Shown here: piece after piece, positions 1 to 64,000 of the stretch
Layout: every line of letters starts with the position of its first letter
Position numbering within the stretch: the first letter of the stretch is position 1
Source of the DNA: Chloroflexota bacterium
GTDB lineage: Bacteria; Chloroflexota; Anaerolineae; DTLA01
Assembly (NCBI GenBank): GCA_014874485.1
Contig: JADBJK010000075.1
Coordinates: forward strand, 1-64,000
Reading direction: 5' to 3'
Length of the DNA: 64,000 nucleotides
Made by a program: the position numbers and the translations under genes
Notes under the pieces: model-generated
Database searches by the model: none
Told to the model about the DNA's origin: nothing
Seen by the model: the letters and a program-made list of their open reading frames with translations, nothing else

Positions 1-2127
1 GTCGCGCCGCTCCTGCTCATCCATCGCGCGCTGAGCATCCCGGCGCTGCGCGAAGAGGCGCAGGTGGATGCCAAGACAGGGCTGTACAACGCCAAGTATT
101 TCGCCAACGCGCTCAATGAGGAACTGCGGCGCGCGCGGCGGTTCGGTCGCCCTCTGGCCGTCATCATGGCGGACTTGGACGGGCTGCGCCACATCAACAA
201 CACGCACGGCCACCTGGCGGGCGACGCCGTCCTGGAGGCTATCGGGAAGATCATCCGCGAGCAGATTCGTGAATACGACGTGGCGGCCCGCTTCGGCGGC
301 GAGGAGTTTGCCCTGGTGATGCCCGAAACGACGACCCACGAGGGATACGTCGTGGCCGAGCGTATCCGCAAGGCGGTGGAGTCCACCCCCATCCAGATAC
401 CGACGCGCGTGGAGCCCATCTACGTAACCGTCACGGCGGGAGTGGCGTCGTATCCCGATGACGGCTACGAGCCGCAGCACTTGCTCCACGCCGCCGACGT
501 GGCCCTGTACCAGGGCAAGGCTTCGGGCAAGAACCGCGTCCGCATGTCGGCCCCGGGCGAGCGTGGGGAGCCGCCCCTCGGCCCATCCGGGGGCAACGCC
601 ACCGAGGAACCGCCTGCCGCGCCTGCGCCGGGGCCTGGCCGGACCTACGCGCCCATGACCGCGCCCGTGGGCCCGCCCAACCCCCGGGGCGAGCACGCCA
701 CCCCGCCGACGAAGCCGCGCCGCATGCCCAAATCGGCGTGGGCGTTCCTGATTGTGGTCATGGTGTGCGGATTGGCGCTGTGGGTCTTCTATCTCCCCTC
801 GGTGGCGCGCTCCGACGTGTTTGACGTGAAGGGGCTGGCCATCCTCGCCGTGTTTGCCGCGTTAGCGGAGCTGTTCTCGGTGGACCTGTACGGAGCCAGC
901 ACCGTGTCGGTGAGTTTCGTGGCGATCTTTGCGGCGGTGCTGATGTACGGGCCTGTGGGCGCGGCCCTGATCGGCCCGGTCATCGCCCTGGGCCACTGGA
1001 TCAAGCGACGGCCGCGCATCTACCAGGTGGTGTTCAACGCGGCCAACCACACGATTTCTAGCATGGTGGCGGCGCTCCTCTTCGCCGTGGCGGGCATCAA
1101 ACTGCGACCGGAGAATATCGTGCTCCTGGCAGTGCCGGTGCTGGGGGCGGGGATGGTCAACTACTTCGTGAGCACGATGCTCCTGTCCACCGTGCTGGGG
1201 CTGTCGGAGCACATCCCCCCGTGGCAGGTCTGGAAGGAACAGTTCCGCTGGCTGGCGGTGCACTATGTGGTGATGTCCTTCCTGGCGCTGTTCTTAGCCC
1301 TGGCGTATCTGACATTTGACGTGTGGGGAATCGTGGCGTTCCTCGCGCCGCTCCTCATCATGCGCTATGCCCAGAAGCAGTATGTGGACCAGACGGTGCA
1401 GAACGTGGCGGCGCTCCGCAAGGTGAATGAGGAACTGGCCCGCGCCAACGAGGAAATCCAGATGATCAACGACGAACTTCTGATGACGCTGGCCAGCGCC
1501 ATTGATGCACGCGACCCCTATGTGTACGGCCATTCGGCGCGGGTGGCCGAGTACGCGGTGGCCCTGGCGCGGGAGTTGAACCTGCCGCCGGAGCGGGTGG
1601 AACTGGTGCGCCGCGCCGCTCTGTTGCACGACGTGGGCAAGATCGGCCTGCCCGAGCACGTGCTCAACAAGCGCGGCAACCTGACAGAAGCGGAATTTGA
1701 GGTGATGAAGCAACACGCTCTGGCCGCCGATGGCATCCTGGGCGTGTGCCACCAACTTCAGAACCTGGTGCCCATCGTTACGGCGCACCACGAGCGCTGG
1801 GACGGCAAGGGGTACCCCGGCGGTCTGGCCGGCGACAGCGTCCCGCTGGAGGCGCGCATCCTGGCGCTGGCCGATGCGGTGGAGGCGATGGCCTCGGACC
1901 GGACGTATCACCGCGCGAAGCCCGCCGAGGAGATCGTGGCCGAGGTGGAGCGGAACGCCGGCACGCAGTTTGACCCTGCGGTGGCTGCCGCGTTCGTCCG
2001 CGTTGTGAAGCGCGAGGGGCCTCAGTTTATCCGCAACTCGGCTCAGGAGGTCAATAGCCGCAAGGGAACCGGACGCTGGCAGCCGCCCGAATGGCTGTCG
2101 CAGGACTGGCAAACGGAGGCCGGATAG
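1..2127 (+). CDS. GGDEF and HD-GYP dual-domain membrane protein, 5' end outside window
   Basis: Cyclic-di-GMP turnover protein with a diguanylate cyclase domain and an HD-GYP phosphodiesterase domain in one chain. The frame is open from base 1, and the GTG at 64 would cut into the start of the GGDEF domain, so the gene begins left of the window. Counting from base 1: GGDEF domain about 20-185 with GGEEF at 99-103 and an RxxD inhibitory-site motif (REYD) five residues before it; a Pro/Gly-rich linker about 190-245; several hydrophobic segments about 248-460; a short coiled coil; then HD-GYP about 510-660 with HDVGK at 543 and HHERWDGKGYPGG from 596. Both active sites look intact. Opposing activities in one protein usually mean that one dominates or a sensed signal switches between them; which applies here cannot be seen. 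A small HTH gene follows within 20 bp. Confidence 0.93.
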   Translation, partial: VAPLLLIHRALSIPALREEAQVDAKTGLYNAKYFANALNEELRRARRFGRPLAVIMADLDGLRHINNTHGHLAGDAVLEAIGKIIREQIREYDVAARFGGEEFALVMPETTTHEGYVVAERIRKAVESTPIQIPTRVEPIYVTVTAGVASYPDDGYEPQHLLHAADVALYQGKASGKNRVRMSAPGERGEPPLGPSGGNATEEPPAAPAPGPGRTYAPMTAPVGPPNPRGEHATPPTKPRRMPKSAWAFLIVVMVCGLALWVFYLPSVARSDVFDVKGLAILAVFAALAELFSVDLYGASTVSVSFVAIFAAVLMYGPVGAALIGPVIALGHWIKRRPRIYQVVFNAANHTISSMVAALLFAVAGIKLRPENIVLLAVPVLGAGMVNYFVSTMLLSTVLGLSEHIPPWQVWKEQFRWLAVHYVVMSFLALFLALAYLTFDVWGIVAFLAPLLIMRYAQKQYVDQTVQNVAALRKVNEELARANEEIQMINDELLMTLASAIDARDPYVYGHSARVAEYAVALARELNLPPERVELVRRAALLHDVGKIGLPEHVLNKRGNLTEAEFEVMKQHALAADGILGVCHQLQNLVPIVTAHHERWDGKGYPGGLAGDSVPLEARILALADAVEAMASDRTYHRAKPAEEIVAEVERNAGTQFDPAVAAAFVRVVKREGPQFIRNSAQEVNSRKGTGRWQPPEWLSQDWQTEAG

Positions 2128-2146
2128 ATACATGGAGGAGGCACGC

Positions 2147-2338
2147 ATGAACGAACTGCCGACGCAGAAGATGTTGACCATCCGCGACGCTTCGTTGCGG
2201 CTGAATCGCTGCGCGGAGGTCGTGAGGCGCTATGTGCGCGAAGGCAAACTGCCCGCCTATAAACTGGGTCTGATGTGGTACGTGCGCCCGGAAGACGTGG
2301 AGGCGCTTGCCCGCAAACTAAACTCGGCCTCCAAGTAG
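2147..2338 (+). CDS. Small MerR/excisionase-type helix-turn-helix protein
   Basis: A 63-residue DNA-binding protein of the HTH_17/excisionase-like type. The pattern 'LTIRDASLRLNRCAEVVRRYVREGKLPAYKLG' (split here as LTIRDASLRLN and VVRRYVREGKLPAYKLG) followed by 'WYVRPEDVEAL' is the usual winged-helix signature of this family. An ATG at 2132 is in frame, but the sequence TGGAGGAGG lies between it and the ATG at 2147, five bases before the latter, so 2147 is the better start. It sits between two signalling genes and probably shares their transcript. No integrase is nearby, so a role as a small regulator is more likely than phage excision; the target is unknown. Confidence 0.75.
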   Translation: MNELPTQKMLTIRDASLRLNRCAEVVRRYVREGKLPAYKLGLMWYVRPEDVEALARKLNSASK

Positions 2339-2415
2339 GCCTACGGACACAACGGGTCCCATGCCACCACACAGAGAGCAGCACCGCACACCGCTGCGCA
2401 TCTGGGGGAGGACCC

Positions 2416-4761
2416 ATGTTGGCAACCGCACGAGCGAGGATGAACGTGTACGAATCGGCAACCAGCGCCGCGCTGATCGTAGAGGCGGCTACCCCGGAGC
2501 AAATGACGCGCATCGCCGAGATGCTGGCGGAGGCTGCGCCGTGGGTGATGCCTGTGTTCGCCGCTTCACCGGCCCAGGCCGATGACCTGGAGGCTGTCCT
2601 GGTGCGGCGCAACGGATTTGTGGTCCAGCGCGTGCGCACCGCCGACGAACTGGCCGAACTTCTGGAGACGCTGCGACGCATGGGGCCATCGCGGCGGCCG
2701 GCGTCCTGGCTAGGGGGGCTGCTGCGCCTCAGCCTGGCCGTCAGTTCCATCCAGGATCAGGATTCGCTGCTGGAGGAACTCCTGGGGCAGGCAACAGCGC
2801 TCACCGACGCTGCGCACGGGTGCGTGTGGCTGGTGGATGACACCGACGGGCTGCTGAAGCACGTGGCCTGCGCGCCGGACTCAGAGGCGGCCCACGCGGC
2901 TCTGCCCCCCGGCCTTCCCGAATGGGCGCAGGAAAACCGCAAGGCGATCCTCATCACGGCAGGGCCTGCGCCGTCGCTGCTGGCCTACACGCGCTCGGCG
3001 ACGAGCGGGCTGGCCGCCCTGTCCATCCGCCTGGACCGCAAGGTGAAGGGCGAGGCGCTGGCCGTGCCGCTCATGGCCGCCAGCCGCCTGCTGGGCGTGC
3101 TGTGCCTGCAGGCTGGCCAACCGCGCGAGGCGTTCACCGGCGAGCAGTTTGAGGCCGTCTCGGTGATGGCGGCGCAGGTGGCCATGAGCGTGGAGGGAGC
3201 ACGGCTTTTCGCCCGCGTCCAGCAGGGCAAGAAGGAGTGGGAAGCGACCTTTGACGCCATCGGCGAGTCCGTGCTGCTCATCAGCCCCGAGGGCAAAATC
3301 CTGCGCGCCAACCAGGCAGCGGCGAGGGCTGCGGGACGCCGTTTCACCCAGTTGGTGGGCGCGCCCTGCTGCGAGGCGATGAGCGGCACGCCCCATCCGC
3401 CTGACGGATGCCCGCTCCAACAGGTGCTCCAGACGCGCCGCCCCGCGTCGGCGGAAATCACCGACCGCGACGGCTCACGCATCCGCCATGTGGCCATCTA
3501 CCCCATCTTTGACGCGCGGGGCGATATCCAGGCCGTCGTGGAATACGCCCGCGACATCACCCAGATCAAGGCGGCCCAGGCCCGCCTGATGCAGGCCGAG
3601 AAACTGTCGGCCCTGGGCGAACTGACCGCGGGCGTGGCCCACGAATTGAACAACCCGCTGACATCCATCCTCGGCTTCGTCCAACTGCTCCAGCGGACCG
3701 AACTTTCGGACCGTCAGTCGTCGTACCTGGGCGTGATTCACGATGAGACCCGCCGCGCCGCGCGTATCGTGCGCAACCTGCTCACCTTCGCCCGCCGCCA
3801 GGAGCCCGAAAAGAAGATGCTGGACATCAACACCATCCTGGAGGAGACGCTGTCGCTCCTGGCCTACCAACTGCGCGTGAGCGGCGTCAAGGTGGAGCAG
3901 GACCTGGACCCGAACCTGCCGAAGACCGCCGCCGACCCGTACCAACTGCAGCAGGTCTTCGTCAACATCATCAACAACGCGCAGCAGGCGATGCAGGAGG
4001 CCCACGGCGGTGGCACGCTCACCATCCGCACGCTGCCCGTGCTGCGGCCTGCAGGCTACGCCCACAACACGACCCTGAACCTGGCCGACCAACCCGATTC
4101 CACGCTGGAGAGTTGGGTGCGTGTAGAGTTTACCGACGACGGGCCGGGCATCCCGCCCGAACTCCTGACGCGCATCTTTGACCCCTTCTTCACCACCAAG
4201 CCCCCGGGCAAAGGCACGGGGCTGGGGTTGAGCGTTTGCCACGGCATCATCCGCGACCACGACGGGCACATCTGGGCCGAGAGCACGCCCGGGCGGGGCG
4301 CCACGTTCGTGCTGGAACTGCCCGTGCGGGGCATGCGGCGGGCCGAGGCGGAGAAAGCCGCGGCCGACCGCCTGCCCGAATTGCCCCCTGGCAACGTGCT
4401 GGTGCTGGACGATGAAGAGGGCACCCTGCGCCTGCTCAAGGAACTCCTGTCCCAGCACGACCAGAAGGTGGAGACCCTTGCCGACGGCGCGAACGCGCGG
4501 GAACGCATCGCAGCCGCTAACTACGACGTCATCCTGTGCGATGTGCGCATGCCCGGCTTCGGGGGCGACGCGCTGTACGAGTACCTGAAGGAGCATCGGC
4601 CAGAACTTGTCAAGCGGCTGGTGTTCATTACGGGCGACACCGCCAGCGCCCAGACCCGCGCCTTCCTGCGCAAGGCTGGCCGCCCGGTGGTGGAGAAGCC
4701 CTTTGACGTTGCCGAACTCCTGCGTGTCATCCAAAACATCTACCGAGACGTGCGGGAGTAG
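2416..4761 (+). CDS. Hybrid sensor histidine kinase (GAF-PAS-HisKA-HATPase-receiver)
   Basis: Cytoplasmic sensor kinase of 781 residues with no clear membrane segment. Order: an N-terminal region of unclear fold about 1-90, GAF-like domain about 95-255, PAS domain about 270-385, HisKA with the phospho-accepting His at 409 in 'GVAHELNNPLTS', an HATPase domain with N box 'NIINNAQQAM' and G boxes 'DDGPGIP' and 'GKGTGLGLSV', and a C-terminal receiver with the acceptor Asp at 709 in 'VILCDVRMPG' and the conserved Lys in 'VEKPF'. The frame is open from 2275, but ATG 2416 has the ribosome site GGGGGAGGA six bases upstream and avoids overlap with the HTH gene. The phosphate relay output is not encoded next to it, apart from the small HTH protein upstream. 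The TAG stop overlaps the end of a repeat element. Confidence 0.93.
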   Translation: MLATARARMNVYESATSAALIVEAATPEQMTRIAEMLAEAAPWVMPVFAASPAQADDLEAVLVRRNGFVVQRVRTADELAELLETLRRMGPSRRPASWLGGLLRLSLAVSSIQDQDSLLEELLGQATALTDAAHGCVWLVDDTDGLLKHVACAPDSEAAHAALPPGLPEWAQENRKAILITAGPAPSLLAYTRSATSGLAALSIRLDRKVKGEALAVPLMAASRLLGVLCLQAGQPREAFTGEQFEAVSVMAAQVAMSVEGARLFARVQQGKKEWEATFDAIGESVLLISPEGKILRANQAAARAAGRRFTQLVGAPCCEAMSGTPHPPDGCPLQQVLQTRRPASAEITDRDGSRIRHVAIYPIFDARGDIQAVVEYARDITQIKAAQARLMQAEKLSALGELTAGVAHELNNPLTSILGFVQLLQRTELSDRQSSYLGVIHDETRRAARIVRNLLTFARRQEPEKKMLDINTILEETLSLLAYQLRVSGVKVEQDLDPNLPKTAADPYQLQQVFVNIINNAQQAMQEAHGGGTLTIRTLPVLRPAGYAHNTTLNLADQPDSTLESWVRVEFTDDGPGIPPELLTRIFDPFFTTKPPGKGTGLGLSVCHGIIRDHDGHIWAESTPGRGATFVLELPVRGMRRAEAEKAAADRLPELPPGNVLVLDDEEGTLRLLKELLSQHDQKVETLADGANARERIAAANYDVILCDVRMPGFGGDALYEYLKEHRPELVKRLVFITGDTASAQTRAFLRKAGRPVVEKPFDVAELLRVIQNIYRDVRE

Positions 4762-4981
4762 TACTCTGCCATGGGGATTGTTGAGGGTGTGTCATTGCGA
4801 GGGGCGAAGCCCCGAAGCAATCCCAGCAGGCTGTCATTCTGAGGCGCGAAGCCGCGAAGAATCTCGTCAACCGAGATGCTCCGCTTCCAATGACGTGAAA
4901 GGCACGTGCGACGCACCTCCGAGGTGCGTCGCACGTGTGCCGACCGGATTGCTTCGCTTCGCTCGCAATGACAGCGGTTGT
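4760..4981. repeat. Composite palindromic repeat element, copy 1 (reverse orientation)
   Basis: Fills the gap between the hybrid kinase and the flavin reductase gene. The left end, AGTACTCTGCCATGGGGATT, matches the reverse complement of the right ends of the copies at 59711 and 60704. Inside are GTCATTGCGAG and CTCGCAATGAC as inverted ends, a TGTCATTCTGAG-type submodule, and a long hairpin at 4903-4937 with 17-bp perfect arms (CACGTGCGACGCACCTC) and a one-base centre. No protein is encoded. The element starts on the last two bases of the kinase stop codon. Confidence 0.8.
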
Positions 4982-5013
4982 AGGAGCGCCCTTTCGTCCG
5001 AATGGAGATGACC

Positions 5014-5523
5014 ATGAGTGCGTTTGTGCCTATCAGACCTGAAGATGTCGCCGACAATGTGTTCAAACTCATCGGGTCCGACTGGATGCTCATCACCGCC
5101 GGAACCCGAGGCTTCTTCAACATGATGACGGCCTCGTGGGGTGGCCTGGGCGTGCTGTGGAATCGGAACATCGCCATTTGCTTCATCCGGCCCCAACGCT
5201 ATACCTACGACTTCATGGAGCGCTCGGGGTACTTCACCCTCTCGTTCTTCGGCGAGGCGTACCGCGAGGCGCTCAACCTGTGCGGCTCCAAGTCGGGCAG
5301 GCAGATCAACAAGGCGGCTGCTGCCGGCCTGACAGCCATTGTGGGCGAGACGGGCGCGGTGTACTTCGCCGAAGCGCGCCTGGTGCTGGAGTGCCGCAAG
5401 ATTTACTTCCAGGACCTGGACCCCACGCACTTCCTGGATCCGAGCATCCACAAGAACTACCCGGCGCGGGACTACCACCGCATGTACCTGGGTGAAATCC
5501 TCCACTGCCTGGCGAAGGTGTAG
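5014..5523 (+). CDS. Flavin reductase family protein (FMN-binding split barrel)
   Basis: A 169-residue protein resembling small flavin-reductase or flavoredoxin-type FMN-binding split-barrel proteins. Visible features are 'NMMTASWGGLGVLWNRNIAI' near residue 30, which corresponds to the FMN-contact strand of this fold ('N-MT-SW-G'), and 'YTYDFMERSGYFTLSFF', the usual 'tydfie-sgeFtlsf' segment. Two other in-frame ATGs (5002, 5008) exist; ATG 5014 is preferred because GGAG lies six bases before it. Proteins of this fold bind FMN and reduce it or act as small redox carriers; the physiological partner is not evident from the neighbours. The gene is flanked by a repeat element upstream and the asparagine-synthase-like gene 66 bp downstream. 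Confidence 0.82.
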   Translation: MSAFVPIRPEDVADNVFKLIGSDWMLITAGTRGFFNMMTASWGGLGVLWNRNIAICFIRPQRYTYDFMERSGYFTLSFFGEAYREALNLCGSKSGRQINKAAAAGLTAIVGETGAVYFAEARLVLECRKIYFQDLDPTHFLDPSIHKNYPARDYHRMYLGEILHCLAKV

Positions 5524-5589
5524 GGCCCAGATCCCTCATCACGATGGCTGGGTGCCGCCGGGCACGCGCCGATGCGAAAGGGGAGCGCC

Positions 5590-7359
5590 GTGTTTTTCTT
5601 CGCGTACTGGGGCGCGCCCGCGGGAGAACCCCGATGGCGCGATATCCTGTCCCGCCGCGCCGCGTGGCTTGGTCTGCAGTCTCACACATTCTCGCGCGCA
5701 CTGGCCGATGGCCAGGCGTTCGCCTTCGGCTGGGCGAGCATGCGCCCGCCGGACACGGATGCGCTGGTGCGCGAGGACGACGGCCGCCTGACCATCATCC
5801 CGCTGGACACGCTGTCGCGGGCCGAGGCGCTGGCCCAGGGCTCGCCACGGGGATTTGAGACCAACGCGATCCGCATGGACGTGTCGCTCCTGTCGGGCGA
5901 GGTGCGTGTGGCTGTGCCCATTCTGACGGTGGAGCCGTTCTACTACGCCCGCGATGGCGATGGCTGGGCCTTCGGCAACGACCTACGGCTGATGGTGGAC
6001 TGGGCCGGGCTTTGGCTCCATGCGCAGGGCGTGTACTCCATGTTCCAGTGCGACTATGTGCCCCCGCCCTATACCTTGTCGGAGACGGTGCGGCGCGTGC
6101 GGCCTGGGCATGTGTTCACACTTCACCCCGATGGGTCGCCGTCGGAGTGGCAGTTCTTTCGGCCAGACGACATGGTCGCGCCGCCCGACGATAGCGAGCC
6201 GGTGGAGCGCGTGCGCCACGCGCTGGATTCGGTGCTGAGGCAGGTGGGGCGTCCGGCGGTGGTGCATTTCAGCGGCGGCGTGGACTCAGGCCTCGTCGCG
6301 GCGCGGCTGGCGGCGCTGGGCCGCACCGATGTCCGCCTTCACAACTTCACGACAGGCTCGGAATCGGACCCATTCTACAGCCTGGCGCAGGACATGGCCA
6401 CCCACGTGGGCCTGTCCTGCGAGCGCGTCCTCTGGAATCCATCCGCCATTCCAGACATGCTGAGGAACCTGGCTCGCGAGTATGCGGTCCCTGTGCCCGA
6501 TCCGGCCTTCCTGCCGACGCTGGCGCTCGTGCGAGACACGGAGCAATGGGACGAGGCTCCGGTGATGATTGCCACCGGCACCAGCGCCGGGCATCCGTTT
6601 GACACGGCGTTTCGCCTGGGGCCGTGGCGCAAGGTGTACGCCGTGCCCTACCCGCTGCGGTACCTGGGCGCGCTGACCTACCGTCTGTGGTTCTGGCGAC
6701 GGCAGGGCACGGCGGCCCGCGCTACCTCCACGCTGCAACGGAGCATGGAGTTCACCGTCATGCAGAACGCGGCGTTTCTACACGGCACGCTGCGCGGGGT
6801 CGCCTACGACATCCCGCCCGATGTCCGCGCGGCAATGTGGGATGTCCTGGAGGAAGCCCAAATGCGCCCGACTGAGGGGATGAGCCCCGGAGACCGCGTA
6901 GCCATGGCGGCGATGCTGCGGCACGGGACGCACATGTGCGGCGCGCGCCCCTTTGACCCGTTGCGCAGGCGCGGCGCGCTGGCTGTCCACGCCTTTATGG
7001 AGCCCCAGATGATACGGACGGCGTTCTCCATCCCGTGGCACGTGAAGCGGGGCAACGGCGAGGGCAAGGCGCTGCTCAAGGCACTGCTGGCCCAGAGCGT
7101 GCCCCGCGAGTGGGTGTACCGCAAGCGCCAGCCGTTTCTGACGCCGTTCCGCGATGTGTTCACGCACCCGCGGATTCGGGAGATGGTGGGCGATGTGGTG
7201 CTGTCGTCGGGGAACGCGCTCCTGGCGTTCTGTCGGCCTGATGGCGTGCGGGAGGTGTTCGCCCGCGCCCTGGCCGGGGAGACCCTGCACGTGGGCGCGC
7301 AGCGGTTCGTGTGGGTGCTCACGACCCTGTCGCTGTGGCTAGAGCAGATGCGCGGGTAG
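5590..7359 (+). CDS. Asparagine synthase-like protein with degenerate amidotransferase half
   Basis: About 589 residues. The C-terminal half carries the ATP-pyrophosphatase loop 'HFSGGVDSGLVAARLAA' around residue 225 and later segments such as 'FDPLRRRGALAVHAFMEPQMIR' and 'GKALLKALL...VPREWVYRKRQPF', typical of the AsnB synthetase domain that activates a carboxylate as an acyl-adenylate. The N-terminal ~200 residues occupy the place of the glutamine amidohydrolase domain but have no Cys at position 2, so hydrolysis of glutamine is unlikely. GTG 5590 is chosen for the AAAGGGGAG site before it; ATG 5572 is the alternative. Many proteins of this build act in specialised amide, peptide or glycan chemistry rather than asparagine supply, but no peptide precursor or protease gene is adjacent. 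The actual substrate is unknown. Confidence 0.75.
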   Translation: MFFFAYWGAPAGEPRWRDILSRRAAWLGLQSHTFSRALADGQAFAFGWASMRPPDTDALVREDDGRLTIIPLDTLSRAEALAQGSPRGFETNAIRMDVSLLSGEVRVAVPILTVEPFYYARDGDGWAFGNDLRLMVDWAGLWLHAQGVYSMFQCDYVPPPYTLSETVRRVRPGHVFTLHPDGSPSEWQFFRPDDMVAPPDDSEPVERVRHALDSVLRQVGRPAVVHFSGGVDSGLVAARLAALGRTDVRLHNFTTGSESDPFYSLAQDMATHVGLSCERVLWNPSAIPDMLRNLAREYAVPVPDPAFLPTLALVRDTEQWDEAPVMIATGTSAGHPFDTAFRLGPWRKVYAVPYPLRYLGALTYRLWFWRRQGTAARATSTLQRSMEFTVMQNAAFLHGTLRGVAYDIPPDVRAAMWDVLEEAQMRPTEGMSPGDRVAMAAMLRHGTHMCGARPFDPLRRRGALAVHAFMEPQMIRTAFSIPWHVKRGNGEGKALLKALLAQSVPREWVYRKRQPFLTPFRDVFTHPRIREMVGDVVLSSGNALLAFCRPDGVREVFARALAGETLHVGAQRFVWVLTTLSLWLEQMRG

Positions 7360-7612
7360 TGCCTGACCGCAGAGAGAATGGCCCGTTGCTATTACGGGCG
7401 AAGCGAAGCATCTCGGTTGACGAGATTCTTCGCGGCTTCGCGCCTCAGAATGACAGTCTGCTGGGATTGCTTCGGGGCTTCGCCCCTCGCAATGACAACT
7501 TGAGCCTGTCATTGCGAGCGAAGCGAAGCAATCTCCTGCATGCATGGGACTGCCTCGTCGCTGTGCGCCCTCGCAATGACACACCATCAAGAATCCCTGT
7601 GTGTAGAGCATT
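7358..7612. repeat. Composite palindromic repeat element, copy 2 (diverged)
   Basis: Occupies most of the 321-bp gap between two genes. The left end AGTGCCTGACCGCAGAGAGA corresponds to AGTACTTGACCACAGAGAAA of the copy at 60704. The right end 'CACACCATCAAGAATCCCTG' is shared with the copies at 59711 and 60704. Internally there are several alternating GTCATTGCGAG / CTCGCAATGAC and TCAGAATGAC modules with GCGAAGCGAAGC cores. The element begins on the last two bases of the TAG stop codon of the upstream gene. No coding signal is seen up to 7680. Confidence 0.75.
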
Positions 7613-7680
7613 AGGTCTCACCGCGATTCGCGCACCCGCGCCGCGTGGGATAATGTGGGATATCTGTGGGATAACGAGGG

Positions 7681-9078
7681 TTATTTCAGGATGTAGTACG
7701 TGGCGCGCTTCTCGCCGATCTTCAGGAGCAGCCCCTTGTCCACCAGGTCGGCCAGGTCGCGGCGAATCGTCTCGGGGCTCACGTCGGGCGACAGTTCCTG
7801 GAACTCGCGGTTGGTGATGCGGCCGTTCTCGGCGATGTACTCCAGCGCCTGCTGCTGGCGCGGGTTCAGGTTGAGCAGTTGCCACTTGCGGGCGTCGGGG
7901 CGTGTGGCCACGAACCGCCCCGCTGGGCCGTGCAGCGTTACCTTGAACCCGTTGGCGGTCTCCTGGAACTCCGGTGCGGGAAGTCCCCGCTCGGTCATCA
8001 GGCGGATCATGCGGTCAATGCCGTATCCCAGCCGCTCAATGAACCCCAGGTCGGAAAGCACCTGCACGATGACCTCATTGCGCGAGAACCGCTCGTCCAC
8101 GATGTTCTGGATGGTAACGTGGCCGGGAAGCCGCCCCGGGCTGTAGAACTCAATGCGGTTGCTGAACATGGCGATACGGATGCTGTCGCCGCGGATGCTG
8201 TAGTCGCGGTGGGCCACGGCGTTGACGATGGCCTCGCGCACGGCCTTGAGCGGGTACTCGGTCTCCTCGTCGCGGGCCAGCCCGTTGATGCGCACGCCCC
8301 GCCGCATGTGGCTGACCAGGAACGCCTCGGCGCGGCGAATCTGCTCGGGCAGCGTATCGCGGATGTCCTCGCGCACGAACTCGTCGTCCATGGCGTCGCC
8401 CAGATAGCGGACGGCGACGATCTCGCTGCTGCGGCAGAACCGTTCGGGGTGCTTGCCGAACAGCAGGATGCCCGCGTAGGTGGGGACAAGCGCGCCGTCG
8501 CGCTCGGCCAGGCACCCGCGCAGGAGCAAGGTCTGCTCGGGGGTGTCGGCGACCAGGCCCTGGAGCGCGGCCAGGTAGCGGGCGACTTTGGCCTCGTCCA
8601 GGTCTTCCATGCGGGCGTTGGGCGGCACCTGGGACTCAAACCCCACCTCGCCGCGCTCCAGCATCAGGCGGCGCACGTCGCGCGGGCCGAGGACGGCGTT
8701 GCGGGCTCCGTCGCGAGCGTAGAACTTGCCCTGCACGGCGTAGGCGCGGGGCAGGCCGCCCGGGACATGGACGACGAGGGCCGTCGCGCCCACGACAGAC
8801 GCCACCCGCGGCACCGGCAGGATGAGCGGCGGGTCGCACAGGAGCGCCGCCTCGCGGATGGCTTGGCGGGCGGCTTCTACGTGCGCCTCGGCGTCGGGCG
8901 CGGCGGGGAGTTGCAGGACGACCGCGCCTCCCTTGGCGTTGGCGAAGGCGGCCAGGCATTCGGCCAGTTTCCGGGGCGACGCGTCGGCGGGCAGAATCTC
9001 CACGAACGGGCCGCGCCCCTCGGCCAGCAGCGCCTCTAGGTCGTCGGCGGGGCTGTCGTCAGGGTTCAACGTGGTCAA
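7681..9078 (-). CDS. AlbA/Schlafen-type ATP-binding transcriptional regulator
   Basis: About 465 residues. The N-terminal part, with 'ECLAAFANAKGGAVVLQLP' near residue 42 and 'KFYARDGARNAVL' near 117, resembles the AlbA_2/Schlafen DNA-binding domain. The middle has the GHKL-type segment 'LKAVREAIVNAVAHRDYS' around residue 275, typical of the HATPase found in COG2865 proteins, which databases often label 'RecG C-terminal' although they are not helicases. The C-terminus is a winged helix ('ALEYIAENGRITNREFQ', 'SPETIRRDLADLVDKGLL'). The start is unsure: TTG 9078 lies one base after GGAGG, TTG 9069 lies ten bases after it. It overlaps the end of the upstream gene, so it belongs to the lon transcript. 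Likely a ligand-responsive DNA-binding regulator; its targets are unknown. Confidence 0.82.
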   Translation of the reverse strand: MTTLNPDDSPADDLEALLAEGRGPFVEILPADASPRKLAECLAAFANAKGGAVVLQLPAAPDAEAHVEAARQAIREAALLCDPPLILPVPRVASVVGATALVVHVPGGLPRAYAVQGKFYARDGARNAVLGPRDVRRLMLERGEVGFESQVPPNARMEDLDEAKVARYLAALQGLVADTPEQTLLLRGCLAERDGALVPTYAGILLFGKHPERFCRSSEIVAVRYLGDAMDDEFVREDIRDTLPEQIRRAEAFLVSHMRRGVRINGLARDEETEYPLKAVREAIVNAVAHRDYSIRGDSIRIAMFSNRIEFYSPGRLPGHVTIQNIVDERFSRNEVIVQVLSDLGFIERLGYGIDRMIRLMTERGLPAPEFQETANGFKVTLHGPAGRFVATRPDARKWQLLNLNPRQQQALEYIAENGRITNREFQELSPDVSPETIRRDLADLVDKGLLLKIGEKRATYYILK

Positions 9079-10258
9079 GCCTCCAGTTGCCTTTCTCCTG
9101 AATCACAAACCAGTTGACCGAGTGCATCCGCTTTTGCTGCTTGGGGTCGTTCTTCAACGTGTACAGGAACTCCACGTGGACGATGGCGCCGAAGTAGGTG
9201 TTGCCGTTGACGTCCACGTAGGGGATGTTCTCGGCCTGCGGCGTGTAGGCCAGGGTTTGCACCAGAATGCGGTCTATGCGGCCGGGCATGACGGGCAGGC
9301 CGTAGGCGTGGATGTTCTGCGTCTGCGCGGCGAGTTTGACCCGCTCCCGCGCCGTGGTGCTCATCAGCGGCAGGAAGTCGCCGTTGGGCATGCGGTTGTA
9401 GTAGGCGAGCACGACCTTTTCAGGGTATTCGGACACCGCTACGTCTTCCGGCTCTCGGAAGGCGAAATCTATCCAGGCCTCGCGGTAGGGGAGCAGGGCC
9501 TTCTCTTCCGCGTCCAGATAGGTGTCGCGGGCGGCATCGTATTCGTAGAGTTCCTTGCGCGCCAGTTGCGAGCGGTCGTACAAGCGGTGGGTGATGATGA
9601 CCCGGTTATTCTCGTCGGGCAGTTTGATAGCGTCGCCGCGGAAGTAGCCGATGCAGCGGTACACGGGCGGGTAGTCGCGCGGGTCAGTCCACTCCGGCGC
9701 TTTGCGCGATGGCTCGTAGCGGAACAGGGCGAACTCCTCAGGCGGGCCAGCACCGTGCACAAGGATTTCGGGCCGACCGGTGGTATCGCCCTTCACGTAG
9801 TCGCCCATGTCCACGGTCGTGTTCGCCCAGCCTATCTCGGAGGCATAGTCACGGTCGGGCAGACGGAGACGATAAGGGAACAAAATGGGCGGGTTGCCCC
9901 TGTCGTTGTCGTAGATGGCCACGGCGATAGGGCTACGCTGTCGGGTAAGGTCGTATTCGTAGATCACGACCCATTCATCAAACTTGTCGCCGTCGGTGTC
10001 CATCCGCTTGACGCCGTGGTTCCCGCCTGCCACCTGGGAGACCCCGGCAGGCATGATGTCGGGCCATACGACCCACCGGTCAAACACCATCCATCGGGCA
10101 ACAGGCTCGCGCCACTTCCAGGTGTCCAGTTGCGAGTAGCGCTGGTAGCCAAGGTAGATGAGCACGAGTAACAGAGTGAACCCCAACCACCCAGTAACGG
10201 CCATGCGTAACTGGATGTAGCACCCGGCCTCACTTACCTTGGTCTTCACGCTACTCAT
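9059..10258 (-). CDS. Unknown membrane-anchored protein with extracytoplasmic domain
   Basis: A 399-residue protein not assigned to a named family. Residues about 18-40 form one hydrophobic segment ('[18 protein letters not shown]'), so the rest is probably outside the membrane. A stretch near residue 85 reads '[18 protein letters not shown]', similar to the Asp-rich calcium loops of FG-GAP/VCBS-type repeats, and a related '[18 protein letters not shown]' follows about 65 residues later. The last ~130 residues ('[10 protein letters not shown]' to '[10 protein letters not shown]') have the look of an NTF2-like fold, which is an inference only. Its ATG overlaps the lon stop as ATGA, so translation is coupled to lon, and its end overlaps the AlbA-type gene. 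A link to protein quality control is possible but not shown. Confidence 0.72.
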
Positions 10259-12729
10259 GGGCTAGATCTCCTGCCTTCCACTACGTCTGCAGCGCCTGCT
10301 TTCGCCCTCCTGGCCTTCTTCTTGGGAGCGGTGGCCTCCGCCTCCGGCGCGGGAGGCTGGGCCAGCGCCGTAGCCAGCACCTGTTCCATGCGCTCCACAA
10401 ACACGAACGTCATATCGCGCCGCACCTTCGCGGGCAGTTCAACCAGGTCCTTCTGGTTCTTCTTGGGCAGGATGAACGTGTAGATGCGTGCGCGGTGGGC
10501 GGCGAGAATCTTCTCACGCAGGCCACCGACAGGCAGCACCCGCCCGCGCAGGGTGATCTCGCCGGTCATGGCCACGTCGCGCCGCACGGGCCGCTCGGAC
10601 AGGGCCGACACCAGCGCCGTGGCGATGGTAACGCCCGCCGACGGGCCATCCTTGGGCACCGCGCCCTCCGGCACGTGCACGTGGATGTCTATCTTGTCAA
10701 AGTCGCGGGCCTTGAGGCCCAGGTCGGCGGCGTGGGAGCGGGCGTAACTCAGGGCCGCCTGCGCCGATTCCTGCATGACCTCGCCCAACTGGCCGGTGAG
10801 GTTCAGCGACCCCTTGCCCTCCATGACGGTTACTTCCACCGTCATGATGTCGCCGCCGGTCTCGGTGTAGGCCACGCCGGTGGCCACGCCGATTTCGTCT
10901 TTCTCCTCGGCCTCGCCGTAGGAGAACTCGGGCGGGCCCAGGTACTTGTGCAGCATGCCGGCGGTGATGCGGGCCGGGACGCGCTTGCCCTCGGCCTTGG
11001 CCCGCGCCAGTTTGCGGCAGATGTTGGCAATGGCGCGCTCCAGGTTGCGGACGCCGGCCTCGTAGGTGTACTCGCGGATGATGTGGCGGATGGCCTCGGT
11101 GCTGAAGGTCGGCGGCGAATCCGACAGCCCGTGCTCCTCTATCTGCTCGGGAATCAGGAAGCGGCGGGCGATTTCCAGTTTTTCTTCCTCAATGTAACCC
11201 GGAAACTCTATCACTTCCATGCGATCGCGCAGCGCCGGCGCGATGGGGTCCAGGAAGTTCGCCGTGGTGATGAACAGCACCTTGGACAGGTCATAGGGCA
11301 CTTCCAGGTAGTGGTCCGAGAAGGCGTGATTCTGCTCGGGGTCCAGCACTTCCAGCAGGGCCGAGGTTGGATCGCCTCGGAAGTCCATGCCGACCTTGTC
11401 TATCTCGTCTAGCATGAAGAGCGGATTCACTGTTCCGGCGCGGCGCATGGTCTGGATGATGCGGCCGGGGAGCGCGCCCACGTAGGTGCGGCGGTGGCCT
11501 CGGATTTCGGCCTCGTCGCGGATGCCGCCCAGGCTCACGCGCACGAACTTGCGCCCCAGCGCCTCGGCGATGGACTGCCCCAGCGAGGTCTTGCCGGTGC
11601 CCGGCGGCCCCGCGAAGCACAGGATGGGGCTGCGCATCTTGCTGCCCGCCAACTTGCGGACGGCGATGTATTCCAGGATGCGCTCCTTGGCCTTCTTCAG
11701 CCCATAGTGGCGCGATTCCAAAATCCGCGCCGCGTTCTCCACGTCCAGGTTGTCCTCGGTCTGCGTGGACCAGGGCAACTCTATGAGCCAGTCCAGGTAG
11801 GTGCGGATGACCGTCGTCTCGGGCGACATGGGCGGCATCTCGGCCAGGCGCTGGAGTTCCTTCTCGGCGCGGGCCCGAACTTCCTCTGGCATGCCTGCCG
11901 CGGCGATCTTCTCGCGCAGTTCGGCGATCTCCATGGTCTGGGTGTCGCCTTCGCCCAGTTCCTGCTGGATCGCCTTGATCTGCTCGCGCAGGAAATACTC
12001 GCGCTGGGAGCGGTCCACCTCCTTCTGCACCTGGGAATGGATGCGGTTTTCCAGTTCCAGGACGTCCAGTTCCTTGGCGAGGATGATGCTGAGTTTCTGC
12101 AGGCGCGTGTTCGGGTCCGAGGTCTCCAGAAGTTCCTGGCGCTGCGCCACCGAGATGTTGAGAATGGACGCCACCAGGTCGGCCAGCCAGCCCGGCTCGC
12201 TCACGTTCATGGCCGCGACGTAGGCATCTTCGGGGAGCGAGCGGTTCAGTTGCACGATCTTCTCAAACAGCGCCAGTACGGCCCGCATGAGCGCCTCGGA
12301 CGAGATGGTCTTCTCGCTGGGCTCGTAGATGGGGGCGACGCGGACGCGCAGGTAGGGCTCGGTCTGGGTGAACTCCACGATGCGGATGCGGCGCTGGCCC
12401 TGGCACAGGATGCTGGTGGTGCCGTCGGGCATGCGGAGCGTGCGGCCGATGAGCACCTCGGTCCCCACCGTGTACAGGTCCTTGGGCAGGGGGTCAACGA
12501 TCTCCATGTCCTTCTGCGCCACGACGACCAGTACGCCATCCGTGGCCGTGGCGGCCTCCACGGCCTTCAGCGATCGGTCCCGCCCCACGAACAGCGGCGT
12601 AACCATGCGCGGGTACAGCACCGTATCCCGCACAGGCAGGACGGGATAGTCCCGCTCCTCGTCGGCGTCGGTATCCGCCGATTGGGGCGTCTGCAAATCG
12701 TCCAGGATGTCTCGGTAGTCTATAGACAA
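10255..12729 (-). CDS. lon: ATP-dependent Lon protease
   Basis: Full-length bacterial LonA of 824 residues, degrading damaged and regulatory proteins in the cytoplasm. Order: N-terminal substrate-binding domain starting '[23 protein letters not shown]', coiled region with '[18 protein letters not shown]', AAA+ domain with Walker A 'GPPGTGKTS' (Lys 380), and the protease domain with Ser 697 in 'KDGPSAG' and Lys 740 in '[10 protein letters not shown]', the normal catalytic dyad. The C-terminus has a basic tail. TTG 12729 is preferred: AAGGAGG lies four bases before it and the predicted promoter would start transcripts downstream of the other in-frame ATG at 12789. Two further genes are overlapped downstream. 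Confidence 0.97.
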
Positions 12730-12780
12730 GGGGCCTCCTTCGGATGTGAATACGCGCTTGCCCGCACAACGCGCACAGGT

Positions 12781-12809
12781 ATTGTACACAAAACCGCGCC
12801 AAAAGTAAA
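12781..12809 (-). promoter_or_regulatory. Predicted promoter of the lon operon
   Basis: Read on the minus strand: -35 TTTACT, 17-bp spacer, -10 TACAAT. Expected start near 12774, about 45 bases before the lon TTG. It lies back to back with the promoter of the response-regulator gene. Confidence 0.55.
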
Positions 12810-12816
12810 TCAGACG

Positions 12817-12845
12817 TTGCGACTCGGTGCGAGTTGTGTTATACT
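12817..12845 (+). promoter_or_regulatory. Predicted promoter of the response regulator-kinase pair
   Basis: -35 TTGCGA, 17-bp spacer, -10 TATACT, about 30 bases before the GTG start. The same -35 hexamer and spacing occur in the predicted cpaB promoter. Confidence 0.65.
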
Positions 12846-12882
12846 ACGGTAGGTTTCTGGGAGTCGTCAGGAGGTGGGTCAG

Positions 12883-13578
12883 GTGAGCACGTTGCGTGTG
12901 ATGATCGTGGACGACCATCCCCTTCTGCGGGGCGGCATCCGCCGAGTCCTGGAGGCGGAGAGCGACCTGGAGGTGGTGGGCGAAGCGTCGGACGGAAAAG
13001 AGGCCATCAGTCTGGCGCTGGAATTGGAGCCCGACATCGTGCTGATGGACATCAACCTGCCCACGATGAACGGGCTTCAGGCAACGCGCGAACTGAAGCA
13101 GTTGCGCCCCGACATCGGCGTCATCGTGTTCACGGCCTACCACGACGAGACCCAGGCGCTGCACGCCATCCAGGCGGGGGCGTCGGCGTACTTCCCAAAG
13201 GACGTTACCGCCGCGGAACTGGTGAATGCCATCCGCGAGGTGAGCCAGGGCAATTACGTCATTGACGACACGGTGTTGGCCAAGCCCGAAGTGGCCAAGT
13301 GGCTCCTCAAGCAGTTCCAGGAGGTGTCGCCCATCCAGGCGGAGGATGCTCTGGCGGACGAGTTATTCCTGCCGCTTTCGCCGCGGGAGATGGAGATTCT
13401 GCAGTTGATCGCGCGGGGGTTTAGCAACAAGGAAATCGCCAAGGAGTTGCGGATCAGCCGCCAGACGGTGAAGAATCACATGACCAGCATCCTGCGCAAG
13501 TTGGCCGTGAACGACCGCACCCAGGCCGCCGTGTACGCCCTGCGGCGCGGCTGGATTCGGCTGCAGGATACCCAGTAG
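12883..13578 (+). CDS. NarL/DegU-type response regulator
   Basis: A 231-residue two-component regulator. Receiver domain about 3-120 with the acidic pair in 'VMIVDDHP', phospho-acceptor Asp 56 in 'IVLMDINLP', Thr in 'VIVFTAY' and Lys in 'YFPKDV'. A linker of about 30 residues leads to a LuxR-type HTH about 165-228 ('LSPREMEILQLIARGFSNKEIAKEL', shown in part, and 'SRQTVKNHMTSILRKL'). GTG 12883 is preferred over GTG 12874 because AGGAGG lies eight bases before it. The kinase gene follows 26 bp downstream, so the two form a pair of the DegU-DegS kind. The genes it controls are not identifiable here. Confidence 0.93.
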   Translation: MSTLRVMIVDDHPLLRGGIRRVLEAESDLEVVGEASDGKEAISLALELEPDIVLMDINLPTMNGLQATRELKQLRPDIGVIVFTAYHDETQALHAIQAGASAYFPKDVTAAELVNAIREVSQGNYVIDDTVLAKPEVAKWLLKQFQEVSPIQAEDALADELFLPLSPREMEILQLIARGFSNKEIAKELRISRQTVKNHMTSILRKLAVNDRTQAAVYALRRGWIRLQDTQ

Positions 13579-13604
13579 CGCCAGAATCGCAAGCGAGAGG
13601 GACT

Positions 13605-14651
13605 ATGGACAGAAGCGCGGAACTGATGGACATCCAGGCCTTCTTCCGCGAGTTGGAAGCGGAACAGGAGCGCCTCCAAGTGGAGATCAACGAGATCGCC
13701 CTGCTGGTGCGCCAGAGCGCGGCAGAGGTGGAACGGCTGGCCCAGCGCAACGCCCAGGTCAACACCCGCGTGCGCCAGATGGAGGCGGCCATTGAGACGT
13801 ACCCCAGGGACGCGATTCGGCAACTGTACCTGGCCGCCCAGGAGTCCGAGGTGCGCCTCATCGCCATGCGCAGCCAGGTGGAGCAACTGCAGGCGAAGCA
13901 GGAGAAGATGCAGCAGTACGCGCAACTGCTCCAGCGGGTGCTCGGGCTGAAGGACTGGGCCATGCAGCAGGGGCTACAGCCCAGGACGGCGGTCTCGGAC
14001 ACGGTGGCGCTGGCCCGCGTCATAGAGGCACAGGAAGAGGAGCGCCAGCGCCTGGCCCGCCAGATGCACGACGGCCCCACCCAGTCGGTTACCAATTTCA
14101 TCCTGCAGACCGAAATCTGCGAGCGGCTGTTTGACACCAACCCCGAGCAGGCACGGATTGAGTTGGCCAACCTGCGGAACGCGGCCACCAGCACCTTCCA
14201 GAAGATTCGTGAGTTCATTGCCGAGTTGCGGCCGATGATGCTGGACGACCTGGGGCTGATTTCCACGGCGCGGCGCTACCTGCAGGACGCAGGCGAGAAG
14301 TCGGGGATGACCATCACGTTCACGCCGACGGGCACGGGCCGCCGCCTGGCATCCTACCTGGAGATCACGCTGTTCCGCGCCATCCAGCAGTTGGTGGCCA
14401 GGGCGCGGGACGACGCGCGGGCGTCTCGGGTGCAGGTGGCGCTGGACGTGGAAGGCGACGTCGCCACGCTGATCGTGGAGGACGACGGCGCGCCCGTGGA
14501 CTTTCACGGGGAGTCGCCTGGGCAGCAGAAACAGGCCGAGGCGCTGGAGGTGCTGCGCCGCCGCGTGGAGATGCTGGGCGGGCGCATGGACGTATCCAGC
14601 GCGGGCGGCGTCGGGACGGTCGTGCGGCTACAGATTCCAGTGGAAGCGTAG
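13605..14651 (+). CDS. DegS-like cytoplasmic sensor kinase, ATP site partly degenerate
   Basis: A 348-residue protein with no membrane segment. Residues about 10-120 form a long Glu/Gln/Arg-rich coiled coil, as in DegS. A HisKA_3 region follows with the phospho-accepting His 155 in 'EEERQRLARQMHDGPTQSV'. The C-terminal HATPase region keeps 'VEDDG' and a final 'GGVGTVVRLQIP', but the place where family members have the N-box Asn reads 'FRAIQQLVARARDDARA', and the usual second Gly of the G1 box is missing in 'DDGAPVDF'. Kinase activity may therefore be weak or absent. It is cotranscribed with the NarL/DegU-type regulator just upstream, its probable partner. Confidence 0.87.
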   Translation: MDRSAELMDIQAFFRELEAEQERLQVEINEIALLVRQSAAEVERLAQRNAQVNTRVRQMEAAIETYPRDAIRQLYLAAQESEVRLIAMRSQVEQLQAKQEKMQQYAQLLQRVLGLKDWAMQQGLQPRTAVSDTVALARVIEAQEEERQRLARQMHDGPTQSVTNFILQTEICERLFDTNPEQARIELANLRNAATSTFQKIREFIAELRPMMLDDLGLISTARRYLQDAGEKSGMTITFTPTGTGRRLASYLEITLFRAIQQLVARARDDARASRVQVALDVEGDVATLIVEDDGAPVDFHGESPGQQKQAEALEVLRRRVEMLGGRMDVSSAGGVGTVVRLQIPVEA

Positions 14652-14692
14652 CGCGGCCCCTTCACCGCCTAACACAAGAGCGCCGTAGGAGC

Positions 14693-14776
14693 GAACCTTG
14701 TGTTCGCTTGAACCTTGTGTTCGCTGGAACCTTGTGTTCGCTCGAACCTCGTGTTCGCTTGAACCTTGTGTTCGCC
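14693..14776. repeat. Minisatellite, five units of 17 bp
   Basis: Units begin at 14693, 14710, 14727, 14744 and 14761 with consensus GAACCTTGTGTTCGCT plus one variable base (the last unit ends in CC). It lies just downstream of the kinase gene in a 323-bp stretch that has no coding signal. Confidence 0.9.
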
Positions 14777-14823
14777 CTCATCGTAGGGAGCGCGGACGCG
14801 AACAAACGATGATCACGAATTGC

Positions 14824-14937
14824 AGGGGCGATTCATGAATCGCCCCTACTCTCATCGTAGGGAGCGCAGGCGCGAACAAATGAGGATCGCGAATCGTAGG
14901 GGCAATTCATGAATTGCCCCTACGATTCATGAATCAC
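14824..14937. repeat. ATTCATGAAT-centred palindromes
   Basis: A 24-bp perfect palindrome at 14824-14847 (half-site AGGGGCGATTCA) and a 30-bp perfect palindrome at 14895-14924 (half-site CGTAGGGGCAATTCA), followed by a partial third copy. They are separated by two similar 'ATCGTAGGGAGCGC-GGCGCGAACAAA' segments. Related palindromes occur at 59814, 60805, 57413 and, in frame, inside the gene at 22736. They could form long hairpins, but no terminator T-run is present. Confidence 0.85.
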
Positions 14938-14974
14938 CCCACGATTATGTCTCCACAACCCGCGCTTGCAGCCC

Positions 14975-17152
14975 CTATCGCGCTGCGTCGCGCATGACGA
15001 TGGGCAGGAGGATGCGGCCGCGCGGTATGGGCGTGATCTTCGGCGTCAACTTCGCCGTGGGCGTCGGGGTCGGCGTGGGCGTCTCCGTGGGCGTCGCGGT
15101 CGGCGTCGCCGAGGGCGTGCCCGTCGGCGTGGCGGTGTTCGTGAGCGTCGGCGTGATGGGCGATTCGGCCTGCCACGAGACGGCCCATGCGTCCAGGTGA
15201 GGCGACGCGTCCCCATCCGACGATTCCAACCGCGCCGACAGCCGAAGTGCGGGGTACGCCTGCACGCTCAGCCCCAGCAGACTGGCCCCGCTGGCCACGT
15301 CCGTGAGGAGCGGCGCGCCCGACGCATCGCACACATCCACGTGGAGCGCCGCCCCCGCGGGGACGGTTGCCGTATAGGTCAGTTGGCCCCATTGGGCGAG
15401 CGGGTCGGGGGCGATGAGCACGGAGATGGCCGAGCCAGCCCCTTTGTAGCGGCGGTACGACAGCCGCACCCCATGGACGCGCGGCGACACCAAGTGGTCG
15501 GTCGTGGACAGGTTGGCGCGCACCTGGACGAAGCGGCCCACGGGCGCTGGGATGGGCAGGCCCGATGCGACCAGCGGAGCCGACCAGTCGCTCCAGGACG
15601 CGTCGGGCGCGGGCGTGTTGCCGCTGCGCACCTGGAACGACAGCGCGGTGCCCGCCAGTACGGTCGCGTCCCACTCCAGCGTGCCCCACTCCGTGATGCC
15701 GCCCGTGTCGTGGACAGGCGACAGGTACGTGCCCTGCTGCACGTAGTTTGGGTCGTAGGAAGACGTGTAGATTCGCCCAAGAGAGTCGCGGCGATCTTCC
15801 CACGCCAAGTGCAACCTGCCCGACGGTTCCGCAAGCGCGGCCCCAGGGCCATGCTCATACCCTGCGCCGCCCGCGTCCGCAGGGGCCAGCGAAGACCACG
15901 TTCGCCCGCCGTCGGTGGAGCGGGCGTAGAACAGGTTGGGTTTGCCACTATCGTACTGGCGGCACAGGAGGTGGATCGACGAACCACCCGCCGCAAGGAC
16001 GGGGTCAAACTGGTCCGCAGTGGCCTGCGGCGAGGCGATGGGCACAGGCGCAGACCACGAGGCCCCGCCATTCGTGCTCCTGGAAACGAAGATGTCGTAG
16101 CCGCTGACGGGGCGGTTGCAGTCGTCCCGCCAGGCGGCGATGACCGTGCCATCCTCTGCCACGGCCAGCGATGGTGCATCCTGGCCGCCCGCAACGCCGT
16201 TGATACGGACGTCCACCCCCCAATGCGCGCCGCCGTCGGTGCTGCGGTCCACGTACACACTCCACACGCCGGTGCGGTTGTCGGCCCAGATGGCGTACAC
16301 GGTGTTCGCGCCGGCCGTGATGATGCGGGGCGCGTCGCTGAACTGGACGGCGTCCACGTCGCTGATGCGCGCGACGTTGCCCCAGTTGGCGTTGTTGGCG
16401 TAGAACAGCCCCGCGTAGTCCCGCGTCCAGATGACGTGAACCCTGCCCGATGCCGAGCGCGCGATGGCTGGGGTCTTGTTGCCCGCATTCGCGAACGCGG
16501 CCAGGGTGGTCAGCGTCCAGGCCGCGCCGCCGTTGGTGCTCCGCCCGTACACGATGCTGTCGCCGGTGTCGCCCTCCTTGGACTCCCGCCACACGGCGTG
16601 AATCTCGGTGGGGCTGGCCGCTGCGATGCGGGCGGGGTATCGGTACGACTGAGACGGGTGCAGGATTGCACGGGGAGCCGTCCAGGTGAGGCCGCCGTCC
16701 GACGAATAGGCATAGAAGACCTCCCACAAGGCAGAGGCCAGCGCGTCTTGCCAGACGAGGTGGATGCCCCCCGCTGCGTCGCGGGCCAGGTCGGGCGACT
16801 TCTGGGCGGACTGGTGCGTAGGCGAGTACACTTGCATGGGTGCGGAGAAGCCCGCGGTTGTCAGTTCAATGGCGTCCTCCGCCGTGATCACCCGCGTTCC
16901 GCTGAACGTCCCCGCTGCGAAATCGGCAGCCGTCGTCTGTGTCCACGTTACGGTTTCCTGCGCGAGCGCGAGTTCGCCGTCGGCAACGATGGTGTCGGTC
17001 AGGATTTCAAGGCCCGTCGCGTCTGCGAAGGTGTCCTCCCACCACGAATCGCCGGAAGAGGGTGCTGCGGACGCGGCAACAAACACCGCGACCAGGGCGG
17101 CAGAGAGCACGAAGATGGCGGCGGTCAATCGGGTGATGTTCGGTTTCGTCAT
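14975..17152 (-). CDS. Secreted BNR/sialidase-fold repeat protein
   Basis: A 725-residue exported protein. A signal peptide occupies residues 1-31 ('TAAIFVLSAALVAVFVAASA'). Residues about 105-470 contain at least four Asp-box (BNR) repeats of the 'S-DGG-TW' type, such as 'SSDGGLTWTAP', 'STNGGAAWTL', 'STDGGAHWGV', 'STNGGASWSAP' and 'STDGGRTWSS', giving a probable six-bladed propeller. Another beta-rich region follows, then a Thr/Pro repeat stretch and the C-terminal 'RILLPIVMRDAAR'. The sialidase catalytic Arg triad and nucleophile Tyr cannot be confirmed, so an enzymatic role is doubtful; a binding or surface function is equally possible. The gene stands alone, with about 210 bp of non-coding sequence upstream. 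Confidence 0.8.
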   Translation of the reverse strand: MTKPNITRLTAAIFVLSAALVAVFVAASAAPSSGDSWWEDTFADATGLEILTDTIVADGELALAQETVTWTQTTAADFAAGTFSGTRVITAEDAIELTTAGFSAPMQVYSPTHQSAQKSPDLARDAAGGIHLVWQDALASALWEVFYAYSSDGGLTWTAPRAILHPSQSYRYPARIAAASPTEIHAVWRESKEGDTGDSIVYGRSTNGGAAWTLTTLAAFANAGNKTPAIARSASGRVHVIWTRDYAGLFYANNANWGNVARISDVDAVQFSDAPRIITAGANTVYAIWADNRTGVWSVYVDRSTDGGAHWGVDVRINGVAGGQDAPSLAVAEDGTVIAAWRDDCNRPVSGYDIFVSRSTNGGASWSAPVPIASPQATADQFDPVLAAGGSSIHLLCRQYDSGKPNLFYARSTDGGRTWSSLAPADAGGAGYEHGPGAALAEPSGRLHLAWEDRRDSLGRIYTSSYDPNYVQQGTYLSPVHDTGGITEWGTLEWDATVLAGTALSFQVRSGNTPAPDASWSDWSAPLVASGLPIPAPVGRFVQVRANLSTTDHLVSPRVHGVRLSYRRYKGAGSAISVLIAPDPLAQWGQLTYTATVPAGAALHVDVCDASGAPLLTDVASGASLLGLSVQAYPALRLSARLESSDGDASPHLDAWAVSWQAESPITPTLTNTATPTGTPSATPTATPTETPTPTPTPTAKLTPKITPIPRGRILLPIVMRDAAR

Positions 17153-17366
17153 GATGTCTCCGTCCGTGCTTGGGATGTGCTGGCACAGCGAGCCGACAGC
17201 CCATAGCCATCGGCTTGTTTGTTGCTACAACGCGCGTCGTCTGTCCCGGGTTCGGTACGGACGCCGGGCTTCGTCCCAGAACCGCAGGGCGGCTATCCCC
17301 AGCCGCCGCGGGCGAGCATGGAAACCCGCCCCGCCCCAAACCACCGTGCAGGGTTCGGCGCGGGTG

Positions 17367-18443
17367 CTACCTGGCCAGCGCCTTGTCCAGGAGTTGCCAC
17401 AGGTCCAGCACGTCCACGAACTTGTCCACCTCGTTGGCAAGGCGGCCCGCGCCTCGCAACAGCGTGGGCGTGCACGTCGGGCACACGGTGATGATCGTCT
17501 CGGCGCCGACCGCCAGCGCATCGCGCACGCGGTTCTTGGCGATTTCCGCCGACAGTTTGGGGTTGACGGCAGTTACGCCGCCCCCACCGCCGCAGCAGGT
17601 GCTGAACGTGCGGTTGTGCTCCATCTCCACCAGGTGGACGCCGAGCGCCCGGATGATCTCGCGCGGCTCCTCAAAGACGCCCAACATGCGCCCCAAATGG
17701 CACGGGTCGTGGTAGGTGGCCGTCATGGCGACGGGTTCCAGCCGCAGGTCGCCGATGCGCTCGGCCACGGCGACGATGGCCGGCTTCACCCGCAGCCCGT
17801 ACTTGTCGCGCAGTGTAATCGTGCACGTGGGGCACAGGGTGAGAATCTCCTGGTCGGCGTAGGGCGCATAGACCTGCCGGAACCGCTCCTGCGCGCGGGC
17901 GAACCCCTCGGCGTCGCCGGTGGCCTCCACCACGTACCCGCAGCAGACCTCGTCGGCGATGAGCGGGTCAAACCCTGCTTTTTCCAGCACCGAGAGGATG
18001 GTCTTGACCTCGGCGGGCTTGCTCTGGTACAAACACCCCAGGTAGAGCGGCGTTGTGCCTTCGCGCCGAATGGCCGAGGTTCGCGGGAACAGGTAGCCCT
18101 CGGTGAGAATCTGGTCGGCATTGGCGCGGTGCTTGGGCGCTTGGAAGCCGGCCTCGGCCAGCGCCTCGCGCAGGGCGGTGATGATCTCCACGTTGTGCAG
18201 GGCGCAGCGGGCCGCGCAGTAGCCGCACAGCAGGCATTCGTCGGCCATGCGGGCCATCTCCTCGTCGGGCTGGAGCGTGCCCTCCAGCAGGCCGCGGGCC
18301 ACCAGCATCTTCCCCCGGCACGAGTAGGTTTCGTACCCCTCCACGCGGTACACCGGGCACTCCTCGCGGCAGAACCCGCAGCGGGTGCGGTTGCACGTGT
18401 AGATGTCGTCTATGTATGGCTCAAGGGCTTGCAAGGGGTTCAT
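17367..18443 (-). CDS. Fe-S oxidoreductase with two CCG domains (GlcF/HdrD-like)
   Basis: A 358-residue protein that passes electrons from the partner flavoprotein. The N-terminus has two iron-sulfur motifs: 'CNRTRCGFCREECP' near residue 17, with an unusual CX4CX2CX3CP spacing, and 'CLLCGYCAARC' near 70 with the normal CX2CX2CX3C spacing. Two cysteine-rich CCG domains follow ('EVCCGYVV' with 'LCPTCTITL', and 'STCCGGGGG' with 'VCPTCTPTL'), as in GlcF, LutA and HdrD/HdrB. ATG 18443 is chosen because GAGG lies eight bases upstream and it overlaps the upstream stop as ATGA; GTG 18452 is the alternative. The quinone or other acceptor is not shown by the sequence. Confidence 0.88.
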   Translation of the reverse strand: MNPLQALEPYIDDIYTCNRTRCGFCREECPVYRVEGYETYSCRGKMLVARGLLEGTLQPDEEMARMADECLLCGYCAARCALHNVEIITALREALAEAGFQAPKHRANADQILTEGYLFPRTSAIRREGTTPLYLGCLYQSKPAEVKTILSVLEKAGFDPLIADEVCCGYVVEATGDAEGFARAQERFRQVYAPYADQEILTLCPTCTITLRDKYGLRVKPAIVAVAERIGDLRLEPVAMTATYHDPCHLGRMLGVFEEPREIIRALGVHLVEMEHNRTFSTCCGGGGGVTAVNPKLSAEIAKNRVRDALAVGAETIITVCPTCTPTLLRGAGRLANEVDKFVDVLDLWQLLDKALAR

Positions 18444-19903
18444 CGCAGCCACCTCGTGTCAAATTTCTTGCCCGGGTTCATGATTCCCGCCGGGTCAAAC
18501 AGGGCCTTGACCTGCTTCATGTACTCCAGGCTGGGGCCGTGCTCCAGGGCGTTGAACCCGCCCAGGCGGTCGCCGTCGCCGATGTACGAACTCATGGTGC
18601 CTTCCATCTCCACCGCCATCGCACTCATCTCGCGGACGTACTCGTAAAAGTTGCGGATGCTCTCCTCCGTGGAGTCGTCCACGAACACGGCGAAACTGAT
18701 GCTGGCCGTGGCTTTGTTCGGCGCTTCGTTGTACACGGTCATGCCCAGGATGTCCTGATGCCACTTGGCGGCGATTTCGCGGAAGCGGGCGTAGGCTTCG
18801 TCCAGCCTGCCGATGGGAAGCCCCAGGTCGGCTGCGCCGAACTTCTTGACCCGCTGGCTGTCGGGCCACTTCTGCTTGAACGGAATGAACTCCAGGCGGT
18901 GCTTGGAGTCCCACCACCCGTCCACCATCTCCTGCTCGCGCACCATCTCCGCGCCGTACTCCTCCGTAAGGATGCGCGTGGTCTTGTCCATGCTGAACTC
19001 CACCACGTCGGGGTCGCCCGCCCACGAGATGAACAGAATCGCCTCGGCCCAGTCGGGGACTTCCGGCTCGCGGTGGTACTTCTCGCGGTACGAGTGGGTG
19101 TAGAAGTGCAGGCGCTCGCGGTCGTTCATGTGGGCGCTGTCAATGGCGAGGCCCGCCGCCAGGAGCCGCTCCAGGGCCTTGGCACCCTCGTTCAAACTTC
19201 GGAACAGGTAGCCGCGCACCTGGCGGGTCTGGGGCAGCGGGAAGACGCGCAGGGTGGCCTCGGTTACGATGCCCAGCGTCCCCTCCGAGCCGACGACGAG
19301 TTCCATGAGTTTGTAGCCGGTGGATGTGAAGGACGCCTTGCGATGCCCCAGGCGCACGGCCTCGCCCCGACCGGTAACCAGCACCAGGTTGGTCAGGTTC
19401 TCCAGAATCTTGCCGTAGCGAATGCCGAAGGTGGAGTCGTTGTCGCAGCCGATGCACGCGCCGATGGTGCAGGCGCGCTTGCTTTCGGGCTGGTGCGGGA
19501 ACCACAGGTTATGGCGGGCCAGGTGCTCGTTGAGCGTCCAGACGGTGATGCCCGCCCCGACGGTAACGGACAGGTTCTGCAAGTCCAGTTCCAAGATTTG
19601 GTTGAGGCCCTTGGTCTCCACCATGATGCCGCCGCGCCAAGCGGCCACCCCGCCGCCCATGCCCGTCCCGCCGGCGAAGGGGACGACGGGCAGGCTGTAG
19701 CGCAGCGCCACCTGCACCAACTGGACGACCTCATCGGTGGTGTGGGGGATGACCACGAGGTCGGGCAGGTCCTGCGCCGAGCGGTGGCGTGGGCTCCAGT
19801 CGCGGCTGTAGGCCATGCGGTGCATGGGCGAAATGGTAACTCGGTTCCCGAAGACGGCCTGAAGGTCCTCAAAGGCGCGTTGAATGTGGGTTTCTGTGGG
19901 CAT
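18440..19903 (-). CDS. FAD-linked oxidase (GlcD/D-lactate dehydrogenase type)
   Basis: A 487-residue flavoprotein of the vanillyl-alcohol-oxidase superfamily. The PCMH-type FAD domain is visible in 'VPFAGGTGMGGGVAAWRGG' near residue 80 and 'ACIGCDNDSTFGIRYG' near 150. The C-terminal substrate-cap domain ends with 'LFDPAGIMNPGKKF', a common GlcD-type ending. It probably oxidises a 2-hydroxy acid such as lactate or glycolate and passes electrons to the Fe-S protein encoded next. ATG 19903 has AAAGGAG seven bases upstream and excludes an eight-residue extension. The substrate cannot be told from sequence; alkyl-DHAP synthase-like activity is less likely because of the Fe-S partner. Confidence 0.88.
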   Translation of the reverse strand: MPTETHIQRAFEDLQAVFGNRVTISPMHRMAYSRDWSPRHRSAQDLPDLVVIPHTTDEVVQLVQVALRYSLPVVPFAGGTGMGGGVAAWRGGIMVETKGLNQILELDLQNLSVTVGAGITVWTLNEHLARHNLWFPHQPESKRACTIGACIGCDNDSTFGIRYGKILENLTNLVLVTGRGEAVRLGHRKASFTSTGYKLMELVVGSEGTLGIVTEATLRVFPLPQTRQVRGYLFRSLNEGAKALERLLAAGLAIDSAHMNDRERLHFYTHSYREKYHREPEVPDWAEAILFISWAGDPDVVEFSMDKTTRILTEEYGAEMVREQEMVDGWWDSKHRLEFIPFKQKWPDSQRVKKFGAADLGLPIGRLDEAYARFREIAAKWHQDILGMTVYNEAPNKATASISFAVFVDDSTEESIRNFYEYVREMSAMAVEMEGTMSSYIGDGDRLGGFNALEHGPSLEYMKQVKALFDPAGIMNPGKKFDTRWLR

Positions 19904-20063
19904 TGCATCACTCCTTTGTGAATGCATGGCTTGAATTCACCGAGAGCAATATTGGCTCACCGCAGAGCACGCCGCGAGCACAGCGAGGATTCAGAATAGT
20001 TCTCGGTGATCTCTGCGTGCTCCGCAGCGAGGCCCGTTCTTTCGGAACAGTCATGGGCCGGGT

Positions 20064-20771
20064 CTATCCCTCAACGTGCAGGATGCGCTCACACGAGGGG
20101 CAGAAGGCGACCTGGGTGCGGTCCCGGGCCTGCTGGGCGATGGCGATGGGGACCGAGACGCCGCACGCGCTGCAGACGTTGGCGCGGGTCAGGAGCGCGA
20201 CGGGGCGGTTGCCCTTGCGACGGGCCAGGTACTCGTAGAGGCTCAGGTTGTCCGGGGTGAGGCTCGCGCGGATTTCGGCGACGGTCGCGTCCAGGTGGGC
20301 GATGCGCTGCTCCAGTTCGCCGCGCCGACGGGTGAGGTCCGCGACCTGGGCCTCGCGCTGGGCAGTGGCCTCGGCGAGTCGGGCGCTGGCGGCGTCGGCG
20401 TTGGCCTGCGCCTCCTCCAGGGCGATGAGGGCTTCCAGCAGGTCGTCTTCCAACTTGGCGATGCGCCGCTGTAGGGCCTCGCTTTCGCTTTGAAGGCTGG
20501 CGAGTTCCTTCGGGTTCGTAACCTTGCCGCTGAACATGCGCTCCTCGGTGGCGGCCTTCTTGGACTTCACGGTCTGGATTTCCAATTCCAGTTCGCGGAC
20601 GGCGGCCTGTGCCTTGATGAGGGCGGCCTGCGCGGCCTTGGCCTGGGCAGCCGCGGCCTCCACCTGTGATGAGTCGCCGAGAATGGCGACGGCCTGCGCG
20701 AGCCGCTGGGCGCAGTCGGCCCGTTCCAGTTCAGCCTGCTGAAGGCGGTACAGGGTCGGCGCGATTTCCAT
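20064..20771 (-). CDS. Coiled-coil protein with C-terminal C4 zinc ribbon (COG1579 type)
   Basis: A 235-residue protein. Residues about 1-175 are an almost continuous Ala/Glu/Gln/Leu-rich coiled coil, including the family hallmark 'KVTNPKELASLQSE' about residue 85. The C-terminal domain has two Cys pairs, 'VCSACGVSVP' and 'FCPSCERILHV', forming a zinc ribbon. The family is widespread in bacteria and often lies near ribonuclease H or NIF3-like genes, but its function is unsettled. The frame is open upstream to 20927, but that extension is repeat sequence; ATG 20771 has GAGGGG just upstream. It is 160 bp from the oxidase gene, with repeat fragments between them. Confidence 0.87.
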   Translation of the reverse strand: MEIAPTLYRLQQAELERADCAQRLAQAVAILGDSSQVEAAAAQAKAAQAALIKAQAAVRELELEIQTVKSKKAATEERMFSGKVTNPKELASLQSESEALQRRIAKLEDDLLEALIALEEAQANADAASARLAEATAQREAQVADLTRRRGELEQRIAHLDATVAEIRASLTPDNLSLYEYLARRKGNRPVALLTRANVCSACGVSVPIAIAQQARDRTQVAFCPSCERILHVEG

Positions 20772-20930
20772 TGGGCCCCTCGCGTGCGTGTTGGCGCGTT
20801 TGCGCGGCCCATTATAGCACGGGGGGCAGGGCGAGGCAATTGCGGGCTGGCGTTGGCCCGTACTGGATTCACCGCGGAGCACGCGGCGGATTTGGAACAC
20901 GAAAGCCGCGTGCGGTACGAATTTCACCGC

Positions 20931-21081
20931 AGAGAACGCAGAGAACGCGGAGGGGAAAAAAGTAATTGAGTCCTCTGCGCCCTCTGCGTCTCTGCGGTAC
21001 GAATTTCACCGCAGAGAACGCAGAGAACGCGGAGGGGAAGAAAGTAATTGGGTCCTCTGCGCCCTCTGCGTCTCTGCGGTG
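20931..21081. repeat. Two 72-bp tandem repeats with 'ACCGCAGAGA' inverted ends
   Basis: Copies start at 20931 and 21003. Each begins ATTTCACCGCAGAGAACGCA and ends TCTCTGCGGT, so the ends are inverted (ACCGCAGAGA / TCTCTGCGGT). Degenerate relatives occur at 19949-20030 and 20868-20890, and a short one near 37120. The 414-bp stretch between 20771 and 21186 holds these repeats plus the promoter of the surface cluster and no gene. Confidence 0.85.
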
Positions 21082-21128
21082 ATAAGCCTCTGGATTCACC
21101 GCCGAGATTCGTCCTGGCCCGACGTCCG

Positions 21129-21156
21129 TTGACGCTGCGGGGGATCGTGGTAGAAT
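21129..21156 (+). promoter_or_regulatory. Predicted promoter of the surface-glycan cluster
   Basis: -35 TTGACG, 16-bp spacer, -10 TAGAAT, about 30 bases before the first ATG of five coupled membrane-protein genes. Confidence 0.6.
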
Positions 21157-21185
21157 GCAGGCGCGATCTCGTAACGGAGAGCCGT

Positions 21186-22739
21186 ATGCCCACCCACGAA
21201 CGGAGCGAACATCTCTGGATCGCGCTGTGCACGTGTGTGCTGTTGGCGTTGACGGTGGCGCCCTATGCGGTCGCGTGGCTCGGCGCGCCGCAGGGCCTCG
21301 TCTTCACGGGCGTGCTGTACAACCCCTGGGACGGGCACTCGTACCTGGCGAAGATGCGCCAGGGCTGGGACGGCAGGTGGCTGTTTCATCTGCCGTTCAC
21401 CGAGGAACCCCACGACGGCGCGTTCATCTTCGCGTTCTACCTCGCCCTCGGCCACGCGGCGCGGGCGCTGGGCCTGTCGCTTCCCCTGACCTTCCACCTG
21501 GCGCGGGTGCTGGCATCGGCCTTCATGTTCGCGATGTTGTGGCGTCTGCTGGGGCGGTTCTTCGCGGGGCCGATGCGCCGCAGGGCCTTCCTGCTCACGG
21601 CGTTGGGCGCGGGCCTGGGCTGGCTGTTCCCGACGACAGCCCCCCTTTTGCCCGACCTGTGGATTCCCGAGGCGTTTGCGTTCTACAGCGCGCTGTCCAA
21701 CCCGCACTTCCCTCTGGCGCTGGGGTTGATGGCGGCGCTGGCGGACATGAGCCTGGCGGACGGCGGGCGTCGGCGACTCCTGGGCGCGGCGGCGTGCGGG
21801 TTGGCGATGGCGGTGGTGCAACCGCTGGCCCTGCCCGTCATCCTGGCGGCGCTGGCCGCCTACGCGCTGGCGCAAGCCCTGCGGCGGCGGGAGTGGCGGG
21901 GGGCGTTGGGCGCGGCTGCGGCAGCGGGCGTCGCAGGTGCGCCTGTGCTGGCCTATGACTTGTGGGTGTACCGCGCGAACCCCGCGCTGGCGGCCTGGTC
22001 TGCGCAGAACGTTACGGTTTCGCCGCCTGCGTGGCACTGGCTGGCGGGCTACGGCTTGCTGGCGGCGCTGGCGGGCGTCGGGTTGTGGGCAGCCCTGCGG
22101 CATTCGCCATCGCCGTTGGACTTGGCGGCGGTGTGGGTTGGGGCCGCGGCCGTCGGGATGTACATTCCCTTCGCGCTCCAGCGCCGCTTCTCCATCGGGC
22201 TGGGGATTCCGGTGGGGATTCTCGCCGCGGCGGGCTTCGGCGCGCTGGCGGGCAAGGTGAAGCCGCGCCTGGGGAACGCGCTCTTCGCGGGTGTTCAGGG
22301 CTTGGTGAGCCTGTCGGCGGCGTTCCTGCTGGTGCTGGGGATTGCGGGGGCAGTCGGCGGCGAGCCGCGGGTGTTCGTGAGCGCGGACGAAGCGCACGCG
22401 CTGACCGCCCTGCGGGACGTCGGCGGCGGGCGCGGGGTCGTGGCGGCGTCGCCCGCGCTGAGCACGATTGTGCCCGGATGGGCCGGCAACCCCGTGGTGT
22501 ACGGCCACCCCTACGAGACCATCCGCGCCGAGGAGAAACAGGCCGCGCTGGAGCGATTCTTCGCGCAGGCCGACGATGCCGCGCGCCGCCGCTTCCTGGC
22601 CGAGCACCGCGTGGCGTTCGTGCTGTGGGGGGCGAGGGAGCGGGCGATGGCGTCGGACTTCTCGCCGGAGCGGCTGGGGCTGCGTCTGGTGGCGCGGTGT
22701 GGCGCGGTTGAAGTCTGGGCCACAGGGGAGCGGCCATGA
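21186..22739 (+). CDS. Polytopic membrane protein, GT-C-like, first of coupled cluster
   Basis: A 517-residue integral membrane protein with about 11-12 hydrophobic segments and a soluble C-terminal ~110 residues. The first external loop has 'YNPWDGHSYLAKMRQGWDGRW' in outline (YNPWDGHSYLAKM), placed where GT-C glycosyltransferases have their acidic catalytic loop; the Asp in 'PWDGHSY' is a candidate. ATG 21186 has GGAG upstream and follows a good promoter; a longer frame to 21048 runs through repeats. Its TGA overlaps the next ATG (ATGA). GT-C enzymes use lipid-phosphate sugars outside the membrane, so a role in cell-surface glycan assembly is inferred. No exact family is recognised. Confidence 0.72.
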   Translation: MPTHERSEHLWIALCTCVLLALTVAPYAVAWLGAPQGLVFTGVLYNPWDGHSYLAKMRQGWDGRWLFHLPFTEEPHDGAFIFAFYLALGHAARALGLSLPLTFHLARVLASAFMFAMLWRLLGRFFAGPMRRRAFLLTALGAGLGWLFPTTAPLLPDLWIPEAFAFYSALSNPHFPLALGLMAALADMSLADGGRRRLLGAAACGLAMAVVQPLALPVILAALAAYALAQALRRREWRGALGAAAAAGVAGAPVLAYDLWVYRANPALAAWSAQNVTVSPPAWHWLAGYGLLAALAGVGLWAALRHSPSPLDLAAVWVGAAAVGMYIPFALQRRFSIGLGIPVGILAAAGFGALAGKVKPRLGNALFAGVQGLVSLSAAFLLVLGIAGAVGGEPRVFVSADEAHALTALRDVGGGRGVVAASPALSTIVPGWAGNPVVYGHPYETIRAEEKQAALERFFAQADDAARRRFLAEHRVAFVLWGARERAMASDFSPERLGLRLVARCGAVEVWATGERP

Positions 22740-25012
22740 ACGTCGTGCGGCGCGAATGGGCGTGGGTTGTGCTCCTCATCGGCGGCATGACGCTCGTCAG
22801 CCTGTGGCCGCTGCCGGTGCACATGGATCGCTTCCTCATGCCTTCCCGTGGCGAGTCTTCGGATTTGGCGATCACGCACTGGCCTATGCTGTCGCTCTGG
22901 GGGGAATCGGTGCGGGAGCGCGGCGAGTGGCCGCTCTGGATGACGACCTACTTCAGCGGGCAACCGCTGGCGGGCAACCCGCTGGTCGGGTTCACCTATC
23001 CGCCGAACTGGCTCCATGCTGCGCTGCCCACGGAGACGGCCTTCGCGGCGCTGGCGCTGCTGCACGTGGGGTTCGGTGCGCTGGGCATGTACGCACTCAT
23101 GCGGAAGGGCGCGGGCCTGTCGCAGGGTGGGGCGCTCCTTTCGGCGGTGGTTTTCTCGTTCGGCTCACGGCTGGCGGCCCACCTGGGTGCGGGGCACGTG
23201 AGCATCGTGTACGGGTGGGCCTGGCTGCCGTGGGTCGCGTGGGCGGCAGTGGCGGCGCGCTCGTGGCGCGATGGCTGGCGGCTGGGACTGGCGCTCGCCC
23301 TGGCCTTCCTGGCCGACGTGCGCATGGGGTACTACGCGGCGCTGGTCGCCGGGGCCATCGGCGTGGTGAGGGGCGTGCGGGCGGTTCATGAATTGTGGAC
23401 AATTCATGAATTGCCCCTACGGGCGCGGCGCTGCATCTCGCGTGGGATTGGGGTCTGGGGTGCAGCGGCGCTGGCGTTCGCAAGCGGGGCGGCAGTCCTA
23501 GCGTTCCCGTTGCTGGAACTGCTGGGGCAGGCGACGCGCGCCGGCCTGTCGCCGCAGGACGCGATGGCGCTCTCGCTGCCGCCCGCGGGCTTGTTGGGCG
23601 TGGTGCTCCCGCTGGAACCCGCGACCCACGAGTGGGCAACGTACCTGGGGTTGCCGGCGCTGGGGGCGGCGATTGTGGCGCTGTGGGGGCCGCGCCGCAA
23701 GGTGGCGTGGGCGCTGTGGGGATGCCTGGCTTTGTCGGCGGTGCTTGCGCTGGGCGCGTACACGCCGCTGTACGGCGCGGCGCTTCGCGTGCTGCCCGGG
23801 TTGAGCCTGTTGCGGGTTCCGGCGCGGTTCTGGATTCCGGCGCTGGGGTGCGTCGCCGCGCTGGCGGGCATGGGACTGGACGCGCTCCCCGCCATCCGGC
23901 GCGATGCGAGGGCGCGGCGGTCGGCGACCCTTGGGCTGGGCGTGCTGGCCGCTGGCGCAGGTGCGTTGTGCGGGGCCGCGCTGGCGACGGGCCTTGGCGA
24001 TGCGACCGCTTACCTGCGGTTCGGCGTCGCAGGCGCGGTTGGCGTTGGGTCGCTGGCGCTGGGAATGCGGGAGAGCGCCGATCGGGTCGCCGCCGCGCTC
24101 ATCCTGTGCGCTGCGTTCGCGGACGCAACCGGCGCGGCGAGGGCGTGGTGGCACCTGGCGGCGGTGGACGAAGTGGTCGCGCCCGGGCGAGAGGTCGCGG
24201 CCTATCTCGCAAGCCTGCCCGAACGCGGGCGGGTGTACTCGCCGAGTTACAGCGTGCCGCAGCAGACGGCGTGGTTCTACGGGTTGGAGATGGCAGACGG
24301 CGTAGACCCAACCCAACTGGCCCGATACCGTCGGTTCATGGCGCTGGCGGGGGGCTACGAAGACACGGGGTACACCGTTACCATCCCGCCGTTTCCGCCC
24401 GACGCATCGGTGGAATCGGCGCTGCGCGACAGCAGGCCGAATGCCCGCTTGCTGGGTTTACTAGACATAACGCACATCGTGGCGGCATTTCCGATTGCAG
24501 GCGACGGATGGGAGTGGGTCGGGCGGGTGGGGGGCGCATACATCTTCCGGAACACCGAGGCGCTGCCGCGCGCCTGGCTGGTGCACGAGGCGGAGGTTGT
24601 CCCCGACGCCGAAGCGTTGGGGCGGCTTGAGGGCGTGGACTTGCGGCAGCGAGCGGTGGTTGTCCCCGAGTGGGCGGGGGTCGTGGCGGCCGCGGGCGGC
24701 GATGCGGATGGCGATGCTGTGCGCGTTGTCGCGCGGTCGGCCAACGCGCTGGAGTTGGACGTGCAGGCTTCGGCGCCCGGCCTGTTGCTGGTGAGCGAAG
24801 TCTGGTATCCAGGGTGGCGGGCCTGGGTGGACGGGCGCGCACTGCCCGTGGCGCGGGCGGATTATCTCCTGCGCGCCGTGCCGATTGAGGAGGCCGGTGC
24901 GCATCGCGTCCGCCTGGCCTACGTGCCGGTTTGGCTCTACGTGGGGGCGGCGGTTTCGGCGGCGGCGTTTCTCGGCTACGGCATCGCAGCGGCCTGGGGA
25001 GGGAGACGGTGA
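22736..25012 (+). CDS. YfhO-like polytopic membrane protein, with in-frame repeat insert
   Basis: A 758-residue protein with about 12 membrane segments and a beta-rich C-terminal domain. It follows the YfhO pattern: N-terminal 'GQPLAGNPLVGFTYPPNW', middle 'GSRLAAHLGAGH', and C-terminal 'SEVWYPGWRAWVDG' before a last membrane helix. YfhO proteins of Gram-positive bacteria take part in glycosylating teichoic acids, so transfer of a sugar to a surface polymer is a reasonable guess. About residues 215-232 ('VHELWTIHELPLRARRC') are encoded by a fragment of the intergenic ATTCATGAAT repeat (23384-23426). The start overlaps the upstream stop and the stop overlaps the next start. It is paralogous to the next gene. 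Confidence 0.8.
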   Translation: MNVVRREWAWVVLLIGGMTLVSLWPLPVHMDRFLMPSRGESSDLAITHWPMLSLWGESVRERGEWPLWMTTYFSGQPLAGNPLVGFTYPPNWLHAALPTETAFAALALLHVGFGALGMYALMRKGAGLSQGGALLSAVVFSFGSRLAAHLGAGHVSIVYGWAWLPWVAWAAVAARSWRDGWRLGLALALAFLADVRMGYYAALVAGAIGVVRGVRAVHELWTIHELPLRARRCISRGIGVWGAAALAFASGAAVLAFPLLELLGQATRAGLSPQDAMALSLPPAGLLGVVLPLEPATHEWATYLGLPALGAAIVALWGPRRKVAWALWGCLALSAVLALGAYTPLYGAALRVLPGLSLLRVPARFWIPALGCVAALAGMGLDALPAIRRDARARRSATLGLGVLAAGAGALCGAALATGLGDATAYLRFGVAGAVGVGSLALGMRESADRVAAALILCAAFADATGAARAWWHLAAVDEVVAPGREVAAYLASLPERGRVYSPSYSVPQQTAWFYGLEMADGVDPTQLARYRRFMALAGGYEDTGYTVTIPPFPPDASVESALRDSRPNARLLGLLDITHIVAAFPIAGDGWEWVGRVGGAYIFRNTEALPRAWLVHEAEVVPDAEALGRLEGVDLRQRAVVVPEWAGVVAAAGGDADGDAVRVVARSANALELDVQASAPGLLLVSEVWYPGWRAWVDGRALPVARADYLLRAVPIEEAGAHRVRLAYVPVWLYVGAAVSAAAFLGYGIAAAWGGRR
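23384..23426. repeat. ATTCATGAAT-type repeat fragment inside a coding region
   Basis: TTCATGAATTGT and ACAATTCATGAA form 12-bp inverted arms around GG, followed by TTGCCCCTACGGGCGCGGCG, the tail seen in the intergenic copies at 57413, 59814 and 60805. The reading frame of the surrounding gene stays open. Confidence 0.85.
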
Positions 25013-27384
25013 GGCGCTGGCAGGACGCGGCGGGCGTTGGCGTTCTCGTGCTGGCCGCGGCACTGGTGTCGTGGGATGTGCTGTTTCGGGGCCGCGTGCT
25101 CTACTGGGGCACGGCGTCGCTCCAGTTCGTGCCGTGGCATCAGTTGGCTGCCGACGCCATCCGCAGCGGCCACGCGCCCTTGTGGACCCACGCGCTGGGC
25201 AACGGCGCGCCGCTGCTGGCGAACCTTCAGTCGGCGGTGCTGTATCCGCCGAATCTGCTGTACCTCATCATGCCCACGGCGCAGGCCATGAGCGTGCTGT
25301 TCGCGCTGCATCTGGCGCTGGCGGGGCTTTTCGCGTACCTGCTGGCGCGGGCGTGGGGGTTGCGACCTGCCTCTGCGCTGATGGCGGGACTGGCTTGCGG
25401 CCTGGCGGGGTTCGCGGTGTCGCGGTCGCAGTTCGGCAGCATGACGAGCGCGTACCCCTGGCTGCCGGCTTCGGTGCTCATGGCCGAGCGCCTGTTCGCC
25501 AGGCCCTCGCTGCGGCGCGCTGTGGGGCTTGCGCTGGCGTTGGCGGTGTTCCTGTGCGCAGGCCACGCGCAGATGCTGTACTACGCGCTGCTGGTGCTCG
25601 GCGGGTACGCGCTGTGGCGAGGGTGGGCGGGAGCCCCACACGGACGGCGGGTGCGCGGGAGCGTGGTCGCCGCGGGTTGGTTGGCGCTTGCCGTCGCGCT
25701 GGGCGTGTTCCTCGCCGCGGCACAGGCGCTGCCCACCGCGGAACTGTTGGCGCAGTCGCAGCGGCCGGGCGGGCCTGACTACGAGCGGGCGATGGCGTAC
25801 TCGCTCTGGCCGTGGCATCTCCTGGCCTTCCTCGCGCCCGATTTGTTCGGCAACCCCGCGCGTGCCAACTACTGGGGCTACGCCAACTATTGGGAGGACT
25901 GCGGGTTCATCGGCGTCCTGCCGCTTCTGCTGGCCGTGATGGCGGGCGCGGCTGCAATCCGCTGCTGGTTCAGGCGCAAGCCGCCCCATCCGGCGCAGGC
26001 CGACGGCGGTCCCGCGACGCCGACCCCGACGGGCTTTCTGCTTGTGGTTGCGGTGGTGGCGCTGGTCATGGCGCTGGGCAGCCACAGTCCGCTGTACCTG
26101 TTGGCCTACCGGTGGTTTCCGGGCATCGCCTGGTTCCAGGCCCCGGCGCGCTTCCTGTTCGTGTACACCTTCGCGGCGGCGATGCTGGCCGGGTTCGGGG
26201 CCGAGCGCATCGCGCCTTCGCGCAGGTGGGTGTTCTGGGGGCGGCTGACCCTGGCCGGCGGGCTGGCTGCCGCGGCCATGCTCCTCGTGCTCCAGGCGGT
26301 GCCGCCGTTCAGCGAGAGCACGTTCCCTGCGGCGCTGCTGCGGCTGGCCGTAACGGCGGCGGGCATTGGCGCATGGGCGGCGGCTTGCCCCACGCGGGGA
26401 GACCCGCGGCGCGTGGCCGCGTGGCGGTGGTCAGTGGCGGTCATCGCGCTGGTGGAACTGGCGACCTTCGGGCGGCCGCTCATCCCCACCGCGCCCCAAA
26501 GCGCCTTCGCGGGCGAAGCCGACATTCCGGCTTTCCTGCGCGAGACGGCGGGCACGGCGCGGATTCTCACGATGGACGCCTACGAGTACAACACCATGTT
26601 CGCGGGGTTCACGCGGTTCGCCGATTTCGGGCCGCAGGACGAGGCGACGGTGCGGGCGCTCCGTGCCAGCCTGCTGCCCAACTTGTGCGCACCGGAAGGG
26701 CTGGAGACGGCCAGCAACTACGACCCGCTGCTCCTTGCGCGCCACGCCGAACTGCGCGCCCGCGCCGAGGCCGCAACCGGCGACGCGCAGAAGCGCCTGC
26801 TGGGGCTGATGAACGTGCGCTACGTCGTTGCACGCGCGGCTCCAGACGGGTGGCGCGTCGTGCGGGATTCGCCGGGGATGGTCATCGCCGAGAACGATGC
26901 GGTCTTCCCGCGCGTGCGGGTGGTGTCATGCGCGCGGCAGGTGCGTGCGCCGGACGAATGGGATCGCATCCTGCGCGATGGCGACTTCCGGCCCGATTGC
27001 GCGTGGCTGGAGACCGCGCCTGCGATTGCGACCGACGCGGCGCAGGCGGGCACGGTGCTCTCCTGGGCGGCGTCGCCCAACGGGCTGACGGTGCGCGCGC
27101 GGACGGACGGGCCGGCGTACCTGGTGTTGAGCGAGACGTACCACCAGGGCTGGCGCGCCTGGGATAACGGGGCGTCGGTGCCGGTGCTGCGTGCCGACTA
27201 TGCGTTCATGGCCGTGCCCCTGGCCCAGGCGGGCGAGCACGTGGTGGAACTGCGGTTCGCGCCCGCGTCGTGGGCGGCGGGGTGCGCCGTGTCGGGGGTG
27301 GCGCTGTTGTTCGCGGCGGGGGTGCTCCTGTGGCCCGCCGTGCGGCGCAGGGCGAAATCAGCACGCGGAGGCAGGCAAGGATGA
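25009..27384 (+). CDS. YfhO-like polytopic membrane protein, paralogue of preceding gene
   Basis: A 791-residue integral membrane protein with about 12 hydrophobic segments, a long external region about 500-740 and a final helix. Signature segments match YfhO proteins: 'HALGNGAPLLANLQSAVLYPPN' in outline (GNGAPLLANLQSAVLYPP) near residue 60 and 'LSETYHQGWRAWDNG' near 705, the counterpart of 'SEVWYPGWRAWVDG' in the upstream paralogue. GTG 25009 overlaps the upstream TGA and has GGGAGGGAGA before it; the ATG at 24931 lies inside the upstream gene. Probably a lipid-linked sugar transferase or similar; no catalytic residue is proven by sequence alone. Confidence 0.8.
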   Translation: MRRWQDAAGVGVLVLAAALVSWDVLFRGRVLYWGTASLQFVPWHQLAADAIRSGHAPLWTHALGNGAPLLANLQSAVLYPPNLLYLIMPTAQAMSVLFALHLALAGLFAYLLARAWGLRPASALMAGLACGLAGFAVSRSQFGSMTSAYPWLPASVLMAERLFARPSLRRAVGLALALAVFLCAGHAQMLYYALLVLGGYALWRGWAGAPHGRRVRGSVVAAGWLALAVALGVFLAAAQALPTAELLAQSQRPGGPDYERAMAYSLWPWHLLAFLAPDLFGNPARANYWGYANYWEDCGFIGVLPLLLAVMAGAAAIRCWFRRKPPHPAQADGGPATPTPTGFLLVVAVVALVMALGSHSPLYLLAYRWFPGIAWFQAPARFLFVYTFAAAMLAGFGAERIAPSRRWVFWGRLTLAGGLAAAAMLLVLQAVPPFSESTFPAALLRLAVTAAGIGAWAAACPTRGDPRRVAAWRWSVAVIALVELATFGRPLIPTAPQSAFAGEADIPAFLRETAGTARILTMDAYEYNTMFAGFTRFADFGPQDEATVRALRASLLPNLCAPEGLETASNYDPLLLARHAELRARAEAATGDAQKRLLGLMNVRYVVARAAPDGWRVVRDSPGMVIAENDAVFPRVRVVSCARQVRAPDEWDRILRDGDFRPDCAWLETAPAIATDAAQAGTVLSWAASPNGLTVRARTDGPAYLVLSETYHQGWRAWDNGASVPVLRADYAFMAVPLAQAGEHVVELRFAPASWAAGCAVSGVALLFAAGVLLWPAVRRRAKSARGGRQG

Positions 27385-28979
27385 CGGCACGTTCCGCATG
27401 GGGCAGACGGTGGGGCATCCTCGCGGTGCTGGGCGTCGCCGGACTGGCGTTGGCCTTGCTCATCCACCTGCCGAAGCGCACGCCTGGGTACATGGACGCC
27501 TACTACCACTTGACGATTGCCGAGCGCATCGCGGGCGGGCAGGGGTTCACCGAGCCGTTCGTGTGGAACTACCTGGACGTGCCCGCCGACATCCCGCATC
27601 CCAGCCACCTGTATTGGGCACCGCTGCCCAGCATCCTGGCGGCGGGAGCCATCCGACTGCTGGGCGATTCGTACAACGCGGCCAGCCTGCCGTTCATCCT
27701 GTGCGCGGCGGCGCTGCCCCTGCTGACCTACGGCCTGGCGCGGCGGCTGGGCGCAAGCGTGCCCGAAGCGGCGGTTTCGGGGGTTCTGGTGCCGCTGGCC
27801 GGGTTCTACGCGGCGTACTGGACGTCGCCGGACAGTTTCGCGCCGTTCGCGCTGGCGGGGTGCGGCGCGCTGTGGCTCATGTCGCAGGCGCACGAGAGCC
27901 GATGGCGGGCGCTGGCGGCGGGCCTGTGCGCGGGGCTGGGGCATCTGGCGCGGCCCGATGGAGTGCTGCTCATCGCGGTTGGGCTGCTGTGGGCGGCGTG
28001 GGCGGGGGCATCGGGGCGCGCACCTCGCGGGCGGGCACTGCGGGCCGCGCTGTGGATGGTGGCGGGATACGCCGCCGTCGTGGGGCCGTGGTTCGCACGC
28101 AACTGGGCGGTCGCCGGTTCGCCGCTGGCCGGGGGTGGATTGAGCGCCCTGTTCCTGCGCGACTACGATGAACTGTACGCGGCGCGGCACATCCCTACGC
28201 TTGCGGATTACCTGGCGTGGGGCGTGGGCAACATCCTCGCATCCAAGTTGAGCGCCCTTGTGTCCAACCTTGCCCTGCTGGTGGGGGCGCTCCTGGTGGT
28301 GCTGGCTGCGCCGGCGGCGTGGGGGCTGTGGGCGGCGCGGCGGGACACGCGGCTGTGGCCCGCGCTGACGTTCGGGGCGCTGCTCCTGCTGGCGATGAGC
28401 CTGGCGTTCACGTTCCCGGGCGTTCGCGGCAGTTTCTTCCACTCGGCGGGGGCGCTTGTGCCGCTGGCGTTCGCGGCGGTCTTTCCGGGGTTGCGCGCGG
28501 GCGTGGCGTGGGCGTCGGCGCGGCGGGGGTGGAACCCGGCGCAGGCGTACCGCGTCTTTGCCGTGGCGCTGGTGGCGATGGCGCTTGCGGTCAGCGGGAT
28601 GCTGTACGCACGGGCCATCGGGGGAAGGGGCCCGGCGGTCGCGCCCTGGAACGCGCGGTACGATGCGTATCCGCTCGTGGCGCGCTGGCTGGACGCGCAC
28701 GCCGAACCGGCCGACCGGGTGCTGGTGGGCGATCCTGCGGCATTCTACTACTACAGCGGGCGCGAGTGCGCGGCCATTCCATCCGACGGGATGGACGGCC
28801 TGCGGTTCGTGCAGGCCAAGTATCGGGTTCGCTACCTGGTGCTGGAGTACAATCACCCGCGCTTCCTGGACGGGGTCTACCGCGGCGAGGAGACGCCGGA
28901 GGGATGGGTCGCGCGGCAGGTGTTCCACGATTCGCTTGGGGAGAAGGTTGTGGTCTATGAGATGGCCCAAGAGCGATAG
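27381..28979 (+). CDS. GT-C/ArnT-like glycosyltransferase, polytopic
   Basis: A 532-residue membrane protein with about 11-12 hydrophobic segments and a C-terminal external domain of about 110 residues. The first loop contains 'RTPGYMDAYYHLTIAERIAGG' in outline (GYMDAYYHLTIAERIA) near residue 40; the Asp followed by YYH is the acidic motif of the oligosaccharyl- and mannosyl-transferase GT-C group. Thus it likely moves a sugar from a polyprenyl-phosphate donor on the outer face of the membrane. ATG 27381 overlaps the upstream TGA as ATGA. The acceptor is unknown. Confidence 0.8.
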   Translation: MTARSAWGRRWGILAVLGVAGLALALLIHLPKRTPGYMDAYYHLTIAERIAGGQGFTEPFVWNYLDVPADIPHPSHLYWAPLPSILAAGAIRLLGDSYNAASLPFILCAAALPLLTYGLARRLGASVPEAAVSGVLVPLAGFYAAYWTSPDSFAPFALAGCGALWLMSQAHESRWRALAAGLCAGLGHLARPDGVLLIAVGLLWAAWAGASGRAPRGRALRAALWMVAGYAAVVGPWFARNWAVAGSPLAGGGLSALFLRDYDELYAARHIPTLADYLAWGVGNILASKLSALVSNLALLVGALLVVLAAPAAWGLWAARRDTRLWPALTFGALLLLAMSLAFTFPGVRGSFFHSAGALVPLAFAAVFPGLRAGVAWASARRGWNPAQAYRVFAVALVAMALAVSGMLYARAIGGRGPAVAPWNARYDAYPLVARWLDAHAEPADRVLVGDPAAFYYYSGRECAAIPSDGMDGLRFVQAKYRVRYLVLEYNHPRFLDGVYRGEETPEGWVARQVFHDSLGEKVVVYEMAQER

Positions 28980-30465
28980 GGGGATTCTCGCAGCGGCGGC
29001 AGCAGTCGGCGCGGCGGGGGCGCTGGCCTACGTGGGCTACGCGGCGGCGCAGGGGTTCGCGGGCTTCCCGCTGGACGACGGCTGGATTCACCAGACCTAC
29101 GCCCGCAACCTGGTGGAGACCGGCGTGTGGGCCTACGTGCCGGGCGAGGTGAGCGCGGGCTCCACGTCGCCGCTGTGGACGCTCATCCTGGCGCTGGGGT
29201 ACGCGCTGGGTGTGCCCTTCCGCACGTGGACGGCGGCCGCCGGGGCGCTATCGGTGGCGGCGGTGGCCGTGGTCGCGGACCGGGTCGCGCGGCGGCTGAC
29301 CCCCTGCCCCCCGCTCGCGGGCTGGGCTGCGGCGCTGGCGTGCGCGCTGGAATGGCATCTCCTGTGGGCGGGCGCGTCGGGGATGGAGACGGCGCTGTTC
29401 GCGGCGTTGGCGCTGGCCGTGCTCGGCGGGGCGCTGGGCCTGGCACGCGAGGAGCGCCTGTGGGCGTGGCTGGGCTGGGGGCTGCTGGGCGGCGCGGCGT
29501 TTCTCACACGCCCCGAAGGGCTGCTGCCGCTGGGACTGGCCAGCGCGTGCCTGCTGGTCGCCCGACGCGCAGACTGGACGCGGGGTCGGCGCGGCGCGGC
29601 GCTGGCGCGGTACGGACTGGCCGCGGCGGGTTTCCTGGCGCTGGCGATCCCGTACCTGGTGTTCAACTGGAAGGCGTCGGGCACCATCCTGCCCAATACG
29701 TTCTACGCCAAGCAGGCCGAGTACCGCGAGGTCGCCGAGGCGCTGCCGTGGTTGGTGCGGGCGGCGCGGGTGGTCGGGGTGCAGTTCGTGGGCGGGATGG
29801 CGCTGCTGGTGCCGGGCATGGTGGCGGCGTGGCGGGACATCGCCAGGCGGCGCGACTGGATGGGGTTTCTGCCGCTCGCGTGGTGGGCGGCGACGGTGGC
29901 CCTGTACGCCACGCGCCTGCCCGTAACGTACCAGCATGGGCGGTACGTGATGCCGGTGATTCCGGTGCTGCTGGTGTACGGCGCACCCGGCACGGTGCTG
30001 CTTGTGAAGGCGGCACGCGGCAGGGCGGGGCGCATCCTGTCGCGGGCGGTGGCGCTGGCGGCGTGCGCGGTGCTCGCGGCGTTCGTCGTGGTGGGTGCGC
30101 GGGCGTACCTGGCCGACGTGCGCATCATTGACAGCGAGATGGTGGACGTGGCGCAGTGGCTGGATGCCAACACGCCGCCCGACGCCGTGATCGCGGTGCA
30201 CGACATCGGCGCGGTGGGATATTTCACGCGGCGGCCCCTGCTGGATTTGGCGGGGCTTGTCAGCCCGGAGGTGGTGCCGTTCATCCGCGACGAGAACCGC
30301 CTGTACGCCTACATCCGAGCGCGGGGGGCATCGTATCTGGTAACGTTCCCGTCGTGGTACCCGCAGATGACGGCGCGGCCCGACGTGGTGATGGTGTACC
30401 AGACCCGTTCCCCGTGGACGATTCAGGCGGGCAGCGACAACATGGCCGTGTACTATCTGCGATGA
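28957..30465 (+). CDS. GT-C/ArnT-like glycosyltransferase, polytopic, fifth of cluster
   Basis: A 502-residue membrane protein with about 10-11 hydrophobic segments. The first loop reads 'GFPLDDGWIHQTYARNLVETG' in outline (PLDDGWIHQTYARNLV) near residue 40; the double Asp is the usual catalytic pair of GT39/ArnT-type enzymes. Near residue 165 'FLTRPEGLLPLG' and near 205 'NWKASGTILPNTFYAKQ' are typical of this group in Chloroflexota-like genomes. ATG 28957 overlaps the previous gene by 23 bp; no earlier start in this frame is credible since the frame upstream lies inside the preceding gene. It is the last of five overlapping genes; a repeat element follows. Confidence 0.78.
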   Translation: MRWPKSDRGILAAAAAVGAAGALAYVGYAAAQGFAGFPLDDGWIHQTYARNLVETGVWAYVPGEVSAGSTSPLWTLILALGYALGVPFRTWTAAAGALSVAAVAVVADRVARRLTPCPPLAGWAAALACALEWHLLWAGASGMETALFAALALAVLGGALGLAREERLWAWLGWGLLGGAAFLTRPEGLLPLGLASACLLVARRADWTRGRRGAALARYGLAAAGFLALAIPYLVFNWKASGTILPNTFYAKQAEYREVAEALPWLVRAARVVGVQFVGGMALLVPGMVAAWRDIARRRDWMGFLPLAWWAATVALYATRLPVTYQHGRYVMPVIPVLLVYGAPGTVLLVKAARGRAGRILSRAVALAACAVLAAFVVVGARAYLADVRIIDSEMVDVAQWLDANTPPDAVIAVHDIGAVGYFTRRPLLDLAGLVSPEVVPFIRDENRLYAYIRARGASYLVTFPSWYPQMTARPDVVMVYQTRSPWTIQAGSDNMAVYYLR

Positions 30466-30516
30466 GGCGGCGATTCGGCTCCAAAATCCGTAATCCGTTG
30501 CTGGCCTCATTTGTCG

Positions 30517-30591
30517 TGTCATCCTGAGCGAAGCGAAGGATCTCGGTCGGCGACGCCCAGATTCTTCGCCGCTTGGCGGCTCAGAATGACA
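30517..30591. repeat. 75-bp repeat with TGTCATCCTGAG inverted ends
   Basis: Ends TGTCATCCTGAG and CTCAGAATGACA are inverted with one mismatch. The core has GCGAAGCGAAGGATCTCGGT and ATTCTTCGCCGC. It matches a submodule of the composite elements. In the frame of the next gene it would encode 'MSCHPERSEGS', a common false N-terminus. Confidence 0.85.
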
Positions 30592-30607
30592 GTTGGGGCG
30601 CGCGATT

Positions 30608-30635
30608 TTGTCGGCCCGTGTGCCTGTGATATGAT
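30608..30635 (+). promoter_or_regulatory. Predicted promoter of the 948-residue glycosyltransferase gene
   Basis: -35 TTGTCG, 16-bp spacer, -10 TATGAT. A transcript starting near 30642 would leave only the ATG at 30661, or marginally 30643, as start. Confidence 0.5.
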
Positions 30636-30660
30636 ACGCAATATGCTTGCGCAGGCTTGG

Positions 30661-33504
30661 ATGAGCGTCAGGAATCGGCTTGGCAGGGTGAATACATGGA
30701 CCGCTGCAGTCGCGCTGCTGACGCTGGCGGGCGCGGCGCTTCGCGCATTCCACCTGGGCGCACAAAGCCTGTGGTACGACGAGGGGTTCAGCGTCCACCT
30801 GGCCACCATGTCCCTGCGCGAGGCCACGGCCTGGACCGCCCGCGACGTGGCTCCGCCGCTGTACTACTACCTGCTGCACTTCTGGCTGCGCCTGTTCGGC
30901 ACAAGCGAAGCCGCCGCGCGTTCGCTCTCCGCGCTCGTGGGCACGTTGACCATCCCCGCCATGTACGCCGTGGGCAGGATGCTCTTCGGGCGACTGGCGG
31001 GGTTTCTCGCCGCGGCGCTGGTGGCGGCGTCGCCCCTGTACATCTGGTACTCGCAGGAGACGCGCACCTACGCCCTGCTGACGTTCCTCGGCGTTGTCGC
31101 GGCGTGGTTTCTGCTCAAGGTGCTGACGGAGCAGCACGCGAGGCGTCGCCGATGGTACTGGGTCGGGCTGCTGTTCGCCGCTGCGGCCGCGAGCCTCTCG
31201 CACATGACCGGCGTGTTGCTGCTTGCCTTCTTCGCGTTGGCGTTCCTGGCGGGCTGGGCGGCGTGGGTTCGGCGTCCGAAGGTGCTGGCCGAGGGGCTTG
31301 CGGTCGCCGGGACGTTCGCGCTCCTGCACGTACCCTGGATTCTGCTTGCGGTGCGGAACCTCGGCATGTACCGGGGCTACTGGGGCGGCACATTGGGCAT
31401 CGGCGGGGTTGTGCGGCGGGCGTTCCTGTCCTACTGGACGGGCGAGACGGTGTTCAGCCAGACGGCGGACGCACTGCTGCCTGGGTTCGTCGCCATCTCC
31501 ATCTTGGTAGCGGTGGCGCTCCTCGCGAGGGCAGTGCGGCGTCCTGGCCCGCTGGGGGAAGCGCCGCTGCCCCGCTGGTTCGCGCTGCTGTTCCCGGCGC
31601 TGTACACGGCCTTGCCCGTGGGCCTGTTCATCGCGCTGTTTCTGAACCGGCCCAAGTTTGAGGCGCGGCACCTGCTGTTCGCGTCGCCCGGGTTGTTCCT
31701 CATCGTGGGCGGCGGGCTTGCCGTTCTGCTAGGCGGGCTGCACGTTCGTGCACGCTGGGCGCGGGTGGCGGCGCGGGGCGTGGGCATCGTGGCGCTCGTG
31801 TTCGCGCTGGGCGTGTTCGCCTATGCCGATTACAACAACTACTTTGACCCACGCTTCCAGCGGGACGACTTTCGCAATGTGGCCCGCTATCTAAAGGAGC
31901 ACATCGGCCCCAACGAGACCGTCATCCTGTGCGCGGGACATTTCTTCCCCGTGTTCCAGTACTACTTCGGCCCCGACAACTGGCATCCGCTTCCGAATGA
32001 CCTCATCCTGGACGTGGACAACGTGCTGACATACCGCGTGGCCGACGACCTGAACCGCATCCTGGCGGGCAAGGACGGCGTGTGGGTGGTGTTCTGGCAG
32101 GATCACATCGCCGACCCGAACGGCATCCTGACCATGATGCTCAACGAGGAAGGCTCGCGCCTGCCGTCGGGGCCGCAGTTCTGGGGCGTGCGCTACGTGC
32201 ACTGGGCGTTGAACCCGGGCGCGCACTTCTCCAGCGAGCCGCGCGTCCAGCACCCGCAACGGCTGAACTTCGGGAACCGCTTGGAGTTGCTGGGCTTCTC
32301 CGTGGGCGTCGCCGACTACCTGCTGCTGTACTGGCAGGCGCTGCAACCGCTGGACCGCGACTATTCGGTGTCGCTGCGCCTGCTGGATGCCGACGGGGAG
32401 TTCTGGGGTTCGCTGGACCGGCGGCCCGCCGGGTACTACTTCCCCACAAGCCGCTGGCGGCCAGGGGAGCCGGTGTTCGGCAGCAATCTGGTGCCCGCGC
32501 TGCCCGGAACGCCGCCCGGCGACTACTATCTGGAAGTGGTCGTGTACGACGAGAAGACCAAGGAGCGGCTGGATGTGCTGGACGCGGCGGGAGCGCCACA
32601 GGGGCAATCCGGGCGCATTGGGCCGGTGCCCGTTCGCGCGCTGCAGCCGGCAGAGGCCGCCGACCTCCCCAACGGGCGCAGCCCGGTGATGCTGGACGGC
32701 AACCTGGGCCTGGCCGCGTGGCAGATGGACCGAGAGCAGGCGTCGCCCGGCGAGACGGTGTCGGTGGTTGGGTACTGGCAGGCAGCGGGCACGGTGGGGG
32801 CCGACTATGACGGCGTGCTCATGCTGGTGGGCAGCAACGGGGTTGTCGTGGCGGAGAAGGCCCAGCGCCTGGGCACGTCGCAGTATCCCACATCGGCGTG
32901 GGGCGCGGGGCGTCCGGTGCGGTGGGTGGCGAGGCTTCCCGTTCCGGCGGCGGCCTCGCCGGGCGCGTATGTCGTGAAGGTGGCGCTCCGCGACCGACTG
33001 AGCCGTGCTGTGGTCGGCGAGCCGCTGGTCATCGGCGAGGTGCAGGTGAGCGGGCCGGCGCGGGTGTTCACGCCGCCGCAGGTGGGGACGCGGGTCGGCG
33101 CGCAGTTCGGCTCGTGGGCGGAACTGTACGGCGCGGACGTGGGGGCGACGACGGTTTCGCCAGGCGGTTCGCTGAAGGTTACGTTGCACTGGCTGGCGCT
33201 GGAAGAGATGCCCAAGTCCTACACTGTGTTCGTGCACCTGATTGACGCCGAGAACCGAATCTGGGCGCAGCAGGACAGCATCCCGCAAGGGGGCGCGCGG
33301 CCCACAACCGGCTGGCTCCCCGGCGAGTACATCGCCGATGCGTACACGCTGCACCTCAAGCCCGAGACGCCGCCAGGGGAGTACTGGATTGAGGTGGGCC
33401 TGTACGACGCCTCCGATCCGTCGTTCCCGCGGCTGCCGGTCTTGGGGCCTGACGGGCAACCGACGGGCGACAGGGTCTTGTTGGCAAAGATTGCCGTCCG
33501 GTGA
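30661..33504 (+). CDS. GT39-like membrane glycosyltransferase with long beta-domain tail
   Basis: A 948-residue protein. Residues about 10-420 form an ArnT/PMT_2-like membrane part with 'QSLWYDEGFSVHLATM' near residue 40 (acidic pair DE) and 'ASPLYIWYSQETRTY' near 135, both usual in GT39 enzymes. Residues about 430-550 form a soluble domain with 'GVWVVFWQDHIADP'. Residues about 560-948 hold two or more beta-sandwich modules marked by 'LLYWQALQPLDRDYSVSL' and 'VTLHWLALEEMPKSYTVFVH', also present in the protein at 61757. ATG 30661 is preferred over ATGs at 30631 and 30643 (they overlap the -10) and over 30511, which lies in a repeat. Probably modifies a surface polymer or protein. Confidence 0.82.
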   Translation: MSVRNRLGRVNTWTAAVALLTLAGAALRAFHLGAQSLWYDEGFSVHLATMSLREATAWTARDVAPPLYYYLLHFWLRLFGTSEAAARSLSALVGTLTIPAMYAVGRMLFGRLAGFLAAALVAASPLYIWYSQETRTYALLTFLGVVAAWFLLKVLTEQHARRRRWYWVGLLFAAAAASLSHMTGVLLLAFFALAFLAGWAAWVRRPKVLAEGLAVAGTFALLHVPWILLAVRNLGMYRGYWGGTLGIGGVVRRAFLSYWTGETVFSQTADALLPGFVAISILVAVALLARAVRRPGPLGEAPLPRWFALLFPALYTALPVGLFIALFLNRPKFEARHLLFASPGLFLIVGGGLAVLLGGLHVRARWARVAARGVGIVALVFALGVFAYADYNNYFDPRFQRDDFRNVARYLKEHIGPNETVILCAGHFFPVFQYYFGPDNWHPLPNDLILDVDNVLTYRVADDLNRILAGKDGVWVVFWQDHIADPNGILTMMLNEEGSRLPSGPQFWGVRYVHWALNPGAHFSSEPRVQHPQRLNFGNRLELLGFSVGVADYLLLYWQALQPLDRDYSVSLRLLDADGEFWGSLDRRPAGYYFPTSRWRPGEPVFGSNLVPALPGTPPGDYYLEVVVYDEKTKERLDVLDAAGAPQGQSGRIGPVPVRALQPAEAADLPNGRSPVMLDGNLGLAAWQMDREQASPGETVSVVGYWQAAGTVGADYDGVLMLVGSNGVVVAEKAQRLGTSQYPTSAWGAGRPVRWVARLPVPAAASPGAYVVKVALRDRLSRAVVGEPLVIGEVQVSGPARVFTPPQVGTRVGAQFGSWAELYGADVGATTVSPGGSLKVTLHWLALEEMPKSYTVFVHLIDAENRIWAQQDSIPQGGARPTTGWLPGEYIADAYTLHLKPETPPGEYWIEVGLYDASDPSFPRLPVLGPDGQPTGDRVLLAKIAVR

Positions 33505-33510
33505 TAAAAT
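33481..33510 (+). promoter_or_regulatory. Predicted promoter of the MFS transporter gene
   Basis: -35 TTGGCA, 18-bp spacer, -10 TAAAAT, overlapping the end of the upstream gene and about 95 bases before the TTG start. Confidence 0.45.
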
Positions 33511-33609
33511 AGGCGCTCTAGGGGGGCGCTGGGGGCCACAGGCGCGTCGTTGGCGCGAGCGACACGACGGCGTCGCCATCCGCCAGAGTCTATGTTGTGA
33601 GAGGGGGCA

Positions 33610-34917
33610 TTGAAAGAATACGCTGCACCGAGACGCCTGCTGGCGAATTCCTGCGTGCGAGGACTGTGCCTCTCGCAGTTCACGGCGCTGGTGGGGAACT
33701 TCGCCCTGTACTTCGCTTCCATGGCGCTGGTGGAGGAGATCACCCATTCCAGCACCCAGGTCGGACTGATGATCTTCTCCAGCACGCTGCCCGGGTTCAT
33801 CTTCGGGCTGATCGCGGGGCCGTATGTGGACCGCCACGACCGCATCGCGGTCATCAAGTGGGGCTGCATCCTGCGCGTTCCCATCGGCATCGGGTTTGCC
33901 CTGGCGATGTACTTCGCGCCGCACACCAGGTCGCTGCTGTGGGTGGTGTACATCTGCAACTTCCTGCTGTCGGCGCTGGCCCAGTTCGTCATCTCGTCGG
34001 AGGCGTCGGCCATCCCACGCTACGTAACGGCCGAGCAGTTGATGGGGGCGAATTCGCTCTTCAACCTGTCGTCGGTGGTCTCGCAGGGCACGGGTGTCAT
34101 CCTCATCGCGCCCATCTTGCTGAAACTCGGCGGGCCGTGGCTGGTCGGCGTCGCGAGCACCGGGCTGTACGTTCTGTCGTGGCTATCCGTTGCCCGATTG
34201 CCGCGCGACGGTTCGGACATTGACCCGACCAAGCCGACCGTGAAGAACGGGTTCCTGTCGGCGCTGGCAGACTTGAGGCAGGGCTGGGCGTACATCGCCA
34301 GCGACCGCTTCGTCTGGCTGGCGGTGATTCAGATGGTGCTGGCGGCGACGGCGGTCCTGGCGGTGTCCACCCTGGCGCCGGGGTTCGCCAACCGCATCCT
34401 GGGCAAGCACGTGGCGGATGTAGCGTATGCGGCGCTGCCGGCAGGGCTGGGCTTCGTGAGCGGCCTGATGTTCATCTCCAGCCGCCACGGGCTTCGCATG
34501 TCGCGGCAGGCGTGGTCGGCGCTGGGGTTGACGCTGTTCGGGGCGGGGCTGCTGGGCTTCTCGCTGCTGACGATGCTCAAGGGGCTGCACCTGCTGGGTC
34601 TGGCGCTCACCGTCATCCTGGCGGGGTTCGGGTTCGCGCTGACCATGATCCCAGCGCGCACGATTCTACAGGAGCGGCCCGCGCCCTACATGCGCGGGCG
34701 GGTGATCTCCACGCAGATCGTGCTGGCGAATGCGGCGTCTACGCTGCCCATGCCGGCCACGGGAGGGCTGGCCGACATCTGGGGAATCCAGCAGGTTCTG
34801 ATGACCATCGCCGGGATCGTGCTGGCGATGGCCGCGTTGAGCGTGTACATGGTGCACAAGGAGCGGGCCAAGGCAACGGCGGCCGCCGTAACAGCCAAGG
34901 CGAAGGAGGTGTCTTGA
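33610..34917 (+). CDS. MFS transporter, efflux type (MFS_3-like)
   Basis: A 435-residue major-facilitator protein with about 12 membrane helices. The motif between helices 2 and 3 reads 'GPYVDRHDRIAVIKWG', a variant of 'G-laDr-Grr', and resembles the EntS/MacAB-companion MFS_3 group of drug, siderophore or lipid exporters. Start is TTG 33610 after GAGGGGG; no better codon is near. The C-terminus is Ala/Lys-rich. The TGA overlaps the TTG of the next gene, so the lipoprotein is translationally coupled. In this cluster it could export a small molecule or a lipid, but the substrate is unknown. Confidence 0.85.
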   Translation: MKEYAAPRRLLANSCVRGLCLSQFTALVGNFALYFASMALVEEITHSSTQVGLMIFSSTLPGFIFGLIAGPYVDRHDRIAVIKWGCILRVPIGIGFALAMYFAPHTRSLLWVVYICNFLLSALAQFVISSEASAIPRYVTAEQLMGANSLFNLSSVVSQGTGVILIAPILLKLGGPWLVGVASTGLYVLSWLSVARLPRDGSDIDPTKPTVKNGFLSALADLRQGWAYIASDRFVWLAVIQMVLAATAVLAVSTLAPGFANRILGKHVADVAYAALPAGLGFVSGLMFISSRHGLRMSRQAWSALGLTLFGAGLLGFSLLTMLKGLHLLGLALTVILAGFGFALTMIPARTILQERPAPYMRGRVISTQIVLANAASTLPMPATGGLADIWGIQQVLMTIAGIVLAMAALSVYMVHKERAKATAAAVTAKAKEVS

Positions 34918-36113
34918 GGAAACAGGTCTATGTCCTGATCATCACAGGTCTTGCCGCGCTGATTGCGCTACTGCTGGGCGGATGCGGGGGCCGTCCGTTG
35001 CTGTCCGATGTGGACGTGAGCCCCCGCCTGATCTCGCCCAATGCCGATGGCGTGGATGACGTTACGCGAATCTCGTACCGGCTGACGGGCAGCGCCGACT
35101 TGTCCATCTACCTGGTGGACGCCCAGGGCCAGAAGCACTATTTCCGCAAGGCACAGCGCCGCTCGGCGGGGCGGTACGGTGTGGATTTCGGCGGGGTGGT
35201 GGACGGTCGGATGCTCCCCGACGGCGACTACGAACTGGTGGTGGAGGCGGTGGATGCCAAGGGCCAGACGCACCGCATGAGCCGCCCGCTTTCGCTGCGC
35301 GATGCCGACACGACGCCCCCCGAACTGCTGAACTTCAGCGTGTACCCCCAGCGGTTCACGCCGAACCAGGATGGGTACGACGACCGGGTGAAGGTGTCCT
35401 ACTACCTGACCAAGCCCGCCGATGTGCGCGTGTTCCTGGTGGACAAGGACGGCAATCGGTTCCCGCTGGCCGAGCAGGAGGGCGTGGTGAAGCCCGGCGA
35501 GGTGGGCACACACATCTACGACTATGCGGCTGGGGTGGACGAGGGCGCGACGCCGCCGCCCGATGGCCTCTACGAGGTGCGAGCCGAGGCGCGCGACAAG
35601 GTGGGTAACTTCACCGTGGTTACCAGCACGCTGGAGATTGCCGACGGTGGCGTGCCCCGTGTGGACATCGTGCAGGCGGCGGTGGAGTTCTACCCGACCG
35701 TGGTGCCCATCGGCCAAGTTCTCGCCTTCACCCTGACGGTGGAGAACATCGGGTCGGTGCCGGTGCGGACGACGGGGCCCGCGCCTGGGACGCTGTACAC
35801 CAGCAGCCAGAACTTCAACACGCTGGGCTACACCGAGTCGCCCGGCGCCTGGCGCGTGGGCATTGACTTTGAGAACAACAGCAGCGGGCGGCCCTATCCG
35901 TATCGCTGGGCGCTGGCCCCGGATGACCAACTGACGGTCATCGGTGAGGGCAAGTACCTGATGCCCGGCCAGCGCGCGACGGTAACCGGCTTCATCCGCA
36001 TTACCGAGAAGCCGCCCCGGAATTCGCCGCACTTCTGGGCCGGCTTGATTCACGAGGACGTGCGGATTCTGCTGGACCACGTGGACCCGCAGGCGATTGA
36101 GATTGCGTATTAG
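34914..36113 (+). CDS. Lipoprotein with two FlgD/Ig-like domains
   Basis: A 399-residue exported lipoprotein. The signal peptide ends in the lipobox 'LLLGGC' with the acylated Cys at about residue 24. Two homologous beta-sandwich domains follow: the first starts 'ISPNADGVDDVTRISYRLTG' (about 38), the second 'FTPNQDGYDDRVKVSYYLTK' (about 143), both of the FlgD-Ig/'gliding motility-like' type with Asp-rich calcium-like loops. A third region about 250-399 is an unassigned beta domain. TTG 34914 has AAGGAGG four bases upstream and overlaps the MFS stop. It is probably a structural or adaptor protein on the outer face of the membrane. Confidence 0.78.
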   Translation: MRKQVYVLIITGLAALIALLLGGCGGRPLLSDVDVSPRLISPNADGVDDVTRISYRLTGSADLSIYLVDAQGQKHYFRKAQRRSAGRYGVDFGGVVDGRMLPDGDYELVVEAVDAKGQTHRMSRPLSLRDADTTPPELLNFSVYPQRFTPNQDGYDDRVKVSYYLTKPADVRVFLVDKDGNRFPLAEQEGVVKPGEVGTHIYDYAAGVDEGATPPPDGLYEVRAEARDKVGNFTVVTSTLEIADGGVPRVDIVQAAVEFYPTVVPIGQVLAFTLTVENIGSVPVRTTGPAPGTLYTSSQNFNTLGYTESPGAWRVGIDFENNSSGRPYPYRWALAPDDQLTVIGEGKYLMPGQRATVTGFIRITEKPPRNSPHFWAGLIHEDVRILLDHVDPQAIEIAY

Positions 36114-36117
36114 CGGA

Positions 36118-36183
36118 CAGCGGTCAGCATTCAGCCATCGGCACAACACGGGGCAGCGGCTGATCGCTGAATGCTGACCGCTG
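36118..36183. terminator. Long hairpin between lipoprotein and GT2 genes
   Basis: 18-bp perfect inverted arms, CAGCGGTCAGCATTCAGC at 36118-36135 and its complement at 36166-36183, with a 30-base loop. There is no T-run, so it may be a rho-independent-like barrier, a processing site or a repeat remnant. It begins five bases after the lipoprotein stop. Confidence 0.5.
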
Positions 36184-36198
36184 AAGGCTGAACAGGCC

Positions 36199-37122
36199 AT
36201 GAACGACCTCTCCATCATCATCGTCAGTTACAACTCGTGCGAGTTGACGCGGGCGTGCCTGCGCTCGGCGTTTGACGGCCTGGCGCGGTCGGGACTGCGT
36301 GGCGAGGTGTGGGTGGTGGACAACGCCTCGTCGGACGGCAGCGCCGACATGGTGCGGGCCGAGTTCCCCCAGGCGCGCCTCATTGCCAACGCCGAGAACC
36401 GCGGGTTCGCCGCCGCCAACAACCAGGCCATCGCCCAGAGCGAGGCGCGGCACATTCTGCTGCTCAACTCCGACGCCGAGGTGCGGGGCGACGCCCTGGG
36501 CGAGATGGTGCGCGTGCTGGACGCGCGGCCGCGCGTGGGGGCGGTGGGCGCGCGGCTCGTGTACCCCGACGGCTCGTTCCAGCACTCGGCCTTTCGCTTC
36601 CCAGGCTTCGCGCAGATTCTCCTGGACTTCTTCCCGCTCCACCCCCGCCTGCTGGACTCGCGGCTCAACGGACGCTATCCGCGTCGCCTGTACGCGGGCA
36701 CCGAGCCGTTCGCGGTGGATCACCCGCTGGGCGCGGCGCTGATGGCGCGGGGCGAGACGGTGCGCCAGGTGGGGCCGCTGGACGATGGCTTCTTCATGTA
36801 CTGCGAGGAGATTGACTGGTGCTGGCGGATGCGGAAGGCGGGCTGGGACGTGCTGTGCGTGCCGACGGCGGAGGTGATGCACCACGGCGGGGGAACCACG
36901 CGCAAGTTCCGCGAGGAGATGTTCGTGGCGCTGTGGCGGAGCCGCTTCCGCCTGTATGAGAAGCACCGCGGCCCGCGCTACGCCGCGTGGGTGCGGCGAT
37001 GGGTGCGGCTGCTGATGCGGGTGGACGCGGCGCGCATCCGACGGAAACTGGCGCGGGGCGACATCGCGGAGGGGGAGGCGCGGGCGCTCCTGTCGGCCTA
37101 CGCGCGGGTGGCGGAGTTGTGA
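36199..37122 (+). CDS. Family 2 glycosyltransferase (rhamnosyltransferase-like)
   Basis: A 307-residue cytoplasmic glycosyltransferase. N-terminal 'LSIIIVSYNSCELTRACLRS', 'VWVVDNASSDGSADMV' and 'NRGFAAANNQAI' are the GT2 nucleotide-sugar motifs; the DxD-like site is 'LLNSDAEV' near residue 95, and the catalytic-base region is 'DDGFFMYCEEIDWCWRMRKAGW' in outline (DDGFFMYCEEIDWCWR) near 195. This matches the dTDP-rhamnosyl-transferase/WbbL-like subgroup. It probably adds a sugar to a lipid-linked surface glycan. The start follows directly after the hairpin and has the weak site GAAGG upstream. Confidence 0.9.
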   Translation: MNDLSIIIVSYNSCELTRACLRSAFDGLARSGLRGEVWVVDNASSDGSADMVRAEFPQARLIANAENRGFAAANNQAIAQSEARHILLLNSDAEVRGDALGEMVRVLDARPRVGAVGARLVYPDGSFQHSAFRFPGFAQILLDFFPLHPRLLDSRLNGRYPRRLYAGTEPFAVDHPLGAALMARGETVRQVGPLDDGFFMYCEEIDWCWRMRKAGWDVLCVPTAEVMHHGGGTTRKFREEMFVALWRSRFRLYEKHRGPRYAAWVRRWVRLLMRVDAARIRRKLARGDIAEGEARALLSAYARVAEL

Positions 37123-37200
37123 TTCACCGCGAAGGGTTTGGATCGCGAAATCCGCGAAATGGCGCGGCAGACACGAAGGGCCCTTCGCTGGACGGATGAC

Positions 37201-37944
37201 ATGAAAGTCGCAGCGGTGGTATTGACGAAAAACGAAGCGCGGCACATCGCCGATTGCCTCGCCACGCTGGACTGGGCGGACGAGCGCGTGGTGTTTGACT
37301 CGTTCAGCGACGACGGCACCGTGGACATCGCCCGCGCGTCGGGCGCTCGCGTCATCCAGCACCCGTTCACGGGCTACGCCTCGCAGCGCAACGCCGCGCT
37401 GGAGCAGGTGGAGGCCGATTGGATTTTCTTCGTGGACGCCGATGAGCGCGCCACGCCCGAACTGGGCGCGGAAATCCGCCAGGTGGTGCAGCGGCCCGAA
37501 GTGGGGTGGTGGGTTCCCAGGCGCAATATCATCTGGGGCAAGCACATCCGCCACACGGGTTGGTCGCCCGACTATCAGATGCGCCTGCTGAAGCGCGGAT
37601 TCGCGCGGTACGACCCCGCCCGCGAGGTGCACGAGGTGGGCGTGCTGGACGGCGCGGAGGGGTTCCTGCAAAACCCGCTGACGCACTACAATTATGACAC
37701 GATCCGACAGTTCGTGCAGAAGCAGGGGCGCTACACCGAGTACGAGGCGCGAATCCTGCTGGAGTCGGGCACCGTGCCGCGGGCGCGGGGACTCGTCGGC
37801 CAGCCGCTGCGCGAGTTCTACCGACGGTTTGTGTCGCTGGAGGGCTACAAGGATGGCGGCCATGGGTTCCTCTTGAGCCTGCTGATGGCCTACTACGCCT
37901 TCCGACGGGTGCAGATGGCGCGGAGGATTGCCCGTGGGCGGTAG
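37201..37944 (+). CDS. Family 2 glycosyltransferase (WaaE/KdtX-like)
   Basis: A 247-residue glycosyltransferase starting 'KVAAVVLTKNEARHIADCLATL', with 'WADERVVFDSFSDDGTVDIA' (outline: FDSFSDDGTVDIA) and the metal-binding 'FFVDADERATPEL' near residue 77, then 'PRRNIIWGKHIRHTGW'. This layout is that of the WaaE/KdtX-like GT2 subgroup. ATG 37201 begins exactly at the conserved first strand; the frame is open back to 37138 but runs through a short repeat-like segment. It overlaps the following gene by about 11 bases. Role: transfer of a hexose to a surface glycan, inferred from family and cluster. Confidence 0.88.
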   Translation: MKVAAVVLTKNEARHIADCLATLDWADERVVFDSFSDDGTVDIARASGARVIQHPFTGYASQRNAALEQVEADWIFFVDADERATPELGAEIRQVVQRPEVGWWVPRRNIIWGKHIRHTGWSPDYQMRLLKRGFARYDPAREVHEVGVLDGAEGFLQNPLTHYNYDTIRQFVQKQGRYTEYEARILLESGTVPRARGLVGQPLREFYRRFVSLEGYKDGGHGFLLSLLMAYYAFRRVQMARRIARGR

Positions 37945-39256
37945 GATGCGGCGGGTGAGGCGCGCCATCTCCAGGTTCTCCCACTACGCGGCGACGGCGT
38001 TGTTCCTGCTGCTCCTGCTCGTCGGCATCCGCTCCGACGTGTACCCCCACACCAAGGTGCTGGAGCAGCGGCTGGAGGTGCTCACCGCGGGCAAGCGGTT
38101 CAGCGTGGCCGCGTGGGAGGTGCAGGCGCTGACGGACAAGGCGTTGCAACTCGTCCGTGGGTCGCGCCTGGACGAGGGCGACACGGCGCTGGTGCGGGAG
38201 TTCTTTGACGTGGCGGGGCGCATCGGCGCTCTGCGGGCCGAGGCCGAACGCCTGGCCGCGCAGAAACTCCACATGTCGGCGCGGGCGTTGGAAATCCAGG
38301 CCGAGTTGAAGACGCTGTACGCCAAGCGCGATGCCCTGGAGGATGACGCCGAGGACGTGCTGGCCCTGCAAGTTACGCGGGCGCTGCGCGAGAACGAGTT
38401 GTACACGCGCATCCTGGGGTGGAATGTCATCTGGCCGCCCGTTACCAGCGAGTTCGTGGATTTGCCCCTGCTCCTTGTGATCTCACCCCGCGAGCGGATT
38501 GAGCGCCGCGTGGACTACCTGCTTGACCCCGACCTGACCGTGGCCGAGATGGAGGCGATTGAGGACGCGGTTCGGGACATGGGCTATTCGGGCCTCGTTA
38601 CCCACATCGGCGGGCTGGCCACGTACCCTGCGATGATTCCCGAAATCTACGGGCTGGGGTTCGTCCTGGACACGATGCCCCACGAGTGGGTGCATGACTT
38701 CCTCGCGTTCTACCCGCTGGGCTGGGCCTATGGCACGTCGCACGAAATGACGACGATGAACGAGACCACGGCCGACATCGTCGGCGAGGAGATCGGGCAA
38801 TACCTGGCGCGGCGATACTACCCCGAATACGTGCGGAAGCCGCAGCCCTCGCCGACGCCCGCGCCGAAGCCATCGGAGCCGCCAGCGTTCAGTTTCGGCG
38901 CGTTCATGCGAGAGACGCGCCTTCGCACGGATGAGTTGCTGGCGCAGGGGCGCGTGGACGAGGCCGAGGCGTACATGGAGCAGCGGCGGCTGGAATTGCA
39001 GGAGCACGGCTACTACATCCGCAAGTTGAACCAGGCGTACTTCGCGTTCTACGGGTCCTATGCCACGGGGCCTGGCTCCGTGGACCCCATCGGGCCGCAG
39101 TTGCAGAAGTTGCGGGCGGCGTCGGCGTCGCTGCGGGAGTTCCTGTTCACAGTGGCGCGGATGCGGTCCTACGATGACCTGGTGCGTGTGGTGGGCACGC
39201 CCGAACCGACGCCCACGCCGACGCCGACCCCCGCGGCGACGCCCGCCGTGCCCTAG
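37934..39256 (+). CDS. Membrane-anchored HEXXH putative metallopeptidase
   Basis: A 440-residue protein of no family I can name with certainty. One hydrophobic segment about residues 17-31 anchors it, followed by a mostly helical region about 40-180. The zincin motif HEWVH is at about 250-254 in 'MPHEWVHDFLAFYPLG', and 'MNETTADIVGEEIGQYLARR' follows about 25 residues later, supplying Glu residues suited as third zinc ligand, so a gluzincin-like peptidase is likely. After about 295 comes a Pro-rich linker, a helical region and a Thr/Pro C-terminal tail. GTG 37934 has GGAGGA six bases before it; ATG 37946 is the alternative. It ends the plus-strand surface cluster and overlaps the opposite xseB by four bases. 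Confidence 0.7.
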   Translation: MGGRMRRVRRAISRFSHYAATALFLLLLLVGIRSDVYPHTKVLEQRLEVLTAGKRFSVAAWEVQALTDKALQLVRGSRLDEGDTALVREFFDVAGRIGALRAEAERLAAQKLHMSARALEIQAELKTLYAKRDALEDDAEDVLALQVTRALRENELYTRILGWNVIWPPVTSEFVDLPLLLVISPRERIERRVDYLLDPDLTVAEMEAIEDAVRDMGYSGLVTHIGGLATYPAMIPEIYGLGFVLDTMPHEWVHDFLAFYPLGWAYGTSHEMTTMNETTADIVGEEIGQYLARRYYPEYVRKPQPSPTPAPKPSEPPAFSFGAFMRETRLRTDELLAQGRVDEAEAYMEQRRLELQEHGYYIRKLNQAYFAFYGSYATGPGSVDPIGPQLQKLRAASASLREFLFTVARMRSYDDLVRVVGTPEPTPTPTPTPAATPAVP

Positions 39257-39501
39257 CGGCTGCCCTCGTCAAATGGGGCAAACGTCGCTTCTCCGTCGGG
39301 CGATTCGGTCAGCAGTTTCAGTTTCAGTTCGGCTTTGTCCAGCAGGTCCTGGCAGTGGCGGGCGAGCAGGCTGCCCCGCTCAAACAGTCGGATGGTGTCC
39401 TCCAGCGGCAGATTGCCCGCTTCCATCTGCTCTACCAGCGCCTCCAGTTCGCGGAAGGCTTCCTCAAAGGACAGAGCCGCAATGTCTGCGTTTTGGCTCA
39501 T
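39253..39501 (-). CDS. xseB: Exodeoxyribonuclease VII small subunit
   Basis: An 82-residue subunit with the family core 'LSFEEAFRELEALVEQMEAGNLPLEDTIRLFERGSLLARHCQDLL' seen in parts ('SFEEAFRELEALVEQMEAG', 'LPLEDTIRLFERG'). It joins XseA to form the enzyme that digests single-stranded DNA from both ends. The ATG overlaps the xseA stop (ATGA), giving coupled translation. It is the last gene of a long minus-strand operon and meets a convergent gene tail to tail with a 4-bp overlap and no terminator between. Confidence 0.95.
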   Translation of the reverse strand: MSQNADIAALSFEEAFRELEALVEQMEAGNLPLEDTIRLFERGSLLARHCQDLLDKAELKLKLLTESPDGEATFAPFDEGSR

Positions 39502-40739
39502 GATGGTTTGCTCTCCTCATCTTCTCGGTCTTCGGCAACCCGCCCGTGGAAGGCCCCGTCGCTGACCTGCACGCGGATGGCGTCGCCTGGGCGGACGTGG
39601 CGGGTGCTGGTTACCAGTCTCCCCGACGGGCGCAGGGAAACGATGGCGTAGCCGCGGGCCAGCGTCGCCTGGGGCGAGGCGCTGTGCAGGCGGTCGGCGG
39701 CGGCCTTGAGCGCGCCCTTGCTGTGGGATAGCGTCTGCCGCGCCGCCAGCGTCATGCGGTGGGTCAGTTCGTCCACGCGCTGACGGTGGCTCCGAATCTG
39801 CGCTTCGGGCGAGGCACGGCGCAGGGCCTTGTGGACGTAGGCGAGGTTGGCCGCCATGTCCTGGACGCGGCGCGACGCGGTGCGGCTCAGGCGTTCGGCC
39901 ATGTCCTCCAGCGCGGCGAGGAGTTCGGCGCGGTCGGGCGTAACGAACTCGGCGGCGGCAGTGGGCGTGGGCGCACGGCGGTCGGCCACGAAATCGGCGA
40001 TGGTGAAATCGGTCTCGTGGCCGATGCCGGTAACAACCGGTATGCGGGACCGGGCGATGGCCCTCGCGACCTGCTCGTCGTTGAAGGCGGCCAGTTCTTC
40101 CACGGAGCCGCCGCCCCGCGCCACGATGAGCACGTCGCAGTCGGTGTGGCGGTTGAGTGCTTCCAGCGCGGCGACAATCTGCGCGGGGGCGTCGGCGCCC
40201 TGCACCTGGGTGGGGGCCAGGGTGGCGGCGACGCACGGGAACCGCCGCCGCAGCACGTGCAGGATGTCGCGCAGCGCGGCCCCGTCGGGCGAGGTTACGA
40301 TGCCGATGTGCCGCGGGAAGTCGGGCAGGGGGCGCTTGCGCTCCTCGGCGAACAGCCCTTCGTCGCGCAGGCGTTGTTTCAGTCGCTCCAGTTGGATGTA
40401 GTAGTCGCCCAGGCCCGCGGGCTGAATCTCGTCCACGTAGAGCTGGTAGGTCCCCTGGGCTTCGTACACGCTCACCCTGCCGTGGGCCAGAATGCGGTCG
40501 CCGTTCTGGGGCAGGGCGCGAATTCGCGCAGCGGTAGAGCGCCACAGGACGCACCCAAGGCGCGCGCCCGCATCCGTAAGGCTGAAGTAGATGTGGCCCG
40601 AAGACGGGCGGGACAGGTTGGACACCTCGCCTTCCACCCACACGTCGGCGAGGGCCTCGTCCTCGTCAAAAAGCCCCTTGATGTGGAGCGTGAGTTCGCT
40701 GACGGTGAAGGGGCGGGCGAATAACGTCATCTGTACCAT
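39498..40739 (-). CDS. xseA: Exodeoxyribonuclease VII large subunit
   Basis: A 413-residue catalytic subunit. The N-terminal OB-fold appears in 'FTVSELTLHIKGLFDED', 'VWVEGEVSNLSRPSSGHIYF' (in part) and 'GCVLWRS'. The nuclease core has 'GIVTSPDGAALRDILHVLRRR', 'DVLIVARGGGSVEELAAFND' (in part), 'IPVVTGIGHETDFTIADFVAD' (in part) and 'RAPTPTAAAEF', all diagnostic of XseA. It ends with the basic coiled-coil region and 'LARGYAIV'. The start lies four bases after the comF stop, and the stop overlaps xseB. Function: degradation of single-stranded DNA in repair or after DNA uptake. Confidence 0.97.
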   Translation of the reverse strand: MVQMTLFARPFTVSELTLHIKGLFDEDEALADVWVEGEVSNLSRPSSGHIYFSLTDAGARLGCVLWRSTAARIRALPQNGDRILAHGRVSVYEAQGTYQLYVDEIQPAGLGDYYIQLERLKQRLRDEGLFAEERKRPLPDFPRHIGIVTSPDGAALRDILHVLRRRFPCVAATLAPTQVQGADAPAQIVAALEALNRHTDCDVLIVARGGGSVEELAAFNDEQVARAIARSRIPVVTGIGHETDFTIADFVADRRAPTPTAAAEFVTPDRAELLAALEDMAERLSRTASRRVQDMAANLAYVHKALRRASPEAQIRSHRQRVDELTHRMTLAARQTLSHSKGALKAAADRLHSASPQATLARGYAIVSLRPSGRLVTSTRHVRPGDAIRVQVSDGAFHGRVAEDREDEESKPS

Positions 40740-40743
40740 GGCA

Positions 40744-41439
40744 CTACCGCCTATCCCCGTCGGGCAGGCGCGGGCGGCAGAGGGTCATGGCCCAGACGGC
40801 ACGCGCTCCGGCGTCCAGGGCGGCCCGCGCGCAGGCTTCCAGGGTGGCGCCGGTGGTGCACACGTCGTCTATGAGCAGCACCGACTTGCCTGCCAGGGCC
40901 GACGGTTCGCCCTGGAACGCGCCCTGCACGTTCTGCCACCGCTCGGCTGCCGTCAGCGTAACCTGGGGCAGCGTGGGGCGGACGCGGCGCAGGGCCTTGT
41001 TGGCGGCGGGGATGCCGGTGGCGCGACTGAACTCCGTCGCCAGCAGGTGCGACTGGTTGTAGCCGCGTTCCTTCTGCCGCCGCGGGTGCAGGGGGACGCC
41101 GATGACCGCGTCAACGGGGTGGTGCAGGCGCTCCCAGTCGTGAACCAGCAGGCTTGCGAGCGGCCCGGCCAGCACGCGCTGCCCGTTGTACTTGAAGTTG
41201 TGGATGGCGGTGCGCAGCGGCTCCTCAAACCAGGCCACCGAACGGACGCCGCGAAGGGCCGTGGCACTCCAGGCGTTCGCGGAGAAGGCCGCGCGCGGGT
41301 CGGTGCCGATGTACGCGATCTGGGCCAGGCATTGCGGGCACAGGTGGTGCCCCACGCGCCCACATCCGCCGCACTTGGGCGGGAAAATCCAGTCCAGCAG
41401 GGAGTCCAACGTCCTGGCAAAGGCTGGTGCGAGGCCCAT
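40744..41439 (-). CDS. comF: ComF family protein (competence/phosphoribosyltransferase)
   Basis: A 231-residue protein. The N-terminal zinc finger has Cys pairs 'PPKCGGCGRVGHHLCPQCL' and the C-terminal phosphoribosyltransferase domain has the binding loop 'VLLIDDVCTTGATLEACA' near residue 195, plus 'RGYNQSHLLA' and 'RPTLPQVTLTAAER', the ComF signatures. ComF proteins act in the cytoplasm during DNA uptake by transformation in several bacteria. ATG 41439 starts at the conserved 'LLDWIFPP' region; a longer frame upstream lies within the DUF192 gene. It sits four bases from its upstream and downstream neighbours, in one transcript with tadC and xseAB. Confidence 0.94.
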   Translation of the reverse strand: MGLAPAFARTLDSLLDWIFPPKCGGCGRVGHHLCPQCLAQIAYIGTDPRAAFSANAWSATALRGVRSVAWFEEPLRTAIHNFKYNGQRVLAGPLASLLVHDWERLHHPVDAVIGVPLHPRRQKERGYNQSHLLATEFSRATGIPAANKALRRVRPTLPQVTLTAAERWQNVQGAFQGEPSALAGKSVLLIDDVCTTGATLEACARAALDAGARAVWAMTLCRPRLPDGDRR

Positions 41440-41443
41440 GGTG

Positions 41444-41797
41444 TCAATCCTCGGAATCGCCCAGGGCGATGAGGTCGCCCACGGCGGTGTGCGTAGCGCG
41501 GATGGTTCCTGGCGGCAGTTCCACGATGGCGCGGCAGCCGCCCACGACGGGGCCGACGCGCCAGGGGGGCATGGCCTCTTCCAGCCGCAGCACGCGCCCG
41601 TCGCGGTCCAGGTACAGCACATCTATCGGGAAGCGCATGAAGAAGGTGTGGATGCTGTTGTCGCCGACGAGCACCAGTGCTTCGCCTGGGGCCAGGCCAG
41701 GGTGAAGCATCAGGCCGCGCAGGCGCTCAAAGAACGTCCGCGCGGCCGTGGCGCGATGGGCGAGCGTCGTTTGCCTGGAGCGGTTGACGATGATCAA
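41444..41797 (-). CDS. DUF192 family protein
   Basis: A 117-residue protein with the DUF192 core: 'TFFERLRGLMLHPGLAPGEAL' (in part), 'HTFFMRFPIDVLYLDRDGRV' and 'VVGGCRAIVELPPGT'. TTG 41797 overlaps the tadC stop codon (TTGA), so it is translated by coupling; no ATG is available. The family is small and beta-rich, with unsettled function, sometimes exported; this one has no signal peptide. Its position between a pilus-platform gene and comF suggests service to the pilus or to DNA uptake, but this is inference. Confidence 0.86.
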   Translation of the reverse strand: MIIVNRSRQTTLAHRATAARTFFERLRGLMLHPGLAPGEALVLVGDNSIHTFFMRFPIDVLYLDRDGRVLRLEEAMPPWRVGPVVGGCRAIVELPPGTIRATHTAVGDLIALGDSED

Positions 41798-42723
41798 AAC
41801 AGCGTCCCGAACACGTTGGAATGGATGAGGATCAGGATGGCGGGTCCCAGCAGCAGGATGTAGATGCTCGGGAAGATGAGGAAGACGAGCGGGAACGTCA
41901 TCTTGAGCGGGGCCTGCTGGGCCTTCTCCTCGGCGCGCTGGCGTCGGCGGATGCGCATCTGCTCCGACTGGATGCGCAGGACCTTGGCGATGCTGACGCC
42001 GAGTTGGTCGGCCTGGATGACGGCGGCGACGAAGTTGGTTACCTCGGGCACATCCATGCGGGCCGACATGTTGCGCAGGGCATCGCGGCGGCTCTGGCCC
42101 ATGCGCATCTCGGCGATGGCACGGCCAAAGGCGCGGCTCAATTCGTTGTCCCACTTCTCGTTGACCTTGGCCATGGCGGCGTCAAACCCCAGGCCCGCCT
42201 CCACGCTGATGGTGAGCAGATCCAGGGCGTCGGGCAGCGCGCGGATGATCTCGGTCTTGCGCGAACTGATTTTGCCCCCCAGCCAAATGACGGGCAGTTG
42301 GAACCCCAGGAGCGCGAAGACGATGGTGAGCAAGAACCGCTGGGAGATGGGCGCCCCGAGTGCGTTCAGGAACAGGAGCGCCAGGCCACCCAGCATCGCG
42401 CCCGCCAGCCCTCGGACGCCGAGGAAGTCGGTGGCGCTCCAGTTGTTAGGGTTGCCTGCGGCTTCCAGTTTCAGGCGCGTGGACTCCACGTACTGCTTGG
42501 GCAGGAAGCGGGTTACGAACCGCGCGCTGGCGTTGATGAGCGGCTTGACGACGCGCTCGGAGAAGGGCTGCGACAGTTCCAACTCCTCCAGCGTCAGCGG
42601 GCGCGCGCCGTATTCGGCCAGGCGCTGCTCCAGGGGCGTGGTCTCCTTCCCGCCCGCCAGCGCCAGGAAGATGAGCAGGATGGACAAGCCTGCCAGCAGG
42701 GATACGACCAAAGGAACAAGCAT
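41794..42723 (-). CDS. tadC: Tad pilus inner-membrane platform protein TadC
   Basis: A 309-residue T2SSF-domain membrane protein. It has an N-terminal helix ('MLVPLVVSLLAGLSILLIFL'), two central helices and a C-terminal helix, with the conserved 'ALPDALDLLTISVEAGLGFDAA' segment (in part) and 'RNMSARMDVPEVTNFVAAVIQADQLG' region typical of TadC. Together with TadB it forms the platform on which the CpaF ATPase drives pilin insertion. A 200-bp repeat-rich gap separates it from tadB upstream. GGGAGGGAG precedes the ATG. Downstream genes overlap or abut. Confidence 0.94.
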   Translation of the reverse strand: MLVPLVVSLLAGLSILLIFLALAGGKETTPLEQRLAEYGARPLTLEELELSQPFSERVVKPLINASARFVTRFLPKQYVESTRLKLEAAGNPNNWSATDFLGVRGLAGAMLGGLALLFLNALGAPISQRFLLTIVFALLGFQLPVIWLGGKISSRKTEIIRALPDALDLLTISVEAGLGFDAAMAKVNEKWDNELSRAFGRAIAEMRMGQSRRDALRNMSARMDVPEVTNFVAAVIQADQLGVSIAKVLRIQSEQMRIRRRQRAEEKAQQAPLKMTFPLVFLIFPSIYILLLGPAILILIHSNVFGTLF

Positions 42724-42800
42724 TGCTTCTCCCTCCCACTACTCCTTCATCACATGGGTTCTTGGTCTTATGTCATGCGAGGGCGCGCCGCGCCCAATGC

Positions 42801-42902
42801 AGGGGCGACTCGCCGAGTCGTCCCTATATATTGTCATTCTGAGCGGCGAAGCCGCGAAGAATCTCGTCAGCCGAGATGCTTCGCTGCGCTCGCAATGACA
42901 AC
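42801..42902. repeat. Palindrome plus composite-repeat submodule between tadB and tadC
   Basis: 42801-42825 is an imperfect palindrome (AGGGGCGACTCG / CGAGTCGTCCCT). 42831-42902 runs from TTGTCATTCTGAG to CTCGCAATGACAA with GCGAAGCCGCGAAGAATCTC inside, a hybrid of the two end types seen in the composite elements. It splits the tad gene run but no opposing gene or clear terminator is present. Confidence 0.8.
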
Positions 42903-42923
42903 AGGCAATTCTCTGGTCAAGTC

Positions 42924-43877
42924 CTACACCTCAATCCTGATGATGCGCCGAATGATCGCAAAGCCAGAGCCGATGAGGATGAAGATCATGGCGACCATGG
43001 CCCAGCCGCACGGTTCACGGAACAGCGACAGGATATAGTCGCGGTTGATGAGGTACAGGATGAACCCCACGGCGAAGGGCAGCAGGCCCACGATGATGCC
43101 TGTGCCCGTCTGCTGGGCCGTGAGGACGCGGATTTCACCCTGAATCCGAATGCGCTCGCGGATGGTGAAGCCGATGGTCTCCAGAATCTCGGCCAGGTTG
43201 CCGCCGACCTCGTGCTGCACGTTGATGGCGGTGATCATCAGGTCCAGGTCGGGGCTGGGCACGCGGCGCAGCATGTTGTTCATGGCCTGCTCGTAGGACA
43301 GCCCTAGGCCGATTTCGCGGACGACCCGCTCAAACTCCGTGGACACGGGCGGGGCCAGTTCCTTCGCCACGGTCTCCATGGATTGCAACAGGCTGTAGCC
43401 TGAACGCAGAGAGTTGGCCAGGAGGGTGATGGTGTCGCCCAGTTGGTTGTTGAAGTCCTTGATGCGCTTGCTCTGCCGTCGGCGAATCCAGATGCGCGGC
43501 AAGAAGTAGCCGGCCACGCCCGCCAGCACTGCCAGGAACAGGTCCCGCTTCAGGACGAGGAGAAGCAGGAATCCTAGCAGGGTGGATGCGAGGTTGAGCA
43601 GCACGAATTCGGAGACGGTGAGCTTCAGGTCGGCGCGGGCCAGTTGGGTGGCCAGGTTGGCGGCGAACTTCGCGCGGCCGATCATCTGGTTCAGCGACGT
43701 TGTAACCTGCACGCCCTGGCCGCCCGAAGGCGATGCCAGCCCATCGTCGCGGCCCGCGTACTGGTCCAGGCGCGACGACACGCGGGGGTCGCGCCCCGAA
43801 AGGGCGCCCGCCAGCCCGATGAAGATGAACAGCACTCCCAAGCCAACCAGAATTGGCGCGATCACGGATGCAGGCAT
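42924..43877 (-). CDS. tadB: Tad pilus inner-membrane platform protein TadB
   Basis: A 317-residue T2SSF-domain protein with one N-terminal and three to four further helices. The conserved 'LGDTITLLANSLRSGYSLLQSME' (in part), 'VVREIGLGLSYEQAMNNMLRR' (in part) and 'DLDLMITAINVQHEVGGNLAEIL' (in part) identify TadB. It pairs with TadC as the assembly platform. It lies 49 bp after cpaF on the same strand. Confidence 0.95.
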   Translation of the reverse strand: MPASVIAPILVGLGVLFIFIGLAGALSGRDPRVSSRLDQYAGRDDGLASPSGGQGVQVTTSLNQMIGRAKFAANLATQLARADLKLTVSEFVLLNLASTLLGFLLLLVLKRDLFLAVLAGVAGYFLPRIWIRRRQSKRIKDFNNQLGDTITLLANSLRSGYSLLQSMETVAKELAPPVSTEFERVVREIGLGLSYEQAMNNMLRRVPSPDLDLMITAINVQHEVGGNLAEILETIGFTIRERIRIQGEIRVLTAQQTGTGIIVGLLPFAVGFILYLINRDYILSLFREPCGWAMVAMIFILIGSGFAIIRRIIRIEV

Positions 43878-43926
43878 AGCCTACTCCACATCACGTATGG
43901 AGACCGACGCACGCAACCCGTCGGCC

Positions 43927-45294
43927 TCACGAGATCTTCTTCACAACGCCAAAGGTGTCCGATGCAACGCGGATGTTGGCGGCCTCCAACTTTTCCATGA
44001 ACTTGGGGCGGATGCCCGTGGGGCGAAGCCGCCCGATGACCTTGCCATCCTCCACGCCCACCTGCTGGAATCGGAAGATGTCCTGCATGACGATGGTATC
44101 GCCCTCCATGCCGATGACCTCGGCGATGCTGACGACGCGGCGGACGCCGTCGCGCATGCGCTCCTGGTGCACGATGAGGTCAAGGGCCGAGGCGATTTGC
44201 TCGCGGATGGCGCGGTGCGGCAGGTCCATGCCGGCCATGAGCACCATGGTCTCCAGGCGCGACAGGGCGTCGCGCGGGCTGTTGGCGTGCAGGGTGGTCA
44301 TGGAGCCGTCGTGGCCGGTGTTCATGGCCTGGAGCATGTCCAGCGCCTCGGCGCCGCGGACCTCGCCCACGATGATGCGGTCGGGGCGCATACGCAGCGA
44401 GTTGATAACCAGGTCGCGGATGGTAACCTCGCCCTTGCCCTCAATGTTGGGTGGGCGCGACTCCAGGGTAACGACGTGCTCCTGCCGCAATTGCAGTTCG
44501 GCGGCGTTCTCAATGGTGATGATGCGCTCGTCGTTCGGGATGTAGGCCGACAGGACGTTGAGCGTCGTGGTCTTGCCGGAGCCGGTGCCGCCGGAGATGA
44601 GGATGTTGAGCCGACCCAACACGCACGCCTTGAGGAAGTCCAGCGCCTCCTGGGTCAGCGTGCCGTATTCCACCAGGTTCTCGGCGGTGATGGGGATTTT
44701 GGCGAACTTTCGGACGGTGAGCACCGGCCCGTTGAGCGCCAGCGGCGGGATGATGACGTTGACGCGGGAGCCGTCGGGCAGGCGGGCGTCCACGTAGGGC
44801 GAGGCCTCGTCCACGCGGCGGCCCAGCGGCGCCACGATGCGGTCAATGATGCGCAGCAGGTGCTCGTCGTCGTCAAATCGGACGGCGGTCTTCTCAATGC
44901 GGCCCCTGCGCTCAATATACACGGCATGGGGGCCGTTGACCATGATTTCGTTGATGGACGGGTCGGCCAGGAACGGCTCAATGGGGCCGTAGCCGATGAT
45001 GTCGGCCACGATCTGCTCAAACATCCTGTGGCGCTCGGTGCGGCTGAGGATGATGTTTTCCTGCGCCAGGATGGAGTTGAACAGTTCCTCAATGGCGCGG
45101 CGCACGTCCTCGCGCTTGCTGATGTCCAGTTTCTCGTCCATCTCGGCGACGAGGCGTTCCTGGATGCGCGATTTCAGGTCTCGGTAGGTTCCCTCGGTCT
45201 GGGTCATGACCGCAGGCTGGCGGGCTCGGAGTTCTTCCAGCCGCGATGCTTTCTCCTCGGGTTGGGTTCCTTCAATTCGTTTCAGAAGCGACAT
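43927..45294 (-). CDS. cpaF: Tad pilus assembly ATPase CpaF/TadA
   Basis: A 455-residue cytoplasmic secretion ATPase. It has the N-terminal helical domain ('[20 protein letters not shown]'), Walker A '[16 protein letters not shown]', the Asp box '[12 protein letters not shown]', Walker B region '[20 protein letters not shown]' and the His box '[20 protein letters not shown]', all intact. It hydrolyses ATP to drive pilus assembly, and in Caulobacter also retraction. The neighbours cpaE (32 bp upstream) and tadB (49 bp downstream) fit a single transcript. Confidence 0.97.
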
Positions 45295-45326
45295 AGGGCA
45301 CCTGCCTTCTCAAGGGTTGGTGTGCG

Positions 45327-46616
45327 TCAGATGGTGCGCCCGAAGAGGCCGCGCCGCGCCTTCGGTGCCGCGGTCGGCTCGGGCGCTTCGGCCTGCTCGG
45401 CGGGCTTTGGCGCGAGTTCGGCCACGATCAGGTTGGCCAGGTCGGTGATGGCCTGGGCCAACGGGCTTTTCCGATTGCCGAAGACGACGGGCACGCCTTC
45501 GTTGGCCGCCTGGATGGCGCTCCGTTCGTCCAGCGGAATCTTGGCGGCGACCGGGTGCTTGATGCTGGCTTCTATGTCGCGGGCGTTGATGGCTCCGCGG
45601 CGGTCGGCCATGTTGACGACGAGCATGGCACGCTCTTCGGGATACTGGAGCGCGTCGGTAACTTCAAAGAACAGTTTGGCGTTCTTGATGGACGGGATGT
45701 CGGGCGTCGTGATGAGCAGGATGCGGTCCGAAATGTCCAGGATGCCCAGCATCAGGTCGTGGAGCGACGCCCAGGTGTCCACGATGACGAAGTCAAACAG
45801 GGTCAGCAGTTGCTGGACGATGGCCTTCAGGTGTTCGGGCGCGACGAGGTCGGCCAGTTCCGGGCGGGCGGGGGCCAGGAGCGCCTTGATGCCCGACGAG
45901 TGGGGCGTGAGGACGCCCGCGATCATGTCGCTGTCCAGGTCCTTGATCTGCGGGATGAGGTCGGCGATGCTGCGCGTGGCCTGGAGGTTCAGCAGGACGG
46001 CCACGTCGCCGAATTGCAGGCTGGCGTCCACCAGCGCCACCTTGTAGTCGCCCAGGCCCTGCAGGGCGATGGCCAGGTTCACCGCAATGGTGCTGCGCCC
46101 GGTGCCGCCCTTGGGGCTGAAGACGGTGATGAGTTTGCCCCTGGGCTTGGCGGGCTTCACCGCGACTCCCGCGACGCCCTCCACAGGCACCCCGGCCTGC
46201 TCCAGGGTTACGCGGCGGCTGAGACCGAGTTCGTACACGCGCCGAATGCTGTTGACCAGGTCGTCGGCGGTGAAGGGCTTGGTCAGGAACTCGCGTGCGC
46301 CCGCCAGCATGGAGCGCCGCAGGTAGTCGGCGTCGGCCTGCACCGACATCATGATGACCTGGGCATAGGGGAACTTCTGCGTGATGGCCTCGGTGGCCGT
46401 GATGCCGTCCATCCCAGGCATGTTGATGTCCATCAGGACGATGTCGGGCCGCGTTTCCTTGGTCTGGCGAACGGCGTCCTCGCCGCTCACCGCCGTCCCC
46501 ACGACTTCCAGGTCTTTCTCAAAGTACAGCAACTTGCGGAGGCTTTCGCGGGTCTCCGGTATGTCATCCACGATGAGTACGCGGATTTTGCGTTGGGCGC
46601 TTCCTGCGTCGGTCAT
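45327..46616 (-). CDS. cpaE: CpaE/TadZ-type protein: receiver domain plus ParA-like ATPase
   Basis: A 429-residue pilus-localisation protein. Receiver domain about 10-130 with a complete phosphorylation site: 'VLIVDDIPETRE', Asp 63 in 'IVLMDINMPGMDG', Lys in 'FLTKPF'. The ATPase domain follows with the deviant Walker A 'FSPKGGTGRSTIAVNLAIAL' near residue 165, 'KVALVDASLQFGDVA' and 'FDFVIVDTWAS'. CpaE/TadZ proteins place the Tad machine at the cell pole or envelope site. Unlike the degenerate receiver of Caulobacter CpaE, this one could be phosphorylated. ATG 46616 is 36 bp after cpaB; the longer frame to 46952 lies inside cpaB. Confidence 0.92.
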   Translation of the reverse strand: MTDAGSAQRKIRVLIVDDIPETRESLRKLLYFEKDLEVVGTAVSGEDAVRQTKETRPDIVLMDINMPGMDGITATEAITQKFPYAQVIMMSVQADADYLRRSMLAGAREFLTKPFTADDLVNSIRRVYELGLSRRVTLEQAGVPVEGVAGVAVKPAKPRGKLITVFSPKGGTGRSTIAVNLAIALQGLGDYKVALVDASLQFGDVAVLLNLQATRSIADLIPQIKDLDSDMIAGVLTPHSSGIKALLAPARPELADLVAPEHLKAIVQQLLTLFDFVIVDTWASLHDLMLGILDISDRILLITTPDIPSIKNAKLFFEVTDALQYPEERAMLVVNMADRRGAINARDIEASIKHPVAAKIPLDERSAIQAANEGVPVVFGNRKSPLAQAITDLANLIVAELAPKPAEQAEAPEPTAAPKARRGLFGRTI

Positions 46617-46651
46617 CCCTTGCGTTCCTTCACACGATGACTCCCGTCGGC

Positions 46652-47551
46652 CTACCGGGTCGCGGGGATGAGGGTCTCCAGCGACTCGTCCCTCAGAATA
46701 GGCACGGTGATGTTGAACCGCGCCAGCATGTAGTCCAGCGTAACCGACTGCGTCGTTACCATCTCCTGGTCGTTGGGGTTGCGCAGGGCCAGTTCTATGG
46801 TGGCCTTGGCTTCCTTGGCGAACTGGAGCACCAGCGCGTCCTGCTGGGGCATGAGGAGCGTAACCACGGCAGGCGGAGGCGGGGTCGCCTGTGCCTGTTG
46901 CTGCTGGCCGCCTTGCTGCTGCGTGGTCGGCTGGACTGGCGGCACGTACCACGAGCCCACGCGCAGGACCTCTATGTTCTGCAGCGTGAGTTGCGAGACC
47001 AGGCGGGGAATCTGCACCCCTTGGATGTCGCCGGGCTGGTTGCGGTCTAATGGGAAGGCCACCTGGGTCTCCCGGTCCACCTGCAAGAACTTGAACGTGA
47101 TGAGCACGTCCACGCGGTCGCCGGACTTCAGGGCATAGGACACGCCGCTGAGTTCGTCAATGGGGAACGGGTAGGCGACCATGCCGACCGGGATGAGAAT
47201 GGACGCGGGGCCTTCGCCGCTGGCCAGTTCGCTGGGCGTGGCAATCATCTTGGCCTGGATGATCTGGCCGGCGAAGATGGCGGTCTTGGCATACTTGCCC
47301 GCCAGGTCCGCCGTGTTGCCGATGGCATCTGCGGGGGCGGTGTCCACGGGCCAGTCGCGCATTTCCACGGCCAGCGGGTCAATGAGCGTGCCGTAGGGGA
47401 TGTCCTGGACGGCGACGGCCACCTTCCGCGTAACGATAGGCGGCTGCTCGGCCGGCTGCTGCGGCTTCTGGAGCATGGTGTATGTGAGGAGCATGGCGAC
47501 AATGGCCAGCAGGATTCCCAGGATGAGTAGAAGCCTAGATCTGCGTCGCAT
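46652..47551 (-). CDS. cpaB: CpaB/RcpC pilus assembly protein with SAF domain
   Basis: A 299-residue protein with one N-terminal helix ('RLLLILGILLAIVAMLLTYTM') and an external part. The SAF/beta-clip domain starts at 'VAVAVQDIPYGTLIDPLAVEMRDWP' (in part), about residue 44, followed by 'LSGVSYALKSGDRVDVLITF', the CpaB signature. A Gln-rich stretch ('TTQQQGGQQQQAQATPPPP') interrupts the C-terminal half. It is thought to contact peptidoglycan and, in diderms, the secretin; no secretin gene exists here. A good promoter lies directly upstream. Confidence 0.93.
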   Translation of the reverse strand: MRRRSRLLLILGILLAIVAMLLTYTMLQKPQQPAEQPPIVTRKVAVAVQDIPYGTLIDPLAVEMRDWPVDTAPADAIGNTADLAGKYAKTAIFAGQIIQAKMIATPSELASGEGPASILIPVGMVAYPFPIDELSGVSYALKSGDRVDVLITFKFLQVDRETQVAFPLDRNQPGDIQGVQIPRLVSQLTLQNIEVLRVGSWYVPPVQPTTQQQGGQQQQAQATPPPPAVVTLLMPQQDALVLQFAKEAKATIELALRNPNDQEMVTTQSVTLDYMLARFNITVPILRDESLETLIPATR

Positions 47552-47600
47552 GAGACCCTCCTACAGTTGGCTTGTCAGGAACAGCGATACGACTGTGCAT

Positions 47601-47629
47601 ATTGTACCCTGTGTTTCGGAAATTCGCAA
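47601..47629 (-). promoter_or_regulatory. Predicted promoter of the cpaB-cpaE-cpaF-tadB part
   Basis: On the minus strand: -35 TTGCGA, 17-bp spacer, -10 TACAAT, about 50 bases before the cpaB ATG. It would allow the assembly genes to be expressed separately from the pilin genes. Confidence 0.6.
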
Positions 47630-47692
47630 CCGCCGACAGGCGGATTTGGCTCTGTCCTTTTGCCGGTGGGGCCATGTGGTCCCCTGTTCTGT

Positions 47693-47730
47693 GTCATTGC
47701 GAGGGCGCTGCTGCGTGCTCTCGCAATGAC
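47693..47730. repeat. 38-bp inverted repeat GTCATTGCGAG / CTCGCAATGAC
   Basis: Perfect 11-bp inverted ends around a 16-base GC-rich centre. It is the minimal form of the composite elements and lies in the 270-bp gap between tadG and cpaB. Confidence 0.85.
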
Positions 47731-47821
47731 GGGCAGCGGCGCCCCCTCTGACGCACGCTGGCGGGCAGATTCGCCCGCCAGCATAGTATTTGGTTCTCCG
47801 CAGGCCGGAAACGGGCCGACG

Positions 47822-49363
47822 TCATTTGGGCGGCACGTAAACCTTGTTGGACTCCGGCCCGTCGCCGCACCCATTGACCGCCTTGACGTAGTACCAGCGG
47901 CCCGATGTGGTCTTGTACGAGTACGACGTGCTGGTGGTGCTGGTCAGGAAGCCGTAGGTGCCGTCCTGGGCTGTGGCCCAGTAGATGTTGTACTGGGTAA
48001 CGGGCGGCCCGCTGGGGGCGTTCCAGGACAGGTACACGTTCTGGCCACTGCGGCTGCCGGTGAGCGACGTGGGCGCGTTGGGCGTCAGGCACGGCGTGGC
48101 CGTGGGCGTCGGTGTAGGCGTCGGGCCAACGGGCGTAGGCGTCGCCGTCGGCTCCGGCGTGTCTGTCGGTGCAGGCCCCACGGGCGTCTGCGTAGCCGTC
48201 GGCTCAGGCGTGAATGTTGGCCACGGAGTCGCCGTTGGCTCAGGCGGGTTCGTCGGTATAGGAGCTCCCCCCACCGGCGTTACGGTCGGCTTGTCGCGCT
48301 CGGTCAGGCGCATGACGACGACGCCCTTGTCCCACGGGCTGGGGTTCGTCCAGGTGCCGTCCACGATGTAGGACACGAACTCGCCGTCCAACTGGTGCTG
48401 GCCCTTGTTGGTAACCTTGAAGGCCGCGAAGGTGATGATGTGGTAGTAGTACTGGCCTTTCAGCGTATTGTTGTCCGTGTAGGCGCACACCACATTCGGG
48501 TAGTCGGACTTGCAGGCGTTGGCGCAGTAGTCCGGGTTGTAGCGCGGCGAGTTCTTGTTGCACTCCTCGTCGGTGGTGAACTGGTAAATCTTGTCAAAGA
48601 CGGGGAGCAACAGCACCTGTCCCACGTCAGCCTGGTGGAGGACCGACTCCTTCATGCCAGGGTCGGCCATGTAGTTAGAGTTACGGGCGACGTAGCCCTG
48701 GTAGCCATTTTCCATCCAGTACTTCAGGGAGTTGGCGTCGGGCGAGCACTTGGATGGGAACGCGCAGTCCAGCCCTAGCCAGCCCCAGCGCGCCGTGGCG
48801 TGCTTGTAGTTGCCCGCGAACAGGCTGTACTCGTCGCCCACTTGGAAGTCCGAGTACAGCACGGCCAGGGGCGCCAGACCGCGCACCTGCCAGGCCGCAC
48901 CGAAACTCGCCTCGGCCTCGGCGCACATGTTCATCATACCCAGGCCGACGAACCGCGAGAAGAACGTGGGGAAGTTGGTGCACGCCTGGACGTAGATGCC
49001 TGAGGCTCTGTCGGGATCGGGCACCGGCGAGCCGTCGCCCGCGTTGATGGCGAACGTCGACTGGTCGGGCCGGATGTACAGCGCCTGGACGGTCCGCGCC
49101 TGGTTGCGCTGGGCCCAGTCCAGGATGGTGCTGTACAACTGGCCGCTGGAGATGCGCTCCTCCGGAGCGGAACCCTGGGCGATGGTGAGTTCGCGGGCGC
49201 CGGCCAGCGCCGCGGCGTCGGCTGCGTTCTGCATCTGCCGCCGCTGGACGTAGGCATAGCTCAGGTCCACGGCGAACATGGCGAACAGCAGCAGCACCAC
49301 CATCGCAAACGCAACGATTACCAACGACTGACCTTTTTCTCTTTGCAATGTTGCTCCTTTCAC
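47822..49363 (-). CDS. tadG: TadG-like protein with C-terminal fibronectin type III domain
   Basis: About 513 residues. The N-terminus is the TadG type: 'REKGQSLVIVAFAMVVLLLF' helix, then 'FAVDLSYAYVQRRQMQNAADAAALAGA' (in part). A Cys-containing external region about 90-365 follows, then a Thr/Pro-rich linker ('PEPTATPWPTFTPEPTATQ') and a C-terminal fibronectin III domain ('PTSLTGSRSGQNVYLSWNAP' to 'YYVKAVNGCGDGPESNK'). The FN3 tail is unusual for TadG, which often ends in a von Willebrand domain, and suggests an adhesive surface role. GTG 49363 follows GGGAGG; TTG 49348 after AAAGGAG is an equal alternative. It lacks the prepilin Glu at +5, so it may not be cleaved. Confidence 0.85.
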   Translation of the reverse strand: MKGATLQREKGQSLVIVAFAMVVLLLFAMFAVDLSYAYVQRRQMQNAADAAALAGARELTIAQGSAPEERISSGQLYSTILDWAQRNQARTVQALYIRPDQSTFAINAGDGSPVPDPDRASGIYVQACTNFPTFFSRFVGLGMMNMCAEAEASFGAAWQVRGLAPLAVLYSDFQVGDEYSLFAGNYKHATARWGWLGLDCAFPSKCSPDANSLKYWMENGYQGYVARNSNYMADPGMKESVLHQADVGQVLLLPVFDKIYQFTTDEECNKNSPRYNPDYCANACKSDYPNVVCAYTDNNTLKGQYYYHIITFAAFKVTNKGQHQLDGEFVSYIVDGTWTNPSPWDKGVVVMRLTERDKPTVTPVGGAPIPTNPPEPTATPWPTFTPEPTATQTPVGPAPTDTPEPTATPTPVGPTPTPTPTATPCLTPNAPTSLTGSRSGQNVYLSWNAPSGPPVTQYNIYWATAQDGTYGFLTSTTSTSYSYKTTSGRWYYVKAVNGCGDGPESNKVYVPPK

Positions 49364-49402
49364 TTCTCCACCTCCCAAGATGTCTAGGGGGGAGTGGCCG
49401 AC

Positions 49403-49858
49403 TCAGTCAATGACCATTCGCGCTTTGGCGACCAGGTTCAGTGGCGGGATGATGCGCGTCCAACTGCGGAACTGCGCGCGCACGATGACCTGAATCTGGT
49501 TGCCGGTTACGCACAGGTAACGTTCGTACTCGTGTGCGCCGCCCCACTGGTCGTAGCAGTGGATTTCCACCTGCACGTTGTCCGCGCCCAGGGTCGCCAG
49601 CATGGCGCGGGTGCGGAACTCAATGTTGTTGGGCGGCGGGTAGTCGGCATCGGTCCAGCGCTTGGGCCAGACGGTGCCATAGCGTGCGCCTTCGCGGGCG
49701 GCGTTGGCCATGCTGGCCCACGTGAAGAACAGGCGCGAGAAGTCTATGGTGCCGATGATGATCAGCACGAGGATCAGGACCACCATGGAAAACTCCACGG
49801 CGGCCTGACCGCGTCGGCCCTTTCGCCAAAGTTCGCTCGGTGTTTGTCGCATCCTCAT
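49403..49858 (-). CDS. tadE: TadE-like pseudopilin (proximal to tadG)
   Basis: A 151-residue TadE-family protein. The prepilin-like site is 'RRGQAAVEFSMVVLILVLII', with Gly before Gln and Glu at the fifth position, followed by one helix and 'FSRLFFTWASMANAAREGARY', the family hallmark. It is expected to be processed by a prepilin peptidase, which is not encoded in this window, and to act as a minor pilin. ATG 49858 has GAGG eight bases upstream; GTG 49867 is possible. The gene is 10 bp after the upstream tadE-like gene. Confidence 0.9.
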   Translation of the reverse strand: MRMRQTPSELWRKGRRGQAAVEFSMVVLILVLIIIGTIDFSRLFFTWASMANAAREGARYGTVWPKRWTDADYPPPNNIEFRTRAMLATLGADNVQVEIHCYDQWGGAHEYERYLCVTGNQIQVIVRAQFRSWTRIIPPLNLVAKARMVID

Positions 49859-49868
49859 GCTCGCCACC

Positions 49869-50288
49869 TCACGGATTCACCAGGATCATCATCTCGGCCC
49901 TGCGCACGATTCGGATGGTGTTCAGTCCGATGGCGCGGCCGAAGGTGAGCGGGACGTCGTAGGTAATCGTAACGACCACGGGCGTGCCCGGCGCGATGCC
50001 GGACGACACGGCGACGTTGGCCCCTGTGAGTCGCACGCCGGTGAAGTTCATGCCCGAATCGTTGGCGAAGTCCACCACGCGGGCGCGGATGGAGTCGTAC
50101 CAGGTGGGGTGGTTAGCGCCAAACCGAGCGCCCACGCGCGCCGCGTTGGTCAGGACGATGGACGCGTCCAGCACGCGCCCGATGTCAAAGACCGACGCCA
50201 TAATAATCAGGATGATGGGCATGATCAGAGCCAGTTCCACCAGGCTCTGGCCGCGTCGCCGCGGTTTGAGGGACAGCCGTTTTCCCAT
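49869..50288 (-). CDS. TadE-like pseudopilin (distal)
   Basis: A 139-residue second TadE/TadF-type minor pilin with 'RRRGQSLVELALIMPIILII' (Gly-Gln with Glu at the fifth position) and 'DIGRVLDASIVLTNAARVGARF' (in part). The external part is small and beta-rich. Start codons GTG 50297, GTG 50294 and ATG 50288 are all possible; ATG is taken. Two TadE-type proteins plus TadG is a normal set for a Tad system. Confidence 0.88.
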   Translation of the reverse strand: MGKRLSLKPRRRGQSLVELALIMPIILIIMASVFDIGRVLDASIVLTNAARVGARFGANHPTWYDSIRARVVDFANDSGMNFTGVRLTGANVAVSSGIAPGTPVVVTITYDVPLTFGRAIGLNTIRIVRRAEMMILVNP

Positions 50289-50500
50289 CTTCACCACCTA
50301 CCTCAGCCTCGCACGATTGGAAGCACAGGGCCATGGCGGGCGGTCTTGCCGCCAGACGCCATGCCATCGGCCATGCTACCTGTATTCTATGCCCCCAATC
50401 CGGACTTCACAATAGGATTTAGGTACTGTCGCGCAATGATGGGATGAAAACGGTCTGCCTATGAATGTGCGGATGACAGGTTCGGTTGCTCGGATTGAGA

Positions 50501-50533
50501 GGAGCAGGCTCCGCGCTGTGCGAAGCCTGCTCC
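50501..50533 (-). terminator. Hairpin downstream of flp
   Basis: Perfect 10-bp arms (GGAGCAGGCT / AGCCTGCTCC) with a 13-base loop, 36 bases after the flp stop on the minus strand. No T-run follows. It may act as a partial terminator or mRNA-stabilising stem that keeps pilin expression above that of the downstream genes; this is inferred. The rest of 50298-50568 shows no gene. Confidence 0.5.
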
Positions 50534-50568
50534 CGGGTGCTCGGATTGGTCTGTCTGGACGATGGGTG

Positions 50569-50715
50569 CTACAGGTTGCTGATGACGGTGCTGAAGACGT
50601 TGCCGATCGCGGGGCCAAGCAGCAACAGCACGGCGATGACGACGACGGCTACCAGCACGAGGATCAATGCGTACTCAACCAATCCCTGCCCTTTTTCGCG
50701 ATTCAGATAGAACAT
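50569..50715 (-). CDS. flp: Flp/Fap-type major pilin
   Basis: A 48-residue pilin, too short for usual ORF cut-offs. The protein begins 'MFYLNREKG', then 'QGLVEYALILVLVAVVVIAV' and ends 'GPAIGNVFSTVISNL'. It fits Flp pilins: a short basic leader ending in Gly, the Glu-Tyr pair five and six residues after the cut site, and one hydrophobic helix. ATG 50715 has AAAGGAGG seven bases upstream, and a near-consensus promoter lies 50 bases further up. It is the first gene of the tad locus and probably the filament subunit. Confidence 0.94.
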   Translation of the reverse strand: MFYLNREKGQGLVEYALILVLVAVVVIAVLLLLGPAIGNVFSTVISNL

Positions 50716-50765
50716 GTCCCGGCCTCCTTTCTGATGTAATTTGGCAGTTCCAATAATCTGCCTCC

Positions 50766-50794
50766 ATTGTAGGGGGATATGGCCCGGCCTTCAA
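50766..50794 (-). promoter_or_regulatory. flp: Predicted promoter of flp and the tad locus
   Basis: On the minus strand: -35 TTGAAG, 17-bp spacer, -10 TACAAT; transcript start expected near 50759, giving a ~45-base leader. It lies about 80 bp from the divergent subtilase promoter. Confidence 0.65.
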
Positions 50795-50874
50795 TAGGAA
50801 AGGGGTACTATCCCCATTCGCCCGAAAGTTTGTCAGACATGGGGGCGGGAAGTTTAAAAAGACCGCAAAAACCC

Positions 50875-50903
50875 TTGACATCTGCGCAATCGTGCCGTAA
50901 AAT
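50875..50903 (+). promoter_or_regulatory. Consensus promoter of the subtilase transcript
   Basis: -35 TTGACA (perfect), 17-bp spacer, -10 TAAAAT. The next plus-strand gene starts about 460 bases downstream, so the transcript has a long leader. Confidence 0.7.
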
Positions 50904-50910
50904 AGAAGAT

Positions 50911-51370
50911 GCAAACCGGTGGGATTGGTGGGACGGTTCCATCTTCTGTTGCAGATCGTACGCACGCGGTTCTGTTCGGTCATTGCGAGCGAAGCAATCT
51001 CGGACAGTAACATCGGGTTGATGGTGCGCAGGGTATCCTGCACCAGAAATGGGCGCTTGCGCCCAAGGCGGGCAGAATCTATTTCTCCATGAAGTCTCCG
51101 TGGTCAGCGTGCCGGGTGTTGCAACAACCGGCAAGGATTCATCGCATGTTCGTGGCGGGGGCGCTTGCCCTTGGATTAGGTGCGTCCGAGCAAGACGGTC
51201 GCCGTTGACCTCGTTTCGCAGAGGCCTTTTCATCGGATCGGGGTGCAAGAGAATACCTGAAAGGGGGTGATGTACGCGCTTAGGAAAGGCCGGCCCATGA
51301 GCAGTATCCGCTCTTCAATCGCGTCAACGGTCCTTTGGTAGTGCAGCGAGACACAGAAAGGAGAACGAAC
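50911..51370 (+). other. Long untranslated leader of the subtilase gene
   Basis: About 460 bases with no convincing gene. It contains a partial GTCATTGCGAGCGAAGCAATC repeat near 50980, a short stem GGGCGC/GCGCCC near 51050, and a 23-codon ATG frame at 51270-51341 ending 30 bases before the subtilase ATG. A regulatory RNA is possible, but no known riboswitch core was recognised. Confidence 0.35.
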
Positions 51371-54300
51371 ATGCACGGCAAGTATTGGAAGGCCCTCGGT
51401 GTGGTCATGGCGCTGAGCATGATCCTGGCGCTGGCCGCCCCGATGGCCATGGCAAGCGGCCCCGAGACCGCGACATCGGCCTCGCTGGCCAAGATCGCCC
51501 CGACCCTGCGGCCGGTCGCCAAGGCGGGCGGCGAGACGTTGGTGGACGTCAACGTCTTCGTGGCCGAGGGGACCGACGTGAGCGGCTACATGGAGAAAGC
51601 CACCGTCCGCACCATCCTGGGGCTCACCTCTGTGGTGGGCAAGGTCAAGGCCAAGAACCTGTTCAAACTGGCCTCCGTGGATGGTGTGATGGCGGTGCTG
51701 GATCCCATGCCGTATGCGCCACCGCAGCCGGTTGACCCCGATCTGGCGACGAAGCAGGCGCAGGCCGCGGAGAAGATCCGCGAGCGGGTCGCGGCGGTGA
51801 AGGCAGCGGGCTACCCCGGCGCCTGGCAGCCCGCGTCCAGGGACGTGGAGCCGACGGGCTGGTGGGACGTGGCCGAGGGCCACAAGTCCGCAGCGGCCTG
51901 GGCCAAGGGCTTCACCGGCGAGGGCGTGAAGGTGGCCGTCATTGACTCCGGCATAGACTTCGCGCACCCCGACCTGCAGGGCACCTGGGCCGTCAACAAC
52001 GACCCCGAGTCCCCGTACTACGGCTGGCCCATCGCCTTTGACGAGTACTCCATGCTCTACTACGCCTACTACTACGGCGCGTATGGTGGGCTGGGCCTCC
52101 GCTACTTCGGCACCTGGTACGCGGACACCTCCTTCACCATCACCGAAGACAACCCCACCTGGTCGCGCACGGGCTACACCTACGTAACCCCCGGCACCAG
52201 CAAGAGCGGCGTGTACCACATCGGCTGGTACCCCGACACCGCGCTCCAGGCCTGGTGGTACGGCGAGAAGGTGGCCGTCCTGGTGGCCGACGAGCATGAG
52301 GCCGGCGTTTACGACACCGTGTACGTGGACCTGGACGACAACTACGACTTCTCGGATGAGAAGCCCGTTACCAAGGACGACCCCATCGCTTGGAAGGACA
52401 ACTGGGATTCCGAAGCGGATGCCCCGGGCAGCGATGGCTACGCCGACATCTCCGGCGGTATGGTCTACTGGATTTCCGACGGCCAGAACCATCCTCCGGG
52501 ATTTGACTGGCTGTGGGCTCCGTATGTGGACGAGTTCGCGCCTCCTGGGCCCGGCAAGGTCGTCGCGTTCATGCTGAACGACCCGCGGCTGTCTGGCGGT
52601 GATCACGGCGTCCTGTGCGCCTCGGCGGTCGTCGGCCAGGGCGTGATTGACGGCAACGCGCCTCCCTACAAGCCGGAAGGCGCGGGCGGCATGGTGCAGG
52701 GCGGCGGCAAGAACGCCAAACTCATCGCCGTGGGCAACTTCTACCGCGGCGGCTATGCTACCGACAACTACTACTTCGTGGCGCTTGGCCCCGATGGCGT
52801 CCCGGGCACGGGCGACGAGGCCGACATCGTGAGCATGTCCTACGGCGGGTCGGCCACCGACAACGACGGCTGGGACTTTGAATCTCGGTTCCAGGCGTAC
52901 CTGAACAAGGCGGCCGCGCCCAAGCTGTCGTGGCTGGCGTCCACCGGCAACGGCGCCATGGGCTACGGCACCGTGTCTCCGCCCTCGCCCTTCACCGGCA
53001 TGGGCATCGGCGCGTCCACCCAGTACGGGTCTGGCACGGACTTTGACGTCATTGAGTCCACCGACCAGATTCTGTACGGCGATGTCCAGTCCTGGTCCAA
53101 CCGCGGGCCTGGTGCGACCGGCAGCACGGGTGTCAACGTTGCCGCCAACGGCGCGTGGGGCGCGGGCGACCTGGCCCTGAACGAGGTGGGCGACGGCTGG
53201 ACCGCCTGGGAAATCTGGGGCGGCACAAGCCGGTCGTGCCCCATCGCGGCGGGCAACCTGGCGCTAGTCTACGACGCCTACAAGCAGGCCAACGGCGAGT
53301 TCCCGACCTACGAAGTAGCGCGCGAACTGTTCATGTCGGGCGCGACCGACGCCAAGCATGACCCGTTCGTGCAGGGCGCGGGCGTGGTGAACGCCGACCG
53401 CGCGACCGACGTTGCGGGCGGCATCTACGGCCTGCGCGTGTCGCCTGCGTTCTGGCAGGCCGGCGACTACCGTGGCGAGGAGATTGAAGGCTTCGCCAAC
53501 ATCGTGCACCCCGGCACCTCTGCGAGCAAGACCTTCACCCTCTACAACCACGGCACGACGGACATCACCGCCACCGTTACCGGTGCCCACATGGAGAAGG
53601 TCGGTACCGTTACGCGCCAGTTCGACGTGAACCAGGCGGAAGAGAGCGCGCCGAACTTCCAGCGGCTGGCCGACTACCTGGCTGACCTGACCCTGCTGGT
53701 TGGGCCGGGTGGGCCGTACCACGACGCCGACCTGATGGTCGCCAAGGCGTGGTTCCCGCTGGAGCACTTCAGCACGAGCAACGTGTTCACCGGGCCTCTG
53801 GCCTACGACCAGCGGTTCCGCATCATCGCCTACGACTGGAAGGACATCAACGGCGATGGCATGCTGTGGACCGACCTCAACGGCAACGGTGTGGTGAACG
53901 CGGGCGAGGACCAGGTCGGTGAGTACAACCGCTACAACTACGGCTACGACACCGGCCCGTCCTTCGGCATCACGGTGCACAACCCGGGCCAGCGGTTCCA
54001 CGACGGGTTCTTCGTCGGCATCCAGCGCCGCACGCAAGCGAAGGTGAACACGAAGACCGTGGTGAGCCTGGAGATCACGTTCTTCAAGCGGGTGGACTGG
54101 CCGTGGCTGACCATTGACACCGGCATGACCGCGGGCGAACTGGTCGTCCCGGCGGGTGGCTCGGCGACCTTCACCGCGACCCTGGACGTGCCCGAGGATG
54201 CTCCGTTGGGCGCGTACGAGGGCGTGGTGCTGGTGTCCGACCCCGGCGATGGCGTCCACAGCGGCCACGTGTCGGCCATTCCGGTAACGGCGATGGTCGC

Positions 54301-55984
54301 GGCGGATGGCGCTCAGTTCCAGTTCGGTGGCGTGGACCAGCCGCTGCCGTATAACAACGGCACGGTCAACGGCTTCCAGGATTGGTCCTGGCGGGCCGAG
54401 TCCGGCGACTGGCGGTTCTTCTTCACCGACATCCCGGATCAGGTGTTTGCTCAGGGGACCTACCTGGTGGCCAAGACCCAGTGGGGCACGTTCCCAACGG
54501 ACATTGACACGCTGATCTACGGGCCGGAAGAGGATGTCTTCTCCGACATGGCGCCGGACATCTTCGGGCCGTACACGCTGGGCTTCAAGGGCGGCAGCCC
54601 CAACAAGAACATCGGCGCGGGCATGTGGCTCTTTGACACCGCCACCGGCGGGTCGGAAGAATGGGTGTCGGCGCCCATCTCCACGGGCCTGCACCTGTTC
54701 ATGCTCCACAACGTGCTGTTCTCCGGCAAGACGATCAATGAGCCCTTCTCGGGCCAAGTGGGCACGGCGGTCCTGAACCCGTCGCTGCTCGTCATTGACG
54801 GCCGGACGAACCCGGGCGCGCTGCCGGTAACGCTGACGTCGGACCTGACGTTTGACGACATCGCGGCGACCGCCTACGGCCTGGGTGGCGTGCAGAGGTA
54901 CGAGGTGCCCGCGGTCCAGGACGACCCGGATGATCCATCCACCGCAACGTACAAGTATCCGATTACCATCAACCACGGCGGCCTGCTGGAGGCCAGCACC
55001 CATGCGGCGGCCAGCGACGTGGACCTGTTCGTGCTGTACGATGCCAACAACGACGGCGTGTTTGACTTTGACACCGAGGTCGTTGGCTCGTCCACTACGT
55101 CAACGGGCAACGAGTACGTGATGATCAAGTTCCCGGCCGACGGCAATTACCTGGTGGCCGTCCACGGCTGGGGTGTAACGGAAGGCGATCCGGTGGAGAT
55201 CACGATCAACGCGGTGCAGGGCAACGACCTGGCCGTGCAGAACGTGGTCAAGAACCCGGACGGCTCGTTCACCTTTGACGTGGCCTGGAACAAGAACTTC
55301 ACGCCTGGCATGTCCTACTGGGGTCTGGTGATGATCGGTCCGGCGAACGCGCCCGGCATCTTCCAGTTGCCGGTGTTCGCCGCGACGCCGCCCAAGCACA
55401 CCGCCACGTTCGGCGTGGCCGAGGACACGTACATCAGCGGCTGGGAGCCGGCGACGAACTTCGGTTCCCGCGCGGAACTGAGGGTTCGCCAGGGTGGGGT
55501 GAAAGCGCCGTTGCTGAAGTTTGACCTGTCCAGCATCGGCCCCGACGCCACCTTTGAGTCGGCGAAACTGACGATGTACTACCTGGGCTACGACTCCGGC
55601 CACCACGACATGACGGTGCAGGTGCACGCGCTGAAGCGCGACTGGACCGAGGACGCGGCCACGTGGCTGTTCGCGACCGGCGCGGACATGTGGGGCCAGC
55701 CCGGCGCTGCTGACACCGCGAGCGATGTGGAGCCCACTCCATTCGCCAGCGTGGTGCTCAAGCCCACCACAACGACCACCAAGGTTGAGTTTGACGTTAC
55801 CAACCTGGTGCAGCAGTGGGTGAGCGGCAGCCTGCCGAACTTCGGCATGTTGCTCAAGGGCGTCGGCAAGGTGTCCACGCAGTACACGTTCCGCTCGTCC
55901 GAGCAGCCGTACGTACCGAACCAGCAGTATGTGCCTATGCTGGAGGTGTCGTACTGGCTGGAGTCCGAGATGCCGAAGCCGTAA
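51371..55984 (+). CDS. Giant secreted subtilisin-like serine protease
   Basis: A 1537-residue exported S8 peptidase. Signal peptide 1-29 ends 'APMAMAS'; propeptide-like region about 30-165. Catalytic Asp 192 in 'VAVIDSGIDFAHPDL', His 412 in 'GGDHGVLCASAVV', oxyanion Asn 527 in 'ASTGNGAMG', and Ser 620 in 'GGTSRSCPIAAG'. The Asp-His gap of 220 residues shows a large insertion rich in Tyr/Trp/Asp, and the motifs around His and Ser depart from the usual HGTHVAG and GTSMAxP. Beta-rich repeats follow; the last ~190 residues from 'AEDTYISGWEPATNFGSRAEL' (in part) form a DNRLRE/CBM96-like domain. ATG 51371 has AAAGGAG seven bases before it. Likely an extracellular protease for polymer breakdown. Confidence 0.93.
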   Translation: MHGKYWKALGVVMALSMILALAAPMAMASGPETATSASLAKIAPTLRPVAKAGGETLVDVNVFVAEGTDVSGYMEKATVRTILGLTSVVGKVKAKNLFKLASVDGVMAVLDPMPYAPPQPVDPDLATKQAQAAEKIRERVAAVKAAGYPGAWQPASRDVEPTGWWDVAEGHKSAAAWAKGFTGEGVKVAVIDSGIDFAHPDLQGTWAVNNDPESPYYGWPIAFDEYSMLYYAYYYGAYGGLGLRYFGTWYADTSFTITEDNPTWSRTGYTYVTPGTSKSGVYHIGWYPDTALQAWWYGEKVAVLVADEHEAGVYDTVYVDLDDNYDFSDEKPVTKDDPIAWKDNWDSEADAPGSDGYADISGGMVYWISDGQNHPPGFDWLWAPYVDEFAPPGPGKVVAFMLNDPRLSGGDHGVLCASAVVGQGVIDGNAPPYKPEGAGGMVQGGGKNAKLIAVGNFYRGGYATDNYYFVALGPDGVPGTGDEADIVSMSYGGSATDNDGWDFESRFQAYLNKAAAPKLSWLASTGNGAMGYGTVSPPSPFTGMGIGASTQYGSGTDFDVIESTDQILYGDVQSWSNRGPGATGSTGVNVAANGAWGAGDLALNEVGDGWTAWEIWGGTSRSCPIAAGNLALVYDAYKQANGEFPTYEVARELFMSGATDAKHDPFVQGAGVVNADRATDVAGGIYGLRVSPAFWQAGDYRGEEIEGFANIVHPGTSASKTFTLYNHGTTDITATVTGAHMEKVGTVTRQFDVNQAEESAPNFQRLADYLADLTLLVGPGGPYHDADLMVAKAWFPLEHFSTSNVFTGPLAYDQRFRIIAYDWKDINGDGMLWTDLNGNGVVNAGEDQVGEYNRYNYGYDTGPSFGITVHNPGQRFHDGFFVGIQRRTQAKVNTKTVVSLEITFFKRVDWPWLTIDTGMTAGELVVPAGGSATFTATLDVPEDAPLGAYEGVVLVSDPGDGVHSGHVSAIPVTAMVAADGAQFQFGGVDQPLPYNNGTVNGFQDWSWRAESGDWRFFFTDIPDQVFAQGTYLVAKTQWGTFPTDIDTLIYGPEEDVFSDMAPDIFGPYTLGFKGGSPNKNIGAGMWLFDTATGGSEEWVSAPISTGLHLFMLHNVLFSGKTINEPFSGQVGTAVLNPSLLVIDGRTNPGALPVTLTSDLTFDDIAATAYGLGGVQRYEVPAVQDDPDDPSTATYKYPITINHGGLLEASTHAAASDVDLFVLYDANNDGVFDFDTEVVGSSTTSTGNEYVMIKFPADGNYLVAVHGWGVTEGDPVEITINAVQGNDLAVQNVVKNPDGSFTFDVAWNKNFTPGMSYWGLVMIGPANAPGIFQLPVFAATPPKHTATFGVAEDTYISGWEPATNFGSRAELRVRQGGVKAPLLKFDLSSIGPDATFESAKLTMYYLGYDSGHHDMTVQVHALKRDWTEDAATWLFATGADMWGQPGAADTASDVEPTPFASVVLKPTTTTTKVEFDVTNLVQQWVSGSLPNFGMLLKGVGKVSTQYTFRSSEQPYVPNQQYVPMLEVSYWLESEMPKP

Positions 55985-56016
55985 GGCGCTAGGCACTCGC
56001 GGCTTCACCGCAACAC

Positions 56017-56050
56017 AAGAGAGCCAGCCGTTTGTGCGGCTGGCTCTCTT
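56017..56050. terminator. Strong rho-independent terminator, probably bidirectional
   Basis: 14-bp perfect stem (AAGAGAGCCAGCCG / CGGCTGGCTCTCTT) with a six-base loop TTTGTG, followed by CTTT on the plus strand and TTGTGTTG on the minus strand. It lies between the convergent subtilase and lipoprotein genes and can serve both. Confidence 0.85.
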
Positions 56051-56081
56051 CTTTGGGCGTCGTCTTTTGCGACGGCCGGCG

Positions 56082-56804
56082 CTACGGCTCGCACAGCACC
56101 GCGTGGGTCAAACTGGTGTGGTAGGTGTACGCCTTGCCCTCAACGCTGAGCCGGATGAGGAACCCGGGCGTGATGACCTGGGCGTACATCATGCCGGGCT
56201 GCGGGCACCCCAGGCTGGCGTCGCTCCACATGCGCTTTTCCACCCCCACCACCTGGATGGCGCTCCTGTCCACGTTCAGGCGCGCCGCCAGGTCCGCAAT
56301 CGCCGCCTCCAGCGCGGCCTCGCTGCCATCGGGGAGCGACGCAGCAGGCGGGGCCGCAACCTCGCCGGATGCCGGTCCCTGGCACAGCGCCACCCGCTTG
56401 CCGGCCACGCGGTACGTGTAGGTCTCGCCGCCGACCCGCAGGACGATCTCCTTGCCCAGCACCAGGCCGCCGGGCTGGGCGGTGCCCTTGGCGGGCGCGC
56501 CGGGGCACAGGTCGCCGGCAGGCATCTCCTCGGTGGTGATGCTCACCAGTTCAATCTCATCGGCGGAGATGCCGAGCCGCGTCGTCAGGTCGTGCACGGC
56601 CTGTTCCAACGGCTCCGTCATCTTCCGCGGCAACGGCGTGGAAAACCCTAGACTGGGCATAGTTCCTCCTTGCACAGGCAGCGTCGCCGTGGCGTCCCCG
56701 CCCGACGGCGCGGGTAGCGTGCCGGTGGTGCCGCCTCCTGCCGGCGCGCACGCGCTGACGAGCAGCAGCACCGCGAGCAGTATCCATACGGTTCGGGCCA
56801 TCAT
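56082..56804 (-). CDS. Lipoprotein with two copies of a GCP-PG domain
   Basis: A 240-residue lipoprotein. The signal peptide ends in 'LLVSAC', with Cys about residue 19. After a Gly/Thr/Pro linker come two homologous domains: about 78-155 ('EQAVHDLTTRLGISADEIEL' to 'GETYTYRVAG...VALC') and about 170-240 ('EAAIADLAARLNVDRSAIQV' with 'SDASLGCPQPGMMYAQVITP' and 'KAYTYHTSLTHAVLC'). The second carries the full 'LGCP-PG-Y-QV-TPG' signature seen in small secreted proteins of Chloroflexota-like genomes; the first has diverged. Function unknown. ATG 56804 has GGAGG seven bases before it; a longer frame to 56870 enters repeat DNA. Confidence 0.8.
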   Translation of the reverse strand: MMARTVWILLAVLLLVSACAPAGGGTTGTLPAPSGGDATATLPVQGGTMPSLGFSTPLPRKMTEPLEQAVHDLTTRLGISADEIELVSITTEEMPAGDLCPGAPAKGTAQPGGLVLGKEIVLRVGGETYTYRVAGKRVALCQGPASGEVAAPPAASLPDGSEAALEAAIADLAARLNVDRSAIQVVGVEKRMWSDASLGCPQPGMMYAQVITPGFLIRLSVEGKAYTYHTSLTHAVLCEP

Positions 56805-56840
56805 GTCAATACCTCCAGACGCGTTCTCGCCTGCCAGCCG

Positions 56841-57493
56841 TTGACCACAGAGAAAATTGCCTGTTGTCATTGCGAGCGAAGCGAAGCAATCTCACGCTCC
56901 GTCTGTCATGCTGAGCGAAGCGAAGCATCTCGGCTAACGAGATTCTTCGGCGCTTCGCGCCTCAGAATGACAGTCTGCTGGGATTGCTTCGGGCGCTGCG
57001 CGCCCTCGCAATGACACCCCATTTGTCATTGCGAGCGAAGCGAAGCAATCTCACGCTCCGTCTGTCATGCTGAGCGAAGCGAAGCATCTCGGCTAACGAG
57101 ATTCTTCGGCGCTTCGCGCCTCAGAATGACAGCCTACCGGGATTGCTTCGGGCGCTGCGCGCCCTCGCAATGACACCCCATTTGTCATTGCGAGCGAAGC
57201 CAAGCAATCTCACGCTCCGTCTGTCATGCTGAGCGAAGCGAAGCATCTCGGCTAACGAGATTCTTCGGCGCTCTGCGCCTCAGAATGACAGCCTACCGGG
57301 ATTGCTTCGGGCGCTGCGCGCCCTCGCAATGACACCCCATTTGTCATTGCGAGCGAAGCGAAGCAATCTCCGCTTGCGACGCACCTCCGAGGTGCGTCGC
57401 AAGTGCAGCCTCAGTAGGGACAATTCATGAAATTGTCTCTACGGGCGCTGCGCGCCCTCGCAATGACTATCAAGAATCCCTGTGGCAAAGTAC
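56841..57493. repeat. Composite repeat copy 3, expanded to a 3 x 159 bp tandem array
   Basis: Left end TTGACCACAGAGAAAATTGC; right end CAAGAATCCCTGTGGCAAAG. Inside, 56863-57021, 57022-57180 and 57181-57339 are three near-identical 159-bp units and a fourth begins at 57340. Each unit holds TTGTCATTGCGAG, TGTCATGCTGAG, CTCAGAATGACA and CTCGCAATGAC modules. After the array come the TTGCGACGCACCTC hairpin (57378-57412) and a damaged ATTCATGAAT palindrome. The whole 760-bp gap between genes is this element. Confidence 0.92.
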
Positions 57494-57565
57494 AAGCCGA
57501 CTGTCGCTTGCAGGCGTCCGTCTGGTAGACGCCGCACGCGCCCGTTGAGTTCCCCGCACAGAACG

Positions 57566-57859
57566 TCAGGCTTGCAATCGTCGGTGCGCCTCGCCGGCGG
57601 AGATACCTGTAACCCGAACCCTCTTCATCCTGGCCGTTCGGCCGGACAAAATCTCCACCTGCACGACGCGGACGCCCAGCCGCTCGGCGAGAAACTTGAC
57701 CAGCGCTTCGTTCGCCGCGCCTTCCACCGGCGGGGCCGCCAGTTTCACCTTCAGCGCGCCCTGGGCGGCCCCGACGATCTCGTCCCGCTTGGCGCGCGGC
57801 GTAACCCGCACCAGGAACGTGATGGCCCCCTCCCGTTCGGTGATGGGCAGAACGTTCAT
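57566..57859 (-). CDS. yggU: DUF167 family protein (YggU-like)
   Basis: A 97-residue protein with the DUF167 core 'ITFLVRVTPRAKRDEIVG', 'ALKVKLAAPPVEGAANEALV' and 'LAERLGVRVVQVEILSGRTARMKRVRV' (in part). The fold is known from structures but the function is unsettled. ATG 57859 follows AGAGGGA; the frame upstream lies in yggT. It is the last gene of the pgeF-yggS-yggT-yggU run, seven bp after yggT. Confidence 0.9.
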   Translation of the reverse strand: MNVLPITEREGAITFLVRVTPRAKRDEIVGAAQGALKVKLAAPPVEGAANEALVKFLAERLGVRVVQVEILSGRTARMKRVRVTGISAGEAHRRLQA

Positions 57860-57866
57860 CTTCCCT

Positions 57867-58127
57867 CTATGCGCGCGGAATGAGCGAGAGCAGAATCGCT
57901 TCCACGACCTGGAGCAATACCAGCGCGACGATGGGCGTAACGTCAATCATGCCGATGGGCGGGATGACGCGGCGCAGCGGGCCGAGGATCGGCTCGGTGA
58001 TCTGATCCAGGAACGCGACGACGGGATGGAACGGGTTGACTCTGAACCAGGACAGGATGACGCGGAGCAAGATGGCCAGGCTCAACAGGTCAAACAGAAG
58101 GCGAATGAAGTTGTGCGCGATGAGCAT
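57867..58127 (-). CDS. yggT: YggT family membrane protein
   Basis: An 86-residue membrane protein with two helices and the YggT core 'FDLLSLAILLRVILSWF', 'NPFHPVVAFLDQITEPILGPLRRVIPP' (in part) and 'DVTPIVALVLLQVVEAIL'. YggT/YlmG proteins are linked with cell division and membrane organisation. ATG 58127 has GAGGGGGA before it. Its place after yggS matches the ylmD-ylmE-(ylmF)-ylmG order of Gram-positive division clusters. Confidence 0.92.
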   Translation of the reverse strand: MLIAHNFIRLLFDLLSLAILLRVILSWFRVNPFHPVVAFLDQITEPILGPLRRVIPPIGMIDVTPIVALVLLQVVEAILLSLIPRA

Positions 58128-58146
58128 AGGATTCCCCCTCGTTGGG

Positions 58147-58893
58147 TTACGAACTCCCCTGGAATATGGCCCTGCCGATGCGAACGATGGTCGCGCCCTC
58201 CTCCACGGCGATCTCAAAGTCGTCGGACATGCCCATGGAGAGGTGTTGCCACTGCGCCTGGGGCACGCGCTCGGACAGGAACTCCTGCCAGCGCCGCAGG
58301 GTCTGGAAAGAGCGGCGGATGCGGGCTTCGGGCGCGGCCAGCGGCCCCAGGGTCATCAGGCCGAGGGCCTGCAGATGAGTTGCGCCCGCCAGCGCCTGGG
58401 CCACAGCCACGACCGCCGCAGCCTGGGCGGGGTCGGTCGGGCCGATGTCGCCCGCGACGCCGTATTTGCTCGCCTCGCCGCTCGTGTTGATTTCCAGCAG
58501 GCAGGGGATTGTCCGACCGACGGCCGCCGCCCGCTTGTCCAGTTCTGCGACGAGTCTCACGCTATCCACCGAGTGGACGAAGTCAAACAGGCGGACGACC
58601 TCCCTGGCCTTGCGGCTCTGGATGTGGCCGACCATGTGCCAGGTGGGTTGTCCCTCGCCCGCGCCGATAAGGGCACGGACGGCGGGAATCTTGGCCTCGG
58701 CCTCTTCCACGCGGTTCTCGCCGAAGTGGCGCACGCCCAGTTCCCAGGCGGCAGCGACGATTTCCGCAGGCACGGTCTTGGCAACAGCGACCAGGGTGAT
58801 GGCATCGGGGCTGCGTCCCACCCGCGCGGCCGCCTCGGCAATGCGCTCGTTGACCGCACGCAGGTTGCGTTCCAGGTTCCGCGTCGCCGCCAT
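58147..58893 (-). CDS. yggS: PLP-homeostasis protein YggS/YlmE
   Basis: A 248-residue pyridoxal-phosphate-binding protein of the alanine-racemase-like fold. The cofactor Lys is in 'ITLVAVAKTVPAEIV' near residue 39; 'GVRHFGENRVEEAEAK', 'WHMVGHIQSRKAREVV', 'LEINTSGEASKYG' and 'LSMGMSDDFEIAVEEGATIVRIG' (in part) are the family signatures. It controls PLP and amino-acid balance and has no known catalytic turnover. It starts 17 bp after pgeF and ends 19 bp before yggT. Confidence 0.96.
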   Translation of the reverse strand: MAATRNLERNLRAVNERIAEAAARVGRSPDAITLVAVAKTVPAEIVAAAWELGVRHFGENRVEEAEAKIPAVRALIGAGEGQPTWHMVGHIQSRKAREVVRLFDFVHSVDSVRLVAELDKRAAAVGRTIPCLLEINTSGEASKYGVAGDIGPTDPAQAAAVVAVAQALAGATHLQALGLMTLGPLAAPEARIRRSFQTLRRWQEFLSERVPQAQWQHLSMGMSDDFEIAVEEGATIVRIGRAIFQGSS

Positions 58894-58910
58894 GGTGCGC
58901 GCCCTCCCGA

Positions 58911-59687
58911 CTACCGCAGGCGCACGAGGGCCGCGAACCGCCCGGTGCGGCCGCCATCGCCCCGATGGGAGAAGAACTCGTCGTTGTGGCAGGCGGTGCA
59001 GATGTGGGCGACTTCTACATGGCCCACGCCCGCGTCCACGAGTTGCCTTCGGTTCATCTCCCACAAATCCGCGTGGAGTACACCGTTGCGCCGCGCGATG
59101 TAGGCTGCTGCGTCGGGCCACTGCGCGGTGATGGCCTGGCGGAAATCCTCGCCCACACGGTAGCAGCACGGGCCGATGGACGGGCCGATGCAGGCGAGGA
59201 TGTCGCCCGGGCGCGACCCGTACTGTTCGGCCATGCGGGCCACGCCGACGCCGGCGATGCCCGCAGCAGTCCCGCGCCAGCCCGCGTGCACCAGCGCCAC
59301 AGCCCGCCGCACCGGGTCGTACAGGATAATAGGGACGCAATCGGCGAAGCGCAGGAACAGGGCGACCGACTCGGCGGACATGAGGCCGTCGGTGGCGGGG
59401 ATGACCTGGCCGCCGTGCCGCGCGCCCACAGGCGCGACAGCGGCGCTGTGCACCTGATAGCACGTAACCACCTCGTCGGGCGAGAGGCCCATCTCGGCGA
59501 AGACGATGCGGCGATTCTCGTGGACGGCGGCGGGGTCGTCGCCGACGGTCGCGCCCACGTTCAGCGACGCGAAGGGGGGCTTGCTGAGGCCGCCCAGGCG
59601 CGTGAATACGGCGTGGTCCACCCCGCGCTGCGCCGCGAGGGTCTCAAACCGATAGTAGAGCAGTCCATTCCTGCGAATGGGTATCAT
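58911..59687 (-). CDS. pgeF: PgeF/YfiH-type peptidoglycan-editing (multicopper-oxidase-fold) protein
   Basis: A 258-residue protein. Diagnostic segments are 'TRLGGLSKPPFASLNVG', 'VTCYQVHSAAVAPV', 'RFADCVPIILYDP', 'ALVHAGWRGTAAGI' and 'ACIGPSIGPCCYRVG', which place the zinc-binding Cys and two His of the YfiH/LACC1 fold. Family members have purine-nucleoside or related activities, and PgeF of E. coli removes faulty muropeptides; the older name polyphenol oxidase or laccase is misleading. It begins the four-gene minus-strand run, next to repeat copy 4. Confidence 0.95.
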   Translation of the reverse strand: MIPIRRNGLLYYRFETLAAQRGVDHAVFTRLGGLSKPPFASLNVGATVGDDPAAVHENRRIVFAEMGLSPDEVVTCYQVHSAAVAPVGARHGGQVIPATDGLMSAESVALFLRFADCVPIILYDPVRRAVALVHAGWRGTAAGIAGVGVARMAEQYGSRPGDILACIGPSIGPCCYRVGEDFRQAITAQWPDAAAYIARRNGVLHADLWEMNRRQLVDAGVGHVEVAHICTACHNDEFFSHRGDGGRTGRFAALVRLR

Positions 59688-59710
59688 GGTGCTCCTGTGC
59701 CCCTGGTGTG

Positions 59711-59897
59711 CTGACCACAGAGAAAGTTGCCTGTTGTCATTGCGAGCGAAGCGACGCCATCCAGTCGGCCCACGTGCGACGCACCTCCGAGGTGCGTCGC
59801 ACGTGCAGCCTCAGTAGGGACAATTCATGAATTGTCCCTACGGGCGCTGCGCGCTCTCGCAATGACACACCATCAAGAATCCCTGTGGCATAGTACT
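59711..59897. repeat. Composite repeat copy 4, flanked by 12-bp direct repeats
   Basis: Left end CTGACCACAGAGAAAGTTGC, right end ATCCCTGTGGCATAGTACT. Inside are TTGTCATTGCGAGCG, the GCGACGCACCTC hairpin, a perfect 28-bp palindrome at 59814-59841 (half GTAGGGACAATTCA) and CTCGCAATGACA. The sequence TGGTGTGCTGAC occurs at 59704-59715 and again at 59897-59908, on both sides of the element. From 59909 to 59994 no feature is seen. Confidence 0.88.
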
Positions 59898-59994
59898 GGT
59901 GTGCTGACAATGGCTTCGGGGCATAAGTCTATCACAATGCGGGGGGATGGGCAAGATGGGGGGCAGAAGCGGCGGGCGGGCCAGGATTCGCGCA

Positions 59995-60357
59995 TCACCC
60001 CCGTGGCGTGCGCCCATGCTCTTGGAGCACTCTCTCCAACTGCGCAATCAGCATCGGCACGTCTTCTTGGACTGTGCGCCAGATGACCGACAAATTCACC
60101 CCAAAATACTCATGGACGAGTTTGTCCCTGGTACCGGCGATTTCGCGCCACGGTATTTCTGGGTACTTCTCTCGCACATCCTGGGGAATTCTCCTCACCG
60201 CTTCCCCAATGAGTTCTATCGCCCGGATGACTGCATAGACGGTGCGTTCATCTGCAGCGAAATCATCAAACCCCATGCCCTGTACAAATGCAGAGGCCTT
60301 CCTGGCGTTTTCCAACATATCCTGAAGGTAGTCCCAGTGCGCCCGCCGAGGTCTCAT
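59995..60357 (-). CDS. hepT: HepT-like toxin (DUF86)
   Basis: A 120-residue HEPN protein with the RX4HXY motif in '[13 protein letters not shown]' near residue 75, the ribonuclease active-site signature, and '[15 protein letters not shown]' earlier. HepT cleaves RNA and is inactivated when MntA adds AMP to the motif Tyr. Its ATG overlaps the mntA stop as ATGA, so the pair is translated together, antitoxin first. All key residues are present. Confidence 0.92.
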
Positions 60358-60659
60358 ATCGGTTTGGCCTCTTCCAGAATGTACTTGGCGATGGTCGGCT
60401 TCAGGCTGTCTTTCATCACCAAGTCCACCTTCACCCCTAAAGCGTCACTCAACTGGTTTTCCAGGGCAATGTAGCGGAACAAGGTCGGAGGCTCGTCAAA
60501 GGTAACCAGTAGGTCCAGGTCGCTGTTCTGATCCTCTTCGCCGCGAACAAACGAGCCGAAGACTTCCAGCGTGCGCACACGGTACTGTTCGCGCAACACC
60601 GGGAGCAATTCCCTGATCTTCGTTAGAAGAGCCTCTAGATTTTGTGATGGCTTGCTCAT
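60354..60659 (-). CDS. mntA: MntA-like minimal nucleotidyltransferase antitoxin
   Basis: A 101-residue nucleotidyltransferase with the motif [18 protein letters not shown] (about residues 34-51), containing GS, Arg and the two metal-binding Asp of the family, and a third Asp in 'VKVDLVM'. It probably AMPylates the HepT toxin encoded next. ATG 60659 starts 'MSKPSQNLE'; the longer frame to 60716 enters repeat copy 5. The module is complete, unlike the neighbouring hicBA. Confidence 0.9.
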
Positions 60660-60703
60660 GGTCTGATCCTGACGCGATGTCTCGGTCCCTCGCAAGACCT
60701 GCC

Positions 60704-60888
60704 AGTACTTGACCACAGAGAAAATTGCCTGTTGTCATTGCGAGCGAAGCGAAGCAATCTCCACGTGCGAGGCACCTCCGAGGTGCGTCGCACGTGCAGC
60801 CTCAGTAGGGACAATTCATGAATTGTCCCTACGGGCGCTGCGCACCCTCGCAATGACACACCATCAAGAATCCTTGTGGTAAAGTACT
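60704..60888. repeat. Composite repeat copy 5, best-preserved ends
   Basis: 185 bp, starting AGTACTTGACCACAG and ending with the inverted CTTGTGGTAAAGTACT, so about 15-bp imperfect terminal inverted repeats. Inside: TTGTCATTGCGAGCGAAGCG, the hairpin with one changed base, a perfect 28-bp palindrome at 60805-60832 and CTCGCAATGACA. This copy defines the family boundaries. Confidence 0.9.
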
Positions 60889-61173
60889 AGCGCCCACGGC
60901 GGCAGTTGAGCCGCTCGCGATTCGGCACAGGCATTCGGCTCACGCGACTCTTGTGCTTTACTCTAGCATAACTCCCGTTCTCGTGTCAAGGATTATCCGG
61001 CGGGGGTGCGGTTCAGTTGGGGGGCAAGGCTGCTGCAGATGTTCGGGCGTTCCCGCCAGAATTGAGATGCACCCGACGGAAGCGGCGGGACTGGGGGCCT
61101 ACGTGGGCGCATGTCGCCGTGCGCCGCACGTGGACTGCGCCCGCCGAGGTCTCCTACGTGCGGTCTGGGCTCC
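60889..61173. other. Gap without identifiable gene
   Basis: 285 bases of mixed composition (with an AT-richer patch near 60950-60990) between repeat copy 5 and the hicA remnant. Open frames here show no recognisable family and no ribosome site. Nothing supported is seen. Confidence 0.4.
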
Positions 61174-61399
61174 TCACAGCGACTTCAAGAACTCCTCCAC
61201 GCTGAGCCGCGCTTGCTTCAAAATGTGCGCCGGCGTGGAGCGCTTCACCGGACGGTGGGCAGGCACGATGATCTTCAGACCTCGTCCCCAATGCGCTTTG
61301 TAACCGGATGTGGCTGCCTCGCTGACGAACAACCGTCCAGCCGTCCCTCTGCAAAACGCGGACGATCTGGTGGTACGGCAGGCTGGGGACCTTGCTCAC
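61174..61399 (-). pseudogene. hicA: HicA toxin gene, frameshifted
   Basis: A HicA mRNA-interferase gene split between two frames. The first frame gives 'SKVPSLPYHQIVRVLQRDGW' and 'VVRQRGSHIR', including the catalytic His in 'GSHIR'. About base 61298-61306 the frame shifts; the next frame then continues 'YKAHWGRGLKIIVPAHRPVK' and 'RSTPAHILKQARLSVEEFLK', ending at TGA 61174-61176. One base removed, or two added, would give a normal HicA of about 75 residues. GTG 61399 overlaps the hicB stop (GTGA). The toxin is probably inactive unless this is a sequencing or assembly error. Confidence 0.85.
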
Positions 61400-61605
61400 A
61401 GTTCAATCTCCTGCACCATGGCCGTCTCCACCATCAGCGGGAGAAGGTCATCTTCCACGGATTCCAGGTACAGTTCAATTGCCTCTTGGATATTCTTCAG
61501 GGCTTCTTCTACCGTCTCCCCCTCGCTGATGCAGCCGGGCAAAGAAGGGACATAGACGGTATAGCCGCCCTCGTCGCTGGGTTCAAGCACGACTTTGAAG
61601 CGCAT
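61396..61605 (-). CDS. hicB: HicB-like antitoxin
   Basis: A 69-residue short HicB protein: 'MRFKVVLEPSDEGGYTVYVP', 'SLPGCISEGETVEEALKNIQ' and 'EAIELYLESVEDD'. It is the partly degraded RNase-H-like fold that binds and blocks HicA. It has no DNA-binding tail, as is common in short HicB forms. GAGGAGGAG lies seven to eight bases before ATG 61605. It precedes hicA with a 4-bp overlap. No gene is seen from 61606 to 61756. Confidence 0.92.
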   Translation of the reverse strand: MRFKVVLEPSDEGGYTVYVPSLPGCISEGETVEEALKNIQEAIELYLESVEDDLLPLMVETAMVQEIEL

Positions 61606-61756
61606 GAGGCTCTCCTCCTCTGTAGCCACCGCGAGCCGGTTGCTGAGGGGCACAACCCGCGGTTGCGGTTCAGCGCGGTGCGAAGGGCGCCCTATTTCCA
61701 CATGACCACAAGCGCACCTTCGCGTCAAGATGAGTCCTACGCGCGCACCTACAGGG

Positions 61757-64000
61757 CTACCGCACCGCGATGTGCCCGATTCGCAGGTGCTGGCCCTGGC
61801 CCAGGCGGGCCAGTTCGGCGTCCAGGATGGGCAGTGGGTCCAAAGTGAAGGCGTCGTACACCGTGAGGTACGCCGTGGCCTGCCCCGTCGCGCCCGCCGG
61901 AATCTCCAGCGTGTGCGGGTCGTCCACGGCCACACCGCGCGTCCACTTGAGCGTCGGGATCGCGCCCAGGGCGGGCGTGGTGTCGTGCTGCGCGTCCCAC
62001 GACCCGTCGTCGGCGGAGAGGGCCACCGACACGGAGTAGTCGTTGACCAGTGGCTTGAGGGCGACGAACTTCACCACAACGCGCACCGAATCGCCCGCCT
62101 TTGCCTCCGTGGGCAGGGCTTCCGCGCCCGCGAAGATCATCTCGCCGCCCAGGTTGACGTAGCGCGCGCCGGCGTAGAAGTGGGGCAGCATGGCCTCGTT
62201 GCCCCAGGCGCGGCCCCAGGGCCCCAGCGGCTGGAGCACGCGGCCCGCAACGTCGTGCAGGCGGACGGAGAGCCAACCCTCGCCATAGGGCACCGGCGTG
62301 GCCGACGTGAAATAGGCCGGGGCAGGCGGCACGTGGACGGTGCCCTGCGCGGCCAGTTCACCTGCGCGGAGGAACTGCACGGCGTAGTCGCCCGCGGGCA
62401 GGCCGTCGTTGCGCCAGTGCAGGTACAGCGCGCCCGACCCCGCCGCGTCCCAGTCCGCGCCCAGCAGCGTGAGCCCGCCCGCAAACCGCTGCACCATCGG
62501 GTGCAGGGTTACGGGGCGCTCGGTGGCGGGGCGCACGCGCACGTCGGCAACGGGCACGGCGTCGCGGCCGTCGGGCGTCTGCAATCGCCGCCAGCCATCG
62601 GGCAGGGTGATGTACGTGCCCGCGATGATGCGATAGTCGCCAGGGACGGCGGTGGGGAGGATGGACAGCCGGTGCTCATCCACCACCACCTCGCCCACTT
62701 GGTACAATCGCCCGTCGCGCGTGAGGTCGCTCTGGCCTAGCACCTGCCCCGCCGCATCCACCAGGTGGACGAAGAACGAGTAGTCGCGGTCCAGCGGCGC
62801 GACGGGTTGCCAGTAGACCCACAGGCGCAGTTCCTTGCCCGGCGCGGTCTCGCCCGCGCTGAGCCGGTAGCCGACGAGGCGAATCTTGCCATCAAAGACG
62901 GCATCCACGGGGACCACGCCGGGCGGCACGTCGCGCAAGGGCGCGTCCAGCACCTGCCAGCCGCCCTCGGTGCGGACGAAGCGGTAGGGCGTGGCCTTGT
63001 ACGCCTCAAACCAGTTGGTAACCACGACGGGGCCTTGGCCGAGTGCCTCGCCCATGCGCCGAATCCAGACGTCCTCGTTGGGCGTCGCGCCTTCGGGATA
63101 GACGTACACCACGCGCACGTCGGGCCGCGCGCCTTCCACGTGCTGGAGATACCAGAGCGGCGTGGCCCAGTGCCAGTTGGCGAGGACGGTCGCCTCGGCG
63201 GGCGCGGAGTCCAGCAGCGTTCGCGCCGTGCGCTCGGTGGAGTAGTCGCGGTGCAGCGCCTGAAAACTGGACGCGTTGGCGGCCCAGGGAGCGACGCACA
63301 GCGTCAGCACGGCCGCCGCGATGAGCGCCCGCAGCACCGACTGTCGCGATGCCCACGCCATTGCCTCGGCCAAGCCGATGCCCAGGAGCACCGCCAGCGC
63401 CACGTAGGACGGCATGAGATACTCCACCGTCTGGGGCGCGCGGTAGGTGATGGCGGTGGCCGTGTTGACCAGGAACACGCCCCCAACGAGCAGCCCCATC
63501 TTAGGACGCTTGACCAGGGCGAGGATGCCTGCCAGTGCCATCGCCACGGCCAGCGGTGCGCCGAACTCCATGCGCAGGATGTTCAGCCACACGCCGATGC
63601 GTCCGGGCAGCAGGTCGGCGCGGGCGAAGTAGAACATGTCGCCCTTGAACCCAGAGGCCAGGATGTGCTCCAGGAATCGGCGCACCGAGTCAATGGGCGT
63701 GGGGTCAAAGGGCGCGCCCGTGAGGCTTCGGATGGGCAGGTAGAGGAGCACCAGCAGCGACGCCGCGAACGCGCCTGCAGTGGCCAGCAGCCAGCGGGGG
63801 CGCTTGAGGAACTGCCGGTCGGCGACGAGCAGATAGGCCGCCAGGGGGACGAACAGCAGCCCCAGCGAGCCGTGATGCCCTACGGCGAGGCCCGCCGCGA
63901 CGGCCAGCGCGATGAGCCCCCTCTCGGATGGCCTCGCGCCGTATTCCAGCGCCAGCAGGAGCATGAGGGCCGTGAACAGGGCCATCAGCGCGCGGATGTT
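61757..64000 (-). CDS. DUF2723-like membrane glycosyltransferase, 5' end outside window
   Basis: At least 747 residues; the frame is open to the right edge, so the N-terminus is missing. Counting from the ATG at 63985, residues about 1-240 are polytopic membrane sequence with 'LAVGHHGSLGLLFVPLAAYL' and 'LPIRSLTGAPFDPTPIDSVR', typical of DUF2723 protein O-mannosyltransferase-like proteins, and 'FLEHILASGFKGDMF'. A soluble domain about 245-340 follows, then beta-sandwich modules including 'RLWVYWQPVAPLDRDYSFFV', similar to the tail of the 948-residue protein at 30661. The acidic catalytic loop would be outside the window. Probably transfers a sugar to exported proteins or polymers. Confidence 0.85.
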   Translation of the reverse strand, partial: NIRALMALFTALMLLLALEYGARPSERGLIALAVAAGLAVGHHGSLGLLFVPLAAYLLVADRQFLKRPRWLLATAGAFAASLLVLLYLPIRSLTGAPFDPTPIDSVRRFLEHILASGFKGDMFYFARADLLPGRIGVWLNILRMEFGAPLAVAMALAGILALVKRPKMGLLVGGVFLVNTATAITYRAPQTVEYLMPSYVALAVLLGIGLAEAMAWASRQSVLRALIAAAVLTLCVAPWAANASSFQALHRDYSTERTARTLLDSAPAEATVLANWHWATPLWYLQHVEGARPDVRVVYVYPEGATPNEDVWIRRMGEALGQGPVVVTNWFEAYKATPYRFVRTEGGWQVLDAPLRDVPPGVVPVDAVFDGKIRLVGYRLSAGETAPGKELRLWVYWQPVAPLDRDYSFFVHLVDAAGQVLGQSDLTRDGRLYQVGEVVVDEHRLSILPTAVPGDYRIIAGTYITLPDGWRRLQTPDGRDAVPVADVRVRPATERPVTLHPMVQRFAGGLTLLGADWDAAGSGALYLHWRNDGLPAGDYAVQFLRAGELAAQGTVHVPPAPAYFTSATPVPYGEGWLSVRLHDVAGRVLQPLGPWGRAWGNEAMLPHFYAGARYVNLGGEMIFAGAEALPTEAKAGDSVRVVVKFVALKPLVNDYSVSVALSADDGSWDAQHDTTPALGAIPTLKWTRGVAVDDPHTLEIPAGATGQATAYLTVYDAFTLDPLPILDAELARLGQGQHLRIGHIAVR

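Follow-up and report, generated by a model that had tools for sequence, protein, structure and literature searches.

The locus lies in the window, the whole 64,000-nucleotide stretch of DNA analysed here, which comes from an uncultured Anaerolineae bacterium, and consists of a response regulator gene followed, after 26 bp, by the gene of a kinase-like protein that we call HK2. The coordinates, frame and motifs given for HK2 in an earlier reading made from the sequence alone (the sequence-only reading) proved right when the open reading frame at 13605-14651 was rechecked. The features are listed by position, strand and basis.

10255..12789, minus strand: lon-like protease gene, divergent, named from sequence (open reading frame)
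12874..13578, plus strand: partner gene, a NarL/DegU-type response regulator with intact receiver and LuxR-type HTH (Response_reg 108 bits, GerE 80 bits)
13605..14651, plus strand: HK2, HisKA_3 pseudokinase of 348 aa (open reading frame, Pfam scan, alignment)
13611..13967, plus strand: N-terminal coiled coil, residues 3-121, weakly DegS-like (AlphaFold2 model, Pfam)
14010..14240, plus strand: DHp domain, residues 136-212 (HisKA_3 match at 146-211)
14067..14069, plus strand: phospho-acceptor His155, intact (alignment column)
14070..14084, plus strand: DGPTQ with Asp156 and Gln160, the HisKA_3 phosphatase motif positions, intact (alignment)
14367..14417, plus strand: former N box, residues 255-271, TLFRAIQQLVARARDDA (alignment)
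14481..14501, plus strand: altered G1 box DDGAPVD, residues 293-299 (alignment)
14535..14582, plus strand: altered G2 box, residues 311-326, AEALEVLRRRVEMLGG, with the Gly replaced at 313 (alignment)

Tandem repeats lie directly 3' of HK2 at 14693-14946, with units of 17 bp (4.9 copies, GAACCTTGTGTTCGCTT), 74 bp (2 copies) and 20 bp (2.2 copies).

The DHp domain of HK2 scored 54.9 bits with HisKA_3 (PF07730, cut-off 24), and the HATPase_c domain was still recognisable, though weakly (31.1 bits, cut-off 26.4). The protein, previously called DegS-like, is of the HisKA_3 (DegS/DesK-type) class; its match to the DegS domain (PF05384) reached 23.6 bits on residues 17-105, under the cut-off of 27.6; the five solved-structure sequences matching HK2 were all DesK/YocF. 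The AlphaFold2 model, based on six sequences, was mediocre (pLDDT 74.9, pTM 0.44) and weakest near His155 (pLDDT below 50 for residues 150-155). Two long helices, residues 3-61 and 68-121, formed the coiled coil in this model, which also matched the CA domain of VraS (4gt8, CA only) with a TM-score of 0.85 by target length, the top matches being DesK. Judged by the HATPase_c score and the predicted model, HK2 has a Bergerat-fold CA domain, and this fold is predicted to be kept. HK2 resembled the DegS/DesK/NarX-type kinases in DHp class, regulator class and a DegS-reminiscent N terminus, and it had the DHp with the His-Asp pair expected of a HisKA_3 kinase, but it differed from them in having lost the N-box Asn, the G1 box and the G2 box.

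The state of the ATP site was read from an alignment of the window sequence with 127 distinct HisKA_3 homologues of the same class, a check that the sequence-only reading had proposed and that bore out the losses. The N-box column, which contained Asn in 107 of the 128 sequences, contained Arg266 in HK2, and the column with Glu in 94 of 128 contained Gln262. The second Gly of G1, found in 123 of 128, was replaced by Pro297, and the Gly of G2, found in 111 of 128, by Ala313; HK2 had QLVAR, DDGAPV and EALEV at the places where ELLNN, DDGSGF and LGLxT are typical of the relatives. Since residues 213-348 lack Asn altogether, no realignment can restore the N box, and the refuting case named by the sequence-only reading, a displaced N box, was ruled out. 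The acceptor column, by comparison, was His in 128/128 class sequences and in 147/148 when sequences from outside the class were added. The earlier claims of an intact phospho-acceptor His, a missing N-box Asn and an altered G1 box (DDGAPVDF) were therefore correct, whereas the extent of the damage had been underestimated, since the lost G2 box and N-box Glu were overlooked. These losses suggest that HK2 no longer uses ATP; Asp293 and Gly295 of G1 were kept, and because of Asp293 some nucleotide binding may survive.

The HK2 gene, damaged CA domain included, is under purifying selection. Compared with the two genus-mates, to which it is 98% and 94% identical, its dN/dS was 0.069 and 0.058, and between the genus-mates the value was 0.048; the values for the CA part alone were 0.090, 0.050 and 0.038, and that of the DHp was at most 0.023 in the three genus pairs. 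Both genus-mates also contained QLVAR, DDGAP and EALE, which ruled out sequencing error as the source of the lesions. Because the lesions are common to these genomes and dN/dS is about 0.05-0.07, a pseudogene was ruled out as well, and HK2 looks like a functional pseudokinase, neither an error nor a dying gene. We class it neither as a kinase nor as an established phosphotransferase but as a pseudokinase of HisKA_3 kinase descent.

Homologues of HK2 (E up to 1e-45) were found in 192 of 396 class genomes, the window included; a sample of 201 genomes from across the phylum Chloroflexota had them in 46, of which 30 lie outside the class. One homologue, 98% identical, came from a MAG labelled "Anaerolineae bacterium". 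The sequence set left out 66 of the 192 positive class genomes, mostly those lower in the match list; the 150 loci with a match gave the 127 distinct class homologues after copies identical over the last 250 residues were dropped, and close relatives remain among them. L237 was left out as well. Addition of 20 sequences from outside the class to the 128 gave a set of 148. Where at least 750 bases upstream were present, the regulator gene lay directly upstream on the same strand in 19/19 class loci whose HK2 lacked the N-box Asn and in 95/103 of those whose HK2 had it. The phosphorylation site of the regulator was conserved, as the sequence-only reading had held, with Asp59 and Lys109 in 135/135 regulators and Thr87 in 134/135. 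HK2 thus represents a Chloroflexota family usually encoded beside one NarL/DegU-type regulator.

The N-box Asn was missing in 21 of the 128 class sequences and in 25 of the 148, so about one sixth of the sampled members are probably misannotated as "sensor histidine kinase". A class tree that omitted the N, G1 and G2 columns required five changes of Asn state, all forced by starred branches, and the 148-row tree required six, five of them forced; in the latter, placements are unsure where long branches join L217 to the L228 group and L227 to L230. If the ancestor had the Asn, these trees indicate that it was lost in at least five HK2 lineages. In a subset of 42 rows chosen by hand, with groups named after the tree was seen, holding all Asn-less rows together was rejected (p-AU 5e-83), as was holding the window with the Asn-less clade f50 (p-AU 0.005) or the Asn-less clade f19 (p-AU 0.0003). 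Three of the Asn-less members (L133, L134 and L140) are less certain as losses because an Asn immediately precedes their N-box column. The damage in f50 was milder than in the window sequence, which lost all three boxes: in f50 G1 was mostly kept, and the G2 position had the Gly or an Asn. The residues of the DHp reaction were retained throughout, with His, Asp (+1) and Gln (+5) present in 21/21 Asn-less class members. The one HK2 without the His among the 148 was that of L230, from outside the class. This recurrent pattern of loss suggests that a former kinase now serves its partner regulator as a phosphate go-between.

In many relatives a second HisKA_3 kinase, HK1, is encoded just upstream of the regulator. 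Among 146 class loci (127 with HK2 and 19 with the regulator only) there were 45 HK1-like proteins, and in 44 of these 45 cases HK1 ended directly upstream of the regulator on the same strand. The exception was L140, in which HK1 and regulator form one open frame of 509 codons (L140:1443-2969) and may be fused, unless the regulator uses an internal start. Loss in HK1 affected mainly the other half of the enzyme. The acceptor column of class HK1 was His in 3 of 41 readable cases and otherwise E, Q, R, K, S, M or D, and the N-box Asn was present in 36/45. With six HK1 from outside the class, all having both His and Asn as read by eye, the His was present in 9/47 readable sequences (lost in 38/47) and the Asn in 42/51, four of the 51 being cut before the His column; Gln at +5 was found in 44/48 readable HK1. 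In a tree with HK2 and other kinases, 31 HK1 rows formed one side of a starred branch (97); only this branch was used, as three outside kinases had been trimmed too short. On the HK1 tree the presence of the His required three changes, only one of them forced, so the number of His losses in HK1 may be small.

The most frequent combination at loci with both proteins was an HK1 with Asn but no His beside an HK2 with both (23 pairs). In five pairs HK1 had neither residue beside an HK2 with both, and in four both kinases were complete; HK1 was complete beside an HK2 without Asn in four (L228, L229, L231 and L233) and beside an HK2 without His in one, and the His of HK1 was unreadable in four. The seven HK1 without Asn in these pairs comprised five that also lacked the His and two in which it was unreadable. 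One pair, L140, was complementary: its HK1 has Gln in place of the His and keeps the Asn, and its HK2 keeps the His and has Asp in place of the Asn. HK1 was present at 5 of the 25 Asn-less HK2 loci, of which L140 alone was complementary. HK2 was found without HK1 at 106 loci, 20 of them Asn-less, a count that is weaker where loci are cut upstream. The rule that no HK1-HK2 pair lacks the His in both members or the Asn in both members had no violations among the readable pairs, but this is no evidence, because only about 1.6 violations (0.8 for His and 0.8 for Asn) are expected by chance among 42 pairs. An apparent third kinase beside HK2 in L228, L229, L231 and L233 was rejected, since it was HK2 itself in a longer frame. 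At eight f50 loci (L133, L137, L141, L147, L148, L153, L156 and L157) a gene named by eye as FAD-dependent oxidoreductase-like takes the place of HK1.

HK1 without HK2 occurred at nine loci (L164, L165, L166, L169, L172, L174, L175, L168 and L182), and HK1 lacked the His in 9/9; the HK1 of L168 and L182 also lacked the N-box Asn. With no HK2 found there, neither neighbour should be able to phosphorylate the regulator at these loci, and a simple split-kinase rule does not explain them.

No HK1 was found at the window locus, where the lon-like gene sits in the position that HK1 occupies in many relatives; both genus-mates have the same divergent neighbour. Nor was a His-less kinase found in the window genome, which is 95.66% complete: all seven matches to an HK1 profile (C117, C8, C77, which is HK2 itself, C112, C24, C22 and C68) keep the His, C68 being of a different DHp type. 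A partner of the form seen in the relatives was thus not found in this genome. A weak HisKA_3 match, C33, was ruled out as a His-less HK1 because it has both His and Asn. The best-scoring match, C117, has its own adjoining regulator, and no obvious counterpart was seen in genomes G001 and G002 among the matches inspected, which left out C94 and C155. In terms of a split kinase, then, complementary lesions were found in the cluster of one relative, L140, and a partner with an ATP site and no His was not found in the window genome.

A second pseudokinase-like protein of 541-556 aa with HisKA_3 and CA parts was seen in the genus (G000:C22:72193-73818, equal to L234:1694-3319; L235:1679-3349; and G002:C134, cut). 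Its His is followed by Gln (LHQGP), it has no N-box Asn (QGIRHARLHG), and its gene adjoins that of a short putative HTH protein; the frame is intact in two genomes, and the G002 match reaches the contig end. A long HisKA_3 kinase, L185 (G002:C36), has Gln in place of the His (ELQDETGQ) and an altered G1 box (QDYGAGF), while its counterparts L195 (G000:C8) and L186 (G001:C41) keep the His.

A kinase turned phosphotransferase or pseudokinase is already known as a kind from ChpT, Spo0B, PhyT and FasC, and HK2 shares with the dimeric phosphotransferases (ChpT, Spo0B, PhyT) a His-bearing DHp beside a degenerate ATP-binding domain. As described in the excerpted text of PMC3433190, ChpT is a kinase-like dimer whose Bergerat-like domain showed no ATP, and its His shuttles phosphate; ChpT and Spo0B are classed as dimeric histidine phosphotransferases in the excerpts of PMC3433190 and, for Spo0B, also PMC5898713. 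Set against these two, HK2 itself still scores with both Pfam models, HisKA_3 and HATPase_c, and the N box is kept by most sampled members of its family. PhyT (formerly PhyP), according to the excerpted PMC5898713, was first read as a phosphatase and was a phosphotransferase in vitro, although its authors could not exclude dephosphorylation in vivo. As there described, it is like HK2 a probable former histidine kinase with a degenerate ATPase domain, a kept His and a regulator at its own locus, but it is membrane-anchored, with a putative periplasmic sensor and an HRxxN motif, and it relays phosphate from SdrG to PhyR, whereas no second receiver was identified for HK2.

The FasBCA system, in the portion of PMC12675982 available, resembles the HK1/HK2 cluster in that a single regulator is accompanied by two kinase-like proteins. 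The DHp of FasC retains a His (H246) that is required, while the kinase domain of FasC is not needed, and its authors proposed it as a pseudokinase that heterodimerises with FasB. In the same source the Fas proteins are transmembrane and their regulator is ComE-like, in contrast to the HisKA_3 class, the NarL/DegU-type regulator and the long modelled coiled coil of HK2, and the partner kinase is missing from the window cluster. The FasC precedent suggests heterodimerisation with a second kinase as a way to drive such a subunit. CheA3 and CheA4, as presented in part of PMC3591291, divide the enzyme between them, one having the ATP site without the part bearing the phosphorylatable His and the other the His without the catalytic domain, and they phosphorylate only together. 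The L140 pair is like them by motif. CheA3 and CheA4, however, belong to the CheA class and have domain deletions, whereas HK1 and HK2 keep the DHp-CA layout and lose single motifs, and the window locus did not yield a half with the ATP site. The same excerpt estimates that up to 1.7% of histidine kinases may be split and bifunctional, from a survey that counted HisKA proteins without a HATPase domain; an HK2-like protein would probably escape such a survey, because its damaged HATPase_c still scores above the Pfam cut-off.

In a search of papers available without subscription, no account of the HK2 family was found, nor of a HisKA_3 version of such a protein, a Chloroflexota two-kinase cluster or recurrent opposite losses. 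ChpT, Spo0B, PhyT and FasC are single cases, each a finished product. Here one homologous family within one phylum presents intact, half-lost and fully lost stages, reached several times independently, alongside a second kinase that has mostly lost the opposite half, so that the path from kinase to phosphotransferase, or to one half of a split kinase, becomes directly testable.

With modest confidence, we read HK2 as a histidine pseudokinase, a phosphotransfer and phosphatase subunit that is charged in trans and acts on the adjacent regulator. This reading draws on the lost ATP site, the His retained over long divergence, the retained phosphatase residues, the selection on the CA domain and the place beside the regulator. 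HK2 probably still forms a HisKA_3 four-helix DHp dimer carrying a Bergerat-type CA domain, but would be unable to autophosphorylate with ATP. Instead, His155 would receive its phosphate in trans, either from the CA domain of a different histidine kinase with which HK2 forms a heterodimer or by back-transfer from a phosphorylated receiver. The phosphate would then pass to Asp59 of the adjacent regulator, and Asp156 and Gln160 may permit the reverse, dephosphorylation of the same regulator; such phosphatase activity is plausible because both residues were kept in 21/21 Asn-less members. The coiled coil is the probable input. The sequence-only reading had suggested a non-kinase role, which appears likely; the ATP site is broken and the regulator conserved. 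The recurrence of the loss and the His-less HK1 of the relatives were beyond its view. It had named three options, of which phosphorylation by another kinase fits best, the His being kept in 21/21, while phosphatase-only and scaffold-only roles are less supported. Several results weigh against this reading. The window locus has no HK1, and every HK1-profile match in the genome keeps the His; HK1 was found at 5 of the 25 Asn-less loci, where it is fully equipped in four and complementary only in L140, a possible fusion. The nine loci with a His-less HK1 and no HK2, the seven pairs whose HK1 also lacks the Asn, the kept Asp293, the mediocre model and the dephosphorylation that the PhyT authors could not rule out in vivo count against it too.

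The strongest competitor, which we nevertheless judge unlikely, is that HK2 carries no phosphate and only dephosphorylates the regulator through Asp156 and Gln160, with other kinases or small phosphodonors as the source of the regulator's phosphate. According to an excerpt of PMC5231405, the Gln serves to position the hydrolytic water in HisKA_3, and Asp156 and Gln160 were present in 21/21 Asn-less members compared with Gln in 89/107 Asn-bearing ones, a comparison made among related sequences. The same excerpt, citing Huynh 2010, states that the phosphorylatable His is non-essential for the phosphatase action of NarX, and the invariance of His155 in the Asn-less members therefore argues against a role as phosphatase only. 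PhyT, once read in this way, had no PhyR phosphatase activity in vitro and acted as a phosphotransferase (PMC5898713, in part). Less probable still is a scaffold or titrator, in which coil and DHp serve only to bind the regulator or another kinase and no chemistry takes place. Conservation of these parts in clade f50 agrees with it (mean pairwise identity 66% for the coil and 82% for the DHp, against 69% and 78% in ten Asn-bearing relatives), but the retention of the chemical residues His, Asp and Gln in 21/21 Asn-less members speaks against it.

That HK2 remains an autokinase with an unorthodox nucleotide site is highly improbable: the N-box Glu and Asn, the second Gly of G1 and the Gly of G2 are jointly lost, with no Asn left in the domain, and the kept Asp293 and Gly295, the purifying selection on the CA part and its predicted Bergerat fold are what speak for it. 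A decaying, functionless gene or an assembly error, for which the lost motifs and nothing more can be adduced, is the least credible explanation, given lesions common to three genomes of the genus, the low dN/dS and an open frame paired with a conserved regulator.

The reading of HK2 as a subunit charged in trans can be extended to its origin. An ancestral cluster of the order HK1, regulator, HK2 is proposed, and HK2 would descend from this two-kinase, one-regulator cluster, in which catalysis and phosphate carrying may have drifted onto separate proteins. More tentatively, and with doubts that outweigh our confidence, we propose that the ancestral Chloroflexota module worked as a heterodimer, that in Anaerolineae HK1 became the ATP-bearing, His-less subunit and HK2 the His-bearing one, and that HK2 then lost its ATP site at least five times. 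If this were true, a full split kinase would have arisen by point loss of motifs and not by domain deletion, and the family would provide a natural series from bifunctional kinase through split kinase to phosphotransferase, with the HK2 of the window as its stand-alone end stage.

The 19 loci L164-L182, picked for a regulator without an HK2 match at 1e-45, had further features. At the first acidic position of the receiver, which is Asp13 in the window regulator, Glu was present in 14 of these 19, in 5 of 95 regulators with an Asn-bearing HK2 and in 0 of 21 with an Asn-less HK2. A ComF-like phosphoribosyltransferase gene lay 3' of the regulator in 12 of 13 readable loci without HK2 (L164, L165, L167, L168, L170, L171, L173, L176-L179 and L181, but not L180; L182 is cut). 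In L164 and L165 the ComF-like gene was followed by a gene named by eye as ribosome hibernation factor-like, an order reminiscent of degSU-comF-hpf in Bacillus subtilis.

Follow-up and report, generated by a model that had tools for sequence, protein, structure and literature searches.

Tad pili, which extend and retract by means of a single motor, have usually been studied for their roles in adhesion, predation, and surface sensing, and their role in DNA uptake has been shown in very few bacteria. Micrococcus luteus is a proven case of Tad-dependent transformation (PMC4322843), and Liberibacter crescens is known to take up DNA by way of Tad (PMC8513845). M. luteus was reported to carry no competence genes beyond comEA, comEC, and dprA (PMC4322843), and a Tad uptake system can therefore work without ComF. 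The M. luteus system combines a Tad locus encoding TadA, TadB, TadC, and TadE/G with ComEC and DprA encoded in the genome and has no other type IV pilus ATPase (PMC4322843). All these features are shared by the Chloroflexota locus described here, which differs in having comF, cpaB, and cpaE within the tad gene run and whose uptake function is predicted. L. crescens, a Gram-negative bacterium, likewise combines a Tad pilus with ComEC, ComF, and DprA in its genome, but its locus tags place comF apart from tad (PMC8513845), whereas comF of the Chloroflexota locus follows tadC. A study of co-evolution in Alphaproteobacteria counts comF, comEC, dprA, and tadB among the genes that evolve together with gene transfer agents (PMC10883770) and may be regarded as a loose parallel.

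ComFC is a transformation protein, and passage of DNA in Helicobacter pylori needs both its zinc finger and its PRPP-binding loop (PMC9005727). The same combination of a four-cysteine zinc finger and a PRPP-binding domain is found in ComFC of Bacillus subtilis and in the ComF protein described here. To our knowledge, neither H. pylori nor B. subtilis encodes ComFC together with a Tad pilus. In the open-access literature, no report was found that ties comF or DUF192 to tad operons, although absence from that part of the literature is weak evidence of novelty. A comF gene fixed in the tad gene run would appear to be an unreported variant of the already known Tad-dependent DNA uptake, with a function that is predicted from sequence.

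Gene order and junctions in the window

The window, i.e., the whole stretch of 64,000 nucleotides that was analyzed, lies on contig 77 of 122 in a 3.74-Mb metagenome assembly that is 96% complete. Its minus strand carries the genes tadE-tadE-tadG-cpaB-cpaE-cpaF-tadB-tadC, followed by DUF192, comF, xseA, and xseB:

49869..50297, minus strand: tadE pseudopilin (Pfam PF07811)
49403..49867, minus strand: tadE pseudopilin (Pfam PF07811)
47822..49378, minus strand: tadG-like protein, Tad domain (Pfam PF13400) and a weak fn3 match
46652..47551, minus strand: cpaB/rcpC (Pfam RcpC and SAF)
45327..46616, minus strand: cpaE/tadZ, receiver domain and ParA-type ATPase (Pfam)
43927..45294, minus strand: cpaF/tadA motor ATPase (Pfam T2SSE, E 2e-68)
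42924..43877, minus strand: tadB (Pfam T2SSF)
42742..42923, no strand assigned: dispersed repeat between tadB and tadC (blastn against the window, the contigs of its own genome, and two congeneric genomes, L039 and L041)
41794..42723, minus strand: tadC, T2SSF platform protein, second of the pair (Pfam T2SSF, E 1.5e-16; position conserved in relatives)
41444..41797, minus strand: DUF192 gene, short type, no signal peptide, TTG start over the tadC stop (Pfam DUF192, E 5.8e-19)
40744..41439, minus strand: comF, four-Cys zinc ribbon and PRPP-binding domain (Pfam Pribosyltran and DZR_2)
39498..40739, minus strand: xseA, exonuclease VII large subunit (Pfam Exonuc_VII_L, E 7e-102; NCBIfam TIGR00237 above its cut-off)
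39253..39501, minus strand: xseB, exonuclease VII small subunit (Pfam Exonuc_VII_S, E 5e-20)

The Pfam matches bring together in one cluster the TadA/CpaF ATPase, the TadB and TadC platform proteins, the TadE/G pseudopilins, CpaB, and CpaE, which is the composition of a Tad/Flp locus; no Flp pilin was noticed among the minus-strand open reading frames of at least 50 amino acids near this cluster. The original prediction placed tadC, DUF192, comF, xseA, and xseB on one strand, overlapping or 4 nt apart, and both the Pfam assignment of each gene and the junctions read from the sequence agree with it. The TGA stop of tadC shares TTGA with the TTG start of the DUF192 gene (4-nt overlap), TGA and ATG are separated by CACC between DUF192 and comF (4-nt gap), TAG and ATG by TGCC between comF and xseA (4-nt gap), and the TGA of xseA and the ATG of xseB share ATGA (4-nt overlap). 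An internal terminator cutting off comF-xseAB, which would have spoken against a single transcript, was likewise not found: the terminator scan of the region revealed no minus-strand intrinsic terminator at any of these junctions, and two weak matches of 5 to 6 pairs, at 41756-41738 and 40689-40673, both lie within coding sequence (the region has 6 terminator-like sites, versus 2.7 in shuffles). We infer co-transcription of the run from tadC to xseB.

The joint between tadB and tadC is loose, the gap being ∼200 nt in the window versus ∼20 nt in the two congeneric genomes. Both lack, at this junction, the dispersed repeat found at 42742-42923, whose recent insertion most likely loosened the joint in the window. 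An original operon boundary at this gap was considered and rejected, given that the repeat insertion is absent in the congeners and that the AT-rich tail of the hairpin is found only on the plus strand. The repeat family is rich in short inverted repeats and is represented by many partial copies, in the window (near 4832-4973, 7373-7535, 30517-30591, 56851-57374, 59718-59757, and 60704-60890) as well as in other contigs of the same genome (including L120, L121, and L123); three copies at 159-base spacing form a small tandem array at 56904-57374.

Two plus-strand genes flank the Tad run. The gene at 37928-39256, convergent with xseB, encodes a 442-amino-acid protein that has no Pfam match and contains the sequence HEWVH (an HExxH motif); it could be a membrane-anchored metallopeptidase. 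This protein is conserved in the genus of the window and is also encoded ∼2.7 kb downstream of a tad-DUF192 cluster in another relative (genome G027, L035). Near the other end of the locus, 51341-55984 encodes a subtilase of 1,547 amino acids that is probably secreted and contains CBM96 and disaggregatase-type repeat domains.

Conservation of the tadC-(DUF192)-comF order

Profiles of the window proteins were run over the DUF192 and comF neighborhoods of 60 genomes from the class Anaerolineae, including that of the window; nearly all of the relatives, with few exceptions, are metagenome assemblies. The comF gene, which is close to single-copy and was found in 57 of these genomes, comes next after tadC or tadC-DUF192 on the same strand in 31 of the 60, representing 22 families. 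These make up 31 of the 46 Tad-bearing genomes, counted as 44 of the 60 with CpaF at E <1e-60 plus two with tadC-comF but no CpaF contig. Two near misses lie beyond the 31, one with a 2-kb gene in between (G043) and one with a contig edge just before DUF192-comF (G047), and comF is located elsewhere or missing in 13 Tad-bearing relatives. By estimate, comF would fall by chance within 1 kb of a single tadC, downstream and in the same orientation, with a probability of ∼1.4e-4 for a genome of 3.5 Mb, and the linkage, seen in 31 of 46 Tad-bearing genomes, is therefore more than chance. The full order in the linked Anaerolineae is cpaB-cpaE-cpaF-tadB-tadC-(DUF192)-comF, with intergenic distances mostly below 100 nt and some genes overlapping. 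The same order is found in Ornatilinea apprima (L163) and in metagenome-assembled genomes of Thermoflexus (L140) and Candidatus Aquidulcis (L188), a set that overlaps the 60 genomes and is not an independent count.

In a phylum-wide sample of 151 genomes, 62 genomes from other classes hold both comF and cpaF among the matches listed. In at least 19 genomes from at least 12 families of these other Chloroflexota classes, comF and a cpaF share a strand and are no more than 5 kb apart. The order cpaB-cpaE-cpaF-tadB-tadC-DUF192-comF is present in most of the 18 other-class loci that were read, among them a few with a distance of 5 to 10 kb and one located at the edge of its contig. Among the matches listed for this sample, comF-tad linkage was not seen in families f49, f52, f54, and f64. 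The tadC-(DUF192)-comF arrangement is a real conserved unit found across many families and in several classes of Chloroflexota.

DUF192 and ComF proteins

The DUF192 protein of the window scores 68.5 bits against the Pfam model PF02643 (gathering score, 27). Alignment separates the DUF192 proteins of the class into two subtypes, the short one found in the window and one with a six-residue insertion. In 18 of 22 genomes, the short type is encoded within a Tad cluster or close to one, either after tadC or, in a second Tad gene order with comF elsewhere, after cpaF; the type with the insertion was not found near Tad in the class neighborhoods. DUF192 follows Tad rather than comF. On plasmids, DUF192 has two remote matches only. 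Its AlphaFold model is confident (pLDDT 91) and matches the DUF192/COG1430 structures 3PJY and 3M7A (Foldseek TM-score of 0.69 to 0.73, normalized by the query), a family assignment also made by profile; beyond its own family, Foldseek returned nothing usable for function. The two solved structures share the fold of the window protein but have an N-terminal extension and no known function. 3PJY goes by the name of signal peptide protein; the Tad-linked DUF192 begins directly with the domain and probably resides in the cytoplasm.

In ComF, the four zinc-ribbon cysteines are invariant in nine aligned members, and the PRPP loop of the Tad-linked ComF, DDVCTTGAT, fits the pattern DDxxTTG(A/T)T. 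The best NCBIfam model for the window protein is TIGR00201 (E 1.1e-34), with a score of 120 bits that is below the curated cut-off of 233.6, which is why it is referred to here as a ComF-family protein and not as a proven equivalent of ComFC. On three contigs from different Anaerolineae genomes (G057:C40, G008:C155, and G019:C56), a second, shorter DprA-like gene adjoins a second ComF-like phosphoribosyltransferase stretch.

Predicted DNA uptake and alternative readings

The genome of the window encodes, outside the Tad locus, a single ComEC in which Pfam finds the domains DUF4131, Competence, and Lactamase_B and which has its nuclease-like domain, as well as DprA and, on another contig (C8), a single prepilin peptidase of the Peptidase_A24 family. 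A genome search found in it no PilT and no PilB-type ATPase, i.e., no other retractable type IV pilus. Across the 60 Anaerolineae genomes, this search, which detected the control genomes, found no PilT in 55 and no PilB-type ATPase in 56. Two more cpaF genes, neither of them with comF, are carried on other contigs, one with tadE-tadE-cpaE (G000:C70, L120) and one solitary (G000:C93, L121). Pilus formation, DNA uptake, and the role of DUF192 in this locus are predictions. The recurrence of the comF-tad pairing in distant Chloroflexota suggests that these pili serve DNA uptake, a plausible function for the Tad locus by analogy with the described systems and the one preferred here because, within what is known, Tad is the only candidate uptake pilus of this genome. 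The retractable Tad pilus would catch external DNA and draw it up to the membrane, one strand would pass inside through ComEC, whose gene lies elsewhere, and ComF from the Tad operon would help move or handle the entering strand, before DprA and RecA. We give about an even chance to the proposal that the Tad pilus captures DNA and that ComF from the same operon handles the entering strand behind ComEC. In its favor are also the inheritance of the linked state on the comF tree and the retention, in the Tad-linked ComF, of both motifs that H. pylori ComFC needs. Against it stand the competence genes kept by Tad-less relatives, the 13 Tad-bearing relatives in which comF is located elsewhere or missing, the small set of competence genes reported for M. 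luteus, and the repeated gain or loss of the linkage. The small, soluble DUF192 protein probably serves the Tad machine itself, since its gene stays with tad even in genomes where comF is not beside it.

A broader form of this proposal, in which Tad of Chloroflexota is the dedicated pilus of Tad-ComF-ComEC transformation, DUF192 is an undescribed Tad component, and the CpaF-like ATPase encoded after comF in some lineages is a candidate retraction motor, is tentative and somewhat doubtful. A comF gene fixed at the ends of tad runs throughout the phylum would lend genomic support to Tad-driven transformation as a widespread trait, in a mostly uncultured phylum in which it can be tested, and would give a clue to the function of DUF192, for which structures have been solved but no role is known. 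The Tad-comF question can be addressed in cultured Anaerolineae such as Ornatilinea apprima.

An alternative that we consider unlikely is that the Tad pilus functions in adhesion or surface sensing and ComF has another, general job in nucleotide or DNA utilization that is co-regulated with surface growth. In its favor, about 12 relatives in which neither Tad nor PilT nor PilB was detectable have kept dprA, almost all of them together with comF and comEC, so the persistence of these three genes is by itself no sign of pilus-driven uptake. In addition, comF located away from tad often follows a response-regulator gene (L083, L089, L098, L112, L114, and L176; a Pfam scan of one of them gave the NarL/LuxR type), which is a second recurring context of comF. 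Against this reading, it is comF, and not comEC or dprA, that is linked to tad in 22 families of the class and at least 12 families of other classes, which points to a direct functional tie. Going by the positions read, neither comEC (found in 55 of the 60 Anaerolineae genomes) nor dprA (found in 58) lies within 40 kb of a cpaF in any of them, the closest case found being 41 kb (G055). In one genome with no detected Tad (G036), a 101-amino-acid open reading frame directly upstream of comF (L098:1105-1410) matches positions 1 to 65 of CpaF and is possibly a relic of a lost tad operon.

It is quite improbable that DUF192 and ComF act here in the assembly or regulation of the Tad machine and not as competence proteins. 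Such a role would fit two observations. DUF192 is tied to Tad in either of two gene orders, behind tadC or behind cpaF, whether or not comF is there as well, and in L219-L223, from three families outside the class, comF is immediately followed by the gene of a second, shorter CpaF-like ATPase. For ComF, it is opposed by the survival of the gene without Tad and by the Tad-linked protein having kept the motifs of the ssDNA-handling ComFC.

The view that tadC-comF is an ancestral neighborhood, retained with no functional meaning, appears very improbable. On the comF tree, the linked state requires 20 changes, versus 43.9 with shuffled labels, and has therefore been inherited, as this view would have it, the same tree also showing repeated gain or loss of the linkage. 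However, gene order seldom survives from one class to another when the genes are unrelated, the genes have here stayed closely spaced, and comEC, dprA, and xseAB show no such retention.

The DNA-uptake reading, as outlined above, includes no part for exonuclease VII, the xseA-xseB pair having presumably joined the 3′ end of the run in this genus only. Conservation of the gene order in relatives, which the original prediction proposed as a check, extends to tadC-(DUF192)-comF, in many families and several classes, but not to xseA-xseB, and the suggestion in that prediction that exonuclease VII processes the incoming DNA finds no comparative support. A tadC-to-xseB operon in which the enzyme processes incoming single-stranded DNA is barely credible: comF and xseA are 4 nt apart in the window and both congeneric genomes keep the order, but no other linked genome, among the Anaerolineae and other-class loci read, has xseA-xseB beside comF, and in G015 the pair lies 4 kb from comF, with no tad genes. 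Exonuclease VII was thus rejected as a conserved part of the unit, and xseA and xseB are probably repair genes of the ordinary kind that share the transcript.
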